Positions 1 through 47,365 of a stretch of 47,365 nt of DNA are shown here, one piece after another (position 1 is the first letter of the stretch; each line of letters starts with the position of its first letter). Made by a program: the position numbers and the translations under genes. Under the pieces are notes generated by a model. The model was not told where the DNA came from and ran no database searches. It worked only from the letters and a program-made list of their open reading frames with translations. The stretch is from a virus. The stretch covers positions 1 to 47,365 of IMG/VR virus record IMGVR_UViG_3300032288_003449, one strand, 5' to 3'.

Positions 1-5
1 ATATT

Positions 6-77
6 GCGGATGTCGTATAATGGCCATTACTCCTTCCTTCCAAGTAGGAGACGGAGGTTCGATTCCTCTCATCCGCT
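6..77 (+). tRNA. tRNA-Gly (anticodon TCC)
   Basis: Cloverleaf readable by eye: acceptor GCGGATG pairs with CATCCGC, D-arm GTA/TAC, anticodon loop CTTCCAA giving anticodon TCC, and T-arm GGAGG-TTCGATT-CCTCT. The discriminator is T and no CCA is encoded. The anticodon stem CCTTC/GTAGG has a U-U mismatch at pair 30:40. A second tRNA-Gly(TCC) at 46212-46285 has the same mismatch. Confidence 0.9.
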
Positions 78-84
78 CAAATAT

Positions 85-155
85 TGCCCTTTAGTATAAC
101 GGTAGTACGACAGTTTTTGGTACTGTTTGTTGAGGTTCGAATCCTTGAGGGGCAA
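85..155 (+). tRNA. tRNA-Gln (anticodon TTG)
   Basis: Acceptor TGCCCTT pairs with AGGGGCA (one G-U). Anticodon stem ACAGT/ACTGT closes loop TTTTGGT, anticodon TTG. The T-arm TGAGG-TTCGAAT-CCTTG has two wobble pairs. No CCA is encoded. It lies 7 nt after tRNA-Gly, so the two are probably co-transcribed. Confidence 0.9.
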
Positions 156-176
156 CTAACAATAAAAACAAATGTT

Positions 177-419
177 ATGGGATTTTTTGGTAATTATTAT
201 TTGATTTGCTTGGTATATTGTTTATATATGTCATTCAAAAAATGGAACAGAGAAATTCGTTCAGGTGGATTAGGAATTACACCTGGAATGGATACAATGG
301 CAATGCTAATTATGTGTTGGGCATTGGCACCAGTTGATGTATTTTTAACTTGGGTTAGAGTATACAAAGAAGCTGAAGAGGCTCGAAGACGAGCGGATAG
401 AGAAAATAATATGTTTTAA
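177..419 (+). CDS. Small two-helix membrane protein
   Basis: An 80-residue protein with two hydrophobic stretches, at about residues 5-18 and 40-60, and a charged C-terminus rich in E and R (about 62-80). I chose the ATG at 177 because the open frame further upstream runs through tRNA-Gln. Its TAA stop overlaps the next ATG (TAATG), which suggests translational coupling to the glycosyltransferase-like gene. No family recognised; the role is unknown beyond probable inner-membrane location. Confidence 0.6.
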   Translation: MGFFGNYYLICLVYCLYMSFKKWNREIRSGGLGITPGMDTMAMLIMCWALAPVDVFLTWVRVYKEAEEARRRADRENNMF

Positions 420-1492
420 TGGAATTAAAAAATAAAAAAATAATTGTAACAGGTATACGTGATAATTCTGTATATTTTACACATACGTTGTCAAACGATA
501 AACGATTGGTTGAAAAAAATGATGAATATCAATTATTTTATTCAGAAAAATACGATTTCTATATCTACTATGTTATAAATTTTCAACCACATGAACGTTT
601 ACTTTCTATTATAAAAACACTTACCGAAAGCAACTATGTTCATTTTTTAATTTCTGATGGTGGTAGTGATACTAATGATTTTATTATTAACTATTTAGAA
701 AAGCAAATAGATTTTAAAAACTTTGATTATTCAATTGTTTTTAATCATAATGAAGTTATAAGTAATATACAACCATATAATATTGAACAATATGAACATA
801 TAAAATATTTCTTTTCATCTGCAAAAACAATTAATAGAAAAGATTATTTTTATTGGGCATATGAAAATCCTGATAAATTTATTTTTGATATTAAATATGG
901 TTTTTTATATTCGTACCAAAAATTTGGTTTGAATAATTTTTTATATATGGAAGATGATTACGAAAACAAAAATAGGAAAAATAAAATATTTGTTTATAGT
1001 AAAGTTGGTGATAGGTTAGGTAGAATCAAAGCGATTAATAAAATTAAAAATATAGATAGATTTTATAAAAAAGAATTTAATGAAGATGATTGGTTTTGGT
1101 ATTACACAAACTATAACCAATATCATATTTCATTTTATACGGATTATACTACTTGTAAATTTAATTTGATTTTTGAAACATTTGATGCGGAATTTAATGA
1201 TGTTTTATTTGCATCGGAAAAAACCTGTAAGGGGTTAGTAGTTAATACACCCTTTTATTTACATGTTGCAGATGATATAGTAAATCAACTTCATAATGAT
1301 GGTTTTTATACTTTAAATAAAAATTTTGAAAATTACGAAAAATTTGTTACATTTATGAAAGAATGTTCAGATGAAGAATTTGAAAATCTTTATTTAGAAA
1401 CAAAAGAAAAAAGTAAAAATAATAAAAAAATATTAGAAGATTATATTTACTCTGACAAGGTAAAAGAGATAAATCTTTTAATAAATAAGTAG
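419..1492 (+). CDS. Glycosyltransferase-like protein, SEKT-motif family, paralogue 1
   Basis: A 357-residue soluble protein and the first of seven related proteins in the window. They share a variable N-terminal half, a middle segment, and a C-terminal SEKT(F/C)K motif followed by a hydrophobic strand and a 'GF.(T/L)' segment. Here the motif SEKTCKG is at residues 266-272, then NTPFYLHV and NDGFYTL. The motif and its position resemble the donor-binding region of GT10 (alpha-1,3-fucosyltransferase-like) GT-B enzymes; that assignment is inference. The stop codon TAG shares its G with the first base of tRNA-Ser, so translation would run right up to the tRNA. Confidence 0.65.
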
Positions 1493-1576
1493 GAGAAATG
1501 GCAGAGTGGTTGAATGCACCGGTCTTGAAAACCGGCATACTGAAAGGTATCTGGGGTTCGAATCCCTGTTTCTCCG
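1492..1576 (+). tRNA. tRNA-Ser (anticodon TGA)
   Basis: Acceptor GGAGAAA pairs with TTTCTCC. Anticodon stem CCGGT/ACCGG closes loop CTTGAAA, anticodon TGA. A long variable arm (CATACTGAAAGGTAT) is typical of class II tRNA-Ser, and the T-arm GGGG-TTCGAAT-CCC is clear. Discriminator G; no CCA encoded. Its first base is the last base of the upstream stop codon. Confidence 0.92.
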
Positions 1577-1581
1577 CACAT

Positions 1582-1740
1582 TGTAAGGTGGTGAAATTGG
1601 GTAGCTCCCTATGGCAAACACACCCACTCGTCTCGTGGGCAGGGATAAAGAAATAGAAAAGTAATATGGGTTGACCACAAAGCCGGCTATGTTGTTACTT
1701 TTTGAATCTCCCTTTGGTAGTTCGAATCTATCCCTTACAG
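1582..1740 (+). ncRNA. tRNA-like RNA with a long internal insertion
   Basis: The ends look like a tRNA: acceptor TGTAAGG (1582-1588) pairs with CCTTACA (1733-1739), preceded by a good T-arm GGTAG-TTCGAAT-CTATC (1716-1732). After the 5' acceptor there is a D-arm-like TGGTGAAATTGGG. The middle (about 1605-1715) is too long for a tRNA and folds separately: CCCAC/GTGGG with a 7-nt loop (1623-1639), and AAAAGTAA/TTACTTTT near 1658-1703. Possibilities are an intron-bearing tRNA, a degenerate class II tRNA, or a very short tmRNA-like RNA. I cannot assign an amino acid. Confidence 0.55.
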
Positions 1741-1749
1741 CAAAACTGA

Positions 1750-1783
1750 CCTCAAAATACTTTTGGTAATTTGGGGTTTTTTT
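1750..1783 (+). terminator. Rho-independent terminator after the tRNA cluster
   Basis: CCTCAAAAT (1750-1758) pairs with ATTTGGGG (1769-1776), with one G-U and one bulge, followed by seven T. The loop contains TTTTGGTA, which also serves as the -33 box of the promoter at 1762-1793. Confidence 0.6.
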
Positions 1784-1793
1784 ATTATATTAG
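1762..1793 (+). promoter_or_regulatory. Bacteroidota-type promoter, 20-bp spacer
   Basis: TTTG at 1762-1765, then 20 bp, then TATATTAG at 1786-1793. This matches the TTTG/TAnnTTTG sigma factor consensus of Bacteroidota and six similar sites in the window. The start codon of the methyltransferase (1798) is only 4 nt beyond the -7 box, so the transcript would be leaderless or nearly so. Confidence 0.55.
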
Positions 1794-1797
1794 TATT

Positions 1798-2472
1798 ATG
1801 AAAAAAGACGAAATATTTTTACAATTAGATAAGTGGGTTTCTGATAAAGGAAATGGTGGATACGTTCCGATTGATTTCAGTCCATACCCTGCTATACATG
1901 ATAATTACTTAAATGAAGAAGTTGGAATACAACAAAACAAAGAAGAATTAGAAAAGTTTATAGATGTTTTACTAAATTCTAACACAGAAAAGTGTTTAGA
2001 AATAGGATTAGGCTTTTTTGGTAGTACACACTTTTTATGGAGACATATATACGATAAAGTAATTACAATAGAAAAGAACTTTGAAAGGATTAGAGAATTT
2101 GGTAGAAATACTAAAAAGTTTTATGGTGATTGGATATTGGATGATGGACGCTCTCAATTTTTTGTTGGATATTCAAATGATGAAAAAGTTATATCGGATG
2201 TTTATAGTAAAGTATCTGATATAGATTTTTTATTTATAGATGGTAATCATTCATACGAATCCGTTTTGTGTGATTTTTTATTGTATTATCCATTAGTAAA
2301 AAAAGGTGGAATTATCGGATTTCACGATACTGCACTTTCTGAAGATAATATGGGTGTTCCACAACTTATAGCAGAAATTAGAACTGGAAAATATACAAAT
2401 GGAAATCGTATTGAAATAAAAGATATTGTAGAAAATAAATGGTCAGGAATTAGTTATTTTTACAAACCCTAA
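1798..2472 (+). CDS. Class I SAM-dependent methyltransferase
   Basis: A 224-residue protein with a Rossmann methyltransferase pattern: motif I CLEIGLGFFGSTHFLW at about residues 66-81, an acidic strand end VITIEKN (88-94), then FLFIDGNHSYES (144-155) and a late strand ending GGIIGFHD (170-177). The DGNHSY...GFHD pattern is typical of the Methyltransf_24/TylF-like group that modifies sugars or small molecules. The substrate is unknown; nearby glycosyltransferase-like genes make a glycan plausible. I chose the ATG at 1798 over an upstream TTG because that TTG lies inside the terminator. Confidence 0.8.
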   Translation: MKKDEIFLQLDKWVSDKGNGGYVPIDFSPYPAIHDNYLNEEVGIQQNKEELEKFIDVLLNSNTEKCLEIGLGFFGSTHFLWRHIYDKVITIEKNFERIREFGRNTKKFYGDWILDDGRSQFFVGYSNDEKVISDVYSKVSDIDFLFIDGNHSYESVLCDFLLYYPLVKKGGIIGFHDTALSEDNMGVPQLIAEIRTGKYTNGNRIEIKDIVENKWSGISYFYKP

Positions 2473-2474
2473 TT

Positions 2475-2702
2475 ATGAAAAAAAATAAACATATACTAAA
2501 TCCAGGACATTATTTGGAGTTAATGGATAGGACATATATTATAATGGAAAATATAAATGACCATTTAATAGAACATCCATTAACGGATAATGAGGAAGAT
2601 ATAAAAATATTATTTGAAGAAGCACTTGATTCGTTGTTTGAAGCATATCAACTTATCGGTGGTAAAGAAATAGATTATGAAACTAAGATTAACGGCAATT
2701 AG
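2475..2702 (+). CDS. Small acidic helical protein
   Basis: A 75-residue protein, largely helical by composition, with an acidic middle (TDNEEDIKILFEEALDSLFEAY). It starts 3 nt after the methyltransferase and its 3' end overlaps the phosphoesterase start by 26 nt, so the three genes look like one translation unit. No family recognised. Confidence 0.6.
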   Translation: MKKNKHILNPGHYLELMDRTYIIMENINDHLIEHPLTDNEEDIKILFEEALDSLFEAYQLIGGKEIDYETKINGN

Positions 2703-3450
2703 CGATACACATAACAAACATAAGAATTTGACTAATGATTTGCCTGGTGGAGATATATTAATTCATTCAGGTGATTTTACATCTATTGGTAGAGAAAGTG
2801 AAGTTAAAGATTTCGTTAAATGGTTTAATGGAATTGATAATTATACCTATAAAATTTTTATAGCAGGTAATCACGACCTCACATTCCAAAGTGAAAAATT
2901 ATATAGATTAAAATCAAGTTGGTTTGATAGACGTGTTTATGAAGATGAAGGTAAAGATGGAAGACCTGATTGGTTGGAAAATGTTTTATTAACCGGTCTT
3001 AATCCAAATGTATTTTATTTGGAAGATTCATGTGTTGAATTAGACCAAATAAAAATATGGGGGTCACCATACTCACCAACGTTTGGTAGAGATTGGGCAT
3101 TCAATGTTAATAGAGGACATGATGCACAACAATTGTGGAATCAAATACCATCTGATACAGATATTGTAATCACACATAGCCCGATTTATGGATATTGTGA
3201 TAGAACATATAACACATCGGAAAATGTAGGATGTGCAGATTTATATCATAGATTGCATGAAGTGAAACCACATTTACATTTCTGTGGCCACGTGCATGAA
3301 GCATATGGATATGGAACAATACCATATAAAGATAGTTGGGGTGATATTTATACCTTCAATGGTAGTAGTTGTAGTTTGGAATATTTTTATCAAAATAAAC
3401 CAATTACATTTGATTATAATTTTTCGACAAGAGAATTAAATTTTATATAA
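2677..3450 (+). CDS. Calcineurin-like metallophosphoesterase
   Basis: A 257-residue protein with the full metal-binding set: DTH (residues 10-12), SGD (31-33), GNHD (64-67), THSP (166-169) and GHVH (204-207). This is the metallophosphoesterase fold that binds two metal ions and hydrolyses phosphomonoesters or diesters; the layout and length resemble MPPED/239FB-like single-domain enzymes. Its stop overlaps the ATG of the cREC gene (TAATG). The neighbouring cREC protein is also predicted to act on phosphates, so the pair may work together, for instance in RNA end or nucleotide turnover. The substrate is not visible from sequence. Confidence 0.9.
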   Translation: MKLRLTAISDTHNKHKNLTNDLPGGDILIHSGDFTSIGRESEVKDFVKWFNGIDNYTYKIFIAGNHDLTFQSEKLYRLKSSWFDRRVYEDEGKDGRPDWLENVLLTGLNPNVFYLEDSCVELDQIKIWGSPYSPTFGRDWAFNVNRGHDAQQLWNQIPSDTDIVITHSPIYGYCDRTYNTSENVGCADLYHRLHEVKPHLHFCGHVHEAYGYGTIPYKDSWGDIYTFNGSSCSLEYFYQNKPITFDYNFSTRELNFI

Positions 3451-3941
3451 TGCAAAAGAAAAAGATATGGTTGTATTTGGATGATGTTCGCATACCAACC
3501 GAAGGTGAATGGGAAGTAGTTAGAAACTACGATGAATTTGTAGCACATATCCGAATGAATGGTTTAGAAAACTATGAAGTAATTAGTTTAGATCATGACT
3601 TGGGTGAAGGAGCTATGGTTGAATATTATACAAATGTAAAACCAAATTACGAATTGGATTATAATCGTATACCTGAAAAAACGGGTATGGATTGTGCAAG
3701 ATATTTGGTAGCGGAAGCTATGAGTAAAAAGATTCCGTTACCGACTATCTATGTACATTCGGCAAATCCAATTGGTGCAGCAAATATTATCGGATATGTA
3801 AACAACTATTTCAGAAATCATAAACTCCCTGAGTTATGCGTTAAGGTAAATATCGCACATACATACGCACCTGATACAATAATGACTGAAGAAGAAAGAA
3901 ATAGAAGATATAAAATTTTGGATAAATATAAAAATAAATAA
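3450..3941 (+). CDS. Cyclic-phosphate processing receiver-domain (cREC) protein
   Basis: A 163-residue protein with the cREC pattern: LYLDDVR near the start (residues 8-14), ISLDHDLG (45-52), and YVHSANPIGAANI (101-113). The family is a receiver-like fold predicted to process cyclic phosphates, named from its genomic associations with RNA repair and nucleotide signalling genes; the biochemical role is not well established. It follows the metallophosphoesterase with a 1-nt overlap, consistent with a shared pathway. Confidence 0.75.
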   Translation: MQKKKIWLYLDDVRIPTEGEWEVVRNYDEFVAHIRMNGLENYEVISLDHDLGEGAMVEYYTNVKPNYELDYNRIPEKTGMDCARYLVAEAMSKKIPLPTIYVHSANPIGAANIIGYVNNYFRNHKLPELCVKVNIAHTYAPDTIMTEEERNRRYKILDKYKNK

Positions 3942-3942
3942 T

Positions 3943-4101
3943 ATGATTTATTTAGGAATTGGTATGATGTGTAGCGGTCTTTGGATTGCATTTCAAATCT
4001 GGAAAGCACCACTTTTGAGAGAAAATCCAGATGGTTCATGGACTACAATACAAAAAGAAAAGAAAATAATGGACTTTTTTAAGAAAAAAACAAAAACATA
4101 A
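3943..4101 (+). CDS. Small single-helix membrane protein
   Basis: A 52-residue protein: hydrophobic helix at about residues 2-20 (MIYLGIGMMCSGLWIAFQIW) then a basic tail ending KKKTKT. It starts in a TAATATG junction 1 nt after the cREC stop. No family recognised; the small hydrophobic-then-basic layout is shared by several short genes in this window. Confidence 0.55.
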   Translation: MIYLGIGMMCSGLWIAFQIWKAPLLRENPDGSWTTIQKEKKIMDFFKKKTKT

Positions 4102-4106
4102 TAGTT

Positions 4107-4628
4107 ATGGATGTTCAGTTCACCGAAACCTTTTTCAAATCCTTAAAAAGATTAAATAGACAACAAACTTGGTGGTATAAAACCTATGAGTTGTTTAGAT
4201 ATAAGATACCATATTTCATTGAGAATGTTTGGTATTTTAGAAAAGAATTATGGGAGCATCGTTCTTGGGATTATATTTTCTCACTAATGATGTTAAGACG
4301 TTCTTTGACTAAACTTGCTCATACTTTAGAGTTTTACGGTTGGGAAGAGGATGTGAGTAGGATGAAAAAAGTTAATGAAATCAAAAGAGTAATATACTTA
4401 ATTGATAGAATTAGAGAAGATGAATATCTTAAAGATGCCGAAATTGAGTTGGGAGAAATCCAAAACAGAGATTGGCTTTTTGATGATATAGAAGATACAC
4501 CTGAACAAAGAGAACACAATAGTAAAGTATTCAAAAGGTCTCACGAAATAGAAGAGGCTGAATGGAAAGAATTGTGGAAAAATTTGAAAGGTGGAAAAAA
4601 TAGTGGAATGAGAGGATGGTGGGACTAA
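4107..4628 (+). CDS. Conserved phage hypothetical protein
   Basis: A 173-residue protein rich in W, Y, R and E. The block FRYKIPYFIENVWYFRKELWEHRSW followed by a helical 'LRRSLTKLAHTLE..GWEEDVSRMKKVNEIKRVI' is a pattern I recognise from hypothetical proteins of many tailed phages. Its function is unknown. It looks all-helical and soluble with a charged C-terminus. Confidence 0.7.
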   Translation: MDVQFTETFFKSLKRLNRQQTWWYKTYELFRYKIPYFIENVWYFRKELWEHRSWDYIFSLMMLRRSLTKLAHTLEFYGWEEDVSRMKKVNEIKRVIYLIDRIREDEYLKDAEIELGEIQNRDWLFDDIEDTPEQREHNSKVFKRSHEIEEAEWKELWKNLKGGKNSGMRGWWD

Positions 4629-4661
4629 AAAGGAATTATTAACCCTTTATTATATATTTTT

Positions 4662-4850
4662 ATGTTTGTTGTTGTTTTGTTTATTGTTACCGCCTCCGTT
4701 TTACTTTCATGGGCATGGGTAAAAGGTATTTCTGATATGAAAGAAAATCACCCAGATTACAAAGGTGATGATTTTTTACATACTTCCGCCGGAAGAGACC
4801 ATTGGGATGATTGGGATGATAATACAGTCCATGCAGAAGGAGATTTTTAA
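4662..4850 (+). CDS. Small membrane protein with acidic tail
   Basis: A 62-residue protein: N-terminal hydrophobic helix (about residues 1-21), then an acidic, aromatic tail with a repeated DHWDDWDD motif. It is preceded by a 33-nt AT-rich gap. No family recognised; the tail probably faces the cytoplasm or periplasm as a binding surface. Confidence 0.5.
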   Translation: MFVVVLFIVTASVLLSWAWVKGISDMKENHPDYKGDDFLHTSAGRDHWDDWDDNTVHAEGDF

Positions 4851-4872
4851 TATTTATATAAAAGAAAAAGTT

Positions 4873-5052
4873 ATGAAAAAATTATTTAGAAGCACAACAG
4901 ATAGTAGAATAGGTGGAGTGTGTGGTGGTATCGCCGAATATACAAATAGTGACCCAACAATTTGGAGATTACTTTTTTTGGCATTAATATGTGCTCCATT
5001 TCCTATGATTTTTATGTACTGTTTGGCGTGGATTATTATACCTAAAAAATAA
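4873..5052 (+). CDS. PspC-domain membrane protein
   Basis: A 59-residue protein that is essentially one PspC domain: KKLFRSTTDSRIGGVCGGIAEY at the start, then DPTIWRLLFL and a hydrophobic helix ending WIIIPKK. PspC proteins sit in the inner membrane and take part in envelope stress responses. A phage copy could dampen or mimic this response, which is inference. The ATG at 4873 gives the standard domain start and is preceded by an A-rich stretch. Confidence 0.8.
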   Translation: MKKLFRSTTDSRIGGVCGGIAEYTNSDPTIWRLLFLALICAPFPMIFMYCLAWIIIPKK

Positions 5053-5056
5053 AATT

Positions 5057-5191
5057 ATGAAAGAATTTATTAAAGATTTAGAAAAACTTTGTACTAATCT
5101 TACATTATGGACTATAGTGGGAGTACTTTTACTCCTTAAATACTACCCAGACATTAAAAGTGGTATTATAGATGCTTGGTTAAATAAATAA
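5057..5191 (+). CDS. Small single-helix membrane protein
   Basis: A 44-residue protein: charged N-terminus (MKEFIKDLEKL), hydrophobic helix at about residues 15-29 (LWTIVGVLLLLKYY), then a short tail. It starts 4 nt after the PspC gene. The N-terminus MKEFI is shared with the next gene, but the rest differs. No family recognised. Confidence 0.5.
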   Translation: MKEFIKDLEKLCTNLTLWTIVGVLLLLKYYPDIKSGIIDAWLNK

Positions 5192-5197
5192 AAAATT

Positions 5198-5515
5198 ATG
5201 AAAGAGTTTATTGCAAAATATCAGAAAGCAATTGTAGGAACAGGAGCCGTATCGGTACTCCTTATATGTTTCTTACAACAAAAGGAATTAGCAAAATTGC
5301 GTAGTGAAAAAAAGATTGAAATATTAGGTAATGGTGATATTGCTAAAGCTCAAACAATCGATTCGTTACAAAATAAGATTGATTCTTTGCAGGCAGAACT
5401 GTGGCCTCTAAAAGTAGAATTAAATAGACATGAAATTGCATATGAAATCTTTATGGAAAGAAATCCAAAAGGGGCTAAACAATATAGTGATATAATTTCC
5501 CATGAAACCGAATAA
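5198..5515 (+). CDS. Membrane-anchored coiled-coil protein
   Basis: A 105-residue protein with one N-terminal transmembrane helix (about residues 10-27, IVGTGAVSVLLICFL) and a following coiled coil containing a repeated IDSLQ motif (about 53-66). This layout resembles phage inner-membrane spanins and other membrane-tethered coiled-coil proteins, but no lysis genes are recognisable beside it, so spanin is only one possibility. Confidence 0.55.
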   Translation: MKEFIAKYQKAIVGTGAVSVLLICFLQQKELAKLRSEKKIEILGNGDIAKAQTIDSLQNKIDSLQAELWPLKVELNRHEIAYEIFMERNPKGAKQYSDIISHETE

Positions 5516-5548
5516 TTTTAATATTTATAGTAAATAAAAACTATAAAC

Positions 5549-5713
5549 ATGGAACAAAAATTTTATTGTATCGTTGACAATACCGTTGATAGTACATTAG
5601 CAGTTGAAGGATTAACGGGTTTAACATTAGAACAAGCTGAAAATTGGTTAAAAGAAAATAATACCGATAGTAAGTTCTCAGTTGAAAAAGATAACTGGCA
5701 AGAGGCAGAATAA
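5549..5713 (+). CDS. Small acidic protein
   Basis: A 54-residue soluble protein: two short strands (KFYCIVDNT, STLAVEGL) and a helix TLEQAENWLKENN followed by SKFSVEKD. The strand-helix-strand layout suggests a compact alpha/beta fold. No family recognised. Confidence 0.5.
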   Translation: MEQKFYCIVDNTVDSTLAVEGLTGLTLEQAENWLKENNTDSKFSVEKDNWQEAE

Positions 5714-5726
5714 CAAATTCTAATAA

Positions 5727-6770
5727 ATGGTTATAAAATTTAATACTGAATCGGGATACTTTGTTGGAGAATTAGCTTATAGAAATAGTAATTATTCTGA
5801 ATCTCGTTCCGATGGTAACATCTTTTCATTTAAAAGTGAAGGTAATACTTTTGTCTTTAATTTAAGACATGCAAATGACGATATTCAACTTGATAACATG
5901 TCCGAATACGATGTTATTGAATTGGATATTACGAGATTGTGTCACTACCATGCAACCTTTGATGATATAGATAGATATTTAGAAAAATTAGACCCATCAA
6001 AAAAGTATTTTGTAATTTGGGCATATGGTGAAGGTTTAAATAATGGACATCATGGTGTTGCATTGTGGGAAAGGTTGATGAATTTTGGTGTTAAAATTTA
6101 TTCATCAACATATGATAGTCAATTAATAAAACATCCAAATTTTATTTACGATTTAAGATTTTCTTTATACTATTTTCACACGGTAAATGGTTCATGTTAT
6201 ATTAGTGGTACGGAAAGAGATAGAGTAACATATCCAAAAAAATATAAAGTAGGATTATATGGATTATCATCTTGGAAAGAAAGAGATGGTTCCGTATTAA
6301 GAACTTGGAGACATGAATATGTAGATTGGTTCAAATCTAAACCAGATACATTGGTACATTCGTATAAATCACAGGCCGAATATCAAATATCACAATATAA
6401 AAGAAATCAGCATTTTTCAACTGCATTTGATTTTTACAATTGTAATTATTTTCTAACATCAGAAACACATTTTGGAGTAATGCCTGGAACCTTTCCTTAT
6501 TTCACTACGGAAAAAATATTAAAATCGGCATATATGGAATTGTTTGATGTTAATACAATGTTGATAACATCACCTGCTCATTTTTTGGATTTACATGAAG
6601 CTGGATTTGAATTCGCTAATTCTAGGTTTATAAAAGAATATACATCGGAAGGTATAATGAATTCACTTCATGAGTGTTATAATACCGATGAAATAATAGA
6701 AACAAATAATTTAAAAGTTATTGATAATATATTCTCAGAAAACATATTTAAAAAGTATAACATAATTTAA
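5727..6770 (+). CDS. Glycosyltransferase-like protein, SEKT-motif family, paralogue 2
   Basis: A 347-residue member of the seven-protein family. The conserved block here is TTEKILKS (about residues 260-267), followed by MLITSPAHFLDLHEAGFEF, aligning with the AGPAHSLKYIQSMGYKTF of paralogue 4. It is preceded by the usual segment FDFYNCNYFLTSETHFG. The middle contains KKYKVGLYG at the place where others have FLxxGHxRxH. It lacks the SEKT Ser (T instead). Predicted glycosyltransferase (GT10/GT-B-like) by inference; the acceptor is unknown. Paralogue 3 follows closely. Confidence 0.6.
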   Translation: MVIKFNTESGYFVGELAYRNSNYSESRSDGNIFSFKSEGNTFVFNLRHANDDIQLDNMSEYDVIELDITRLCHYHATFDDIDRYLEKLDPSKKYFVIWAYGEGLNNGHHGVALWERLMNFGVKIYSSTYDSQLIKHPNFIYDLRFSLYYFHTVNGSCYISGTERDRVTYPKKYKVGLYGLSSWKERDGSVLRTWRHEYVDWFKSKPDTLVHSYKSQAEYQISQYKRNQHFSTAFDFYNCNYFLTSETHFGVMPGTFPYFTTEKILKSAYMELFDVNTMLITSPAHFLDLHEAGFEFANSRFIKEYTSEGIMNSLHECYNTDEIIETNNLKVIDNIFSENIFKKYNII

Positions 6771-6771
6771 T

Positions 6772-6939
6772 ATGAATGATATACAATTTCAAACATTGAT
6801 GGAAATGTTGAATGAAATAAAAGAGCTTTTACAACAAAATCAACAACCACAAACAAAGATTACCGTCGTAGGTAACAAACCACAAAATAACACAAAAATC
6901 CCAAAAGGATTAAATACAAATGAAGATTTTAGTTTATGA
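6772..6939 (+). CDS. Small coiled-coil-like protein
   Basis: A 55-residue protein: N-terminal amphipathic helix (NDIQFQTLMEMLNEIKELLQQN), then a Q/N/P-rich, probably unstructured tail. It sits between two glycosyltransferase-like paralogues, 1 nt after the first and overlapping the next start (ATGA). It may be an oligomerisation or partner peptide for them. No family recognised. Confidence 0.5.
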   Translation: MNDIQFQTLMEMLNEIKELLQQNQQPQTKITVVGNKPQNNTKIPKGLNTNEDFSL

Positions 6940-8030
6940 GAGTAGATTTAAATATACATGAATTATATAAAAAAATAAATGAAGATAATAAAATATGGTA
7001 TTCTGGAGATACTATTTTTATACCATTCAATGTATATTTTTTGACTTGGAAAGATATAGAAGAAAAAGTTAAAGATTATAATAATATATTTTTTACAACA
7101 AGTGAACATTTTTTAAACGAAGAATTGATTCCTGTTTTAAGAAGATGGGTAGATTCTGATAAAAAAATATATTTTAAGCATTTCACATTTGGATATATAA
7201 AGTATTTACAAAAAGTTATTGGTTCGGATAATATAATTGCACCTGATTTAGAATTGACATTTTTGATGGCAGCAGGTAATTGTAATATGATGAGGTCATA
7301 TGAAAATAGAATCCATCACCATAATACTAAAAAAATACTATTAAATTATATGACATTTAATAGAACTTTATCAAAAGATTTTGTGATGGATAAAATCATA
7401 TTACCAAACAATTTACAATTAAACGATAAAAATTTAATATCATTTCATAATTACGAAGGTAGAGGTGGGAAAAATACTCCAGAACTTTTAAAAAAATCAA
7501 GCTATCTTTATGATAGACCTGAACATAGAGAATTTATTTCTAAGTTTAATATTGATTTGGATAAATTAACGGATTTAAAAATAATACCAGAAAGTGAAAA
7601 TTTTAATATATCGGAGGAACAAGGTAAACAAAAAGATAGATTGTGTGAAATTCATAATCAAACCATGTTCAATATAATTTCCGAAGCATGTGTCCCATAT
7701 TCAGAAGATCCAGAAAATATATGGTATTATCACGCCTCTCTTTCACCAAAGACAATTTGGCCATTATATTTTAAAAACGTATTTTATTATAGTCCAAATC
7801 CAAAGATGTTTAATGAAGCATTGGAAGAACTTGGTTTTAAAACATTTTTTAATAATGACTCTGAATTTTTACAATCTTTAAATGAAGAATATTATTATAG
7901 TACCGAAGTTCAAGAAAAACTATTTCATAATCATATGCAATTAAAAAAGATTTTAGATAATAATCTCATAGTTGGAAAAGAAAATAAAAATATTGAAAAT
8001 TGGATTGAAAAACACATAAAAATAGGGTAA
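6936..8030 (+). CDS. Glycosyltransferase-like protein, SEKT-motif family, paralogue 3
   Basis: A 364-residue and most divergent member of the family. The C-terminal block reads SPKTIWPLYFKNVFYYSPN, with SPKT at residues 270-273 replacing SEKT, followed by EALEELGFKTF. Upstream are FNIISEACVPYS (the 'EIVSES' segment) and a middle KKILLNYMTFNR. Loss of the Glu in a motif otherwise kept in the family may mean altered or lost catalysis. Its start overlaps the previous stop by 4 nt. Predicted role inferred only from the family. Confidence 0.55.
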   Translation: MRVDLNIHELYKKINEDNKIWYSGDTIFIPFNVYFLTWKDIEEKVKDYNNIFFTTSEHFLNEELIPVLRRWVDSDKKIYFKHFTFGYIKYLQKVIGSDNIIAPDLELTFLMAAGNCNMMRSYENRIHHHNTKKILLNYMTFNRTLSKDFVMDKIILPNNLQLNDKNLISFHNYEGRGGKNTPELLKKSSYLYDRPEHREFISKFNIDLDKLTDLKIIPESENFNISEEQGKQKDRLCEIHNQTMFNIISEACVPYSEDPENIWYYHASLSPKTIWPLYFKNVFYYSPNPKMFNEALEELGFKTFFNNDSEFLQSLNEEYYYSTEVQEKLFHNHMQLKKILDNNLIVGKENKNIENWIEKHIKIG

Positions 8031-8043
8031 AATACCCCATTTT

Positions 8044-8063
8044 CATAACTCATTGATAATCAA
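8044..8063 (+). repeat. Single copy of the TTGATAATCAA palindromic repeat
   Basis: CATAACTCATTGATAATCAA matches the left half and core of the palindromic units clustered at 17278-17479 and 42484-42733. It lies between the end of paralogue 3 and a terminator, 75 nt upstream of the promoter at 8139. Confidence 0.7.
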
Positions 8064-8089
8064 ACACTTACATATGTAGGTGTTTTTTT
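8062..8089 (+). terminator. Rho-independent terminator
   Basis: AACACTTACA and TGTAGGTGTT form a stem (one T-G wobble) around a TA loop, followed by a T-run. It ends the unit that includes paralogues 2 and 3 and precedes the promoter of the VWA gene. Confidence 0.75.
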
Positions 8090-8138
8090 ATGCATAAATG
8101 GTTGATTTTGAACATATTATAAAAAAGTTTAATAAATA

Positions 8139-8170
8139 TTTGGTAATTCGGGAAAAAAGTCGTATATTTA
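8139..8170 (+). promoter_or_regulatory. Bacteroidota-type promoter for the VWA gene
   Basis: TTTG at 8139-8142, 20-bp spacer, TATATTTA at 8163-8170. A leader of about 30 nt precedes the ATG at 8206. The site lies downstream of an upstream in-frame ATG (8098), which argues that 8206 is the real start. Confidence 0.7.
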
Positions 8171-8205
8171 CATATATCCCCACAAAAAAGATAAAAACAT
8201 ATATT

Positions 8206-10461
8206 ATGAGTTGGTATGAAAACTTCAAAACCGGCACCAAAGACTATTTGGTAAAAGGTAAAAATTACGCGTCATCATTTTGGTATGATGATTACGATAC
8301 ATCTTTTGACTATCTTGAACAATATGGTAGTTTTCAAAAGAAAGATTTAGATGCTTATAAAAAGACACATAATCTTTACAAATTGGCATCGGTTAGAAGA
8401 GCGGTTTCAAATTTCGTTCAAATTGTAACTAACAAATCAATACCCGTTTCATTCGCTACAAAAAGTGATAGTAAAACGGATGGTGAAAAAGTTATCCTTT
8501 CTGCAGATGTAGATGATAACTTTGACGTATCAGTTGGTTTGGCATTACACGAAGGTTCTCACATCATTCTTTCTGATTTCAAATTGTTGAAGCAGATAGC
8601 AGATTTGAGAAATGCACTTTCTCGTATCTCATCCGATATTAGATATATCAATGAGATGAATCTTTCAAATGGTAAAGTTGAAATGACAAAAGATGAAACG
8701 GATAAATATATTGAAGATTATGTTCAAAAATATATACACGCACTTTCACCTGATTTCAAAACTCAAATGAATGACATTTACTCTAACAAAGGTAAAATTG
8801 GTAGTAAAGGTTATCCAACGGATGAAGTTGTAGATATTGTACAAGGTCTTACGAATTGGATTGAAGATAGACGTATTGACCATTACATATACAATTCAGC
8901 ACCTGGTTATAGAGATTATTATGTGAGTATGTATGACCACTATTTCAACGATAAGGCTGTAACAAAAGGTGTAAAGAGTGATGAATTTACGGAAGAAACA
9001 TTTGAAAGTTATATGTTCCGTATTATCAACTTATTAAATACCGAAACCAACCTAACCAAATTGAAAGGTTTGAGAGCAATCTATCGTAAATTGGATTTGA
9101 AAAATATACATAGATTGAAAACTACAACTCAATCATTAGAACTTGCAATTGATATTGTAGATGAAATTTTACGATATGTTCCAATGCAAGAACAACCTAA
9201 AGCTGCCGGTAAAGGTGATGGTAATAACAAAGATGGTCAACCAAATGGTAAGCAAGGTGATAGTGATGTAAATGAGCCGGGTGATGAAGAAAACGAACAA
9301 ATGGGTGGAGCAAGTGGTGATGCACCTACAATGGGTGAAACTGGTAAAGATATGTTATCAAAATCAGCTGCAGAACAACTTGCTAAAAAGTTCCAAAAGC
9401 AAAAAGACTTTTTGAATGGTGATATTAAAAAGAAAAAACTTACCAATCAAGAAAATAGTAAGTTGGATGATATACAAGAATCAGGTACCGAATTGGTTCG
9501 TGTAGGTAGTGATTTGACAAATGATAGGGGTGAGAGAATTGGTAAAGGTGTTGATTGTATCGTAGTGAAAAAACTTACGAAAAAATTGATGGAATCGGAT
9601 GATTTTCCTTTTACCAATCGTAGATGGAATGATGATAGATTGAATAGTAGATATGAAGATGATGTAAAGCGTGGTATAATGTTGGGTACTCTATTGGGTA
9701 AGAAATTACAAATCAGAAATGAAAGTAGAGAAACAGTCTTTAACCGATTGAAGAAGGGTAAAATTGATGGTAGATTGGTTGCAACATTGGGTTACGATAA
9801 CGAAAACGTATTCTATACAAAAGATGTTGACCAATTCAAAAAAGCTAACTTACACATCTCAATTGACTATTCTGGATCAATGAGTGGTAGTAAGATTAAG
9901 AAAGCAATCACATCGACTGTAGCTATTATCAAAGCTTGTCAAATGGCTCGTAACATCAATACGCAGGTATCCATTCGTTCAACCGATACGGGTGGTAGAG
10001 GTTTACCTTATATTGCATTGGTTCACGATAGTCGTAGAGATTCATTTAGACAATTTTGTGATTATATGAGTAAATTGGATGTAACAAATACTACACCCGA
10101 AGGTTTGTGTTTTGAAGCAATTATGAAACAACTTATCCCTACAACAAATGATACGGATAGTTATTTCTTAAATTTCTCAGATGGACAACCAACATATAGT
10201 ATCAATAGTGGTGGTGATGATATACATTATAGTGGAAGAAATGCTGCAGAGCATACCTACCGACAAGTGAAAAAAATGATGGGTAATGGTATCAATATCT
10301 TATCATACTTTATCACCGATTATGGTGGAAGTAACTTTGAACATTCTACCGATTGGGAGATTTTCAAAAAGAGTTATGGTAATGATGCCAAATATGTAAA
10401 TGTTGAGAATATGTTTGAAGTTGCTAAAACAATGAATGAGATGTTCTTAAAAAAATCATAA
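8206..10461 (+). CDS. VWA-domain protein with an HEGSH metallopeptidase-like motif
   Basis: A 751-residue protein. Residues 1-110 are aromatic and charged. LHEGSHIILSD (HEGSH at 115-119) looks like a zinc-binding HExxH site. A Gly/Asp/Asn-rich acidic linker spans about 325-390. The C-terminal third is a von Willebrand factor A domain with the MIDAS motif DYSGS (554-558), a TxT-like segment NTTPEG and SDGQP. This resembles CobT-like VWA partners of MoxR/CobS ATPases, and the next gene encodes just such an ATPase, so the two probably form a metal-dependent chaperone or remodelling complex. Their target in a phage infection is unknown. Confidence 0.8.
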   Translation: MSWYENFKTGTKDYLVKGKNYASSFWYDDYDTSFDYLEQYGSFQKKDLDAYKKTHNLYKLASVRRAVSNFVQIVTNKSIPVSFATKSDSKTDGEKVILSADVDDNFDVSVGLALHEGSHIILSDFKLLKQIADLRNALSRISSDIRYINEMNLSNGKVEMTKDETDKYIEDYVQKYIHALSPDFKTQMNDIYSNKGKIGSKGYPTDEVVDIVQGLTNWIEDRRIDHYIYNSAPGYRDYYVSMYDHYFNDKAVTKGVKSDEFTEETFESYMFRIINLLNTETNLTKLKGLRAIYRKLDLKNIHRLKTTTQSLELAIDIVDEILRYVPMQEQPKAAGKGDGNNKDGQPNGKQGDSDVNEPGDEENEQMGGASGDAPTMGETGKDMLSKSAAEQLAKKFQKQKDFLNGDIKKKKLTNQENSKLDDIQESGTELVRVGSDLTNDRGERIGKGVDCIVVKKLTKKLMESDDFPFTNRRWNDDRLNSRYEDDVKRGIMLGTLLGKKLQIRNESRETVFNRLKKGKIDGRLVATLGYDNENVFYTKDVDQFKKANLHISIDYSGSMSGSKIKKAITSTVAIIKACQMARNINTQVSIRSTDTGGRGLPYIALVHDSRRDSFRQFCDYMSKLDVTNTTPEGLCFEAIMKQLIPTTNDTDSYFLNFSDGQPTYSINSGGDDIHYSGRNAAEHTYRQVKKMMGNGINILSYFITDYGGSNFEHSTDWEIFKKSYGNDAKYVNVENMFEVAKTMNEMFLKKS

Positions 10462-10465
10462 AAAT

Positions 10466-10494
10466 AAACCCCACAATGTAGTGGGGTTTTTTAT
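10466..10494 (+). terminator. Rho-independent terminator between VWA and MoxR genes
   Basis: AACCCCAC (10467-10474) pairs perfectly with GTGGGGTT (10481-10488) across a 6-nt loop, followed by T-rich sequence. It may attenuate rather than separate the two partner genes, since no convincing promoter is visible before the ATPase. Confidence 0.85.
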
Positions 10495-10534
10495 TAGAGT
10501 GTAATTAATTTAAACAAATATAAAACAATAGGTT

Positions 10535-11773
10535 ATGAGTAGAACTACTACTACGAAAAAGACAGTGGATGCCAACGTTGGCTTCACAAATGAGTGTTAC
10601 AAATCTATCCAAGTTGGTAGAGCATTCGCATTGATGAATACAACAGGTGATGTTGTAACAAAGATAGCCGGAATAAGTAAGGCTAAAATAAAACAAGCAC
10701 ATAGTGAAGGAAAAGCACTACGTGGTTATGTAGGTAAGAATGGTAATTTGACCTACAAAATGGTTGAGATGGATGAGTTTAAAAAATTAGCTAACACAAT
10801 CAATGATGAAGCGTGTGATAGTGTAAGTGAAGCATTTGAAACACATGATGCATTGAAACAATTTATCCATGAGAAAGGTGGTGAATTGAAACCAGAAGGT
10901 TTATTCATTGAATCGTTGAAGTGGAAATACTTATTACGTTCAGCAGTTCGTGGTAAGAACATTATGATGACAGGTCCTACTGGTTGTGGTAAGACATTGG
11001 CAGCACAATCATTGGTTCGTTCATTGAAACGTCCTGATTTCTATTTTAACTTAGGTGCTACACAAGACCCGAGAGCAACACTTATCGGTAATACACACTT
11101 TAACAAAGAGAGTGGTACATTCTTTAGTGAGTCTGCTTTCGTTAAAGCTATTAAGACACCAAACGCAATTATCTTATTGGATGAGATTTCTCGTTCTCAC
11201 CCAGAAGCTTGGAATATCTTAATGACTGTGTTGGATAGTGGACAAAGATACTTACGTTTGGATGAGGCTGAAGGTTCACCAATCGTAAAAGTTGCAAATG
11301 GTGTGACGTTTATCGCCACGGCCAATATAGGAAATGAATACACGTCTACCCGTATTATGGATAGAGCTATTATGGACCGTTTCGTTCAAATCGAAATGGA
11401 CTTGTTAGATAAACAAAGTGAACTTGCTTTATTGAAGTTTAAGTTCCCTGAAGCAGATGAGTATTCATTGAATGCATTGGCAGAGATTGCCGATACAACT
11501 CGTCAATTGATTAAAACTGATATGAGTAAAGTATCTACAATCGTATCAACCCGTGTGAATGTAGAAGCGGCTGGTTTGATTTATGATGGTTTCTCATTGA
11601 TGGAAGCAGCAGAGATTGCAATCTTACCCTATTTCAGTAATGATGGTGGATTGGATAGTGAGAGAGTATTCGTAAAACAATTGATTCAAAAGTATGTAAA
11701 GACTAATGAAAGTGAATTGTTCAACGAAGTGAAAGATGAACAACCTGCTGATGAAGAAACGATAGTTTGGTAG
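10535..11773 (+). CDS. MoxR/CobS-type AAA+ ATPase
   Basis: A 412-residue protein with an N-terminal extension (1-125) and a AAA+ core: Walker A GPTGCGKT (147-154), Walker B IILLDEISRS (212-221), sensor 1 FIATANIG (259-266) and arginines in RIMDRAIMDRF (273-283). The core pattern fits the MoxR/CobS group, which couples ATP hydrolysis to metal insertion or protein remodelling with a VWA partner, here the gene immediately upstream. It is bounded by terminators on both sides. The physiological target is unknown. Confidence 0.88.
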   Translation: MSRTTTTKKTVDANVGFTNECYKSIQVGRAFALMNTTGDVVTKIAGISKAKIKQAHSEGKALRGYVGKNGNLTYKMVEMDEFKKLANTINDEACDSVSEAFETHDALKQFIHEKGGELKPEGLFIESLKWKYLLRSAVRGKNIMMTGPTGCGKTLAAQSLVRSLKRPDFYFNLGATQDPRATLIGNTHFNKESGTFFSESAFVKAIKTPNAIILLDEISRSHPEAWNILMTVLDSGQRYLRLDEAEGSPIVKVANGVTFIATANIGNEYTSTRIMDRAIMDRFVQIEMDLLDKQSELALLKFKFPEADEYSLNALAEIADTTRQLIKTDMSKVSTIVSTRVNVEAAGLIYDGFSLMEAAEIAILPYFSNDGGLDSERVFVKQLIQKYVKTNESELFNEVKDEQPADEETIVW

Positions 11774-11788
11774 TAGTTTCATAACAAC

Positions 11789-11820
11789 GGGGAGTGTGAG
11801 TAGCACTCCCCAATTTTTTT
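11789..11820 (+). terminator. Rho-independent terminator after the MoxR gene
   Basis: GGGGAGTG and CACTCCCC form an 8-bp GC-rich stem with a 7-nt loop, followed by AATTTTTTT. Confidence 0.92.
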
Positions 11821-11842
11821 ATTAAAGATTAAAACAAAGTAT

Positions 11843-12481
11843 ATGCCAAATTGGTGTAATAACACATTAATCGTTGAAGGAGACTTGGACGCATTAAAAG
11901 ATTTTAAAAAAAGAGTATTAGTTGTAAACGAACATAATACTATTAATTTTAGTATGGAAGGTTTGATGCCAACTCCACCTGAATTATTGGAACAAACATC
12001 ACCTGTAATGTGGAGAGGTGATGAAAATGATACGGATGGTAAGTTGGAATTTGAAAATCATATTAAACAACTTGAAGAAAAATACGGATATACTGATTGG
12101 TATAATTGGAGAGTAGATAATTGGGGAACAAAATGGGATTGTGCGGATAGTCATGTCGATGAAATGGATGGTGAAGGGTTATGTGTTTATTATAATACAG
12201 CATGGGGACCTAATACGCAATTCATAAAATTTGCAGCTAGTGTTTATCCATCCTTACAATTTAAATTATCATTTGAAGAACCTGGTATGGCATTTTGTGG
12301 GGTATATGAAGTGAAAGGTGATGATGAAGATTACCAAGATGGTGATTTGGAATGGAAAGATGAAGAAACGGATAGATTGGTTACATACGATAGTGAATTA
12401 GAAAGATATAGATATGTAGATACCAACGAAGTGATAGATGATGAAGATTTCTATCCAATGGAACATAATCCTTTTAATTAA
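11843..12481 (+). CDS. Api92/YubB ferredoxin-like domain protein
   Basis: A 212-residue protein starting MPNWCNNTLIVEGD, the hallmark of the Api92/YubB ferredoxin-like family found in phages and plasmids. Further family features are MPTPPELL (about 49-56), a W-rich middle (WYNWRVDNWGTKWD), a TAWGPNTQF segment, and a late FxEPGMAFCG. The C-terminus is acidic. Function is unknown. Confidence 0.8.
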   Translation: MPNWCNNTLIVEGDLDALKDFKKRVLVVNEHNTINFSMEGLMPTPPELLEQTSPVMWRGDENDTDGKLEFENHIKQLEEKYGYTDWYNWRVDNWGTKWDCADSHVDEMDGEGLCVYYNTAWGPNTQFIKFAASVYPSLQFKLSFEEPGMAFCGVYEVKGDDEDYQDGDLEWKDEETDRLVTYDSELERYRYVDTNEVIDDEDFYPMEHNPFN

Positions 12482-12494
12482 AAAATAAAATAAA

Positions 12495-12737
12495 ATGAAG
12501 TTATTAAAAAAGTATCAAACACAAATCATTAATATTATTACAATATTTCTGATTTTAGAATTTGTAATTTATCCAGGTCTTACAACTGCCAATACATTCT
12601 TAAACATAATGTCCGGTATCGGATTATTGTTGTTATTAGTTTGGGGTGGATTGGCATTGTATCAATATGTAACATCTGATAAAGAAGTGAAAGAAGTTTC
12701 CAAACCTAAAACAAAACGTAAACCTAAAACAAAGTAA
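12495..12737 (+). CDS. Small two-helix membrane protein
   Basis: An 80-residue protein with two transmembrane helices (about residues 10-27 and 36-58) and a strongly basic tail with a repeated KPKTKRKPKTK motif. It joins the SPFH gene through a TAATATG junction (1-nt gap), so it may be a membrane partner of that protein. No family recognised. Confidence 0.6.
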   Translation: MKLLKKYQTQIINIITIFLILEFVIYPGLTTANTFLNIMSGIGLLLLLVWGGLALYQYVTSDKEVKEVSKPKTKRKPKTK

Positions 12738-12738
12738 T

Positions 12739-13662
12739 ATGGCATACGATAATTTAGATGCATGGCAAAGGCGCCAATTAGAAATTGAAGAACAAGAAAG
12801 ACAAGAACAATTAGAAAGACAATTAAAACAAAAACAAATGGTAAAAGGTATTGTGGTAAGTGTAGTAGGTTTTATCCTATTAGTATTTTTATTTATGTCA
12901 TGTGAGAGAATTGATGCAGGACATGTGGGTGTTAAAGTGAATCAGTATGGTGATAACAAAGGTGTAGATGATGTAGTAGCAGTTACCGGTATGGTATTCT
13001 ACAATCCACTTACAACGAGAGTATATGAGTTCCCAACATTTATTCAACATAAAGAATATAAAGGTGATAATTCATTTATTGTAAATAGTAAGGATGGTTC
13101 GGAATTTGCAGTATCACCAATTATGAATTACTCAGTTCAAAGGGAAAAAGTTCCTGCAATATTTAGTAAGTATCGTAGACCATTGGAAGATATTGAGGAA
13201 GGATTCTTAAAGACAGCAGTGTACGATGCATTCAGATTGGCAACCAACAAATATACGGCTGATGAATTGATTAGTAATAGAGCAGTATTTGAAGTTGAGG
13301 TTCGTAGATTATTAGATGCACAATTGTTAAAGGAGGGATTCGTTATCAATCAGTTCACATCTAACCTGATTTATCCTGAAACGTTTAAGAAATCAATTGA
13401 AGCTAAGAACAACGCAGTTCAGGCAGCATTGAGAGCAGAGAATGAAGTTAAGACAGCAGAAGCACAGGCAAAGATTAAAGTAGCAACAGCAGAAGGTAAT
13501 GCACAGGCGATGTTGACATCTGCTAAAGCGGAAGCTGAAGCAAATAGAATGAAGCAACAAACCCTTACTCCATTGTTGTTACAATTAGAATACATTAACA
13601 AATGGGATGGTAAGTTACCAGTTTATGGACAAGTACCACAAATGTTTAAGAATATTCAATAA
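12739..13662 (+). CDS. SPFH/Band 7 (prohibitin-like) membrane protein
   Basis: A 307-residue protein: charged N-terminal helix rich in Q, E and R (10-33), transmembrane helix (about 35-53), then an SPFH domain (RIDAGHVGVKVNQYG, KDGSEFAVSPIMNYSV) and a C-terminal coiled coil rich in A, E and K with repeated 'AxAEA' stretches (about 225-275). Such proteins form large ring or cage assemblies at the inner membrane. Phage copies may alter the host membrane or protect proteins; that is inference. A second SPFH gene lies at 34968. A tRNA-like minihelix begins at its stop codon. Confidence 0.85.
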   Translation: MAYDNLDAWQRRQLEIEEQERQEQLERQLKQKQMVKGIVVSVVGFILLVFLFMSCERIDAGHVGVKVNQYGDNKGVDDVVAVTGMVFYNPLTTRVYEFPTFIQHKEYKGDNSFIVNSKDGSEFAVSPIMNYSVQREKVPAIFSKYRRPLEDIEEGFLKTAVYDAFRLATNKYTADELISNRAVFEVEVRRLLDAQLLKEGFVINQFTSNLIYPETFKKSIEAKNNAVQAALRAENEVKTAEAQAKIKVATAEGNAQAMLTSAKAEAEANRMKQQTLTPLLLQLEYINKWDGKLPVYGQVPQMFKNIQ

Positions 13663-13704
13663 GATAATTTGGAATTTACAGGGGTTCGATTCCCCTGTTA
13701 TTTT
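13662..13704 (+). ncRNA. tRNA-like minihelix (acceptor stem plus T-arm only)
   Basis: AGATAAT (13662-13668) pairs with GTTATTT (13697-13703) with two wobbles, flanking an excellent T-arm AGGGG-TTCGATT-CCCCT (13680-13696). Only 11 nt (TTGGAATTTAC) replace the D and anticodon arms. The first base is the last base of the SPFH stop codon, as with tRNA-Ser. It could be a tRNA with its body deleted, an RNase P/Z processing signal, or a tRNA-end-derived recombination site. Confidence 0.55.
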
Positions 13705-13724
13705 CTCATTAAAAAATATAATCT

Positions 13725-14066
13725 ATGTTAAAGATACAAAATATACACAGGATAATAGGAATGATTGCAAATAATAGAAGTATTATAGCAGCAGGTGATT
13801 ATGATGATAGTTTAACAAAAAGCACTGATAGATATTTTGTATTTAAAATTTCAGAACAATATGATGCAAAAAAATACAACAAACATCACGATATAGTATT
13901 AACTAAAGAAGTAGATGAAACGGGCAATTACTATATGTTTAATATGGGATTGGAAAGAGTAACTGGAATTCATATATCAAAAGATGAACTAAAAGATGCA
14001 GCCGATTTTGCAGGGTATATCAAAAAAGTATTAGTGAAAACAGAACATTTTTATCAAACTAATTAA
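13725..14066 (+). CDS. Small paralogous protein, 'TIxN' family member 1
   Basis: A 113-residue protein, first of five tandem genes (13725-15290) with related starts (M-L/K-x-I-x-N), about 90-113 residues each, and a late segment with a hydrophobic residue, K/S and D/E before a terminal amphipathic helix. Here MLKIQNIHRIIGM and ISKDELKDAADFAGYIKKVL. A central beta-rich part (YFVFKISEQYD, YYMFNMGLER) suggests an alpha/beta fold. No known family recognised. Confidence 0.65.
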   Translation: MLKIQNIHRIIGMIANNRSIIAAGDYDDSLTKSTDRYFVFKISEQYDAKKYNKHHDIVLTKEVDETGNYYMFNMGLERVTGIHISKDELKDAADFAGYIKKVLVKTEHFYQTN

Positions 14067-14067
14067 T

Positions 14068-14376
14068 ATGAAACTAACAATAAAGAATGTAGGTAATGTA
14101 GGATTTGTTCATGGACACAAAGTGAATGTGCAAGAAGTTGCAGAATCTTTGTATGATACATATAATTTTAAATTCGAACACTACGATTACTTTGGTAAAT
14201 TTGAATACAATTTACATAGAAAAATAAAAGTAGAAGATAGATGGGTAGGAACACTTAAACATCCAAACGGAAGTTATAGATTGGATTGTTATGAGATGGA
14301 TATTTTAGACAAACAAAGTTTCTTAGATTTCCTTTCAATTGCAGTACATGATTGGGATATACAATACAATAAATAA
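14068..14376 (+). CDS. Small paralogous protein, 'TIxN' family member 2
   Basis: A 102-residue protein starting MKLTIKNVGNVGF and ending LDKQSFLDFLSIAVHDWDIQYNK. The start motif and terminal helix match its neighbours. Joined to member 1 by a TAATATG junction. Function unknown. Confidence 0.65.
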   Translation: MKLTIKNVGNVGFVHGHKVNVQEVAESLYDTYNFKFEHYDYFGKFEYNLHRKIKVEDRWVGTLKHPNGSYRLDCYEMDILDKQSFLDFLSIAVHDWDIQYNK

Positions 14377-14379
14377 AAT

Positions 14380-14649
14380 ATGCTAACAATTAAAAATGTC
14401 CAACAAATAATCGGACAAAAATATAACGAAGTGTTTAATATTATTGGAGTGAAAGAACACAAATTTCATTATGAATTTACATTAGGATATGATGCTACTA
14501 TAAAACCGGCAGTAGAAACGATAATTCTACATAGAAAACAAACCGAAAATGGATTTTACATAATGGAATACAATAGTAAAACCCTTTGGTTATCAAAAAG
14601 TGAATTTGACACAATTGATAAAATTATAATTTGTATGCAAACAATATAA
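14380..14649 (+). CDS. Small paralogous protein, 'TIxN' family member 3
   Basis: An 89-residue protein starting MLTIKNVQQIIGQKYN, with a strand-rich middle (HKFHYEFTLGYD, FYIMEYNSKTLWL) and a terminal SKSEFDTIDKIIICMQ. The start is nearly identical to member 2 and member 5. Function unknown. Confidence 0.65.
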   Translation: MLTIKNVQQIIGQKYNEVFNIIGVKEHKFHYEFTLGYDATIKPAVETIILHRKQTENGFYIMEYNSKTLWLSKSEFDTIDKIIICMQTI

Positions 14650-14653
14650 GAAT

Positions 14654-14962
14654 ATGATAACAATAAGAAACCTACATAAAATAGTAAATAAAACATTGGG
14701 TAAGAAAAACTTTTATGTTGCAAGAGTTGAGGAGGATTTTGATGCTACTCAAATGATTATTGAACACAAATATAGATTTGAATTATCTAATAGAAAATAC
14801 GCAATAACAGTTACATTGGAACGAGAACCCGCTCAATATAATGCATTAGGAACATATTTTACATTACATAGTAGTACGGGACATAAATTGTATATAACAG
14901 GAAAAGAAATTAGCAACATAGACATATTCATTGACAAACTAAGATTTGTTGCATTAGGATAA
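14654..14962 (+). CDS. Small paralogous protein, 'TIxN' family member 4
   Basis: A 102-residue protein starting MITIRNLHKIVNKTLG, with strands KYRFELSNRKYAITVTLE and a late LYITGKEISNIDIFIDKLRF matching the terminal segment of its neighbours. Function unknown. Confidence 0.65.
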   Translation: MITIRNLHKIVNKTLGKKNFYVARVEEDFDATQMIIEHKYRFELSNRKYAITVTLEREPAQYNALGTYFTLHSSTGHKLYITGKEISNIDIFIDKLRFVALG

Positions 14963-14993
14963 GATTATAATTTTCATACAAACAATATAAAAT

Positions 14994-15290
14994 ATGCTAA
15001 CAATACTAAACATAGAAAAAGTTAAAAGTAAAGAGTTTAGTTCGCAGGGATGTGAATGGATATTATATGGAGTAGATGTGAACATTGGAGAATACACATT
15101 TTGTTTTATTCCAATGGAAGCTGGTAGGTATGATGTTCAAAAATCTATTTTTGTAAAATTAAATAGATGGTTAAATGTAACAGGAAAATACTTAGTAGAA
15201 TCTCATAAAGGGATGTGTTATTTGGATAGTACCAAATTACAAACATGGCAAATATTTGTTTTCGAAATTTCAGATAAAAAAATAATATGA
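14994..15290 (+). CDS. Small paralogous protein, 'TIxN' family member 5
   Basis: A 98-residue protein starting MLTILNIEKVKSKEF, with CYLDSTKLQTWQIFVFEI near the end in place of the K/S-D/E segment. Its TGA stop overlaps the next ATG (ATGA). Most divergent of the five. Function unknown. Confidence 0.6.
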   Translation: MLTILNIEKVKSKEFSSQGCEWILYGVDVNIGEYTFCFIPMEAGRYDVQKSIFVKLNRWLNVTGKYLVESHKGMCYLDSTKLQTWQIFVFEISDKKII

Positions 15291-15415
15291 CAAAATTAGT
15301 AGATATCATCTTAAACATTTTCGACCCACTGAGTTTAGATGAATTAAGAATGGAAAGAAGGTGGAAAGCAAGATTGCAAAAAATACAAAACAAAATGAAT
15401 GAAAGTAGGAGTTAG
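15287..15415 (+). CDS. Small basic protein
   Basis: A 42-residue protein: hydrophobic start (TKLVDIILNIF), then a basic helix (ELRMERRWKARLQKIQNKM). It overlaps the previous gene by 4 nt and the next by 17 nt in another frame. No family recognised; it could be a membrane-surface or nucleic-acid-binding peptide. Confidence 0.45.
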   Translation: MTKLVDIILNIFDPLSLDELRMERRWKARLQKIQNKMNESRS

Positions 15416-15656
15416 TTTATTAAGTTCGGAGAGATTACTCATAGGACTACAAATTAAGAAAACAATTGAGCCAACACCAAATGAAAAGGAATTAGGATTT
15501 CAACCAATAGTTATTATTACAATTGGATTTGTATTTGGATATGTTGATTTAATATTCAACAATGGAAAGATGATATCTATGAAAGATGCTATTGATGAAT
15601 TTGATTTTCAATCCATCAATAGTATGTTTGAAGAACCAAACGAAGAAAAACCATAA
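15399..15656 (+). CDS. Hypothetical small protein
   Basis: An 85-residue protein with a hydrophobic stretch (about residues 36-53, QPIVIITIGFVFGYVDLI) and an acidic tail (FEEPNEEKP). It starts within the end of the preceding gene. No family recognised. Confidence 0.5.
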   Translation: MKVGVSLLSSERLLIGLQIKKTIEPTPNEKELGFQPIVIITIGFVFGYVDLIFNNGKMISMKDAIDEFDFQSINSMFEEPNEEKP

Positions 15657-15662
15657 AGATTC

Positions 15663-15694
15663 TTTGGTAAAGTGAAAAAATAATTGTAAATTTA
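15663..15694 (+). promoter_or_regulatory. Bacteroidota-type promoter for the DUF262/HNH gene
   Basis: TTTG at 15663-15666, 20-bp spacer, TAAATTTA at 15687-15694. The -7 box is one base from the other copies. The ATG follows 11 nt later. Confidence 0.6.
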
Positions 15695-15705
15695 AAAAAA
15701 ATAAT

Positions 15706-17208
15706 ATGGTAGAAGTTAGAAACAAAATTAGTTCAACGACAGTATATTTTAATATAGGTCAGTTGAAGCAGATGGTAATTGATAAAACATTGATTACTAT
15801 TCCTGAGTTCTTACAAAGAAAACTTTTAAAAGATAAATGGTTTGGGAACAAATATCAGAATTGTAAAGAGTTTATCATTTCGGTTTGGAAGGGTACAAAC
15901 GTATTGGATACATTTAGTGTTGTTTACTTATCAAAACTTATTGAAGTGGTACAAGATAAGATTGATGCTGCAGATGGTAAGGTTAGAGAAGAATATGTTA
16001 AGATTATGGAAATCTTAAAAGGATACGAAATCTTAGATGAAGAAGTATTAGTATGTCTGGATGGACAAAGTAGATTGATATTGGGTATCATGTCTTACAT
16101 TGATAAAGATTCTAAGTATGCATTGGATTTGGAATCAAATGATATTGAATTATATGTTGATGGAAAACGTAATAGTATCTTATCACAAAAATCTTTCAAT
16201 GATTTACCAAGTGAAATTAAAGAGTATTTCTATAACTTAGATTTAACTTTTAATATTATAGAAGACTTTGCTAAATTGGAAGATGTTATTCAATCATTGA
16301 TTAATAAACAAAAAGGATTTAACTGGAGTTGGTTTCAGATATTAAAACAATTCAATAGATTCGAATCATATACTCTTAAGATGTTGGAAAAGATTAAACC
16401 ATCATTTACATTAGGATATGAAAAAAGTATGAATGGTTCTATCAATGATGCATTGAAGTTTGATGTGGATGGTGACCAATTGATGCTTACAAGTTTGGCA
16501 CACATATACCAATTTGGTGTTTGGCCAAGTGAAGATGATGTTAGAAAAACTATTGGTAATCCTTTACATGGTATTGCAGATACTACATTAGAAAATGTAC
16601 AAAAGTATTCATTAGAGTATTTTAATTTTGCAAAAGCAAAAGATGCCGATAAAATCAAAGTAACACCTTTAGTAAACTATGTTATTCTAAGACAATTGAT
16701 GGATAATGTAAAATCAAATAGTACATTATTCAACAATATTAACTTTAATAGAAAGTTTGTTATTGTAGATAACACAAAGTTTATTAATGAGTTTTTAAAG
16801 TGGGATATTACTTTAAAAGATATACAACATTCAGCTTCTGGTATGTTTAATAGTGAAACAAATCAATGGGAACAAAAGAAAGAAGGTTATTCATATTGGT
16901 CAGGCGGTCAAGGTAGTAGACAACCTGAAAAGAGAATGAAGTTATTCGTTGAGTATTTTCCTTGGGATGAATTGGAAGCAGAAGGTATAATTAGTTCTGA
17001 TATTAAAATGCCATCAAAAGAGAAAGTATTATTACATAATAACTTTAAAGATGCGAAAGGTAATTCTATCTCATTGCGTGAAGTGAAAAAATATGATAGA
17101 GGACACAAAACATCAAAACATAATAAAGGTACTAATCAATTAGATAATTTAGTACCCGAATTGTTGAGTGAAAATAGAAGTCACCAAGAAACAAATTTAG
17201 AAATATAA
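15706..17208 (+). CDS. DUF262/GmrSD-like protein with a C-terminal HNH-like region
   Basis: A 500-residue protein. The N-terminal part has PEFLQRK (about 34-40) and CLDGQSRLILGIMSY, with DGQSR at 119-123, matching the DGQ(Q/S)R motif of DUF262 (ParB/Srx-like fold). The C-terminus has YDRGHKTS (463-470) and TNQLDNLVPELLSENRSH, the His/Asn pattern of an HNH nuclease. The layout fits GmrSD-type and related DUF262/HNH defence nucleases. It has its own promoter and terminator. In a phage it could exclude rival phages, degrade host DNA or act as a mobile nuclease; which one is inference. Confidence 0.75.
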   Translation: MVEVRNKISSTTVYFNIGQLKQMVIDKTLITIPEFLQRKLLKDKWFGNKYQNCKEFIISVWKGTNVLDTFSVVYLSKLIEVVQDKIDAADGKVREEYVKIMEILKGYEILDEEVLVCLDGQSRLILGIMSYIDKDSKYALDLESNDIELYVDGKRNSILSQKSFNDLPSEIKEYFYNLDLTFNIIEDFAKLEDVIQSLINKQKGFNWSWFQILKQFNRFESYTLKMLEKIKPSFTLGYEKSMNGSINDALKFDVDGDQLMLTSLAHIYQFGVWPSEDDVRKTIGNPLHGIADTTLENVQKYSLEYFNFAKAKDADKIKVTPLVNYVILRQLMDNVKSNSTLFNNINFNRKFVIVDNTKFINEFLKWDITLKDIQHSASGMFNSETNQWEQKKEGYSYWSGGQGSRQPEKRMKLFVEYFPWDELEAEGIISSDIKMPSKEKVLLHNNFKDAKGNSISLREVKKYDRGHKTSKHNKGTNQLDNLVPELLSENRSHQETNLEI

Positions 17209-17213
17209 GTGAA

Positions 17214-17242
17214 AACGGGGAGCAGAAATGTTCCCCGTTTTT
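17214..17242 (+). terminator. Rho-independent terminator after the DUF262/HNH gene
   Basis: AACGGGG and CCCCGTT form a GC-rich stem with an A/T closing pair inside, followed by TTTTTG. It marks the start of a 365-nt non-coding stretch. Confidence 0.88.
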
Positions 17243-17277
17243 GTATTATGTTATTTTAACCAAAAAATAGGGTATTT

Positions 17278-17479
17278 CATAACTCATTGATTCTCAATAA
17301 GTTATGCAACCTATTGATTTTCAATGAATTATGAGGTTTTCATAACTCGTTGATTTTCAATAGGTTATTTTATGCCCTCATAACTCGTTGATAATCAATG
17401 AAAAAATTCTTTATTGATAATCAATGAGTTGCACAATTCTCAAATAACCCATTTCATAACTCGTTGATAATCAATGAAC
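17278..17479 (+). repeat. Cluster of six palindromic repeats
   Basis: Six units at about 17278, 17307, 17341, 17379, 17410 and 17455. Each carries the core TTGAT(A/T)(A/T)TCAA, or a one-base variant, with arms like TAACTC and GAGTTA, so each unit is itself an inverted repeat of about 25 bp. Arms vary more than the core. The cluster fills the non-coding gap and ends 15 nt before the promoter at 17495. It could be an operator array, an origin element or a dispersed repeat family. Confidence 0.8.
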
Positions 17480-17494
17480 TTTTTTTCCTTAATA

Positions 17495-17526
17495 TTTGGC
17501 CAGTATGTAAAAAAGTTGTATCTTTA
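17495..17526 (+). promoter_or_regulatory. Bacteroidota-type promoter for the GP88-like operon
   Basis: TTTG at 17495-17498, 20-bp spacer, TATCTTTA at 17519-17526. A leader of about 40 nt precedes the ATG at 17573. The palindromic repeat array lies directly upstream. Confidence 0.7.
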
Positions 17527-17572
17527 CTTTGTTCGACAGAGAATATCCCAACATATATAAAAAAATCTTAAT

Positions 17573-18418
17573 ATGAGTACAATGAAATTTACAACAATTG
17601 GTAGTGCCAAAAAACAAACTAAGTTATCTTATTTAGGTAGTGTGGCGAGTAGTTCAAAAATCGCGAAAGGTTTAAAGTATAACGAAATGACGTATATACT
17701 TTATCTTGCACCCGCTTCTCAAAGTGGTTATAATGTATGTCCTATGAGTACGGAAGAATGTAGAACGGCTTGTTTAACTGAATCGGGACATAATCGTATT
17801 GATGTTAAAAAGAATAACATTAATAAAGCCCGTATCGCTAAAACAAAATTATTCTTTGAACATAGAGAGTTCTTTATGGGTTGGTTAGTTACCGAAATTG
17901 AGAAAGCTAAATATGTTGCTGAAAGTAAAGGTTATACATTTTCAGTTCGTATCAATGGTACATCCGATATTGATTTAACTACATTCAAATTAAATGGTAA
18001 GAATATATTAGAATTGTTCAATGATGTTCAGTTCTATGATTATACCAAAGTATCTAAACGATTTAAAATGTTAGATAAGTACGATAACTATGACCTTACA
18101 TATTCATTCAGCGGACACAATATGTTCCAATGTTTAGATTTGTTGAATAAAAACAAAGGTAGGGTTGCTATGGTATTTGAAGGTAAGGTATTACCACAAT
18201 CATTTATGGGTTATAAAGTAATTGATGGTGATGCTTATGATATGAGATATATGGATGAGCAGGGTGTTATTGTAGGATTGAAGTTTAAGAAAGTTCGTAA
18301 CAAAATTGATACAGCAAACAACGCATTTATTATTCCAATGGATAGTAAATTTAGTGTTTATAATGAAGTGAAAGAAACACCTAAGAAAAAATTGTTTATA
18401 TTAAATAATGATAGATAA
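17573..18418 (+). CDS. GP88-family phage protein
   Basis: A 281-residue protein with the family pattern: a leading TKLSYLG, APASQSGYNVCPMSTEECRTACL (about 47-69, with paired cysteines), ARIAKTKLFFEHREFF, and RINGTSDID in the middle. The GP88 domain is known from mycobacteriophages and many environmental phages; its function has not been established. The ending PKKKLFILNNDR is basic. First gene of a long unit after the 17495 promoter. Confidence 0.75.
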   Translation: MSTMKFTTIGSAKKQTKLSYLGSVASSSKIAKGLKYNEMTYILYLAPASQSGYNVCPMSTEECRTACLTESGHNRIDVKKNNINKARIAKTKLFFEHREFFMGWLVTEIEKAKYVAESKGYTFSVRINGTSDIDLTTFKLNGKNILELFNDVQFYDYTKVSKRFKMLDKYDNYDLTYSFSGHNMFQCLDLLNKNKGRVAMVFEGKVLPQSFMGYKVIDGDAYDMRYMDEQGVIVGLKFKKVRNKIDTANNAFIIPMDSKFSVYNEVKETPKKKLFILNNDR

Positions 18419-18419
18419 T

Positions 18420-18677
18420 ATGAGTAAAGTAAAAATTAAATTAGAAATGACACAATGTATTAAGTGTGGTGGTGATATGCCACTTTTGAGAGTAGTGAAG
18501 TATGGTTACAAAAGTTGCGTTAATTGTAGTTCAGTTCAAAAAGTTGGTGGAGTTGCAATCGCTAATCACAAAACAGGTAACGAAATACAAATCATGCCCA
18601 AAGAAGATGCGGATAGATTATATAGATTATCACAAAGAAGTGGATATGGTGTGTGTAATGGTATGAAACACAATTAA
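18420..18677 (+). CDS. Zinc-ribbon protein
   Basis: An 85-residue protein with CIKCGGDMPLLRVVKYGYKSCVNCS: two CxxC knuckles about 17 residues apart, as in zinc ribbons and C4-type DksA-like fingers. I chose the ATG at 18420 (context TAATATGAG, as in neighbouring genes) over one at 18408 that lies inside the previous gene. A transcription or nucleic-acid-binding role is plausible, but the partner is unknown. Confidence 0.7.
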   Translation: MSKVKIKLEMTQCIKCGGDMPLLRVVKYGYKSCVNCSSVQKVGGVAIANHKTGNEIQIMPKEDADRLYRLSQRSGYGVCNGMKHN

Positions 18678-18688
18678 AATATAAAGAT

Positions 18689-19213
18689 ATGAATTATTAC
18701 CAAATAGTTGCATTTGCGCAACACTTAAAAAAAGAAAATATGAATAACAATTTTATGAATGACCCGAATGAATTTACAACGGATGTGATGAACGAAGATA
18801 GTTTAATGAATCAGTATTTTGATATGATTAAAGGACACGATTATTCACATATGTTTTCGGATGATGATAGATATTATACCGCAGGTGTACGAAGTGAAAA
18901 ACTTATCAAAGAAGTGCTACATTCATTGATTGCAATTTGTAGAGTTGATGCTGAAAGATTATTAGAAGATAGTATTTCGGAAGTACGTGAGGAATATACT
19001 GATGGTTTAACACATAGAACTATTCGTATTTGGTTTAGTGATTATATTGATAACACACATAACATAAATGTCAAACCATACACAAAAGAAGCATTCAAAT
19101 GTGTTGATGGAATGTATTACGCAGGTGATGTATTTGATATTGATGGTGATGGTTGGGTAAGTGAAGAACAATTGGAATTACTATTATTGGAGTTTAATAA
19201 CGGAGTGAAATAA
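18689..19213 (+). CDS. Acidic protein with an EF-hand-like loop
   Basis: A 174-residue acidic protein. Near the C-terminus, DIDGDGWVSEEQ (150-161) followed by LELLLLEF matches an EF-hand calcium-binding loop and exiting helix, except that position 12 is Gln rather than Glu/Asp. The rest (helical, with SEKLIKEVLHSLIAICRVDAERLLED in the middle) is unrecognised. Confidence 0.6.
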   Translation: MNYYQIVAFAQHLKKENMNNNFMNDPNEFTTDVMNEDSLMNQYFDMIKGHDYSHMFSDDDRYYTAGVRSEKLIKEVLHSLIAICRVDAERLLEDSISEVREEYTDGLTHRTIRIWFSDYIDNTHNINVKPYTKEAFKCVDGMYYAGDVFDIDGDGWVSEEQLELLLLEFNNGVK

Positions 19214-19214
19214 T

Positions 19215-19373
19215 ATGACAAAGACATACTACGACGTGAATGTATTATCGGTAAGTGGTGATACAATAATCATTAAAGGATTAACCAATAGTTCATTAAA
19301 TAGTTTAACGAATAATATAAACACAATTAAAACGATTGAGATTATCAAACAATACGATAAAAAAATTAAATAA
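19215..19373 (+). CDS. Small hypothetical protein
   Basis: A 52-residue protein: strand-like start (TYYDVNVLSVSGDTIIIKGL), then an N/T/S-rich segment and a basic tail. TAATATG-type junctions on both sides. No family recognised. Confidence 0.5.
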   Translation: MTKTYYDVNVLSVSGDTIIIKGLTNSSLNSLTNNINTIKTIEIIKQYDKKIK

Positions 19374-19374
19374 T

Positions 19375-20106
19375 ATGGCAGCAAATAGAACATCAAACTA
19401 CATAGCTACTATTCCAATGAAATCGGAAGAACAGGTTATGGAAGTGAAGAAAGTATTAGAACAAATCTTTGGATGGGTTACTCTACGTGGTAGACATAAT
19501 GATAGAAAATCCGTAGTGAAAGGTTGGAGTAAAAGTAGACAAAATGATGTGCCGTGGAGACAATCACAATACATTGACATTTACTTACATTCAGCTAATC
19601 CAAATCGTATAAGGATATGGAAAAAGCAAGGTATGGAACGAAAGAACTTACAATTGAATGATACGAATGTAATGGTTGCAAGAATGATTGGTAATATGGG
19701 AATGGGTTTATCGGATGTAGTGAAACATCAGAAAGAAACAATGCAAAAAGATGCACTCCAAGCTGTACAATCAATTTGGAATATCGTTAAAACAAAAGAC
19801 CCGAAGTTTCAACGAAAGGAAATGAAACGAAAGTATAACAATAAAAGTTATCGTTTACAAAAAGGTGATTGGGGTTATATAACACAAGAATTGTTAGACT
19901 ACACTTACCTATGTAATGTGGTATCATTCTCACAATTGAAAAGTCATTATGATATCGTAATAAGAGGTAATAGTAGTTCCCAAAATGGTGGTAGTTTCAT
20001 ACATCATTTACAAGCTTTAGTCAAAAGAGACAATGCTAAAAATAGAAGATGTGGTAGGTATTTAGCTAAAACAAATTATGGTAAATACTATGTAGCAAAT
20101 TATTAA
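19375..20106 (+). CDS. Hypothetical basic protein
   Basis: A 243-residue basic protein (many K, R, N and Q). The start MAANRTSNYIATIPMKSEEQ follows a TAATATG junction; an upstream TTG is less likely. Patterns include WRQSQYIDIYLHSANPNRIRIW and, near the end, KRDNAKNRRCGRYLAKTNYGKYYV. No family recognised; the composition would suit nucleic-acid binding. Confidence 0.55.
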   Translation: MAANRTSNYIATIPMKSEEQVMEVKKVLEQIFGWVTLRGRHNDRKSVVKGWSKSRQNDVPWRQSQYIDIYLHSANPNRIRIWKKQGMERKNLQLNDTNVMVARMIGNMGMGLSDVVKHQKETMQKDALQAVQSIWNIVKTKDPKFQRKEMKRKYNNKSYRLQKGDWGYITQELLDYTYLCNVVSFSQLKSHYDIVIRGNSSSQNGGSFIHHLQALVKRDNAKNRRCGRYLAKTNYGKYYVANY

Positions 20107-20123
20107 TATTAAAACAAAACAAT

Positions 20124-20510
20124 ATGAATTTTTCAAATTTTAAGGACGTGGTTGAAAGAATAAGAAAGACCAACGACCAAAGAGCAAAGATGGCTTTCAC
20201 ATTAGTTGGTGTAATGAAACATAGTGAACATTGTTCGATACAAATGAGAAGTACAGTCGCAGCATCTATGATTGAGATGTTGGAAACTTGTATGATTGAT
20301 GAAGATGATGATTTGGTTAATATTATGAATGACGCAATCAATCAGGTATGTGAAGATGCGAAAGAACATGGTGTGGATGATTTGCGTTCTATGTTGAAAC
20401 AAACTATTGAACATGCAAACGAAGTTCTTGAAGAGAAACTTAACAGAGTGAAAGAAGGTAATGATATTCTTTCTAAAATGAATTTTGATAACAATATAAA
20501 TTTAAACTAA
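20124..20510 (+). CDS. Hypothetical helical protein
   Basis: A 128-residue protein, almost entirely helical, with an acidic centre (IDEDDDLVNIMND) and a C-terminal charged helix (about 90-118). Several Cys, His and Met residues lie in the first half. No family recognised. It is followed by a 1-nt gap to the next gene. Confidence 0.55.
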   Translation: MNFSNFKDVVERIRKTNDQRAKMAFTLVGVMKHSEHCSIQMRSTVAASMIEMLETCMIDEDDDLVNIMNDAINQVCEDAKEHGVDDLRSMLKQTIEHANEVLEEKLNRVKEGNDILSKMNFDNNINLN

Positions 20511-20511
20511 T

Positions 20512-20886
20512 ATGGGATTAGATATGTACGCTTACGCTACTAAAGCAAAATTAAAAAGTGAAGTAGATTTTACTGAAACGAATTTGAAACCTGAAGAAGT
20601 CCACTATTGGAGAAAGCACCCTAACTTACATGGTTGGATGCACGAACTTTATTTGAGTAAAGGTGGTGATAAACATAGTGACTTTAATGGTGATTGTGTT
20701 GTATTAACTGAAACCGATTTGAATGAATTAGAAAGTGATATTAAGGATGGAAGTTTACCTAACACATCGGGTTTCTTTTTTGGACAAACCGATGGTAGTG
20801 AAATTGAAGATGATTTGGAATTTGTTAGAAAAGCCAAAGAAGTAATCAAAGAAGGTAAGAAGGTTTATTATACAAGTTGGTGGTAA
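20512..20886 (+). CDS. Conserved 'MGLDMY' phage protein
   Basis: A 124-residue protein starting MGLDMYAYATKAK, with HYWRKHPNLHGWMHELY (about 31-47) and a late FFFGQTDGSE. The start is shared by a phage family that is sometimes labelled phosphoglycerate kinase; nothing in this short sequence supports that enzyme. Function unknown. Confidence 0.7.
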   Translation: MGLDMYAYATKAKLKSEVDFTETNLKPEEVHYWRKHPNLHGWMHELYLSKGGDKHSDFNGDCVVLTETDLNELESDIKDGSLPNTSGFFFGQTDGSEIEDDLEFVRKAKEVIKEGKKVYYTSWW

Positions 20887-20887
20887 T

Positions 20888-20986
20888 ATGAAAAAGATAA
20901 TTAAAAATGTTCTATTCATTCTTAGAGAGTGGATAGAACAACATCACGAAATGGAAAGATGGTCAATTAGAAATAGAAATAAATAA
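20888..20986 (+). CDS. Very small basic protein
   Basis: A 32-residue peptide: amphipathic/hydrophobic helix (IIKNVLFILREWI) and a basic tail. It fits exactly between two genes with a TAATATG start junction and 3 nt to the ligase. No family recognised. Confidence 0.4.
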   Translation: MKKIIKNVLFILREWIEQHHEMERWSIRNRNK

Positions 20987-20989
20987 GTT

Positions 20990-22099
20990 ATGAAGTTAGA
21001 TACGATATACAAAAAGACAAAGACAGGTGCAACGCAAGAGTGGACAATCGAAGTAGTTGGTAATAAATACCGAACACATAGTGGACAAGTTGGTGGACAG
21101 ATAACCACAAACGAATGGACAATAGTATATGGTAAGAATGAAGGTAAAGCAAACGCAACTACCGATAGTGAACAATGTATGAAAGAAACGGTAGCTAAAC
21201 GAACTAAGAAATTAGAGAGTGGTTACTTTGAGAATATCAAACACATACACAAACAACAATACTTTGAACCGATGTTGGCGAGTAAGTGGGAAGATAGTAA
21301 AGATAAAATTACATACCCAATATTCTCACAACCTAAATTGGATGGTATTAGATGTATCGTAACAAAAGATGGTATGTTTAGTCGTAATGGTAAATCAATC
21401 ATTTCAGCACCACACATCTACGAATCACTTAAACCACTATTTGATGAAAATCCTGATTTGATATTCGATGGTGAGTTGTATGCAGATAAGTTTGCTAATG
21501 ATTTCAATAAGATTGTATCATTAGTTAAGAAAACAAAACCAACCGATTCGGACTTAAAAGAAAGTAAAAAGAATATTCAATATTGGATATACGATTTACC
21601 AAATGAAGATGATACATTTGAAATCAGAAGTCAATCTCTATATGACCTCTTTATGGAATGGAGTTGTTTTACTAAACATTGTATTAATGTAGATACTGAT
21701 GTATGTAAAAGTGAAAAGGAAGTGATGGAGTTTTACGAACAATATGTAGATGCAGGATTTGAAGGTCAGATGTTGCGACTAGATGGTAAGTATGAAAATA
21801 AGAGAAGTAAGAACTTAATGAAACACAAATCATTCGTTGATGAAGAATATATCATTAAGGATATAGTTGAGGGTGAGGGTAATAGAACGGGTACCGCAGG
21901 TTACTTTGTATTTGAAACGGAAGATGGTAAAACATTCAAATCAAATGTAAAAGGAACTTGGGAAGAAACGGAAGAAATGCTAAAAAGTAGAAAGAAGTTG
22001 ATAGGTAAATCAGCGACTGTTAAGTATTTCAATTTAACACCGGATGGTATTCCCCGTTTCCCTTATGTAATTAATATTGATAGAGAAAGTTATGAATAA
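20990..22099 (+). CDS. ATP-dependent DNA ligase with N-terminal WGR-like domain
   Basis: A 369-residue protein. Residues 1-85 resemble a WGR domain (EWTIEVVGNKYRTHSGQVGG, a late KKLESGY), a nick-binding module known from PARPs. The ligase core has motif I PKLDGIR with the nucleotidyl-accepting Lys at 116, motif III FDGELY (about 159-164), motif IV EGQMLR (about 256-261) and motif V MKHK (about 277). A C-terminal OB-like part contains RFPYVINIDR. The enzyme seals nicks via an adenylated lysine, probably during phage DNA replication or repair. No replication genes are adjacent here. Confidence 0.88.
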   Translation: MKLDTIYKKTKTGATQEWTIEVVGNKYRTHSGQVGGQITTNEWTIVYGKNEGKANATTDSEQCMKETVAKRTKKLESGYFENIKHIHKQQYFEPMLASKWEDSKDKITYPIFSQPKLDGIRCIVTKDGMFSRNGKSIISAPHIYESLKPLFDENPDLIFDGELYADKFANDFNKIVSLVKKTKPTDSDLKESKKNIQYWIYDLPNEDDTFEIRSQSLYDLFMEWSCFTKHCINVDTDVCKSEKEVMEFYEQYVDAGFEGQMLRLDGKYENKRSKNLMKHKSFVDEEYIIKDIVEGEGNRTGTAGYFVFETEDGKTFKSNVKGTWEETEEMLKSRKKLIGKSATVKYFNLTPDGIPRFPYVINIDRESYE

Positions 22100-22112
22100 T
22101 AAAAAATAAATT

Positions 22113-22457
22113 ATGAAAGTAGTATCACACTATCCACCATTTTGTTTTGAAAGTCCAATGACCGGAAAGAAATGGATTGTATGTACCGGTAAAGGTAGTC
22201 AATGGATTGAAGTAAATAGATGGTATGGTTGGGCAGAGTTAGAGAAGATGTGGGAAAAGATTGAGTATGGATTTACAAAAGAATTGAAAGAAAAAATCAA
22301 AGTGAAAAAAGAATATAAAGTCAAAGGAAGTAAAGACAATGTATATAAAGTTGTAAACGATGAAGGGTTTTGGAATTGTAGTTGCCCGGCACATGGTTTC
22401 GGACGTGGTAAAGATTGTAAACACATTAAAGAAATAAAAAATGGGAAATCAATATAA
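22113..22457 (+). CDS. SWIM zinc-finger protein 1
   Basis: A 114-residue protein whose C-terminus has CSC (89-91) and CKH (102-104): the CxCx(n)CxH pattern of a SWIM zinc finger, involved in DNA or protein binding. The first part has paired W/Y residues (WIEVNRWYGWAELEKMW). A second SWIM protein is at 24879. Its end overlaps the next gene's start. Confidence 0.75.
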   Translation: MKVVSHYPPFCFESPMTGKKWIVCTGKGSQWIEVNRWYGWAELEKMWEKIEYGFTKELKEKIKVKKEYKVKGSKDNVYKVVNDEGFWNCSCPAHGFGRGKDCKHIKEIKNGKSI

Positions 22458-22629
22458 ACAAAGATATTACCAATGTAAATGTGGTTCCTTAACAAAGGAA
22501 TATGTTTGGGATAACGAATTGGAAAAAACAAAAATTAAATGTAGTGATTGTTCAAAGTTACTCAATCATAGTAATTTAGTAAAAGTAAATCAAGCGGTGA
22601 GCATTAGAACACCTACAAAAAATAGATAA
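22441..22629 (+). CDS. Zinc-ribbon (FmdB-like) protein
   Basis: A 62-residue protein with YYQCKCGSLTKEY and IKCSDCSKLL: one CxC and one CxxC knuckle, as in small FmdB-type zinc ribbons. It overlaps the SWIM gene by 17 nt. Its target is unknown. Confidence 0.65.
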   Translation: MGNQYKQRYYQCKCGSLTKEYVWDNELEKTKIKCSDCSKLLNHSNLVKVNQAVSIRTPTKNR

Positions 22630-22648
22630 TAAAATAAAACAAATAGTT

Positions 22649-23092
22649 ATGGGATTTTTTAGTTGGAGAACACAAGATACTGATAGAAGTATTGCAAACA
22701 ATTATTCTACGAGAAGAACATTTCCAGTTGTAATGATTGATAATAAAGGAAACAAATGGGTAGAACAAGATTACGAAGGTTATGGTGTATTTGGTGGTAA
22801 AGATTACTATGAGTTACTTGCCGAAATGAATGGAGTAGTTGAAAGGGATAAAGTGCAATTGCAAGGTGAAGCTTATACCGATTATATGAGAGGTAAAGGT
22901 ATTGATTTAGCCTTCAGTAAAGGAAATGGTAGTGGTGTTGGAACGGATGGTGTTTATTATCCTAACCTAATAGAGCAGGCTGATGGTTGGTTATATCAAA
23001 TGGCCGGACCTGATAGTTGTGAAAATCAGGGATACTTTTACGCTAATGAAGATGACGCAGATTGGGATGATGAAGAAGATTACGAAAACTAA
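22649..23092 (+). CDS. Conserved 'MGFFSW' phage protein
   Basis: A 147-residue protein starting MGFFSWRTQDTDRSIANNYS, a start I recognise from conserved hypothetical proteins of many tailed phages. It has KDYYELLAEMNG in the middle and a very acidic tail (DDADWDDEEDYEN). Function unknown. Confidence 0.7.
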   Translation: MGFFSWRTQDTDRSIANNYSTRRTFPVVMIDNKGNKWVEQDYEGYGVFGGKDYYELLAEMNGVVERDKVQLQGEAYTDYMRGKGIDLAFSKGNGSGVGTDGVYYPNLIEQADGWLYQMAGPDSCENQGYFYANEDDADWDDEEDYEN

Positions 23093-23098
23093 TATAAT

Positions 23099-23443
23099 AT
23101 GAAAAAAATAAATACATTGAATCCTGGAATATTAAATGATATGGAATTTAATATCCCTATGTATTCAGCCGATAATCAAATGTATAGATGTAAAACTATT
23201 GAACAACATAATCAAAATCCATGGAAAGAATATGTTATGATTTTTAGATATGTCCCAATGGCATATTCGGTACCAGAATATATTAAAATGATAATAAGAT
23301 TTCAGGACAGAATTAGGATAGAATTATATGAAATTAGAAACAACAAAGATATGTTTTTAATACACATTGTTGTAAATGAAAATAATATTAATTCAATAAA
23401 GGATGTTAAAGAAACATTCTATAATTTAGGAAAATCAATATAA
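23099..23443 (+). CDS. Hypothetical small protein
   Basis: A 114-residue alpha/beta-looking protein: strands YVMIFRYVP, IRIELYEIR and FLIHIVV, and a terminal IKDVKETFYNLGKS helix. The general layout is like the 'TIxN' small proteins, but it lacks their start motif. No family recognised. Confidence 0.5.
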   Translation: MKKINTLNPGILNDMEFNIPMYSADNQMYRCKTIEQHNQNPWKEYVMIFRYVPMAYSVPEYIKMIIRFQDRIRIELYEIRNNKDMFLIHIVVNENNINSIKDVKETFYNLGKSI

Positions 23444-23444
23444 T

Positions 23445-23819
23445 ATGAGTAGGACATTTTTTAGTGAGTTTGCAAATGGGCAAAACAAAGATATAGCGGT
23501 TGGTATTATAACCAAAGATGATAGTAGATATGAATTTTTGAAACCCTTATTTGAACAATATGGTTTTGGTTTTACCGATACAAAAATAGGATGTGTATTC
23601 ATTGATGGTGAAGCCGGATTGAGTGAAGCTGAATTGAAATGGGTGGAAGCTCATGAGGTAGCACACATAAATCTAAAACATAAGATGGGTGATAGAAACG
23701 ATGAAGATGAATTAGAAGCAGACCAGTTTGCAAAACTTTATTTATGGAAACATGGATATAAAGAATCTGTAAATTTGATTGATAAACATTTAAATAAAAG
23801 ACATGGAAATAAAGTATAA
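23445..23819 (+). CDS. ImmA/IrrE-like zinc metallopeptidase
   Basis: A 124-residue protein with AHEVAHINLKH (HExxH at 70-74) and a downstream DELEADQFAKLYL (E91-A-D), the spacing and ExxADxFA pattern of the M78 ImmA/IrrE group and related M48 enzymes. ImmA-type proteases cleave phage or stress repressors; a substrate here is not evident and no repressor gene is adjacent. It overlaps the next gene by 17 nt, and that gene also has an HExxH motif. Confidence 0.8.
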   Translation: MSRTFFSEFANGQNKDIAVGIITKDDSRYEFLKPLFEQYGFGFTDTKIGCVFIDGEAGLSEAELKWVEAHEVAHINLKHKMGDRNDEDELEADQFAKLYLWKHGYKESVNLIDKHLNKRHGNKV

Positions 23820-24468
23820 AATTACCGAAGTGAAACCAAATGTATTTGCAGTAATAGTAAAAGACAAATACGATAGAGCAATGTTATTTTGTAGAGCACA
23901 AGAATACTACGAAAGTCCTAACAAAAAGTTTAGAGGTAAAGATTTCAGTATGTGGGATTATATGAAATGGTATGCATCCAATCATACAGGTTTTAGTTAT
24001 GCAGGTGATTGGAGTGGGTTTAATATTCCGTTTGATGTTATGTGGGAATGTTATGAAAATCAAAATGAATTACCAGATTGGGAAACACCTTATGATGGAT
24101 ATATGTGGGAAATCTTAGTGAAGATAGATAACATTAGAGATGAGAATAAAAAATGTTATGTGATTGGGGCAGGTGATACTAACGGATGGACATTTCAACA
24201 TGAAGTTTGTCATGGGTTATGGTATACCAATCCACAATATAAGAAAGCAGCAAAGGTAGTATTAGATGCAATCGACCCAAATCATTATGTAATATTCAGA
24301 AAGAACTTATTGGATATGGGATATACTGATAAAGTGATTGATGATGAAATACAAGCTTATCTTTGTTTCGGACATGATAGTGAAAACTTTTGTGAAGGAG
24401 TTGATATAGAAAAATGTGACAAATACCATAAAGCATTTTTAATTACATTAGATGAATTTATTAAATAA
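23803..24468 (+). CDS. Putative zinc metallopeptidase (HEVCH)
   Basis: A 221-residue protein with FQHEVCHGLWY (HExxH at 133-137) and a downstream DDEIQAYLCFG (about 180-190) that could supply the third zinc ligand. The N-terminal half has W/Y-rich blocks (MWDYMKWYASNH, WDMW-like) and is unrecognised. Similar HExCH proteins occur in other phages without known function. It is translationally coupled to the ImmA/IrrE-like gene. Confidence 0.65.
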   Translation: MEIKYKITEVKPNVFAVIVKDKYDRAMLFCRAQEYYESPNKKFRGKDFSMWDYMKWYASNHTGFSYAGDWSGFNIPFDVMWECYENQNELPDWETPYDGYMWEILVKIDNIRDENKKCYVIGAGDTNGWTFQHEVCHGLWYTNPQYKKAAKVVLDAIDPNHYVIFRKNLLDMGYTDKVIDDEIQAYLCFGHDSENFCEGVDIEKCDKYHKAFLITLDEFIK

Positions 24469-24474
24469 TAAGTT

Positions 24475-24882
24475 ATGAACATTTATTTTTGGATTTTATT
24501 ATGGGTGTATATCTTTATACCTTATGAGATAAAAAAAGAGGAACGGAGAATACAACATATAATAGAAACACAACAGCCCGAAATTGTAACAATGACCACA
24601 TACAAAGCAGTTGCAGAGGAATGTGATAGTACACCCAATATTACTGCAAGTGGATTTGTGATTACTAACCCAAAGAAACATAGGATTATTGCAGTATCAC
24701 ATGACCTTAAAAAGAAATGGAAATGGGGAACAAAGGTAGAAATAGTAGGGGCTGGTAAATATGATGGAACTTATTATGTTAGAGATTTGATGAATAGAAG
24801 ATATAAGAAACGAATTGATATTTTGATAGGACATAAAGATAAACAAACAAAATTAAAAAAGATTAAAGTATATTCAATATGA
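24475..24882 (+). CDS. 3D-domain protein (double-psi beta-barrel)
   Basis: A 135-residue protein with an N-terminal membrane helix (about 2-18) and a 3D domain: TMTTYKAVAEECDSTPNITASG, IIAVSHDLKKKW, GTYYVRDLMN and RIDILIG, with aspartates at 51, 104 and 115. The 3D fold is shared with lytic transglycosylases and RlpA-like proteins, so a membrane-anchored cell-wall role such as lysis or peptidoglycan remodelling is plausible. No lysis neighbours confirm this. Confidence 0.75.
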   Translation: MNIYFWILLWVYIFIPYEIKKEERRIQHIIETQQPEIVTMTTYKAVAEECDSTPNITASGFVITNPKKHRIIAVSHDLKKKWKWGTKVEIVGAGKYDGTYYVRDLMNRRYKKRIDILIGHKDKQTKLKKIKVYSI

Positions 24883-25412
24883 AAAAGCCAGTAAATTTTG
24901 AAACAATAGGACACCAATACGAAAAGTTCTTAGGTATAAATTGGCAAATAAGAATCGAAGGATTGGCAAATGTGGGTAGTGGTGATTTTAGTAGAGTTTG
25001 GTTACTACCCGATAATGAAGGTGAGAGACAAATAGGTAGAGCATTTATATTTGACATCTTTTGGAGTAAAAATAAATGTGAAATGATTATACCTTTAATC
25101 GGTGATGGTGAAGATGGACCACACCTTAAAAAGTATACTTTACAATCTACTTCATTTAAAACACCAGATGAATTTAAGAATTGGTTGAAAATTATAGTAG
25201 AAGATTTGATGAGTGAATTTAATTTACAGGATGAAATTGGTGGAGTATCATTTGGTACAACTTCATTGTCATTTTTGGTTAAATCGGACACAAGTGATGT
25301 AAACTATTCAGTAGATTATATAAATAAAAATTGGAGTTGTACTTGCAAAGGATTTGTATATAGTAAACAACTACCACAAACTTGTAAACACATTAGTAAA
25401 ATAAAACAATAA
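24879..25412 (+). CDS. SWIM zinc-finger protein 2
   Basis: A 177-residue protein with a C-terminal SWIM finger, WSCTCKGFVYSK then QTCKHISK. The first 140 residues include a strand-rich segment (WQIRIEG, FSRVWLLPDNEG, FIFDIFW) that is unrecognised. It starts 4 nt before the 3D gene's stop. Possible DNA-binding role by analogy to the finger alone. Confidence 0.7.
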   Translation: MKKPVNFETIGHQYEKFLGINWQIRIEGLANVGSGDFSRVWLLPDNEGERQIGRAFIFDIFWSKNKCEMIIPLIGDGEDGPHLKKYTLQSTSFKTPDEFKNWLKIIVEDLMSEFNLQDEIGGVSFGTTSLSFLVKSDTSDVNYSVDYINKNWSCTCKGFVYSKQLPQTCKHISKIKQ

Positions 25413-25415
25413 TAT

Positions 25416-25640
25416 ATGATAGAGCAAAACACATTTAGAAGGATTGATGAAAACACCGTAGCATTAGATGGATTAGTATACTCCACAAATACGGACAAGA
25501 TGATTAAGATATTGAATACCGAAACGGATGGTAAAGTATTCTCAGTAAAAGTTGAGGATGTTTATTATTATCCAATCGGATTTGATAAAGTTAATCGTAG
25601 TAAAAAATATGTTCAAATAATTGATAAAGAAAAACAATAA
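25416..25640 (+). CDS. Hypothetical small protein
   Basis: A 74-residue protein, strand-rich by appearance (FRRIDENTVALDGLVYS, KVFSVKVEDVYYYPIGF), probably a small beta-barrel or SH3-like fold. No family recognised. The start is 3 nt after the SWIM gene. Confidence 0.5.
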   Translation: MIEQNTFRRIDENTVALDGLVYSTNTDKMIKILNTETDGKVFSVKVEDVYYYPIGFDKVNRSKKYVQIIDKEKQ

Positions 25641-25643
25641 TAT

Positions 25644-26003
25644 ATGAAAGCAATATTAATTGACTCTATCAACAAAGAGGTAAAAGAAGTTGAAATAGGT
25701 AAAGGTATTGATGAGATGTATAAGTTTCTTCAATGTGAATGTTTCACCATCGCATCGTATTTAGATAAACAAGATGCTATCTTTGTAGATGATGAAGGAT
25801 TGATGAATGGAACGGATGTATTCTTTACATACGAAGGAGCACATCAACCATTCGCAGGTAACGGATTGATTATGGGATGTGATGATGAAGGTGAAAGTGA
25901 AGATTGTAAAATCAGTTTTGCCGAAGTGAAAGATAAGGTAAAGTTTTACGATAGATATGAATTATCATTGGGTATAGCAATGGGAGCAATTAAAGCATTT
26001 TAA
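25644..26003 (+). CDS. DUF3846-like phage protein
   Basis: A 119-residue protein with IFVDDEGLMNGTDVFFTYEG (about 46-65), PFAGNGLIMGCDDEGE and a terminal ELSLGIAMGAIKAF. The 'VDDEG...NG.I.G.D.EG' pattern resembles DUF3846 proteins, which occur in phages without known function. The assignment is tentative. Confidence 0.55.
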   Translation: MKAILIDSINKEVKEVEIGKGIDEMYKFLQCECFTIASYLDKQDAIFVDDEGLMNGTDVFFTYEGAHQPFAGNGLIMGCDDEGESEDCKISFAEVKDKVKFYDRYELSLGIAMGAIKAF

Positions 26004-26004
26004 T

Positions 26005-26592
26005 ATGAAAAAGTTATTGTTTGGATTACTGATATTACTTACAAGTTGTAGTAAAGAAATAGTAACCCCTGATGTACCCAAACCAAAATTATCTCTTTCA
26101 ATAGACCCATTATTACCAATTGATAGTAATGGGTACTATCATTTTAAATTGTTTAATAGAAATCCGCTTGGAAACAATTTACACAAGTTTAGTGGAAAGA
26201 TGTTAATTGATAACAATCCACCACCCGTTGGTGAACCTGTTATAGTTGAATATGAATGTTCGCATTATGGTATGTTACCGAAAGGTGGAGTTATTATCAC
26301 AGGAAAGAAAAGTTATATAAATACATTTACAGGTATGTGGACAACGGTTATCTTACCATCAAATATTGCAATGGCTGATTATGTATTTCCAATCATAACA
26401 TCATCTTGCTATGTGAATAGACAAACCGGCGATATAAACGGAGTAGTTGAACCAACATATGAAATGAGAGGTGATACTATGTTAATTGCAGCAAAATCGG
26501 TTTATAGATGGGTAACCAAAAGAGATGGTGTTTGGGAAACCGGTTGGGCTAAGGATTCGGTTATTGATATAAAGAAAATAATTTTGGAATAG
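26005..26592 (+). CDS. Predicted lipoprotein
   Basis: A 195-residue protein with a clear lipoprotein signal: MKKLLFGLLILLTSCSKE, with the lipid-receiving Cys at 15, followed by KEIVTPDVPKPK. The remainder is beta-rich. The lipobox suits Bacteroidota lipoproteins. A phage-encoded lipoprotein could be a surface exclusion factor, but nothing proves this. Confidence 0.7.
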   Translation: MKKLLFGLLILLTSCSKEIVTPDVPKPKLSLSIDPLLPIDSNGYYHFKLFNRNPLGNNLHKFSGKMLIDNNPPPVGEPVIVEYECSHYGMLPKGGVIITGKKSYINTFTGMWTTVILPSNIAMADYVFPIITSSCYVNRQTGDINGVVEPTYEMRGDTMLIAAKSVYRWVTKRDGVWETGWAKDSVIDIKKIILE

Positions 26593-26614
26593 TCAAAATT
26601 TTATTGTATATTTG
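26583..26614 (+). promoter_or_regulatory. Bacteroidota-type promoter before 26630
   Basis: TTTG at 26583-26586, 20-bp spacer, TATATTTG at 26607-26614, a perfect -7 consensus. It overlaps the end of the lipoprotein gene and drives the next unit. Confidence 0.75.
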
Positions 26615-26629
26615 TTAAAATAAATAGTT

Positions 26630-26947
26630 ATGAGTAAGACTAAAGAAGAATTTATGAAACAACAATTTACAGGCTCCTTAGATGAAAGAGGGGATGAAGA
26701 TTATTTATATGAACAATATCTTATTCAAGAAAAATTGAATGAAGAATATTGGCAATGGTTAAGTATTAAAGAAAATAAAAAAAGTGTATTTTCGGATGAT
26801 GTACATCGTGATAAGCCGCATTCTATATTTCCGGATGAAGTACAATATGATGATGAATATTACAAATCAAGTTATCTACCTACCAAAGAAGAAGAGGAAG
26901 AGAACTTTAAATCAACATTTGATGGAAAAAATACTACTAGGATTTGA
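26630..26947 (+). CDS. Acidic hypothetical protein
   Basis: A 105-residue protein rich in E, D, K and Y, with a short internal repeat: SVFSDDVHRDKPHSIFPDEVQYDDEYY. It overlaps the next gene by 26 nt and is translated from the 26583 promoter. No family recognised. Confidence 0.5.
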   Translation: MSKTKEEFMKQQFTGSLDERGDEDYLYEQYLIQEKLNEEYWQWLSIKENKKSVFSDDVHRDKPHSIFPDEVQYDDEYYKSSYLPTKEEEEENFKSTFDGKNTTRI

Positions 26948-28298
26948 TATTGTAACTTATAATGGTGAAATACCAAATTGTTTAGACCCAAAGTTTTTAT
27001 CAACAATACATCAAGCATCTGATTTTGATTATAGATTTTCAGGTGAGGGATTTAAAAAAAGATGGAACGAAGATTGGGCAATATACAATAGTGGATTTTG
27101 GGATAATCATTCTATTAAAAAATCGGTATATGAAATTACCAAATATCATCCGAATGAAAAATGGTTTTATATGGTAGAACCATTTGGTAATATTGAACAA
27201 TTTTTTGGTAATCATCAATTTTATAATAAACTAATTTTAGAAAATATTTCATCGGTAGCATTGAATGAAATAAAAAATGGTAATGGAAACTTACTTATAA
27301 ATTATATAGTTGATGGTGGATTGGGAGTTACTACTTTTAATTTTAAAAAGATTATAGAATTTACAAGAAATAATAATATACCAGATGAGAAAGTATATTT
27401 TATATTTCAGGATTTTAACTTATTGGAAAACATAAAAACTTTAGGAGTAAACTACAATGTTATTGATTACAATTGGGCACATCATTTAAAATCAACTGAA
27501 TTTTGGAACACTATAAACATTCCAAATTGGAGTTTTTGGCCTGAAGATACATACGAACCACAATTCGGTAAAATGGAAAAAGTAAAGAGTTCTATTGCAT
27601 CTTATGATGAGTTTGAAAATTCAATTGGTAAAGATAAAAAAGATTTCTTATTTTTATGTAGACATTGGAAAAAGCATAGATTACATATTTTAGATTCTTT
27701 ACATAAAATTGGATTTGAAAATAATTTGGTAAGTTGGGATAATAGATTCTTTGATGTTAATGCTGTTAATCACTATTATTTAGATGCTAATAATACTGAT
27801 ATGATTGAGTTAATTAAAACAACATCAAAACATTTAGATATAGAAGATATAACTAAAATTGCCGGATATGGATATGAGGATAAAAACTTATACTTAAATT
27901 CTTATTTGAGTATAGTATCCGAATCCGTTTTCTTTCAAAATGAAGTGAACTTCCCAACAGGATATCTAAGTGAAAAGATATGGAAACCAATAGGACATTC
28001 TCAACCATTTATATTGGCAGGCCCTGCACATTCATTGAAGTATATTCAAAGTATGGGATATAAAACATTCCACCCATACATTGATGAAAGTTATGACAAT
28101 GAAATAGATGATTTGAAAAGATTAAAAATGATATTATTAGAGATTGAAAAATTTAGTAATAAAACAAAAGAAGAAAAGGATGAATTTTTAAATAATATAA
28201 AAGATATTGTAAAATATAATCAAGAATATTTTTTAAATTATGCACAAAATGTAAGTCCAAAAAATATAAACAATATTGTAGACAATTTATTAAAATAA
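26922..28298 (+). CDS. Glycosyltransferase-like protein, SEKT-motif family, paralogue 4
   Basis: At 458 residues this is the longest member. It has an N-terminal segment with GFDIVTYNGEIPN, a middle FLFLCRHWKKHRLHILDSLHKIGF and the C-terminal SEKIWKPIGHSQPFILAG (SEKIWKP at 350-356), then SLKYIQSMGYKTF and SYDNEIDDLKRL. The SEKxWKP.GH/PFIL.G stretch is the closest here to the GT10 motif. The ATG at 26922 overlaps the previous gene; an alternative start at 26784 would make an implausible N-terminus. Confidence 0.7.
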   Translation: MEKILLGFDIVTYNGEIPNCLDPKFLSTIHQASDFDYRFSGEGFKKRWNEDWAIYNSGFWDNHSIKKSVYEITKYHPNEKWFYMVEPFGNIEQFFGNHQFYNKLILENISSVALNEIKNGNGNLLINYIVDGGLGVTTFNFKKIIEFTRNNNIPDEKVYFIFQDFNLLENIKTLGVNYNVIDYNWAHHLKSTEFWNTINIPNWSFWPEDTYEPQFGKMEKVKSSIASYDEFENSIGKDKKDFLFLCRHWKKHRLHILDSLHKIGFENNLVSWDNRFFDVNAVNHYYLDANNTDMIELIKTTSKHLDIEDITKIAGYGYEDKNLYLNSYLSIVSESVFFQNEVNFPTGYLSEKIWKPIGHSQPFILAGPAHSLKYIQSMGYKTFHPYIDESYDNEIDDLKRLKMILLEIEKFSNKTKEEKDEFLNNIKDIVKYNQEYFLNYAQNVSPKNINNIVDNLLK

Positions 28299-28303
28299 AT
28301 AAT

Positions 28304-28909
28304 ATGGATTATCAAAATTATAGACCAGATTGGAACAAACCATCCATCTTTACTGCACAACAATACGGAACGAAAATATCAGTAGAAGTTGATAAAAGTG
28401 ATATGGATTTAGATGAAGTTATGGATGCATTTCAAACCTTAATCATAGGATTGGGATATCATCAAGACTCATTTAAGAATTGGGTGTTGGAAAGAGCAGA
28501 TGAATATAGGGAAGATGAAAAAGATATATCGCATAACGAAGATGTAATATTTCACAACAAAGTGAAACAATCGGTTAAAGATGCTATGGCTGGATACACT
28601 AAAGATAGTGAAGGATATGAAAATGTGGATGAATTAGAAAATGATTTCTTTGGTAATTATGATTATGAAGCCGAAAAGAGAATGGATATTATAGGACAGA
28701 ACGGAAATGATGGATTGCATTATGATGAAGATTACGAAGGTCAATTTAAAGATTGGAATAACGAAACACCAGATGAAGATGAATTTGATGATTATGGTCA
28801 AAGAATACCACCAAATAAAGTTTTGATTGATGCAAAGAAACAATATGATGAGCAGATTAATAATTCAAAGATAAAACCAAAATCTAAAAAAAGAAACAAT
28901 AAAGATTAA
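28304..28909 (+). CDS. Acidic hypothetical protein
   Basis: A 201-residue protein, strongly acidic after residue 60 (long runs with D, E, N and Y), ending in a basic KPKSKKRNNKD tail. The first 60 residues look folded, with alternating strands and helix. It could act as a DNA mimic or binding partner, but this is speculation. It overlaps the next start (TAATG). Confidence 0.5.
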   Translation: MDYQNYRPDWNKPSIFTAQQYGTKISVEVDKSDMDLDEVMDAFQTLIIGLGYHQDSFKNWVLERADEYREDEKDISHNEDVIFHNKVKQSVKDAMAGYTKDSEGYENVDELENDFFGNYDYEAEKRMDIIGQNGNDGLHYDEDYEGQFKDWNNETPDEDEFDDYGQRIPPNKVLIDAKKQYDEQINNSKIKPKSKKRNNKD

Positions 28910-29106
28910 TGGGATTTAATCAATGTTATATATCATCCGTTGAAAACCTACAAATTGAATTAAACAATATAGGTTTAGAATCATTCGTTAGACGTTATAG
29001 AAAATATGAATGCATAACAGGTCCTAACGAATCGTTTAGATTTTTAGAAGAAAAAATAAAAGAATATGAAGAATTTATTAATAATACTAATGATAACATT
29101 AATTAG
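28909..29106 (+). CDS. Hypothetical small protein
   Basis: A 65-residue protein: alpha-helical second half (FRFLEEKIKEYEEFINN). Overlaps both neighbours: 1 nt at its start and 41 nt with the lipoprotein after it. No family recognised. Confidence 0.45.
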   Translation: MGFNQCYISSVENLQIELNNIGLESFVRRYRKYECITGPNESFRFLEEKIKEYEEFINNTNDNIN

Positions 29107-30331
29107 TTGTAAAAAAGATGTTATACAACCCACTACACCACCACAACAAACAGAACAAAACACCTTTGTTAAAATAAAAACCCAAGTTTCGCCAATAAAT
29201 AGCGAAACTTCTTTTTATAACACAATGGATAAAAGTTATTTTGCTGGTTTTGATTTTTTAAAGAATATAACATTAGAATCGGGTGAACAATTTAATTTAG
29301 GTGCTGCATGGTCTATTTTTGATTTAGATAAAGATGGTGATGATGATTTTATAATCGCTAGTAATAATTTTCAATCAGAGAAAAGAGCAAACATCTATAT
29401 TTTTAAAAACGAAAATAATAAACTTATTTTTTGGAAAAAGTTACCTGGTTTATTTTGGGGTAGAAAAGGTATATTGGGTGATTATGATAAAAATGGTTAC
29501 TTAGATTTTTTAGTAGCTAGTCATGGTTTTGAAAATCCATCAATTAATTATTATCCCGGTGATGAAATTGGAATCGTTTATTTCTTTAAAGATAGTGTAG
29601 ATATTTCATATATAGATGGTTCAAAAGAATTCAACCACACAGCTGCTAGTGGTGATATAGATAATGATGGGGATATTGATATAATTACCGCCGACTCAAA
29701 ATATATTAACAATGGAAACAAAAAGTTCAATAAAACAAAATCCGTATTTGCATCTAATTTAGATTTAACTACAAAAATTAATGTTGGATATTATCATAAT
29801 GAGTTGTATGATTTAAATAATGATGGCAATTTAGATTTGTTAATGGGTTGTAGTGAATTATTTGGTGACTCGGTTTGGGATGGAACAGGTAAAAAATTCA
29901 ACGGAAGAAATAGAATATATTGGGGTGATGGTAGTGGCAGTTATTATTATTCTAATTCAACACAATTACAAATGACATACCCAGAAACAAAAGATACATT
30001 TGGTATTGTAGATGATTTTAATTTTTATGATTTTAACAAAGATGGATATGAAGATATAATTATTTTCAGAAGTTGTTGGAGAGGTGCAGGATATTATATC
30101 CAATTTTTAGAAAATAATAAAGATAAAACCTTTAAAGAAGTTTCCAAAGAAAGAATGGAAAATTATAAATTGAATTTACCAAATGCAAAACCAAACGAAT
30201 TTGAATGGTTGGTTTGGATTAGATTTGTAGATTTAAATAAGGATAATAAATTGGATATAATAGGTAGAGAGGGTAGCAAATCCGAAATGAAGTGGATTAA
30301 TGATGGTAATAACTTTTTTAAATTACAATAA
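29066..30331 (+). CDS. FG-GAP/VCBS-repeat lipoprotein
   Basis: A 421-residue protein with a lipoprotein signal MKNLLIILMITLISCKKD (Cys at 15) and at least six DxDxDG-type calcium-binding motifs, including DLDKDGDDD, DYDKNGYLD, DIDNDGDID, DLNNDGNLD, DFNKDGYED and DLNKDNKLD, each followed by a hydrophobic strand, as in FG-GAP/VCBS beta-propellers. Such propellers bind ligands or other cell-surface proteins. A phage-encoded surface lipoprotein could block receptors or change host attachment; that is inference. Its start overlaps the preceding gene. Confidence 0.8.
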   Translation: MKNLLIILMITLISCKKDVIQPTTPPQQTEQNTFVKIKTQVSPINSETSFYNTMDKSYFAGFDFLKNITLESGEQFNLGAAWSIFDLDKDGDDDFIIASNNFQSEKRANIYIFKNENNKLIFWKKLPGLFWGRKGILGDYDKNGYLDFLVASHGFENPSINYYPGDEIGIVYFFKDSVDISYIDGSKEFNHTAASGDIDNDGDIDIITADSKYINNGNKKFNKTKSVFASNLDLTTKINVGYYHNELYDLNNDGNLDLLMGCSELFGDSVWDGTGKKFNGRNRIYWGDGSGSYYYSNSTQLQMTYPETKDTFGIVDDFNFYDFNKDGYEDIIIFRSCWRGAGYYIQFLENNKDKTFKEVSKERMENYKLNLPNAKPNEFEWLVWIRFVDLNKDNKLDIIGREGSKSEMKWINDGNNFFKLQ

Positions 30332-30333
30332 AA

Positions 30334-31095
30334 ATGGAATTTGATTTAATTATTATAAATGGTGATAGTTTTGCTGCCGGTAATGGATTAGATGAACAAT
30401 ATATTTTTGAAACTGGAGGTGAAAAAGATAAAATACCACCATTTTCTTATGGACATTTCTTAGCGAGAGAAATGCAAATTCCATTAATTAATTTAGCGTT
30501 AGGTGGAGTATCAAACGAAGGAATAATTAGAAGAAGTTTATCTTTATTACAAAAATATGAATTCTACAAACCATATGGTAGTTTATTTAATTTTGATTTA
30601 TCAAAGTATAATAAAATTTTGTTCATAACTCAATGGACATTTTTTCATAGATTTTCATTTTATTTTGAAAATATTCATAGACAAATAATTCCAAATTTTA
30701 ATGTTGAATTGGAATTAAATGAATTTGGAAATAAAGCAGTTTCTTTTAGAAACTTTTTAAATTCAAAAATGGACTTAGAATCCGATGAATCGGCATATTT
30801 TGATAAATTTTATTATGATTATTTTTTGTATAATGAATTTATAAAAAGTAAAGAAAATATTTTTCATTATAATTTATTTTTGGGAGAAAGATTACCAGAC
30901 AACGTATTAGAAAACATTAATAAATTTAAAACAAAAATAATATCCGATAAAAACATTTCGTTTGAAAATATAAGAACAATTGAATTTGAAACAAATGGAA
31001 ATATTAAAGATGGTCATTATGGTTTAAAAAGTTGTCAAATTTTATCTGAGAGAATTTTTGAATATATTAAAAAAGAAAATTATGGGTTACAATAA
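30334..31095 (+). CDS. SGNH/GDSL-type hydrolase
   Basis: A 253-residue protein with INGDSFAAGNG near the start (catalytic Ser12 in the GDS block), NLALGGVSNEG (about 61-71, Gly and Asn blocks) and a late KDGHYG with D226 and H228 as the Asp-x-His of the triad. These are the four SGNH blocks. The family deacetylates or transfers esters on sugars and lipids, which suits the neighbouring glycosyltransferase-like genes. The exact substrate is unknown. Confidence 0.8.
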   Translation: MEFDLIIINGDSFAAGNGLDEQYIFETGGEKDKIPPFSYGHFLAREMQIPLINLALGGVSNEGIIRRSLSLLQKYEFYKPYGSLFNFDLSKYNKILFITQWTFFHRFSFYFENIHRQIIPNFNVELELNEFGNKAVSFRNFLNSKMDLESDESAYFDKFYYDYFLYNEFIKSKENIFHYNLFLGERLPDNVLENINKFKTKIISDKNISFENIRTIEFETNGNIKDGHYGLKSCQILSERIFEYIKKENYGLQ

Positions 31096-31561
31096 ATTTA
31101 GATGGTGGACAAAGGGCAGAGCGAACAAACCATTACCAGCAGATGCACCTTTGTTATTAAAAATTCGTAATGGTGATTTCGATTATTCGTATATGTTTAA
31201 AGAGGCATTAGAGGTTCGACAATCGGCTCAAAAAGCATATGAACAAACATATAACAATTATGGTGGAACAGATGAAAGGAATAGGGTAGAATCCGCATTG
31301 GAGGCTGGTAGGATGAAAAGAGTTAAGGCTATTAAGTTGGAGTTGGAAGCAATGAAAGATGAAGAAAAGATATTGTGGAAATTGAGGAAAGAGTTAGAAA
31401 AAGAATTTGGCAAAGATTTATGGGATAAAGCTATGGAAAGACAGAGAGGGAAAGGTACTTTAGAGGATTTGTATGAGTGGTATCGTAAAAATTCCAAAGT
31501 GAAAACACCACAATCATATATTGATATTCAATTAAAACGAAAGAATACATATATATCTTAG
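31082..31561 (+). CDS. Coiled-coil protein
   Basis: A 159-residue basic protein. The start GYNKFRWWTKGRANKPL is followed by a long, highly charged helical section with K/E heptads (about 45-135). It overlaps the SGNH gene by 14 nt. I chose the ATG at 31082; an upstream in-frame start lies inside the SGNH gene. No family recognised. Confidence 0.5.
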   Translation: MGYNKFRWWTKGRANKPLPADAPLLLKIRNGDFDYSYMFKEALEVRQSAQKAYEQTYNNYGGTDERNRVESALEAGRMKRVKAIKLELEAMKDEEKILWKLRKELEKEFGKDLWDKAMERQRGKGTLEDLYEWYRKNSKVKTPQSYIDIQLKRKNTYIS

Positions 31562-31858
31562 ATGAGTGAAACACCTATGATATTGCATATAGAACTATCA
31601 AATCAATCAATTTATAGTTGGGTAAACGAAAATAAATATATAATATTTTCAGAGATTGTAAGATATGCTTCTAAAATGATTGAAGAAAATATAAAAGTAA
31701 TACAAGCGATAATTGTATCAAATTCATATGATAATATTGTTTTTATTTTAAAAAAAGATGGTATTAAAAATAGTTTACAAAAAGCAATGGACTATTTTTT
31801 AGAAATAGAGGAATATGAAAAGTGTTCAGAAATTAGAGATTTATTAAATAAGTTATGA
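31562..31858 (+). CDS. Small protein with a UVR-like motif
   Basis: A 98-residue protein abutting the previous stop. Its C-terminal FLEIEEYEKCSEIRDLL resembles the UVR motif (DYE..A.IRD.I..L) of UvrB/UvrC and Clp adaptors, a coiled helix pair that mediates protein interaction. The first part is alpha/beta. The similarity rests on one short motif. Confidence 0.5.
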   Translation: MSETPMILHIELSNQSIYSWVNENKYIIFSEIVRYASKMIEENIKVIQAIIVSNSYDNIVFILKKDGIKNSLQKAMDYFLEIEEYEKCSEIRDLLNKL

Positions 31859-32943
31859 TAACATTCAAAGAATTAAACAAATACAATGATGTCATTGATG
31901 TTTGTGAAGAAAGTATTGCAATCAAAAATGCAATAATATTGTATGGTCTATTTGAAACACCTAAAAATGTTTTACATTTATTTTACAATGGTGGATATGA
32001 TATAAAATCAATTGGAAAGATTATTGATTTAACTCATTATGATAAGGTAATTTTAGATTTTAGTGGTGCTGATGATTTCTTATTAAGATTTTATGATATA
32101 GATAATGTAAAATCAAAAATAAATGCAAAAGAAATTTATGTAATATCTAAAAATATATTTGAGAAGCCTGGGTATATGTATAATGACCCAATCATGCATA
32201 GAATAAAAATATTAGATTTTGAATTAAAAAATGAAATCAAAGAATATTTTTATTTCTTATTGGGTGGACATGCTAGATGGCATCGTTTATTGTTTTTAGA
32301 TAAACTTTTAAATAAAAATCAATTACATAAATTGAACTGGTCTTGCAGACGAGTTGAAGAAGAAAATCCATCAATGGTGAGAAGCTGTATTCCGTTAGAA
32401 TATGTAAATATTTACAAAGATTTAGAAATACACAAATTATTACCAAAGAGTTTGGATTTTGATATTCACGATCAAGCCGAATATCATAATTTTGGAGATG
32501 CATCAATATTTGATAATCCTGGTTATGTTGCTAATTTAGATTTCTATTATAGTAGTTATGTTGAAATAATATCTGAAAGTGTTTTTGAGTTGGCAATCAA
32601 TCCAGCTAAAAAAGATTTAGAATATTTTATAATATCAGAAAAAACATTTAAACCTTTGGCTTTGGGATTTCCATTTTTTGGACTATGTTTACCAAAAACA
32701 TTTTCAAAATTAAAAGAATGGGGATTTGAATTGTTTGATGAAATAATTGATTATTCGTTTGATGATGAATTTAATGATGAGAAACGAATGAATATGATTA
32801 TTGAGCAAATTTGCAATGATGATATAAAAGAAAAGTTTGATAAAAACTTTGAAACCATAAAAAATAAACATTTACATAATAGAAAAATGTTTATAAGTTT
32901 AAAAGAAAGATTACTTAAAAATTATGAAAAAATTATCCTTTAA
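31855..32943 (+). CDS. Glycosyltransferase-like protein, SEKT-motif family, paralogue 5
   Basis: A 362-residue member with LLGGHARWHRLLFLDKLLNKNQL in the middle, then NLDFYYSSYVEIISES and the C-terminal SEKTFKPLALGFPFFGLCLP (SEKT at 261-264), then LKEWGFELFDEI and DDEFNDEKRMNMI. The GH.R.HR middle motif is shared with paralogue 6, its downstream neighbour, with which it overlaps by 20 nt. Predicted GT10/GT-B-like transferase. Confidence 0.7.
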   Translation: MITFKELNKYNDVIDVCEESIAIKNAIILYGLFETPKNVLHLFYNGGYDIKSIGKIIDLTHYDKVILDFSGADDFLLRFYDIDNVKSKINAKEIYVISKNIFEKPGYMYNDPIMHRIKILDFELKNEIKEYFYFLLGGHARWHRLLFLDKLLNKNQLHKLNWSCRRVEEENPSMVRSCIPLEYVNIYKDLEIHKLLPKSLDFDIHDQAEYHNFGDASIFDNPGYVANLDFYYSSYVEIISESVFELAINPAKKDLEYFIISEKTFKPLALGFPFFGLCLPKTFSKLKEWGFELFDEIIDYSFDDEFNDEKRMNMIIEQICNDDIKEKFDKNFETIKNKHLHNRKMFISLKERLLKNYEKIIL

Positions 32944-34111
32944 TAAATTAGAAAGAAAAAATTCACTTATGGGTGGATTTGAATATTCGTTTCGTTCTAT
33001 AAAACCCCATACAGAAGGATTAACTGAACTTGCAAATTCTTTTGTTGAAAAGGGATATCAATTTGAAGTAGTAGATAATAAAAATTTAGACAATGAAACA
33101 TCTCTTATAGTAAGTATATCTGTTATTGATATGGATGATGTTGAGCTACTACAAAAAATAAAAGAAATACTAAAATTAGATTGTAAAAATATATTTGTAG
33201 AATTGAGTTGTTATGACCATCAAGAAATTGATATAAGACTTTATGATTTTTGTAGAGAAAATTGTAATAAAGAATTGTGGTTTATTGATAAAAATATGTT
33301 GAAAGTTGCAGATGATTGTTTATTTTTTGAACACCATTGTTGGCATACCAATATGTATATGCCAAAATATAACGATTCCTTTGTACAATTAAACAAATGG
33401 TTGGAAAAATTTCAAAAACCACATAAAGGATTATTTTTAGCAGGACATATAAGATTCCATAAAATAGAATTACTAAACTATTTGTATGAAAATAATTTAT
33501 TGGATGAAAATTTTATTTGGAGTTCAGTTGATGAAACATTTCAATCAAATAATTTTAGAGAATTTATTCCAGAAAGAGATGAACAAACATATAGGTCTTT
33601 TAAAATCTTAGAAAGATTACCAAATATGCAAGACTTTGATTTATTTGATGAATGGAAGTATCACAATTATCCGGCACATATAAATTATATGAACTATTTC
33701 AATACTTATTTTGAAATTGTACCCGAAACACATTTTTACGATAGAACTAATTTGAGAGGTGGTACACGCAATACAAGAAAAGATTGGGTAAGTATAAGTG
33801 AAAAAACTTGCAAAGCATTACGAATGAATATACCATTTATAATGTTATCAAAAGCAAATACCGTTAAATTATTAACTGAAAGATTTGGATTTGATGTTTC
33901 ATTGGATTTTTGGAATCACAACTACGATTTAATCGAAAACGATAATGAAAGAATGAATGCAGTTCAATTAAAACTAAAATCGATATTAGAATTACCAAAA
34001 AATGAAATACATGATTTTTATTATCAATATTTTAATAATAAAAAGAATTATGATATATTTATTCAAAATTTTTACTACGAACAATTAAATGAAATTTGGA
34101 ATAAATTTTAA
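32924..34111 (+). CDS. Glycosyltransferase-like protein, SEKT-motif family, paralogue 6
   Basis: A 395-residue member with LFLAGHIRFHKIELLNYLYENNLL (middle motif), NYFNTYFEIVPETHFYD and SEKTCKALRMNIPFIML (SEKT at 292-295), then LTERFGFDVSL. It follows paralogue 5 in tandem, the only adjacent pair in the window. The initial 100 residues (VIDMDDVELLQKIKEIL) are alpha/beta. Predicted GT10/GT-B-like transferase. Confidence 0.7.
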   Translation: MKKLSFNKLERKNSLMGGFEYSFRSIKPHTEGLTELANSFVEKGYQFEVVDNKNLDNETSLIVSISVIDMDDVELLQKIKEILKLDCKNIFVELSCYDHQEIDIRLYDFCRENCNKELWFIDKNMLKVADDCLFFEHHCWHTNMYMPKYNDSFVQLNKWLEKFQKPHKGLFLAGHIRFHKIELLNYLYENNLLDENFIWSSVDETFQSNNFREFIPERDEQTYRSFKILERLPNMQDFDLFDEWKYHNYPAHINYMNYFNTYFEIVPETHFYDRTNLRGGTRNTRKDWVSISEKTCKALRMNIPFIMLSKANTVKLLTERFGFDVSLDFWNHNYDLIENDNERMNAVQLKLKSILELPKNEIHDFYYQYFNNKKNYDIFIQNFYYEQLNEIWNKF

Positions 34112-34114
34112 ATT

Positions 34115-34297
34115 ATGAAACAAGGAATACTAAAATTAGTTAATCAAATAAAAGATAATCTAAAAGCAATTGAAAACGATGGTGTATGTCACCCTTTACA
34201 CGATGATATATACGACCAATTAGGATTGATTGAAGATGAAATTTATGATGATGATGATTTGGATGCCGGATTAGCATTTGAAGAAGAAGATTATTAA
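34115..34297 (+). CDS. Small acidic protein
   Basis: A 60-residue protein, helical at the start and with an acidic D/E tail (DDDDLDAGLAFEEEDY). It follows paralogue 6 after 3 nt. No family recognised. Confidence 0.5.
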   Translation: MKQGILKLVNQIKDNLKAIENDGVCHPLHDDIYDQLGLIEDEIYDDDDLDAGLAFEEEDY

Positions 34298-34312
34298 CAA
34301 AAACAAAACAAA

Positions 34313-34654
34313 ATGAATAGGTTATTAACGGGTATCTTTTATGGTATCTTAGGGCAGATTTTTTCCTTTTTACAATTACAAGGAAGTGTGAAATATGGTT
34401 GGTTTCAAAAATATCCTATCATAATTTTATTGAGTTCAATTCCAGCTGCATGGTTTTATATTAAATCGGTAGAAAATTTAGTACATTGGGGTAATGGTGA
34501 GTTATGGCCATCCCGTCTTATAGGGTTTGGATTGGGTATTATAATTTTCGTAAGTTTAAGTTGGCTATTATTTAAAGAACCAATTACATTAAAAACATTC
34601 ATTTGTTTAATGTTATCGGTTAGTATTTTATTAGTTCAAATATTTTGGAAATGA
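34313..34654 (+). CDS. Four-helix membrane protein, possible half-transporter
   Basis: A 113-residue protein with four hydrophobic helices (about 5-22, 32-52, 64-83, 92-110). The layout and size resemble small multidrug-resistance or DMT half-transporters, but no EmrE-type signature (membrane Glu) is obvious. It overlaps the next start (ATGA). Confidence 0.55.
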   Translation: MNRLLTGIFYGILGQIFSFLQLQGSVKYGWFQKYPIIILLSSIPAAWFYIKSVENLVHWGNGELWPSRLIGFGLGIIIFVSLSWLLFKEPITLKTFICLMLSVSILLVQIFWK

Positions 34655-34857
34655 GAAAATTAGATTTAGTTAAAGTTGGTGATGAATTGTATGAAATTGT
34701 AAAAAGATTTTCAGTATATAAATTCACAACAGAAATAACAGGCGGTAATGCAGATATTCTTAGAAAATGGTATGGAGTTGAAAAAATATTAAGGAGCCAA
34801 CAAACAAATGAATATCTTTTTGTGAATAAAATTGATGAATTGGAAATTATCGAATAA
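34651..34857 (+). CDS. Small hypothetical protein
   Basis: A 68-residue alpha/beta protein starting MRKLDLVKVGDELYEIVKRF. It is coupled to the membrane protein by an ATGA overlap and followed by a terminator. No family recognised. Confidence 0.5.
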   Translation: MRKLDLVKVGDELYEIVKRFSVYKFTTEITGGNADILRKWYGVEKILRSQQTNEYLFVNKIDELEIIE

Positions 34858-34881
34858 ACTTCTTGCATGCCATGCGCGTAT

Positions 34882-34918
34882 AGGGGATACCATTTTTTGA
34901 TTGGGTGTCCCCTTTTTA
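34882..34918 (+). terminator. Rho-independent terminator
   Basis: AGGGGATACC and GGTGTCCCCT form a 10-bp stem (one T-G) around a loop, followed by TTTTATTT. The promoter at 34919 begins just after it. Confidence 0.9.
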
Positions 34919-34950
34919 TTTGGTAGTGTGAAATATTTTTCGTATATTAG
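34919..34950 (+). promoter_or_regulatory. Bacteroidota-type promoter for the second SPFH gene
   Basis: TTTG at 34919-34922, 20-bp spacer containing TTTTCG, TATATTAG at 34943-34950. The spacer sequence (GTGTGAAAT...TTTTCG) is very similar to the promoter at 45730. Confidence 0.75.
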
Positions 34951-34967
34951 TATATAAAAACAAAAAT

Positions 34968-35519
34968 ATGTTTGATAAGTTGATAACATTGCTGCAAGAA
35001 TTTTGGCAGCAAATGAGTCCTTTCTATATTGTTGATATGTGGGAAAAAGGATTACATTTAAGATTTGGAAAATTTCATACGATAAATGATCCAGGTATAC
35101 ATTTAAAAATACCATTTTTTGATAGTGTATGGATGCAGACAGTAGTCACACAATCTATTGATTTAAGACCACAATCCATTACATCAGCAGATTCTAAAAA
35201 TATCGTAGTGAAAGCAATCGTTAGATATAATATTAGTGATGCATTTTTATTCTTAACTAAATTGGCACATCCGACAGACGTATTGATTGATACGACAGGT
35301 GCGATGATTAGAGAAATTATTGAGGAAAGAAATTGGGAAGATTTGGTTGATGTAGAAGAAGAACTTACTGAAAAGATTGGAACGAAGTTAAGTGAGTGGG
35401 GTATTCAAATTGAAAAAGTAACACTAACCGATTTAGCAGAAATACAAAGTATTAGATTGATTGGTGATAGTGTAGAAAATAAAACAGCAGTTGTATTACA
35501 AAACTTAGAACATACATAA
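34968..35519 (+). CDS. SPFH/Band 7-like protein 2
   Basis: A 183-residue protein with an SPFH domain: VDMWEKGLHLRFGKFHTINDPGIHLKIPF (about 19-47), ITSADSKNIVVKAIVRYNI (67-85), then helices with IREIIEERNWEDLV and KVTLTDLAEI. There is no obvious transmembrane helix, but residues 1-22 are hydrophobic and could associate with a membrane. Shorter than the first SPFH protein and lacking its long coiled coil. It is the first gene after its own promoter. Confidence 0.75.
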   Translation: MFDKLITLLQEFWQQMSPFYIVDMWEKGLHLRFGKFHTINDPGIHLKIPFFDSVWMQTVVTQSIDLRPQSITSADSKNIVVKAIVRYNISDAFLFLTKLAHPTDVLIDTTGAMIREIIEERNWEDLVDVEEELTEKIGTKLSEWGIQIEKVTLTDLAEIQSIRLIGDSVENKTAVVLQNLEHT

Positions 35520-35520
35520 T

Positions 35521-35736
35521 ATGAGAAAGATGGAAACAACATATCTAAAACAAATGGTGCAATTTGCAGAGGAATCAAAAGAGAGTTTAAATATTCGTAA
35601 AGAAATCATTATGGATGATGATACAACGGATGAACAGTTGGGTTATATTATAAGAATGATGTATAGAGCAAAAGTTTCCGAAGCAAATGAAACAATAGAA
35701 AGGGTAACAAATAAAATAAAAGAATATGAAAAATAA
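35521..35736 (+). CDS. Small helical protein
   Basis: A 71-residue protein, mostly helical and charged, ending ERVTNKIKEYEK. It joins the SPFH gene by a TAATATG junction and overlaps the next start by 11 nt. No family recognised. Confidence 0.5.
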   Translation: MRKMETTYLKQMVQFAEESKESLNIRKEIIMDDDTTDEQLGYIIRMMYRAKVSEANETIERVTNKIKEYEK

Positions 35737-35926
35737 AAACTGGTTTATAGCAAATAATAAACTACAAAAAAACAAAGACATAGTAGTAATACTACCGATA
35801 GCAAAGATTTGGTTTAGTAAACAATACTTTTTAGAAACGGGAGTATTTACGCCGGCATTTGGAATAGCAATTAGTTGGTTAAAATGGAATTACTATTTCA
35901 CAATTCAACGAGGGTATAAGAAATAA
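35726..35926 (+). CDS. Small hypothetical protein
   Basis: A 66-residue protein with an aromatic, hydrophobic middle (VVILPIAKIWFSKQYFLETGVFTPAFGIAISWLKWNYYF), possibly peripheral to a membrane. The basic ends could pair with lipid heads. No family recognised. Confidence 0.45.
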   Translation: MKNKNWFIANNKLQKNKDIVVILPIAKIWFSKQYFLETGVFTPAFGIAISWLKWNYYFTIQRGYKK

Positions 35927-36360
35927 TGAATTGGACATGTCAATATTGTGGTAAAGATACTAAATGTGTTGATATGGACTATTTAGTAGGTACTGACCAT
36001 TTGTCTTGTATATTAGAAAACGTAAAGATGAAAACAAAACTAAAAATAACTAATCCTGAAAAGATTAATAGTAAAAATATATGTTTAGATAAGTCAATTG
36101 TTGAAATAAATTATGTTGGACTTAACGCAGCAGTCAACACAGATAATGAAACATATACTTTATATAAATTTGTAGGAATTATGAATAGTTCATTTGGTAG
36201 TAATACAATATTTGAAATACATACCGATATAAAGGATAACATAGTTCAGTTTAATATTTGGAGAAATGGTGGTGTGGAATTGAATAAGTTACATGTTAAT
36301 GCAATAAGAGATAGGAATGAATTGATAAATAGAATGATTGCAGAAATCAAAAAGTCTTAA
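35926..36360 (+). CDS. Zinc-knuckle protein
   Basis: A 144-residue protein with CQYCGKDTKC at the start and a later SCIL: three or four Cys, enough for a small zinc knuckle. The rest is strand-rich and has a terminal RNELINRMIAEIKKS helix, similar in layout to the 'TIxN' small proteins. No family recognised. Confidence 0.5.
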   Translation: MNWTCQYCGKDTKCVDMDYLVGTDHLSCILENVKMKTKLKITNPEKINSKNICLDKSIVEINYVGLNAAVNTDNETYTLYKFVGIMNSSFGSNTIFEIHTDIKDNIVQFNIWRNGGVELNKLHVNAIRDRNELINRMIAEIKKS

Positions 36361-36361
36361 T

Positions 36362-36838
36362 ATGAAAATCAAAGGTTGGGAAAAAATAAGTGGATATACA
36401 TACAAAGGATATACGATTGTCAATCCAATACACAATGCACAGGAAACAAGTTATAATGCAACAATATTGAACTTAAACTTACCACAAAAACCAAAGTGGG
36501 AATTATCAGTATTGACACCACAACATAAATTTATACTAGGTGAAAATACTGCGGACGGTATATTTTATATTGTAATGTGGGATGACAATAAAAATCACAT
36601 AAGTAGACACGTAACAAAAGAAAGAATGAAGTCTATTTCAATCTTCAGAAATGAATTTGAGGAAATGATAGATGAAATGTTAAGTAGACAAATAACATCC
36701 GCACCCCGTAGTCATTCGTTAAATAGTGGAATAGTTAATCAGACAAAAAATAGTGGTACTACAATACCATACGGACAAGTAGTACAAAGTATACAAAGTA
36801 TTCACCAAACAATTACAAATTTAAATAAAATAATATGA
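36362..36838 (+). CDS. Hypothetical protein
   Basis: A 158-residue protein starting MKIKGWEKISGYTYKGYTIV, with strands (KWELSVLTPQHKFIL) and a helical segment (FRNEFEEMIDEMLSRQ), then a T/S/Q-rich tail. Start chosen in a TAATATG junction. The N-terminal part may be related to the small 'TIxN' proteins; evidence is weak. Confidence 0.5.
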   Translation: MKIKGWEKISGYTYKGYTIVNPIHNAQETSYNATILNLNLPQKPKWELSVLTPQHKFILGENTADGIFYIVMWDDNKNHISRHVTKERMKSISIFRNEFEEMIDEMLSRQITSAPRSHSLNSGIVNQTKNSGTTIPYGQVVQSIQSIHQTITNLNKII

Positions 36839-37143
36839 GATTCAAATATAAAATTAACTTAGAAATTGATGTAGACTTTGATGCACCTTTATTGGGAACA
36901 GATACGACAAAAGGTAAACGAAATAGAGTGGACATGATTGCAAAAGCGGCGTTAGCAGAAATGATTAAATTAAAAACTACGTCATATGTGGGACTAGATA
37001 GGGTAATTGATGAGGATAATTTACAGGGAACAATTAAAGGTAGTATTATGTTACGTTCACATAAAATGTTAGAAGAAGATAAAAAAGATAAATCTGATCC
37101 AGATTTTATGTATAATTGGATTCGTAAACATAGTGGAAAATAA
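36835..37143 (+). CDS. Hypothetical small protein
   Basis: A 102-residue protein starting MRFKYKINLEIDVDFDAPLL (beta-strand-like), then a helical K-rich segment. It overlaps the previous gene by 4 nt. No family recognised. Confidence 0.5.
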   Translation: MRFKYKINLEIDVDFDAPLLGTDTTKGKRNRVDMIAKAALAEMIKLKTTSYVGLDRVIDEDNLQGTIKGSIMLRSHKMLEEDKKDKSDPDFMYNWIRKHSGK

Positions 37144-37154
37144 ATTATCAACAT

Positions 37155-37322
37155 ATGGCAGCATACAAATTATTAAAAGGGTTGAATGAGTCTCTAAAAA
37201 AAATAGAAACAACAAACCCGAATAACTGGTTTGAAAGATGGGTAAAACGTATTAAAGTAAAATCAATTAAATACAGAATATGTGAAATTGAAAATGACTT
37301 AAAAGAAAGAAAAAAAAGATGA
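37155..37322 (+). CDS. Small basic protein
   Basis: A 55-residue very basic protein (WFERWVKRIKVKSIKYR, ending KERKKR). It overlaps the start of paralogue 7 by 4 nt (ATGA), so it is coupled to it. Nucleic-acid or membrane binding is possible; no family recognised. Confidence 0.5.
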   Translation: MAAYKLLKGLNESLKKIETTNPNNWFERWVKRIKVKSIKYRICEIENDLKERKKR

Positions 37323-38407
37323 AATACTTAAAAAGTATATTACAATCGGAAAATATGTTACACCAATTTCAAAATTTTGAAGAATGGATTGGTTTAAATA
37401 ATGCAGATATCGCAAATGATGTATGTTTAATATATTATAATAATTTGAGAAATTTATCTGAATCTCAGTTACTAAAAAGATGTTCAGAAAAAATTAAATT
37501 AGGTCAATATAAAAAAGTAATTTTATTTGCTGTTGATATGGATTGGATAGCAAAACAGGAAGATGTTGATATCATTACAAATAATTTAAATGATGTATTT
37601 GGTGAAAATATTACTAAAATAGTATTAACTTTATGTAGTAGAAGTTGGATACGAGATTGGAAAAATATTAACACAATAGAAAACTTTGGGTGTTTATCCA
37701 TGGTTATTGATAGAAATATACAATTAACCAAAAATTTTGATTTACTAAATTTAGATAGAGAAAAGCATTTCATTACAACAAATAATGAACCACGTCCAAT
37801 TAGAATATATTTGTATGATTATCTAATTAAAAATAATTTATTAGATAAGTTTGAATACTCATTCTTTGCAGCGCAACCAAATGATTATATAACTTGGGAA
37901 GATAGAGTTGGTGGTGAAGATGGATTTGAAAAAATAACAGGTAAGTTTCCTAAAAAAACATTTGATAATGAAATTATAAAAGATAAAAACTATGATGTTC
38001 AGTTGGTAAATATGAAATATGAGTTGAATAGTTATTTTTCATTATTGATGGAAACAAATTATATGAATGGTGGAACTTATTATGGTTTTTCGGAAAAATC
38101 ATTTAAAGGTTTTGCAACAAAAAAACCTTTTATGTTATGGGCATCACCATCTGCACCAAAAGGATTAACAGAAATGGGATTTAAATTATATGATAAAATA
38201 TTTGATGTAGAAGCAATGTCAGATAATTCTCACAATATGAGAATGAATAGATTCTTTGATGACTTGAAAAGAATATGCGATTTACCTATCAATCAAATAC
38301 GAAATATGTATATTGATAGTATTGATACAATAGAATATAATTACAATAATTTAAATAGATTAATAGAAAAAGAAAAAGAAGATTTAATAAATTTAATAAC
38401 AAAATAA
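37319..38407 (+). CDS. Glycosyltransferase-like protein, SEKT-motif family, paralogue 7
   Basis: A 362-residue member. The middle has HFITTNNEPRPIRIYLYDYLIKNNLLDKFEYSF; near the end FSLLMETNYMNG, then SEKSFKGFATKKPFMLWA (SEKS at 258-261), TEMGFKLYDKI and SHNMRMNRF. All the family landmarks are present, with Ser for Thr in SEKT. Predicted GT10/GT-B-like transferase; acceptor unknown. Confidence 0.68.
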   Translation: MKYLKSILQSENMLHQFQNFEEWIGLNNADIANDVCLIYYNNLRNLSESQLLKRCSEKIKLGQYKKVILFAVDMDWIAKQEDVDIITNNLNDVFGENITKIVLTLCSRSWIRDWKNINTIENFGCLSMVIDRNIQLTKNFDLLNLDREKHFITTNNEPRPIRIYLYDYLIKNNLLDKFEYSFFAAQPNDYITWEDRVGGEDGFEKITGKFPKKTFDNEIIKDKNYDVQLVNMKYELNSYFSLLMETNYMNGGTYYGFSEKSFKGFATKKPFMLWASPSAPKGLTEMGFKLYDKIFDVEAMSDNSHNMRMNRFFDDLKRICDLPINQIRNMYIDSIDTIEYNYNNLNRLIEKEKEDLINLITK

Positions 38408-38415
38408 ATAAAAAT

Positions 38416-38622
38416 ATGATAGTATTATTAATCGCTACATTTATTATTGGATTTTTAATAGGTGCAAAACAAGAACAAAAAAGACTTACAAAGTATGGTA
38501 CAATTGGTAGCAAACCAAAAATACTACCTTGTGTTGGGCACGAACTAGAATCACAAAAAGAAAATGAAAAAATGGATAAAACAAAAATAGTAAAAGGTAA
38601 AATAAAAGATTTAAAAAAATAA
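38416..38622 (+). CDS. Small membrane protein
   Basis: A 68-residue protein: N-terminal transmembrane helix (about 1-17) and a basic, probably disordered tail with a single Cys (PCVGHELE). It is the gene just before the heme oxygenase, 4 nt upstream. No family recognised. Confidence 0.5.
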   Translation: MIVLLIATFIIGFLIGAKQEQKRLTKYGTIGSKPKILPCVGHELESQKENEKMDKTKIVKGKIKDLKK

Positions 38623-38626
38623 TAAT

Positions 38627-39133
38627 ATGAGATTAAGAGAAGCAACTGCCGAATTGCATAGTAAAGCAGAAAAAATGGAATTCAATCAAAGAATGTTTAG
38701 AGGTGAATTGAGTAATGATGAATATTTAAATTACTTAATTCAACAATCTTACATTTTTCAAGAAATTGAAAATAGAAATGTACCACATGATAGTTTAAAA
38801 AGATTATCGGCAATTCAGGAAGATATAAACGAATTGGGTGGATATAAGTTTGAAATATTAAAATCAACATCAGACTATTTTATTTATTTAGGTGATTGTA
38901 ATCAAACACAATTAAATGCACATATATACTTAAACTATTTAGCGTTGGTATATGGTGGGCAGATGATGAAATTAAAAGTACCCGGTGGTGGTAAAATGTA
39001 TGATTTTGAAAATATGCAAGAATGTATAGGTAGTGTAAGAGCAATTCAAAATGATGAAATGGCTGAAGAAGTAAATAAAGGATTTCAATATATTATAAAC
39101 ATATTAGATGAATTACAAACAAAAGTTAGATAG
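38627..39133 (+). CDS. Heme oxygenase (compact)
   Basis: A 168-residue protein with the heme-oxygenase pattern: LREATAELHSKAE near the start (the proximal, heme-ligating His would be His11), FRGELSNDEYLNYLIQQSYIFQEIE (about 23-47) and HIYLNYLALVYGGQMMKLKVPGGG (about 106-129). Heme oxygenase opens heme to biliverdin, iron and CO using reduced ferredoxin or another electron donor. At 168 residues it is shorter than typical forms. The next gene encodes a bilin reductase and overlaps by 26 nt, so the two would be translated together: heme to biliverdin to a reduced bilin. Confidence 0.82.
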   Translation: MRLREATAELHSKAEKMEFNQRMFRGELSNDEYLNYLIQQSYIFQEIENRNVPHDSLKRLSAIQEDINELGGYKFEILKSTSDYFIYLGDCNQTQLNAHIYLNYLALVYGGQMMKLKVPGGGKMYDFENMQECIGSVRAIQNDEMAEEVNKGFQYIINILDELQTKVR

Positions 39134-39737
39134 TACCGCTGAATCTTTACAAACGATTATAGAATACTCTGCCGAAGCAAAGATATTACCAACGGAAAAT
39201 TATGGTTGGCAAAATATAAGATTTAGTTCCGATTATTTTAGATACGCACATATTGAAAGATATTCGGATAAGAATTTGGAAGTATTACATTTTACCTGTT
39301 TTCCAAACGAATGGTGCAGTGACCCTATTTTTGGATTTGATATTATTACTACCGATAAAAAATGTTTAGCAGCATTTATGGATATGAGTCCGGTAGATAA
39401 TAAAAAAACATTTAGTATTGATGGTAAATTTACTACACCTTACAAATTACCAGATTGGGCAAAGTTAATATTTTCAGAAAATGCATTAGCAGTAGTTCCA
39501 ACGGATGATGAATTTGAAATGATATGTGATATGGCACAACATATATTTACATCATATTTAAGTGATTTGGTTGATTGTAAAGAAAAATCATTAAGAGTTG
39601 AATATATAAAAGCAGCACAAAATCGTTATTGCGAACAACAACAAAAGAATGAGAGAACCTATAATGTATTAAAAGCTAAGTTGGGAGCAGATAAAGCAAA
39701 ATACTTTATGGAAAATATATTATTTCCAAAAATATAA
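39108..39737 (+). CDS. Ferredoxin-dependent bilin reductase (PcyA/PebS/PcyX superfamily)
   Basis: A 209-residue protein with the family core: AHIERY (Glu50), LEVLHFTCFPNE (His61), DPIFGFDII (Asp78) and AFMDMSPVDN (89-98). The His-to-Asp distance of 17 matches my memory of PcyA His88 and Asp105; PebS has Asn in place of that His. These enzymes reduce biliverdin at set double bonds using ferredoxin, giving phycocyanobilin, phycoerythrobilin or similar products. It overlaps the heme oxygenase gene, which would supply biliverdin. The particular product cannot be decided from the sequence. Confidence 0.85.
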   Translation: MNYKQKLDSTAESLQTIIEYSAEAKILPTENYGWQNIRFSSDYFRYAHIERYSDKNLEVLHFTCFPNEWCSDPIFGFDIITTDKKCLAAFMDMSPVDNKKTFSIDGKFTTPYKLPDWAKLIFSENALAVVPTDDEFEMICDMAQHIFTSYLSDLVDCKEKSLRVEYIKAAQNRYCEQQQKNERTYNVLKAKLGADKAKYFMENILFPKI

Positions 39738-39738
39738 A

Positions 39739-39849
39739 ATGATCCCGGCAGATACAAAATCGGTAATGTTAAAAACACTATTCTATGTGTGTTGTATTAT
39801 GATAGCATATTGTTGTTATGTTTTTGACAGATATAAAAATAAAAAGTAA
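39739..39849 (+). CDS. Tiny membrane peptide
   Basis: A 36-residue peptide with one hydrophobic, Cys-rich helix (LFYVCCIMIAYCCYVF) and a basic end. It lies between the bilin reductase (1 nt away) and the oxidoreductase gene (3 nt). No family recognised; could be a membrane tether for the pathway, as speculation. Confidence 0.45.
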   Translation: MIPADTKSVMLKTLFYVCCIMIAYCCYVFDRYKNKK

Positions 39850-39852
39850 AAT

Positions 39853-40419
39853 ATGAAAAATTTAATTATAGTAGCACATCCTGATAAAAATAGTTTTTGT
39901 TATAGTGGTATTATGAAAACTATTAAACAAACACTTATTAAAAATCAAGAGGAAGTACATGTTATTGACCTTTACAAAGAAAATAAAACATTTGACTTTG
40001 GCAAAGATAAAGTAAGAGAATATAAAGAACTAATACAATGGACGGATAGAATTTACTTTGTATCTCCTGTTTGGTGGTTTAGATGTACACCTATGTTAGA
40101 ATCATTTTTTGACCAGATTTTCACTCCAGGTTTTGCATATAAATTTACACCCGTTACAAAAGTGTATGGATACCCAACACCTTTGTTGAGTGATAAGAAA
40201 GTTAGAACATATCTTACACACGGAGCACCTGCCCTACCTGTATTAACTATGTATTTCAATTCAGTTAAGTTGAGGTTGGTGATGGGAGTTTATTCTTTTG
40301 TATTTGGTTGGTTTAAAACAAAGACAAGACAATTTTGGAGTGTACCTTTTGTTTCTCACAATGAAAGAATGATTTACTTGGAAAGAGTAAAGGAAGATAT
40401 TAGAAAAGATTTAAAATAA
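39853..40419 (+). CDS. NAD(P)H-dependent flavodoxin-fold oxidoreductase
   Basis: A 188-residue protein of the NAD(P)H quinone-reductase/KefF/MdaB group: KNLIIVAHPDKNSFCYSG (1-18; phosphate-binding loop), YFVSPVWWFRCTPMLESFFDQIF (about 68-90) and LTHGAPA (117-123). It binds FMN and reduces quinones or similar acceptors. Located right after the bilin reductase, it might supply electrons, detoxify the product, or serve a separate role; the association is inference. Confidence 0.8.
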   Translation: MKNLIIVAHPDKNSFCYSGIMKTIKQTLIKNQEEVHVIDLYKENKTFDFGKDKVREYKELIQWTDRIYFVSPVWWFRCTPMLESFFDQIFTPGFAYKFTPVTKVYGYPTPLLSDKKVRTYLTHGAPALPVLTMYFNSVKLRLVMGVYSFVFGWFKTKTRQFWSVPFVSHNERMIYLERVKEDIRKDLK

Positions 40420-40423
40420 AAAA

Positions 40424-40471
40424 AGGGGGCCGGGGGAATCCCACGTCGTTACCCAAATTTTTTTGATAGTA
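40424..40471 (+). promoter_or_regulatory. GGGG-C-GGGG leader element, copy A
   Basis: About 48 nt with GGGGGCCGGGGG, then CCACGTCG, and ending ATTTTTTTGATAGT directly before the ATG at 40472. A second, similar element lies at 40824-40870. The unusually G-rich start in such an AT-rich genome and the conserved T-run suggest a structured or terminator-like element (GGGaatCCC hairpin possible). Confidence 0.5.
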
Positions 40472-40819
40472 ATGAAATTAACAATAAAGAATTATAAGAA
40501 GTTAGAAAGTTGGGCACACAATTACAAAGACTTTAGAATAGGTGAAGTAATTGAAACTGAAAATGAATATCATTTTAGAGTTGGTTATAATTCTATGCCA
40601 TATACTATAAAGATATTTAGAGATAGAACAATTACAAACGAATGTGAAATAGTTTTGCGTGATGGTAGTGATATAACACAATACGGCAGAGAGTGGATTA
40701 ATATTAGAAAATTGAAATCATTTGAACTGACAGCATTAATGTTTGAAGCATTGATAGTAAAGTTTAAACCAAAGGCACAACAAACAACAGGTAATACAAA
40801 TTTCAATAATCCTTTTTAA
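40472..40819 (+). CDS. Small 'TIxN' family protein, dispersed member
   Basis: A 115-residue protein starting MKLTIKNYKKLESWAHNY, like the tandem genes at 13725-15290. It has strand-rich YHFRVGYNSMPYTIKIF and a late IRKLKSFELTALMFEALI helix, then a Q/T/N-rich tail. It stands alone after the G-rich leader element. Function unknown. Confidence 0.6.
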   Translation: MKLTIKNYKKLESWAHNYKDFRIGEVIETENEYHFRVGYNSMPYTIKIFRDRTITNECEIVLRDGSDITQYGREWINIRKLKSFELTALMFEALIVKFKPKAQQTTGNTNFNNPF

Positions 40820-40823
40820 ACAA

Positions 40824-40870
40824 AGGGGCTGGGGATAAACACGGTCGTAAAGGATAATTTTTTTGATAGT
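40824..40870 (+). promoter_or_regulatory. GGGG-C-GGGG leader element, copy B
   Basis: AGGGGCTGGGG, then ACACGGTCG and ATTTTTTTGATAGT, aligning with copy A by eye over about 48 nt. Here no gene follows at once: the next ATG after the element gives only three codons, and the next real gene starts at 40925. Confidence 0.45.
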
Positions 40871-40924
40871 GTATGCGACGTTAAAATAAAATAAAATTAA
40901 TAACACAATAAACAATAAAACAAA

Positions 40925-41074
40925 ATGGATAATAACAAAATTAAAAGGATTTGGAATTTAGTAAGTGTACCCTTTGCATTCTTTTTAGGTGCAGCGTATA
41001 TGTGGATAGGTGAAATAGGAGTAGGTTGCATCTTTATAGTATTTGCGACGAACGAAGTTATAAAAGGAGAATAA
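40925..41074 (+). CDS. Small membrane protein
   Basis: A 49-residue protein with two hydrophobic stretches (WNLVSVPFAFFLGAAYMWIG and VGCIFIVFA). First of five tiny membrane proteins in a row (40925-41900). No family recognised. Confidence 0.5.
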   Translation: MDNNKIKRIWNLVSVPFAFFLGAAYMWIGEIGVGCIFIVFATNEVIKGE

Positions 41075-41077
41075 AAT

Positions 41078-41314
41078 ATGATAGTAGAAGCATTAGGTTG
41101 GATAAGCACCCTGCTCACAATAATTTCTTTTATCCCAAAAGGGGAAAGTAAGATAAGATTGATAAATGGGATAGCGTGTATAAGTTGGATAGTATATGCA
41201 ATATCAACAAAGCAGAACCCGTTAATAGTAGTGAATGGAATGGTATTGTTATTGCATGTAAAATACTTTGTAGCAAATCGGAGTATTCGCAAGAAGCTCA
41301 TCGGAAAACCTTAA
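41078..41314 (+). CDS. YgjV-like small membrane protein
   Basis: A 78-residue protein with three helices: LGWISTLLTIISFIP, LINGIACISWIVYAIS and LIVVNGMVLLLHVKYF. The order W-S-L / NG-A-W-Y / N-G resembles the YgjV (Imp-YgjV) family, which is of unknown function. The last codons lie in a 32-nt sequence repeated at 47077-47108. Confidence 0.6.
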   Translation: MIVEALGWISTLLTIISFIPKGESKIRLINGIACISWIVYAISTKQNPLIVVNGMVLLLHVKYFVANRSIRKKLIGKP

Positions 41315-41332
41315 TAAAATAAATTCAGTTAA
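41302..41332 (+). repeat. Direct repeat, copy 1
   Basis: Starts TCGGAAAACCTTAA and ends AAATTCAGTTAA. Identical to 47077-47108 except for one inserted G there. It spans the end of the YgjV-like gene and the gap to the next start. Confidence 0.75.
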
Positions 41333-41334
41333 AT

Positions 41335-41502
41335 ATGATATCAGTAGTAATAACAATAATAGTAGTATGTATAACGATAGGTATAATCAATATAATAAAA
41401 ATCAATAAGAGTATAAAGAGAACAAAGGAATTAGAAGTGAAACTAACTGAATACTATAAGGAGAGAGAAAAGAGATTAAAAGGAAAGGGATTAATAAAGT
41501 AA
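41335..41502 (+). CDS. Small membrane protein with charged tail
   Basis: A 55-residue protein: transmembrane helix (about 1-20; ISVVITIIVVCITIGIINII) followed by a K/E-rich helix. It follows the direct repeat. No family recognised. Confidence 0.5.
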   Translation: MISVVITIIVVCITIGIINIIKINKSIKRTKELEVKLTEYYKEREKRLKGKGLIK

Positions 41503-41507
41503 GTAGT

Positions 41508-41687
41508 ATGAAAGGTATAAACAAATGGATAGTATTAATAGAATGGATAATGATTGTAGGTATCTTTTGGCAAGTTATACTAAAGGATTGGAATAAGGTA
41601 CCTGTTGTAAAGGATTATTTTGCCTTATTGATTATAGGTGAATTGATAATAGAAAGTTGGAGTAGAATTAAAACAAAAACAAAATAA
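41508..41687 (+). CDS. Small membrane protein
   Basis: A 59-residue protein with two hydrophobic helices (WIVLIEWIMIVGIFWQVI and FALLIIGELIIE) and a basic end. No family recognised. Confidence 0.5.
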   Translation: MKGINKWIVLIEWIMIVGIFWQVILKDWNKVPVVKDYFALLIIGELIIESWSRIKTKTK

Positions 41688-41693
41688 AAGGAT

Positions 41694-41900
41694 ATGAAAA
41701 AAAGATTCGTTGGCACTCAAGGAGTAGTTGCAAACAATAAAGGGATATTAAGTAATAAGGGATATAAGGATATAATGGAAGGGATTGCATTTGTATTGTG
41801 GGTAGTGGCTGTATTGGGTATGTTATCCGTGTTATATGAAGTAAGAGGATTGCAAAGAGAAGTAAAAGAACTGAAAGGGATAACCATAAATCGAAAGTAA
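41694..41900 (+). CDS. Small membrane protein
   Basis: A 68-residue protein: basic N-terminus, one helix (IAFVLWVVAVLGMLSVLYEV) and a charged tail. Last gene before the long non-coding region. No family recognised. Confidence 0.5.
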   Translation: MKKRFVGTQGVVANNKGILSNKGYKDIMEGIAFVLWVVAVLGMLSVLYEVRGLQREVKELKGITINRK

Positions 41901-41940
41901 TTAGAAAGTGTTTAATGCATATCAGGTCCGAATTAAAATA

Positions 41941-42120
41941 TATTCAAAGAAGTAGTTAGTATATCAAAGAAAGAATATATCAAAATAAAAAATACAATGT
42001 ATATTTGTGGTAGAAAGTGGTAAATTGTGTCAAAATGTGTCAAACAACAATTGTATGTCAAAATAATTTTAATAAACTAACTACATACAACAAAGAAAAA
42101 ACTTTTGTTAAGTGTATCAA
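41941..42120 (+). repeat. TCAAA iteron-like region with an inverted repeat
   Basis: Non-coding and very AT-rich. The motif (A/T/G)T(A/G)TCAAA occurs at 41961, 41977, 42028, 42038 and 42056; two TGTGTCAAA copies are 10 nt apart, about one helical turn. TTGTATGT (42051-42058) and ACATACAA (42083-42090) form an 8-bp inverted repeat around an AT-rich loop. The arrangement would suit a replication origin or operator; function is unproven. Confidence 0.4.
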
Positions 42121-42182
42121 TACAAAGTAAAATATCCCACACATTCACGCATTAACCGAAAATTTTTCTGTCCCGGCAAAAC

Positions 42183-42442
42183 TAATGTGGTAAAGGGTTT
42201 CCGGGCAACGATAGAAGCAGAGAATAGCACCGTCTCATGCAACGTAGAGTGGGTAAGGGTTGCAGAGGATAGCAGGGATTAGTAGTGGTGAGTTATGCTA
42301 AATTTATTTCACTTTAATATAATGCCCGGAAAGCTACGCCTGGCCTACGTTACCTGAAGATACGAAAAATAATCCACATTACCAAATATTGCTGCAATTC
42401 AACCTGGATAAGGGTTTCATTGAATAGTATCTAATTCGCAGC
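42183..42442 (+). ncRNA. Candidate structured RNA in the non-coding region
   Basis: No ORF runs through this stretch, which is less AT-rich than its surroundings and has nested complementary segments: TAATGTGG (42183-42190) with CCACATTA (42374-42381); TTTCCGGGCA (42198-42207) with TGCCCGGAAA (42323-42332); TAGCA (42225-42229) with TGCTA (42296-42300); and GCAAC/GTTGC (42239-42263). AACGTAG (42241-42247) could instead pair with CTACGTT (42345-42351), giving a pseudoknot or switch. A second domain follows: GCTGCAATT (42391-42399) with AATTCGCAGC (42433-42442). It does not look like tmRNA, RNase P RNA or another RNA I can name. Strand is assumed from gene direction. Confidence 0.55.
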
Positions 42443-42483
42443 GACGTCACATTAAAAAACCACTAACAAAATACCCCTTTTCT

Positions 42484-42733
42484 TAACTAATTGGAAATCA
42501 ACGAGTTATGCAACTTGCTGATTATCAACGATTTAGGGTGTTCTTATATAAGATATTATGTTAAATAGCTAACTTGCTGAGTATCAATGAGTTAGCTCGA
42601 AAATGCCATATAACTTATATTATGTTAAGTCCGCTCGGGCAACTCATTGATTTTCAGCGAGTTATAACTAATTGATTCAAAGGGGGTTATGCATGGTAAA
42701 AAGAAATATGTGTAACTTGTTGATTGCCAATAA
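42484..42733 (+). repeat. Second cluster of palindromic repeats
   Basis: Five or six degenerate units of the family seen at 17278-17479 (for example at 42484, 42511, 42570, 42640 and 42713), with cores such as TTGATTTTCA and CTGATTATCAA and arms TAACTT/GAGTTA. A 12-nt direct repeat ATATTATGTTAA also occurs at about 42552 and 42618. The cluster ends about 50 nt before the -7 element at 42785. Confidence 0.7.
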
Positions 42734-42784
42734 AAACTTTTAAAAATAGTTTAAAAAAAAGCACAGAAATTGAAAATATTGTTG

Positions 42785-42792
42785 TATCTTTG
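42785..42792 (+). promoter_or_regulatory. Probable promoter -7 element before 42838
   Basis: TATCTTTG in the context GTTGTATCTTTG, which matches the -7 region of the 17495 promoter. The position 20 bp upstream is GCAC rather than TTTG, so only half of the promoter is recognisable. Confidence 0.45.
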
Positions 42793-42837
42793 ATATGTAA
42801 GTATCAATTGAGAGAGTTATATATAAAAAATTGTAAT

Positions 42838-43212
42838 ATGAGTAAGTTTAGTATTGAGTTTAAAGAAAGTATCAAAACCGGCGGAAATCGTTTAGGTAAT
42901 TTGATTGAAAACCCTTTTAAGAATTTCGCCGCGTCGAAAATGAGTTTAGGTAAAAAAACTATGTGTGTAGTTGAGTTCACCGATTTGTTTGGTAAAAAAC
43001 ATATGATTAAATGTTCTAACCGAAAACAAATGATTGATGCCCAACAATTTTTGGGTATATTCAAAAGTGAGAGTTCTAAAGTAAAGAATATTCTCGCAGA
43101 ATATCCAATCTCGTTTGGTAGAATACCAAAACGTTTTTTGGGTGAGTTGAGAAGTGAATTAAAACAATTTGGTTTTAGTTACCAATTCATCAACAAATTG
43201 GCTGGTTATTAA
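42838..43212 (+). CDS. Hypothetical protein
   Basis: A 124-residue basic protein: alpha/beta start (SKFSIEFKESIKTGGNRLGNLIENPF), a central strand-rich CVVEFTDLFGKKHMIKCSNRKQ, and a helical end. I chose the ATG at 42838, because an upstream TTG frame starts inside the palindromic repeats. No family recognised. Confidence 0.55.
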   Translation: MSKFSIEFKESIKTGGNRLGNLIENPFKNFAASKMSLGKKTMCVVEFTDLFGKKHMIKCSNRKQMIDAQQFLGIFKSESSKVKNILAEYPISFGRIPKRFLGELRSELKQFGFSYQFINKLAGY

Positions 43213-43261
43213 TACCGGCCTTTTGTATTAAAAAGTTTTTCAAATTATTAAAAAAATTATT

Positions 43262-43357
43262 ATGGTTACTATTTTAGAATTTATCGTTATTTCAGTTGTT
43301 ACTTTGTTTGGTTATGTATTAATCAAAACTATTAAACAACATTTTTTCACTAAGTAA
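43262..43357 (+). CDS. Tiny membrane peptide
   Basis: A 31-residue peptide: one hydrophobic helix (VTILEFIVISVVTLFGYVLI) and a short basic tail. No family recognised. Confidence 0.4.
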   Translation: MVTILEFIVISVVTLFGYVLIKTIKQHFFTK

Positions 43358-43369
43358 TTAAATCAATAT

Positions 43370-43615
43370 ATGAGTAAGAGTAAAGTAAACATTAAAAAGA
43401 ATTACGAAATTAAGAAAGTTCGTAAAGTTATGAGAATGAAAGAAAACAATTTTGAACCTGCCACTTATGAAATCTTTAAGGTATCAGGTCCTAATAAGTT
43501 TAAAAAGTATTTTTGTAGTAGAACGGATGCCAAATCTTATATTGATAAGATAACCGATACAAAACTAACTTTGAGTATCGTTAAGGATATTATGAGAGAA
43601 GTTAAAATGAAGTAA
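43370..43615 (+). CDS. Small basic protein, paralogue of 44448
   Basis: An 81-residue basic protein. The block YEIFKVSGPNKFKKYFCSRTDAKSYIDK aligns with YEVIELAGPKMDKPRIFVDEESVRLFIDK in the gene at 44448. Function unknown. Confidence 0.55.
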   Translation: MSKSKVNIKKNYEIKKVRKVMRMKENNFEPATYEIFKVSGPNKFKKYFCSRTDAKSYIDKITDTKLTLSIVKDIMREVKMK

Positions 43616-43643
43616 TTAATAAAGTAAAGTAAAATAAAAATAT

Positions 43644-44039
43644 ATGAGTAAGAATTTATCAAAACATTTAGTAAACCCTATCGATTCACCAAACGAAATT
43701 TGGGAAGAGAAAGTAGGTTATGATTCAATCAATAAAAGAATGGTTGCAAAAGTATATCATTCATTGAATTATATTGTAGAGTTTTCAACAAATAAACCAT
43801 CGTGGTTAGCAGTAGTAAAACATATGTTGACGATGGATGGAAGAGATTTAAATTCAGTTGCAATCAATGGATATTATTCAACGATACGAAAAAACTTAAA
43901 AGATATCGGAGTGATACAATACAATGGTAGTAAGGGTTTGAGTAAAGGTCCTAATTGGGATAGGTTTTATAGTGATGAAGATTGGAGTTGGTTCAAAGTG
44001 AATACCAATTCGGGTGGATATGGTGAGATAATTAAATAG
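43644..44039 (+). CDS. Hypothetical protein
   Basis: A 131-residue protein. W-containing segments (NEIWEEKVGYD, KPSWLAVVKHML) and an RDLNSVAINGYYSTIRKNLKDIGVIQ helix precede a late PNWDRFYSDEDWSWF. The middle has the look of a winged-helix-like DNA-binding region, which I cannot confirm. A terminator-like hairpin follows. Confidence 0.5.
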   Translation: MSKNLSKHLVNPIDSPNEIWEEKVGYDSINKRMVAKVYHSLNYIVEFSTNKPSWLAVVKHMLTMDGRDLNSVAINGYYSTIRKNLKDIGVIQYNGSKGLSKGPNWDRFYSDEDWSWFKVNTNSGGYGEIIK

Positions 44040-44071
44040 ATTTTTTTGTTTGGTTTCATAATTTAAATTTT

Positions 44072-44102
44072 GGCCCGGTGTTTCCACATCGGGCATTTTT
44101 TA
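44072..44102 (+). terminator. Probable Rho-independent terminator
   Basis: GCCCG (44073-44077) pairs with CGGGC, with an inner GTG/CAC and a two-base bulge, followed by ATTTTTT. It separates the genes at 43644 and 44124. Confidence 0.7.
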
Positions 44103-44123
44103 AAAAGGTTATTAAATTATTAT

Positions 44124-44438
44124 ATGAGAAAAAAGAGGAACGATAGAAATCATGTTATTTACGAAATTGTAAATACATTGACGGGTGCGAGTTATTTAGG
44201 TATAACTGCTGCAATCGGTAGACGATTTCACTATTCAGCTCACTTACGTTTTTTGAAACATCAAAGTAGAGCGAGAAAAGAAAATAAACAATGGGCACTC
44301 TATATTGATATGAGAGAAAACGATCCAGAAATTTATGAATTGTTTATTGTTGATGTAGTAAGAGGTAAAGCACTCGCACATCAAATTGAAACAAAGTTAT
44401 TGAAAAAATTCAATTACGAATTAAATAGTACACATTAA
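44124..44438 (+). CDS. GIY-YIG-like nuclease
   Basis: A 104-residue basic protein with a GIY-YIG pattern: HVIYEIVNTLTGASYLGIT (about 9-27; IYE for GIY, YLG for YIG), then GRRFHYSAH (catalytic-like Arg) and IETKLLKKF (conserved Glu). These nucleases cut DNA with one metal ion; free-standing phage copies are often homing endonucleases. The first Gly of GIY is not conserved, so activity is uncertain. The ATG at 44124 was chosen since upstream codons overlap the terminator. Confidence 0.65.
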   Translation: MRKKRNDRNHVIYEIVNTLTGASYLGITAAIGRRFHYSAHLRFLKHQSRARKENKQWALYIDMRENDPEIYELFIVDVVRGKALAHQIETKLLKKFNYELNSTH

Positions 44439-44447
44439 AATAAAAGT

Positions 44448-44816
44448 ATGAGTAAAGTAAAAGAAATTAAAGGATTGAAGCGAGGATATAAAGCAACAAT
44501 CAAAAACAAAAAATATAATTTCGGTGATGGTAAGCACATCTATGAAGTGATTGAGTTAGCCGGTCCTAAGATGGATAAACCCCGTATCTTTGTTGATGAA
44601 GAGTCCGTGCGATTATTCATTGATAAGAACGAAGGTTTAGTATCGATTGAAAAAACATATAACAATGCAGTGAAACGAATTTCAACAAAGAGTGAAAGGA
44701 AAGAGTTGCAAGCTGCAAAGGAAATCAGCGAATTGGTAAACGTTGATTTGGAAAAATGGATTGATGCAGATATGAGAGATTCAAAAGCAAAACGTCCCGA
44801 AGATACCGATAAATAA
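44448..44816 (+). CDS. Small charged protein, paralogue of 43370
   Basis: A 122-residue protein related to that at 43370 through YEVIELAGPKMDKPRIFVDEESVRLFIDK (about 32-60), with an extra charged C-terminal half (KRISTKSERKELQAAKEISE, acidic end). Function unknown. Confidence 0.55.
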   Translation: MSKVKEIKGLKRGYKATIKNKKYNFGDGKHIYEVIELAGPKMDKPRIFVDEESVRLFIDKNEGLVSIEKTYNNAVKRISTKSERKELQAAKEISELVNVDLEKWIDADMRDSKAKRPEDTDK

Positions 44817-44834
44817 AAAATTAAATTCAAAAAA

Positions 44835-45392
44835 ATGAAAGTGAAAACAATTAACAAAGGTGGTAACCCATACGAAAATGCAGCACAATTTAGAAGTGAA
44901 TTACCAAAAGCAATAAAGATGTTACAAAAACATTTTAATTGGATTGAAAAGGTAGGAAGAAAAAATATATTCTTAATTGATAATATTGAAACACCTTTTT
45001 ATGTTTGGATAGTATCCGCACCATCAAATCTAAAATTTGATTCTGCAATTCGTGGTATCATCAAAGAATATGGAAATTATCCTTTGTATGTTTTATTTAC
45101 GAGAGATGTAAAAACATATCCTACAATGGGTGAAACATATTGGAACAAAATCAAAAAAGTATATTCAAATGCTCCCCGTGCTTTTAAAGGTGCGATTATG
45201 GGATTAAATGAAATGAACAAAGAGTTTGCAGAAATGATGATTGAAAACCAAAAAATAAAATTAGACTTCAATCGTTATATGGATGTAACAAAGGGTGCCG
45301 GAGTTACGTGGGCACAATTATTAAAAGAAGTTGGAGGATTAAGTACTAAAAAAATCAAAGTACTTTTAGAAGTAGCGAAGAATTTAAAATAA
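44835..45392 (+). CDS. Hypothetical protein
   Basis: A 185-residue protein with alternating strands (IFLIDNIETPFYVWIVSAP, PLYVLFTRD) and helices and a late QLLKEVGGLSTKKIKVLLEVAKNL, suggesting an alpha/beta fold. No family recognised. Confidence 0.5.
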   Translation: MKVKTINKGGNPYENAAQFRSELPKAIKMLQKHFNWIEKVGRKNIFLIDNIETPFYVWIVSAPSNLKFDSAIRGIIKEYGNYPLYVLFTRDVKTYPTMGETYWNKIKKVYSNAPRAFKGAIMGLNEMNKEFAEMMIENQKIKLDFNRYMDVTKGAGVTWAQLLKEVGGLSTKKIKVLLEVAKNLK

Positions 45393-45420
45393 TATTTGGT
45401 AAACAATAAAATAAAACAAA

Positions 45421-45747
45421 ATGAATAGAGTAATGAAACAATGGACTGCAAATGAAACTTATACTAATCAAACTAAAACATTGTGGTATTTGGCTAATGT
45501 ATATTTTAGAAGTGCAATGTCTAACTTAGATAAATTTAGAAACGAAGATACAAAATTTTTAATTTCTGAAATGAATAAATTGGGATATAAAAATTTAAAT
45601 GAAACATCCGTTAAATGGTATTTAGGTGCAGTAAATGGTTCAATAATAAAAGATAGATTGAAAACTAGCAAACAATTGCAAAACGATATCAACAACTTTA
45701 GAAAAAATATAAACTTACCACCAATTAAATTTGGTAAAGTGAAATAA
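45421..45747 (+). CDS. Hypothetical basic protein
   Basis: A 108-residue protein, mostly helical and basic, rich in N and K, with a LWYLANVYFRSAMSNLDKF segment and a terminal INNFRKNINLPPIKFGKVK. The next promoter lies inside its last codons. No family recognised. Confidence 0.5.
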   Translation: MNRVMKQWTANETYTNQTKTLWYLANVYFRSAMSNLDKFRNEDTKFLISEMNKLGYKNLNETSVKWYLGAVNGSIIKDRLKTSKQLQNDINNFRKNINLPPIKFGKVK

Positions 45748-45761
45748 TTTTCGTATATTGT
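45730..45761 (+). promoter_or_regulatory. Bacteroidota-type promoter for the 45846 gene
   Basis: TTTG at 45730-45733, 20-bp spacer with TTTTCG, TATATTGT at 45754-45761. It begins within the preceding gene; the following 85-nt leader holds an inverted repeat. Confidence 0.7.
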
Positions 45762-45789
45762 AAACATACTGAACAAAACTACATTAACG

Positions 45790-45834
45790 GTCCCAATGTA
45801 GCGGAGTTCACAGATTAATAAATAACGGGACCAA
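45790..45834 (+). promoter_or_regulatory. Leader inverted repeat before the lipoprotein-like gene
   Basis: GGTCCC and GGGACC form a 6-bp stem that could be lengthened, around about 32 nt; ACATT upstream can pair with AATGT inside this loop, so the two stems exclude each other. It lies in the 5' leader of the gene at 45846 and could be a regulatory RNA structure. Confidence 0.4.
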
Positions 45835-45845
45835 AAAACAATTTT

Positions 45846-46148
45846 ATGGCTAAGAAAATTAGTACAAAAGTGAATTATCAGGTAACTGAATTAGTAAACA
45901 ATTTGAACGAAGCAGCGACAACTACTTCTGAACAAAAAAGAGATTTCTTTACAACGAAAGCTCTTTACAACGCGAAAAGATTATCAACTATCTTGAATAA
46001 AGCAAAGGTAGGTGCTATGGCAGTTGCAATTACTTTCGGTATGGTAGCGTGTGGAAGTAATCAATCAACTGAAGTGAAAAGTGATTCAACAGCTGTTGCA
46101 GTTGATACTACTTCAGTATCAGTAGATACTACATCAGTAGTAAAATAA
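45846..46148 (+). CDS. Lipoprotein-like small protein
   Basis: A 100-residue protein. Residues 1-55 are charged (a helical, Thr/Asn-rich cytoplasmic-looking part); then AKVGAMAVAITFGMVACGS (about 52-70) looks like a transmembrane/lipobox segment with Cys near 69. The tail repeats VDTTSVSVDTTSV. The long N-terminus is unusual for a lipoprotein; internal Met codons could give a shorter, ordinary lipoprotein. Confidence 0.55.
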   Translation: MAKKISTKVNYQVTELVNNLNEAATTTSEQKRDFFTTKALYNAKRLSTILNKAKVGAMAVAITFGMVACGSNQSTEVKSDSTAVAVDTTSVSVDTTSVVK

Positions 46149-46158
46149 TTTAGTTCGA

Positions 46159-46200
46159 GGTTGTAAAGATTCCATAGTAATATGGTTGTAAAGATTCCTC
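46159..46200 (+). repeat. Short direct repeat
   Basis: GGTTGTAAAGATTCC occurs twice, about 25 nt apart, with CGAGG before and CCTCG after, so the outer ends can pair. It lies between the lipoprotein-like gene and tRNA-Gly. Confidence 0.55.
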
Positions 46201-46211
46201 GTCCTAATGAA

Positions 46212-46285
46212 GCGGAGATAGTGTAATGATGTTAGCACGTTATTCTTCCAGATTAAAAGAGTTAGTTCGATTCTAGCTCTCCGCT
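46212..46285 (+). tRNA. tRNA-Gly (anticodon TCC), second copy
   Basis: Acceptor GCGGAGA pairs with TCTCCGC. D-arm GTG/CAC, anticodon loop CTTCCAG with anticodon TCC, and T-arm GTTAG-TTCGATT-CTAGC. The anticodon stem TTATT/ATTAA has a U-U mismatch at 30:40, the same place as in the first tRNA-Gly at 6-77. The rest of the sequence differs considerably. No CCA encoded. Confidence 0.85.
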
Positions 46286-46364
46286 CTACATTGATTGAAT
46301 ATCTCGTTACTTACTCAAATGGTTATTCTCCGATTTACTTTACAACAAAGTTCAATCAATTTAT

Positions 46365-46394
46365 AAAAGGCACTGACGAGAGTGCCTTTTTTCT
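46365..46394 (+). terminator. Rho-independent terminator after tRNA-Gly
   Basis: AAAAGGCACT and AGTGCCTTTT form a perfect 10-bp stem with a 6-nt loop, followed by TTCTTTT. Confidence 0.92.
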
Positions 46395-46413
46395 TTTATA
46401 TAAAATTGAAACA

Positions 46414-46833
46414 ATGATATATTTAAAAACTAGATTAGATTCGTTGGAACGAGGTCCCACTATCAAAGTTGCGAACCATGCTCTACGATGGTGTAGGGAT
46501 AATTTAGGAGTGAACAATAGAAAAAAATATTTACCGAGTTGGAGTATTACAAAAGGATTTGATCCTGATTTGGTAGGTGAATATGATGATGAACTAAATG
46601 AAATTTTAATTTACTACGGAAGTATTGATGATGTGAAAGAATTACTGCAAACGTGTATACACGAATGGACGCACCAATTACAACCGATAACCACAAAATA
46701 TTTTAAATACCCCGGATCATATAGTAGAAACCCATACGAAAGGCAAGCGAGATATAATGAAGTGAAATATTATAAAGCTTGTTGGAATAGTATAAAACAC
46801 AAAGTAAACATAAAAAGAAAAAGTAAAAAGTAA
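46414..46833 (+). CDS. Putative zinc metallopeptidase (HEWTH)
   Basis: A 139-residue protein with CIHEWTHQLQ (HExxH at 83-87) and a following NPYERQARYNE with a Glu (about 109) that could be the third ligand. The first part has GEYDDELNEILIYYG. The basic end is KVNIKRKSKK. The ATG at 46414 lies after the terminator; the upstream TTG frame passes through it. No known substrate. Confidence 0.7.
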   Translation: MIYLKTRLDSLERGPTIKVANHALRWCRDNLGVNNRKKYLPSWSITKGFDPDLVGEYDDELNEILIYYGSIDDVKELLQTCIHEWTHQLQPITTKYFKYPGSYSRNPYERQARYNEVKYYKACWNSIKHKVNIKRKSKK

Positions 46834-46836
46834 AAA

Positions 46837-47067
46837 ATGGAAGAACCTATAAAAATACTAAAGCACGCTGAGGTAGTACTGATGAAGAAGATAAAAGCTT
46901 TGAAGGATGGCAAACCTAAGTGGTTGGCGAGTGAGAAGTTGCGAGAGTTGAGACACGCGATTAGTATATTGAAGCAAGTGAATATGGAAAGCGAGATTGA
47001 TGAAAAAGAAGAAGATGAATTGTTAGCACAAGTCTTTACTAATAACCCACCTAAAGCAAAAGCTTAA
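46837..47067 (+). CDS. Small helical protein
   Basis: A 76-residue, largely helical protein (KHAEVVLMKKIKALKDG, LRELRHAISILKQ) with an acidic end. It starts 3 nt after the metallopeptidase-like gene. No family recognised. Confidence 0.5.
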   Translation: MEEPIKILKHAEVVLMKKIKALKDGKPKWLASEKLRELRHAISILKQVNMESEIDEKEEDELLAQVFTNNPPKAKA

Positions 47068-47076
47068 TATAACAAA

Positions 47077-47108
47077 TCGGAAAACCTTAAGTAAAATAAA
47101 TTCAGTTA
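47077..47108 (+). repeat. Direct repeat, copy 2
   Basis: TCGGAAAACCTTAAG then TAAAATAAATTCAGTTAA, a near-exact copy of 41302-41332. Here it is purely intergenic, just before the last gene. Confidence 0.75.
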
Positions 47109-47113
47109 AGAAA

Positions 47114-47362
47114 ATGCAAAGTATAACATTAGACAACATAAGTATAGAGAGATTACATAGTATAGAGATAGAGAGAGAACAAACACAAAGTTTAAAAGAT
47201 TTCCAACTATGGTGTAAAGAAATGAATATAGGTGTAAGAGTAGAAGTGAAAGATAGGAGAGCAAATGAACTGATGCAACAATACGATAACTACACCAACT
47301 GGATAAAAGGAGAGAGTGAAGTGCGAAAGTGGATGCCGGAGTTTATACTAAGAATGTTCTAA
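47114..47362 (+). CDS. Hypothetical protein
   Basis: An 82-residue protein, helical and charged, with ERLHSIEIEREQTQSLKDFQ and an aromatic C-terminus. The reading frame ends with TAA at 47360-47362, so it is complete. No family recognised. Confidence 0.5.
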   Translation: MQSITLDNISIERLHSIEIEREQTQSLKDFQLWCKEMNIGVRVEVKDRRANELMQQYDNYTNWIKGESEVRKWMPEFILRMF

Positions 47363-47365
47363 AGA

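Follow-up and report, generated by a model that had tools for sequence, protein, structure and literature searches.

Phage-borne pairs of a heme oxygenase (HO) gene and a ferredoxin-dependent bilin reductase (FDBR) gene have been described from both marine and fresh water. The marine HO-FDBR cassettes characterised so far all carry the reductase PcyX (PMC11480375), as in the viral, pelagiphage-type hemO-pcyX cassette (Mosig EXVC030M; PcyX EBK42635, PDB 5owg). The freshwater phage CB_2 carries a vHemO-vPcyA pair, and its reductase lacks Asp55 of PcyX and forms phycocyanobilin (PCB) (PMC11480375). The initial annotation of our locus had described phage bilin genes as known mainly from cyanophages and related marine phages, a view that needs widening since a 2024 paper described this freshwater phage with its PCB-forming PcyA and assigned it to Alphaproteobacteria (PMC11480375). 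In the same year the making and destroying of bilins by phages of non-photosynthetic bacteria was called "still enigmatic" (PMC11480375).

Here we describe a HO-FDBR cassette in a 47,365-base IMG/VR virus contig (G000) that is probably a fragment; it was analysed over its whole length and is called the window below. The cassette belongs to a separate clade of the known phage HO-FDBR kind, in which the reductase is of the PcyA type and the HO is atypical; its phages very probably infect Bacteroidota. Like the hemO-pcyX cassette it is phage-borne, consists of a HO gene followed by an overlapping FDBR gene and encodes a reductase of the PcyA superfamily. The two cassettes nevertheless fall into separate clades: PcyX has Asp at the position of PcyA Glu76 and is paired with a HO that has the distal Asp, whereas the window has Glu and Leu at these positions. 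Their hosts also differ (that of a pelagiphage versus very probably a member of Bacteroidota), and the window FDBR is only 36% identical to that of Mosig. With CB_2, which we compared by its description only, the window shares a freshwater-type phage pair and an FDBR without the PcyX Asp; CB_2 differs in its vAlaS and its alphaproteobacterial assignment; no alaS was found in the window-clade records searched. Cyanobacterial and cyanophage PcyA have the same Glu/His/Asp triad and fold as the window FDBR, but the cyanobacterial proteins are only about 29% identical to it, are encoded at loci without an adjacent HO and belong to photosynthetic hosts.

The cassette and its overlapping reading frames

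The cassette comprises the following features.

38627..39133, + strand: HO-like gene, first gene of the cassette, 168 aa (Pfam PF01126, 51 bits; fold model)
39108..39737, + strand: FDBR gene, second gene of the cassette, 209 aa (Pfam PF05996, 89 bits; fold model)
39108..39133, + strand: HO/FDBR overlap of 26 nt (sequence)

Coordinates, strands and overlap agreed exactly with the initial annotation on re-checking. The HO start context is aataataatATG, without a Shine-Dalgarno (SD) sequence. The FDBR ATG lies within the HO codons TTA GAT GAA, which belong to a conserved C-terminal DELQ motif. In all 39 window-clade cassettes the two genes overlap in the same phase (2 mod 3), by 11 nt at least and 68 nt at most.

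A bilin reductase with a complete PcyA triad

The 209-aa ORF matched Pfam Fe_bilin_red (PF05996) with 89 bits (cut-off 31, E 5e-25), which upholds the family first proposed for it, and also phrog_7278, ferredoxin oxidoreductase (2e-24). Its AlphaFold model, built from the family alignment, has a mean pLDDT of 96.3 and the alpha/beta/alpha fold of FDBRs, and Nostoc PcyA was the best Foldseek match (TM 0.88). The NCBIfam PcyA equivalog model gave 97 bits against a cut-off of 206, and the protein is therefore no orthodox PcyA. Three codons define its active site.

39255..39257, + strand: FDBR Glu50 codon, equivalent to PcyA Glu76 and to Asp in PcyX (alignment)
39288..39290, + strand: FDBR His61 codon, equivalent to PcyA His88 (invariant in PcyA/PcyX-type rows)
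39339..39341, + strand: FDBR Asp78 codon, equivalent to PcyA Asp105 (invariant in all rows)

Alignment with Synechocystis PcyA placed Glu50, His61 and Asp78 opposite Glu76, His88 and Asp105. His61 and Asp78, 17 residues apart, had already been recognised as FDBR landmarks and keep that role; the diagnostic Glu50 had been missed, and it makes the active site PcyA-like, not PcyX- or PebS-like. Window clade and sister group together make up 40 rows, all with the complete triad, whereas the Glu76 position is occupied by Asp in 26 of 26 AX/PcyX rows of the same tree. The window FDBR thus has Glu50 in place of the PcyX-type Asp. At the His88 position it has His61, as opposed to the Asn that is the criterion for PebS, PebA and PebB, and it lies outside the Peb outgroup. 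In the wider FDBR set Glu or Asp was called from the residue two after the His, as the aligned column is shifted in rows with a three-residue insertion.

Glu76 is specific to PcyA and required for reduction of the 18-vinyl group (PMC10151467). Judging from a residue count in the 5owg chain, which assumes a tag offset of about 8 residues, Asp55 of PcyX appears to occupy the same site. Because the PcyA triad is complete and the CB_2 enzyme fits this Glu/Asp rule, PCB is the most likely product of the window FDBR. We regard phycoerythrobilin (PEB) or a two-electron-reduced bilin, as formed by the PcyX and PebS phage enzymes, as an unlikely product. In a sequence profile search of the PDB the best match was the PEB-forming PcyX, with PcyA next, and PcyX is the reductase of every characterised marine cassette (PMC11480375); these points are outweighed by the Glu that the window clade carries in place of the PcyX Asp, by the separation of this clade from PcyX and its kin, and by PcyA as best fold match.

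This separation was seen in FDBR trees, which leave out alphaproteobacterial PcyA and CB_2 sequences. The window FDBR lies in a phage-only clade of 28 rows (support 100/99), which 12 further phage rows join with modest support (90/61; 94/84 in a second tree). Together they are the sister of an AX-like group comprising PcyX and alaS-bearing phages, inside which the PcyX rows form their own clade (100/100). Cyanobacterial and cyanophage PcyA fall outside both phage groups, so that the window clade is separate from PcyX, the Peb enzymes and these PcyA alike. Glu-bearing AX-type FDBRs combined with an Asp-type HO (L385, L386, L396 and L404, with HIE or HVE) lie at the base of the AX group, not with the window, and are probable PCB-formers outside the window clade, to judge from this residue.

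A cellular source of the reductase in Bacteroidota was considered and not retained: a scan of a genome collection with two short phage-clade patterns, which a diverged bacterial source could escape, returned only cyanobacterial PcyA of about 29% identity. Our literature search found no report of the window clade.

A heme oxygenase without the distal aspartate

The 168-aa ORF matched Pfam Heme_oxygenase (PF01126) with 51 bits (cut-off 23, E 2e-13), and a profile search against solved structures returned HO-1, HO-2 and HmuO. The AlphaFold model, again from the family alignment, has a mean pLDDT of 95.5; rat HO-1, HmuO and Synechocystis HO-1 matched it in Foldseek with TM 0.82-0.85. Both results agree with the HO family assignment of the initial annotation. 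The protein shares the fold, the proximal His and the GGQ distal helix with HO-1, HmuO and Synechocystis HO-1, but it is about 40 residues shorter, only 20-25% identical to them, and has Leu in place of the distal Asp.

38657..38659, + strand: HO His11 codon, expected proximal heme ligand (invariant in the HO alignment)
38945..38947, + strand: HO Leu107 codon, at the place of the distal catalytic Asp140 of human and rat HO-1
38954..38959, + strand: HO Gly110-Gly111 codons, distal-helix GGQ motif, equivalent to Gly143-Gly144 (invariant)

His11, Gly110-Gly111 and Arg138 are invariant in the alignment, and thus the proximal His and the GG features of the distal helix are present. None of the 39 window-clade HOs has the distal Asp of canonical HOs: the position of Asp140 is taken by Leu (Leu107 in the window), Ile or Phe. 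The alignment was anchored on the AHIY...GGQ block, which is invariant, and HMMER likewise aligned D of HO-1 with L. HOs of the sister group have N, D, P or W here, mostly N, P or W. The distal Asp is present in all 71 PcyX-cassette HOs that cover the position and in 22 of 25 HO rows of the remaining group, where the three other rows are L001 (the copy from the window), L061 (a window-type HO) and L118 (a false hit). The clade thereby offers a set of naturally varied HO active sites, each paired with its own reductase. Two divergent phage HO-FDBR pairs, L392 and L394, have Phe at the distal position of the HO and neither Glu nor Asp two residues past the His of the FDBR.

Without its distal Asp, human HO-1 shifts towards peroxidase chemistry, and the fold matches of our model include 1oyk, the D140A structure of human HO-1. 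These observations, along with the replacement of Asp throughout the window clade and in most sister rows, could mean that the HO homologue only binds heme, as a carrier, sink or peroxidase, and that the FDBR uses biliverdin made by the host. We consider this quite improbable, as His11, Gly110-Gly111 and Arg138 are invariant, selection on the gene is purifying and in the window clade it never occurs apart from the FDBR gene (see below). In HO-1 and HmuO the distal Asp holds the oxygen-activating water network, and the Asp140His change significantly reduces the activity of human HO-1 (PMC7948506); plant HO-1, however, naturally has His at this position and is active via another network (PMC7948506). 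Formation of biliverdin from heme by the window HO, as initially claimed, agrees with the family and fold of the protein; because the usual distal Asp is missing, it is likely, not assured.

The pair is conserved and under purifying selection

An alignment-query search found FDBR relatives encoded in 336 viral stretches, and dozens of related freshwater-type viruses retain the HO-FDBR pair. Essentially all of the 80 viral loci that were kept have a HO gene immediately in front of the FDBR gene; the single locus without an upstream HO is cut by a contig end. When the search was seeded with HO alone, an FDBR adjoined all 50 window-type HOs, and no window-clade HO turned up on its own. The genes around the pair vary by group: across 38 loci, HO and FDBR are the only families that all share. 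For example, the pair of the relative G002 adjoins a homologue of the window gene at 2677-3450, which in the window is 35 kb away. Values of dN/dS for close pairs were mostly 0.05-0.2 for both genes, indicating purifying selection, with two higher HO values of 0.36 and 0.51. The joint use of the two genes, proposed at the outset from their coupled arrangement, is borne out to the extent that the pairing is conserved and both genes are constrained.

The two genes have different nearest relatives. In the HO tree the window groups with L009, L010, L012 and L016 (79-81% identity to the first three), and in the FDBR tree with L007, L011, L013 and L038. On a reduced set, placing the window HO with L007, L011 and L038 was rejected (p-AU 0.004), and placing the window FDBR with L009, L010 and L012 was rejected less strongly (p-AU 0.026). 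These groupings suggest that related phages have swapped partner genes with the overlap retained.

Host assignment

SD-like sites precede 4% of window genes and 6-9% of genes in relatives, close to the expectation from shuffled leaders. By comparison, the sister group has 36% and the Microcystis phage Mel-JY01 33%, and AX phages and PcyX contigs reach 50% and 49%, respectively. Missing SD sites are typical of Bacteroidota, in which Tyr54 of ribosomal protein bS21, an aromatic residue, blocks the anti-SD (PMC9723584). Relatives of the window carry bS21, and by residue count Tyr54 is found in the L030, L032 and L033 copies. For the portal protein of the relative G003 (176 kb, T4-like), identity is 48% both to the portal of Flavobacterium phage immuto and to that of Mel-JY01, and 31% to that of Rhodothermus phage RM378. 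Two proteins of the window, with LTSCSKE and LISCKKD termini, are likewise consistent with Bacteroidota.

29066-30331 and 26005-26592: lipoproteins of the Bacteroidota type; FG-GAP repeats in one of them

The evidence from the window fragment itself comprises the SD frequencies and the lipoproteins, and that from bS21 and the portal comes from relatives. The missing SD sites, Tyr54 in bS21 of relatives and the 48% identity between a relative's portal and that of a Flavobacterium phage make it very probable that the host belongs to Bacteroidota. The non-photosynthetic Bacteroidota host of the initial annotation now has stronger backing than was first given for it. Its promoter argument is weak: the motif TTTG-N17-20-TAnnTTTG has 7 sites in the window against 3.1 expected, and 5 of 100 shuffles reach 7, so that we do not use it as host evidence.

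Infection of cyanobacteria, with the pair keeping the phycobilisome supplied with pigment as in cyanophages, is very improbable. The G003 portal is as close to Mel-JY01 as to immuto, and FDBRs are mostly cyanobacterial. However, Mel-JY01 uses SD sites whereas the window clade does not, bS21 of the relatives is of the Bacteroidota type with Tyr54, the window lipoproteins are of the same type, and the window FDBR is only distantly related to PcyA of cyanobacteria and cyanophages. A Bacteroidota host would move the question of phage bilins into this phylum, which includes cultivable Flavobacterium with isolated phages. Mel-JY01 (PP395634.1; L233 and L234), whose recorded host is a cyanobacterium, itself carries bS21, and no other AAA+ ATPase in our collection is closer to this phage group than that of Mel-JY01.

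Proposed chemistry and purpose

Taking all the evidence together, the cassette is probably a two-gene auxiliary metabolic module of a tailed phage infecting Bacteroidota. The HO would bind heme via His11 and open the ring, giving biliverdin together with CO and iron. The FDBR, translated from the overlapping frame, would take over the biliverdin and use the Glu50/His61/Asp78 triad for a four-electron reduction, most likely to PCB, with a ferredoxin or flavodoxin of the host as donor. The purpose may be heme turnover with release of iron, in which the reductase removes biliverdin and so keeps the oxygenase turning over. The initial annotation had named three candidate purposes, namely supply of a host bacteriophytochrome, consumption of heme and an antioxidant role.

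Candidates for further members of the module were not retained. A phage ferredoxin was not found in window-type phages, and a phage-encoded electron donor of this kind was set aside; the only Fer2 match of the survey belonged to Mosig. The flavodoxin-like gene just downstream of the cassette was rejected as a third member or electron donor, as it is Flavodoxin_2/KefF-like and common to no other locus.

39853-40419: Flavodoxin_2/KefF-like NAD(P)H oxidoreductase

The alaS gene (TIGR01821) is absent from the window and from all window-clade records searched, which may be fragments; it is present in G006 and G100. A survey of alaS neighbours found an FDBR within reach at 1 of 80 alaS loci.

The pair could instead supply PCB or biliverdin as a chromophore to a host bacteriophytochrome or another bilin protein, which is possible, though we do not expect it. 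In Bradyrhizobium ORS278 the HO-pcyA pair has a phytochrome gene as its neighbour, and in E. coli a phytochrome has been assembled with phage PCB (PMC11480375). Against this, neither a phytochrome PHY domain nor a Phycobilisome domain was detected in 38 phage records, and any bilin acceptor must therefore be the host's. Because the phages bring no acceptor of their own, we moderately favour heme turnover over pigment supply.

More speculatively, the Asp-less HO lineage and its own PcyA-like partner may carry out a modified heme-to-bilin chemistry with a non-photosynthetic purpose in Bacteroidota phages, a reading that we hold to be unlikely. For example, an intermediate or a non-alpha biliverdin isomer might be passed directly to the reductase, in the service of iron mobilisation or of a host light response. 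The residue-level predictions, i.e. PCB as product and a HO that works without the distal Asp, are open to standard assays.

Other features of the window

Seven large ORFs had no Pfam match where tested (419-1492, 5727-6770, 6936-8030, 26784-28298, 31855-32943, 32924-34111 and 37319-38407). At least four of them are mutually similar (phmmer down to 8e-15) with SEKT/ESVF-like motifs, an unusual expansion of paralogues, and these motifs are suggestive of glycosyltransferases. A CobT-like VWA protein (8098-10461) adjoins a CobS-like AAA+ ATPase (10535-11773), and this pair is kept in G002 and G003 at 56-80% identity. Two prohibitin/HflK-HflC-like proteins (12739-13662 and 34968-35519) and a PspC-like protein (4765-5052) are all linked to membrane stress. 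The window also encodes four tRNAs (6-156, 1492-1577 and 46212-46286), two of which are tRNA-Gly(TCC), one near each end of the contig.
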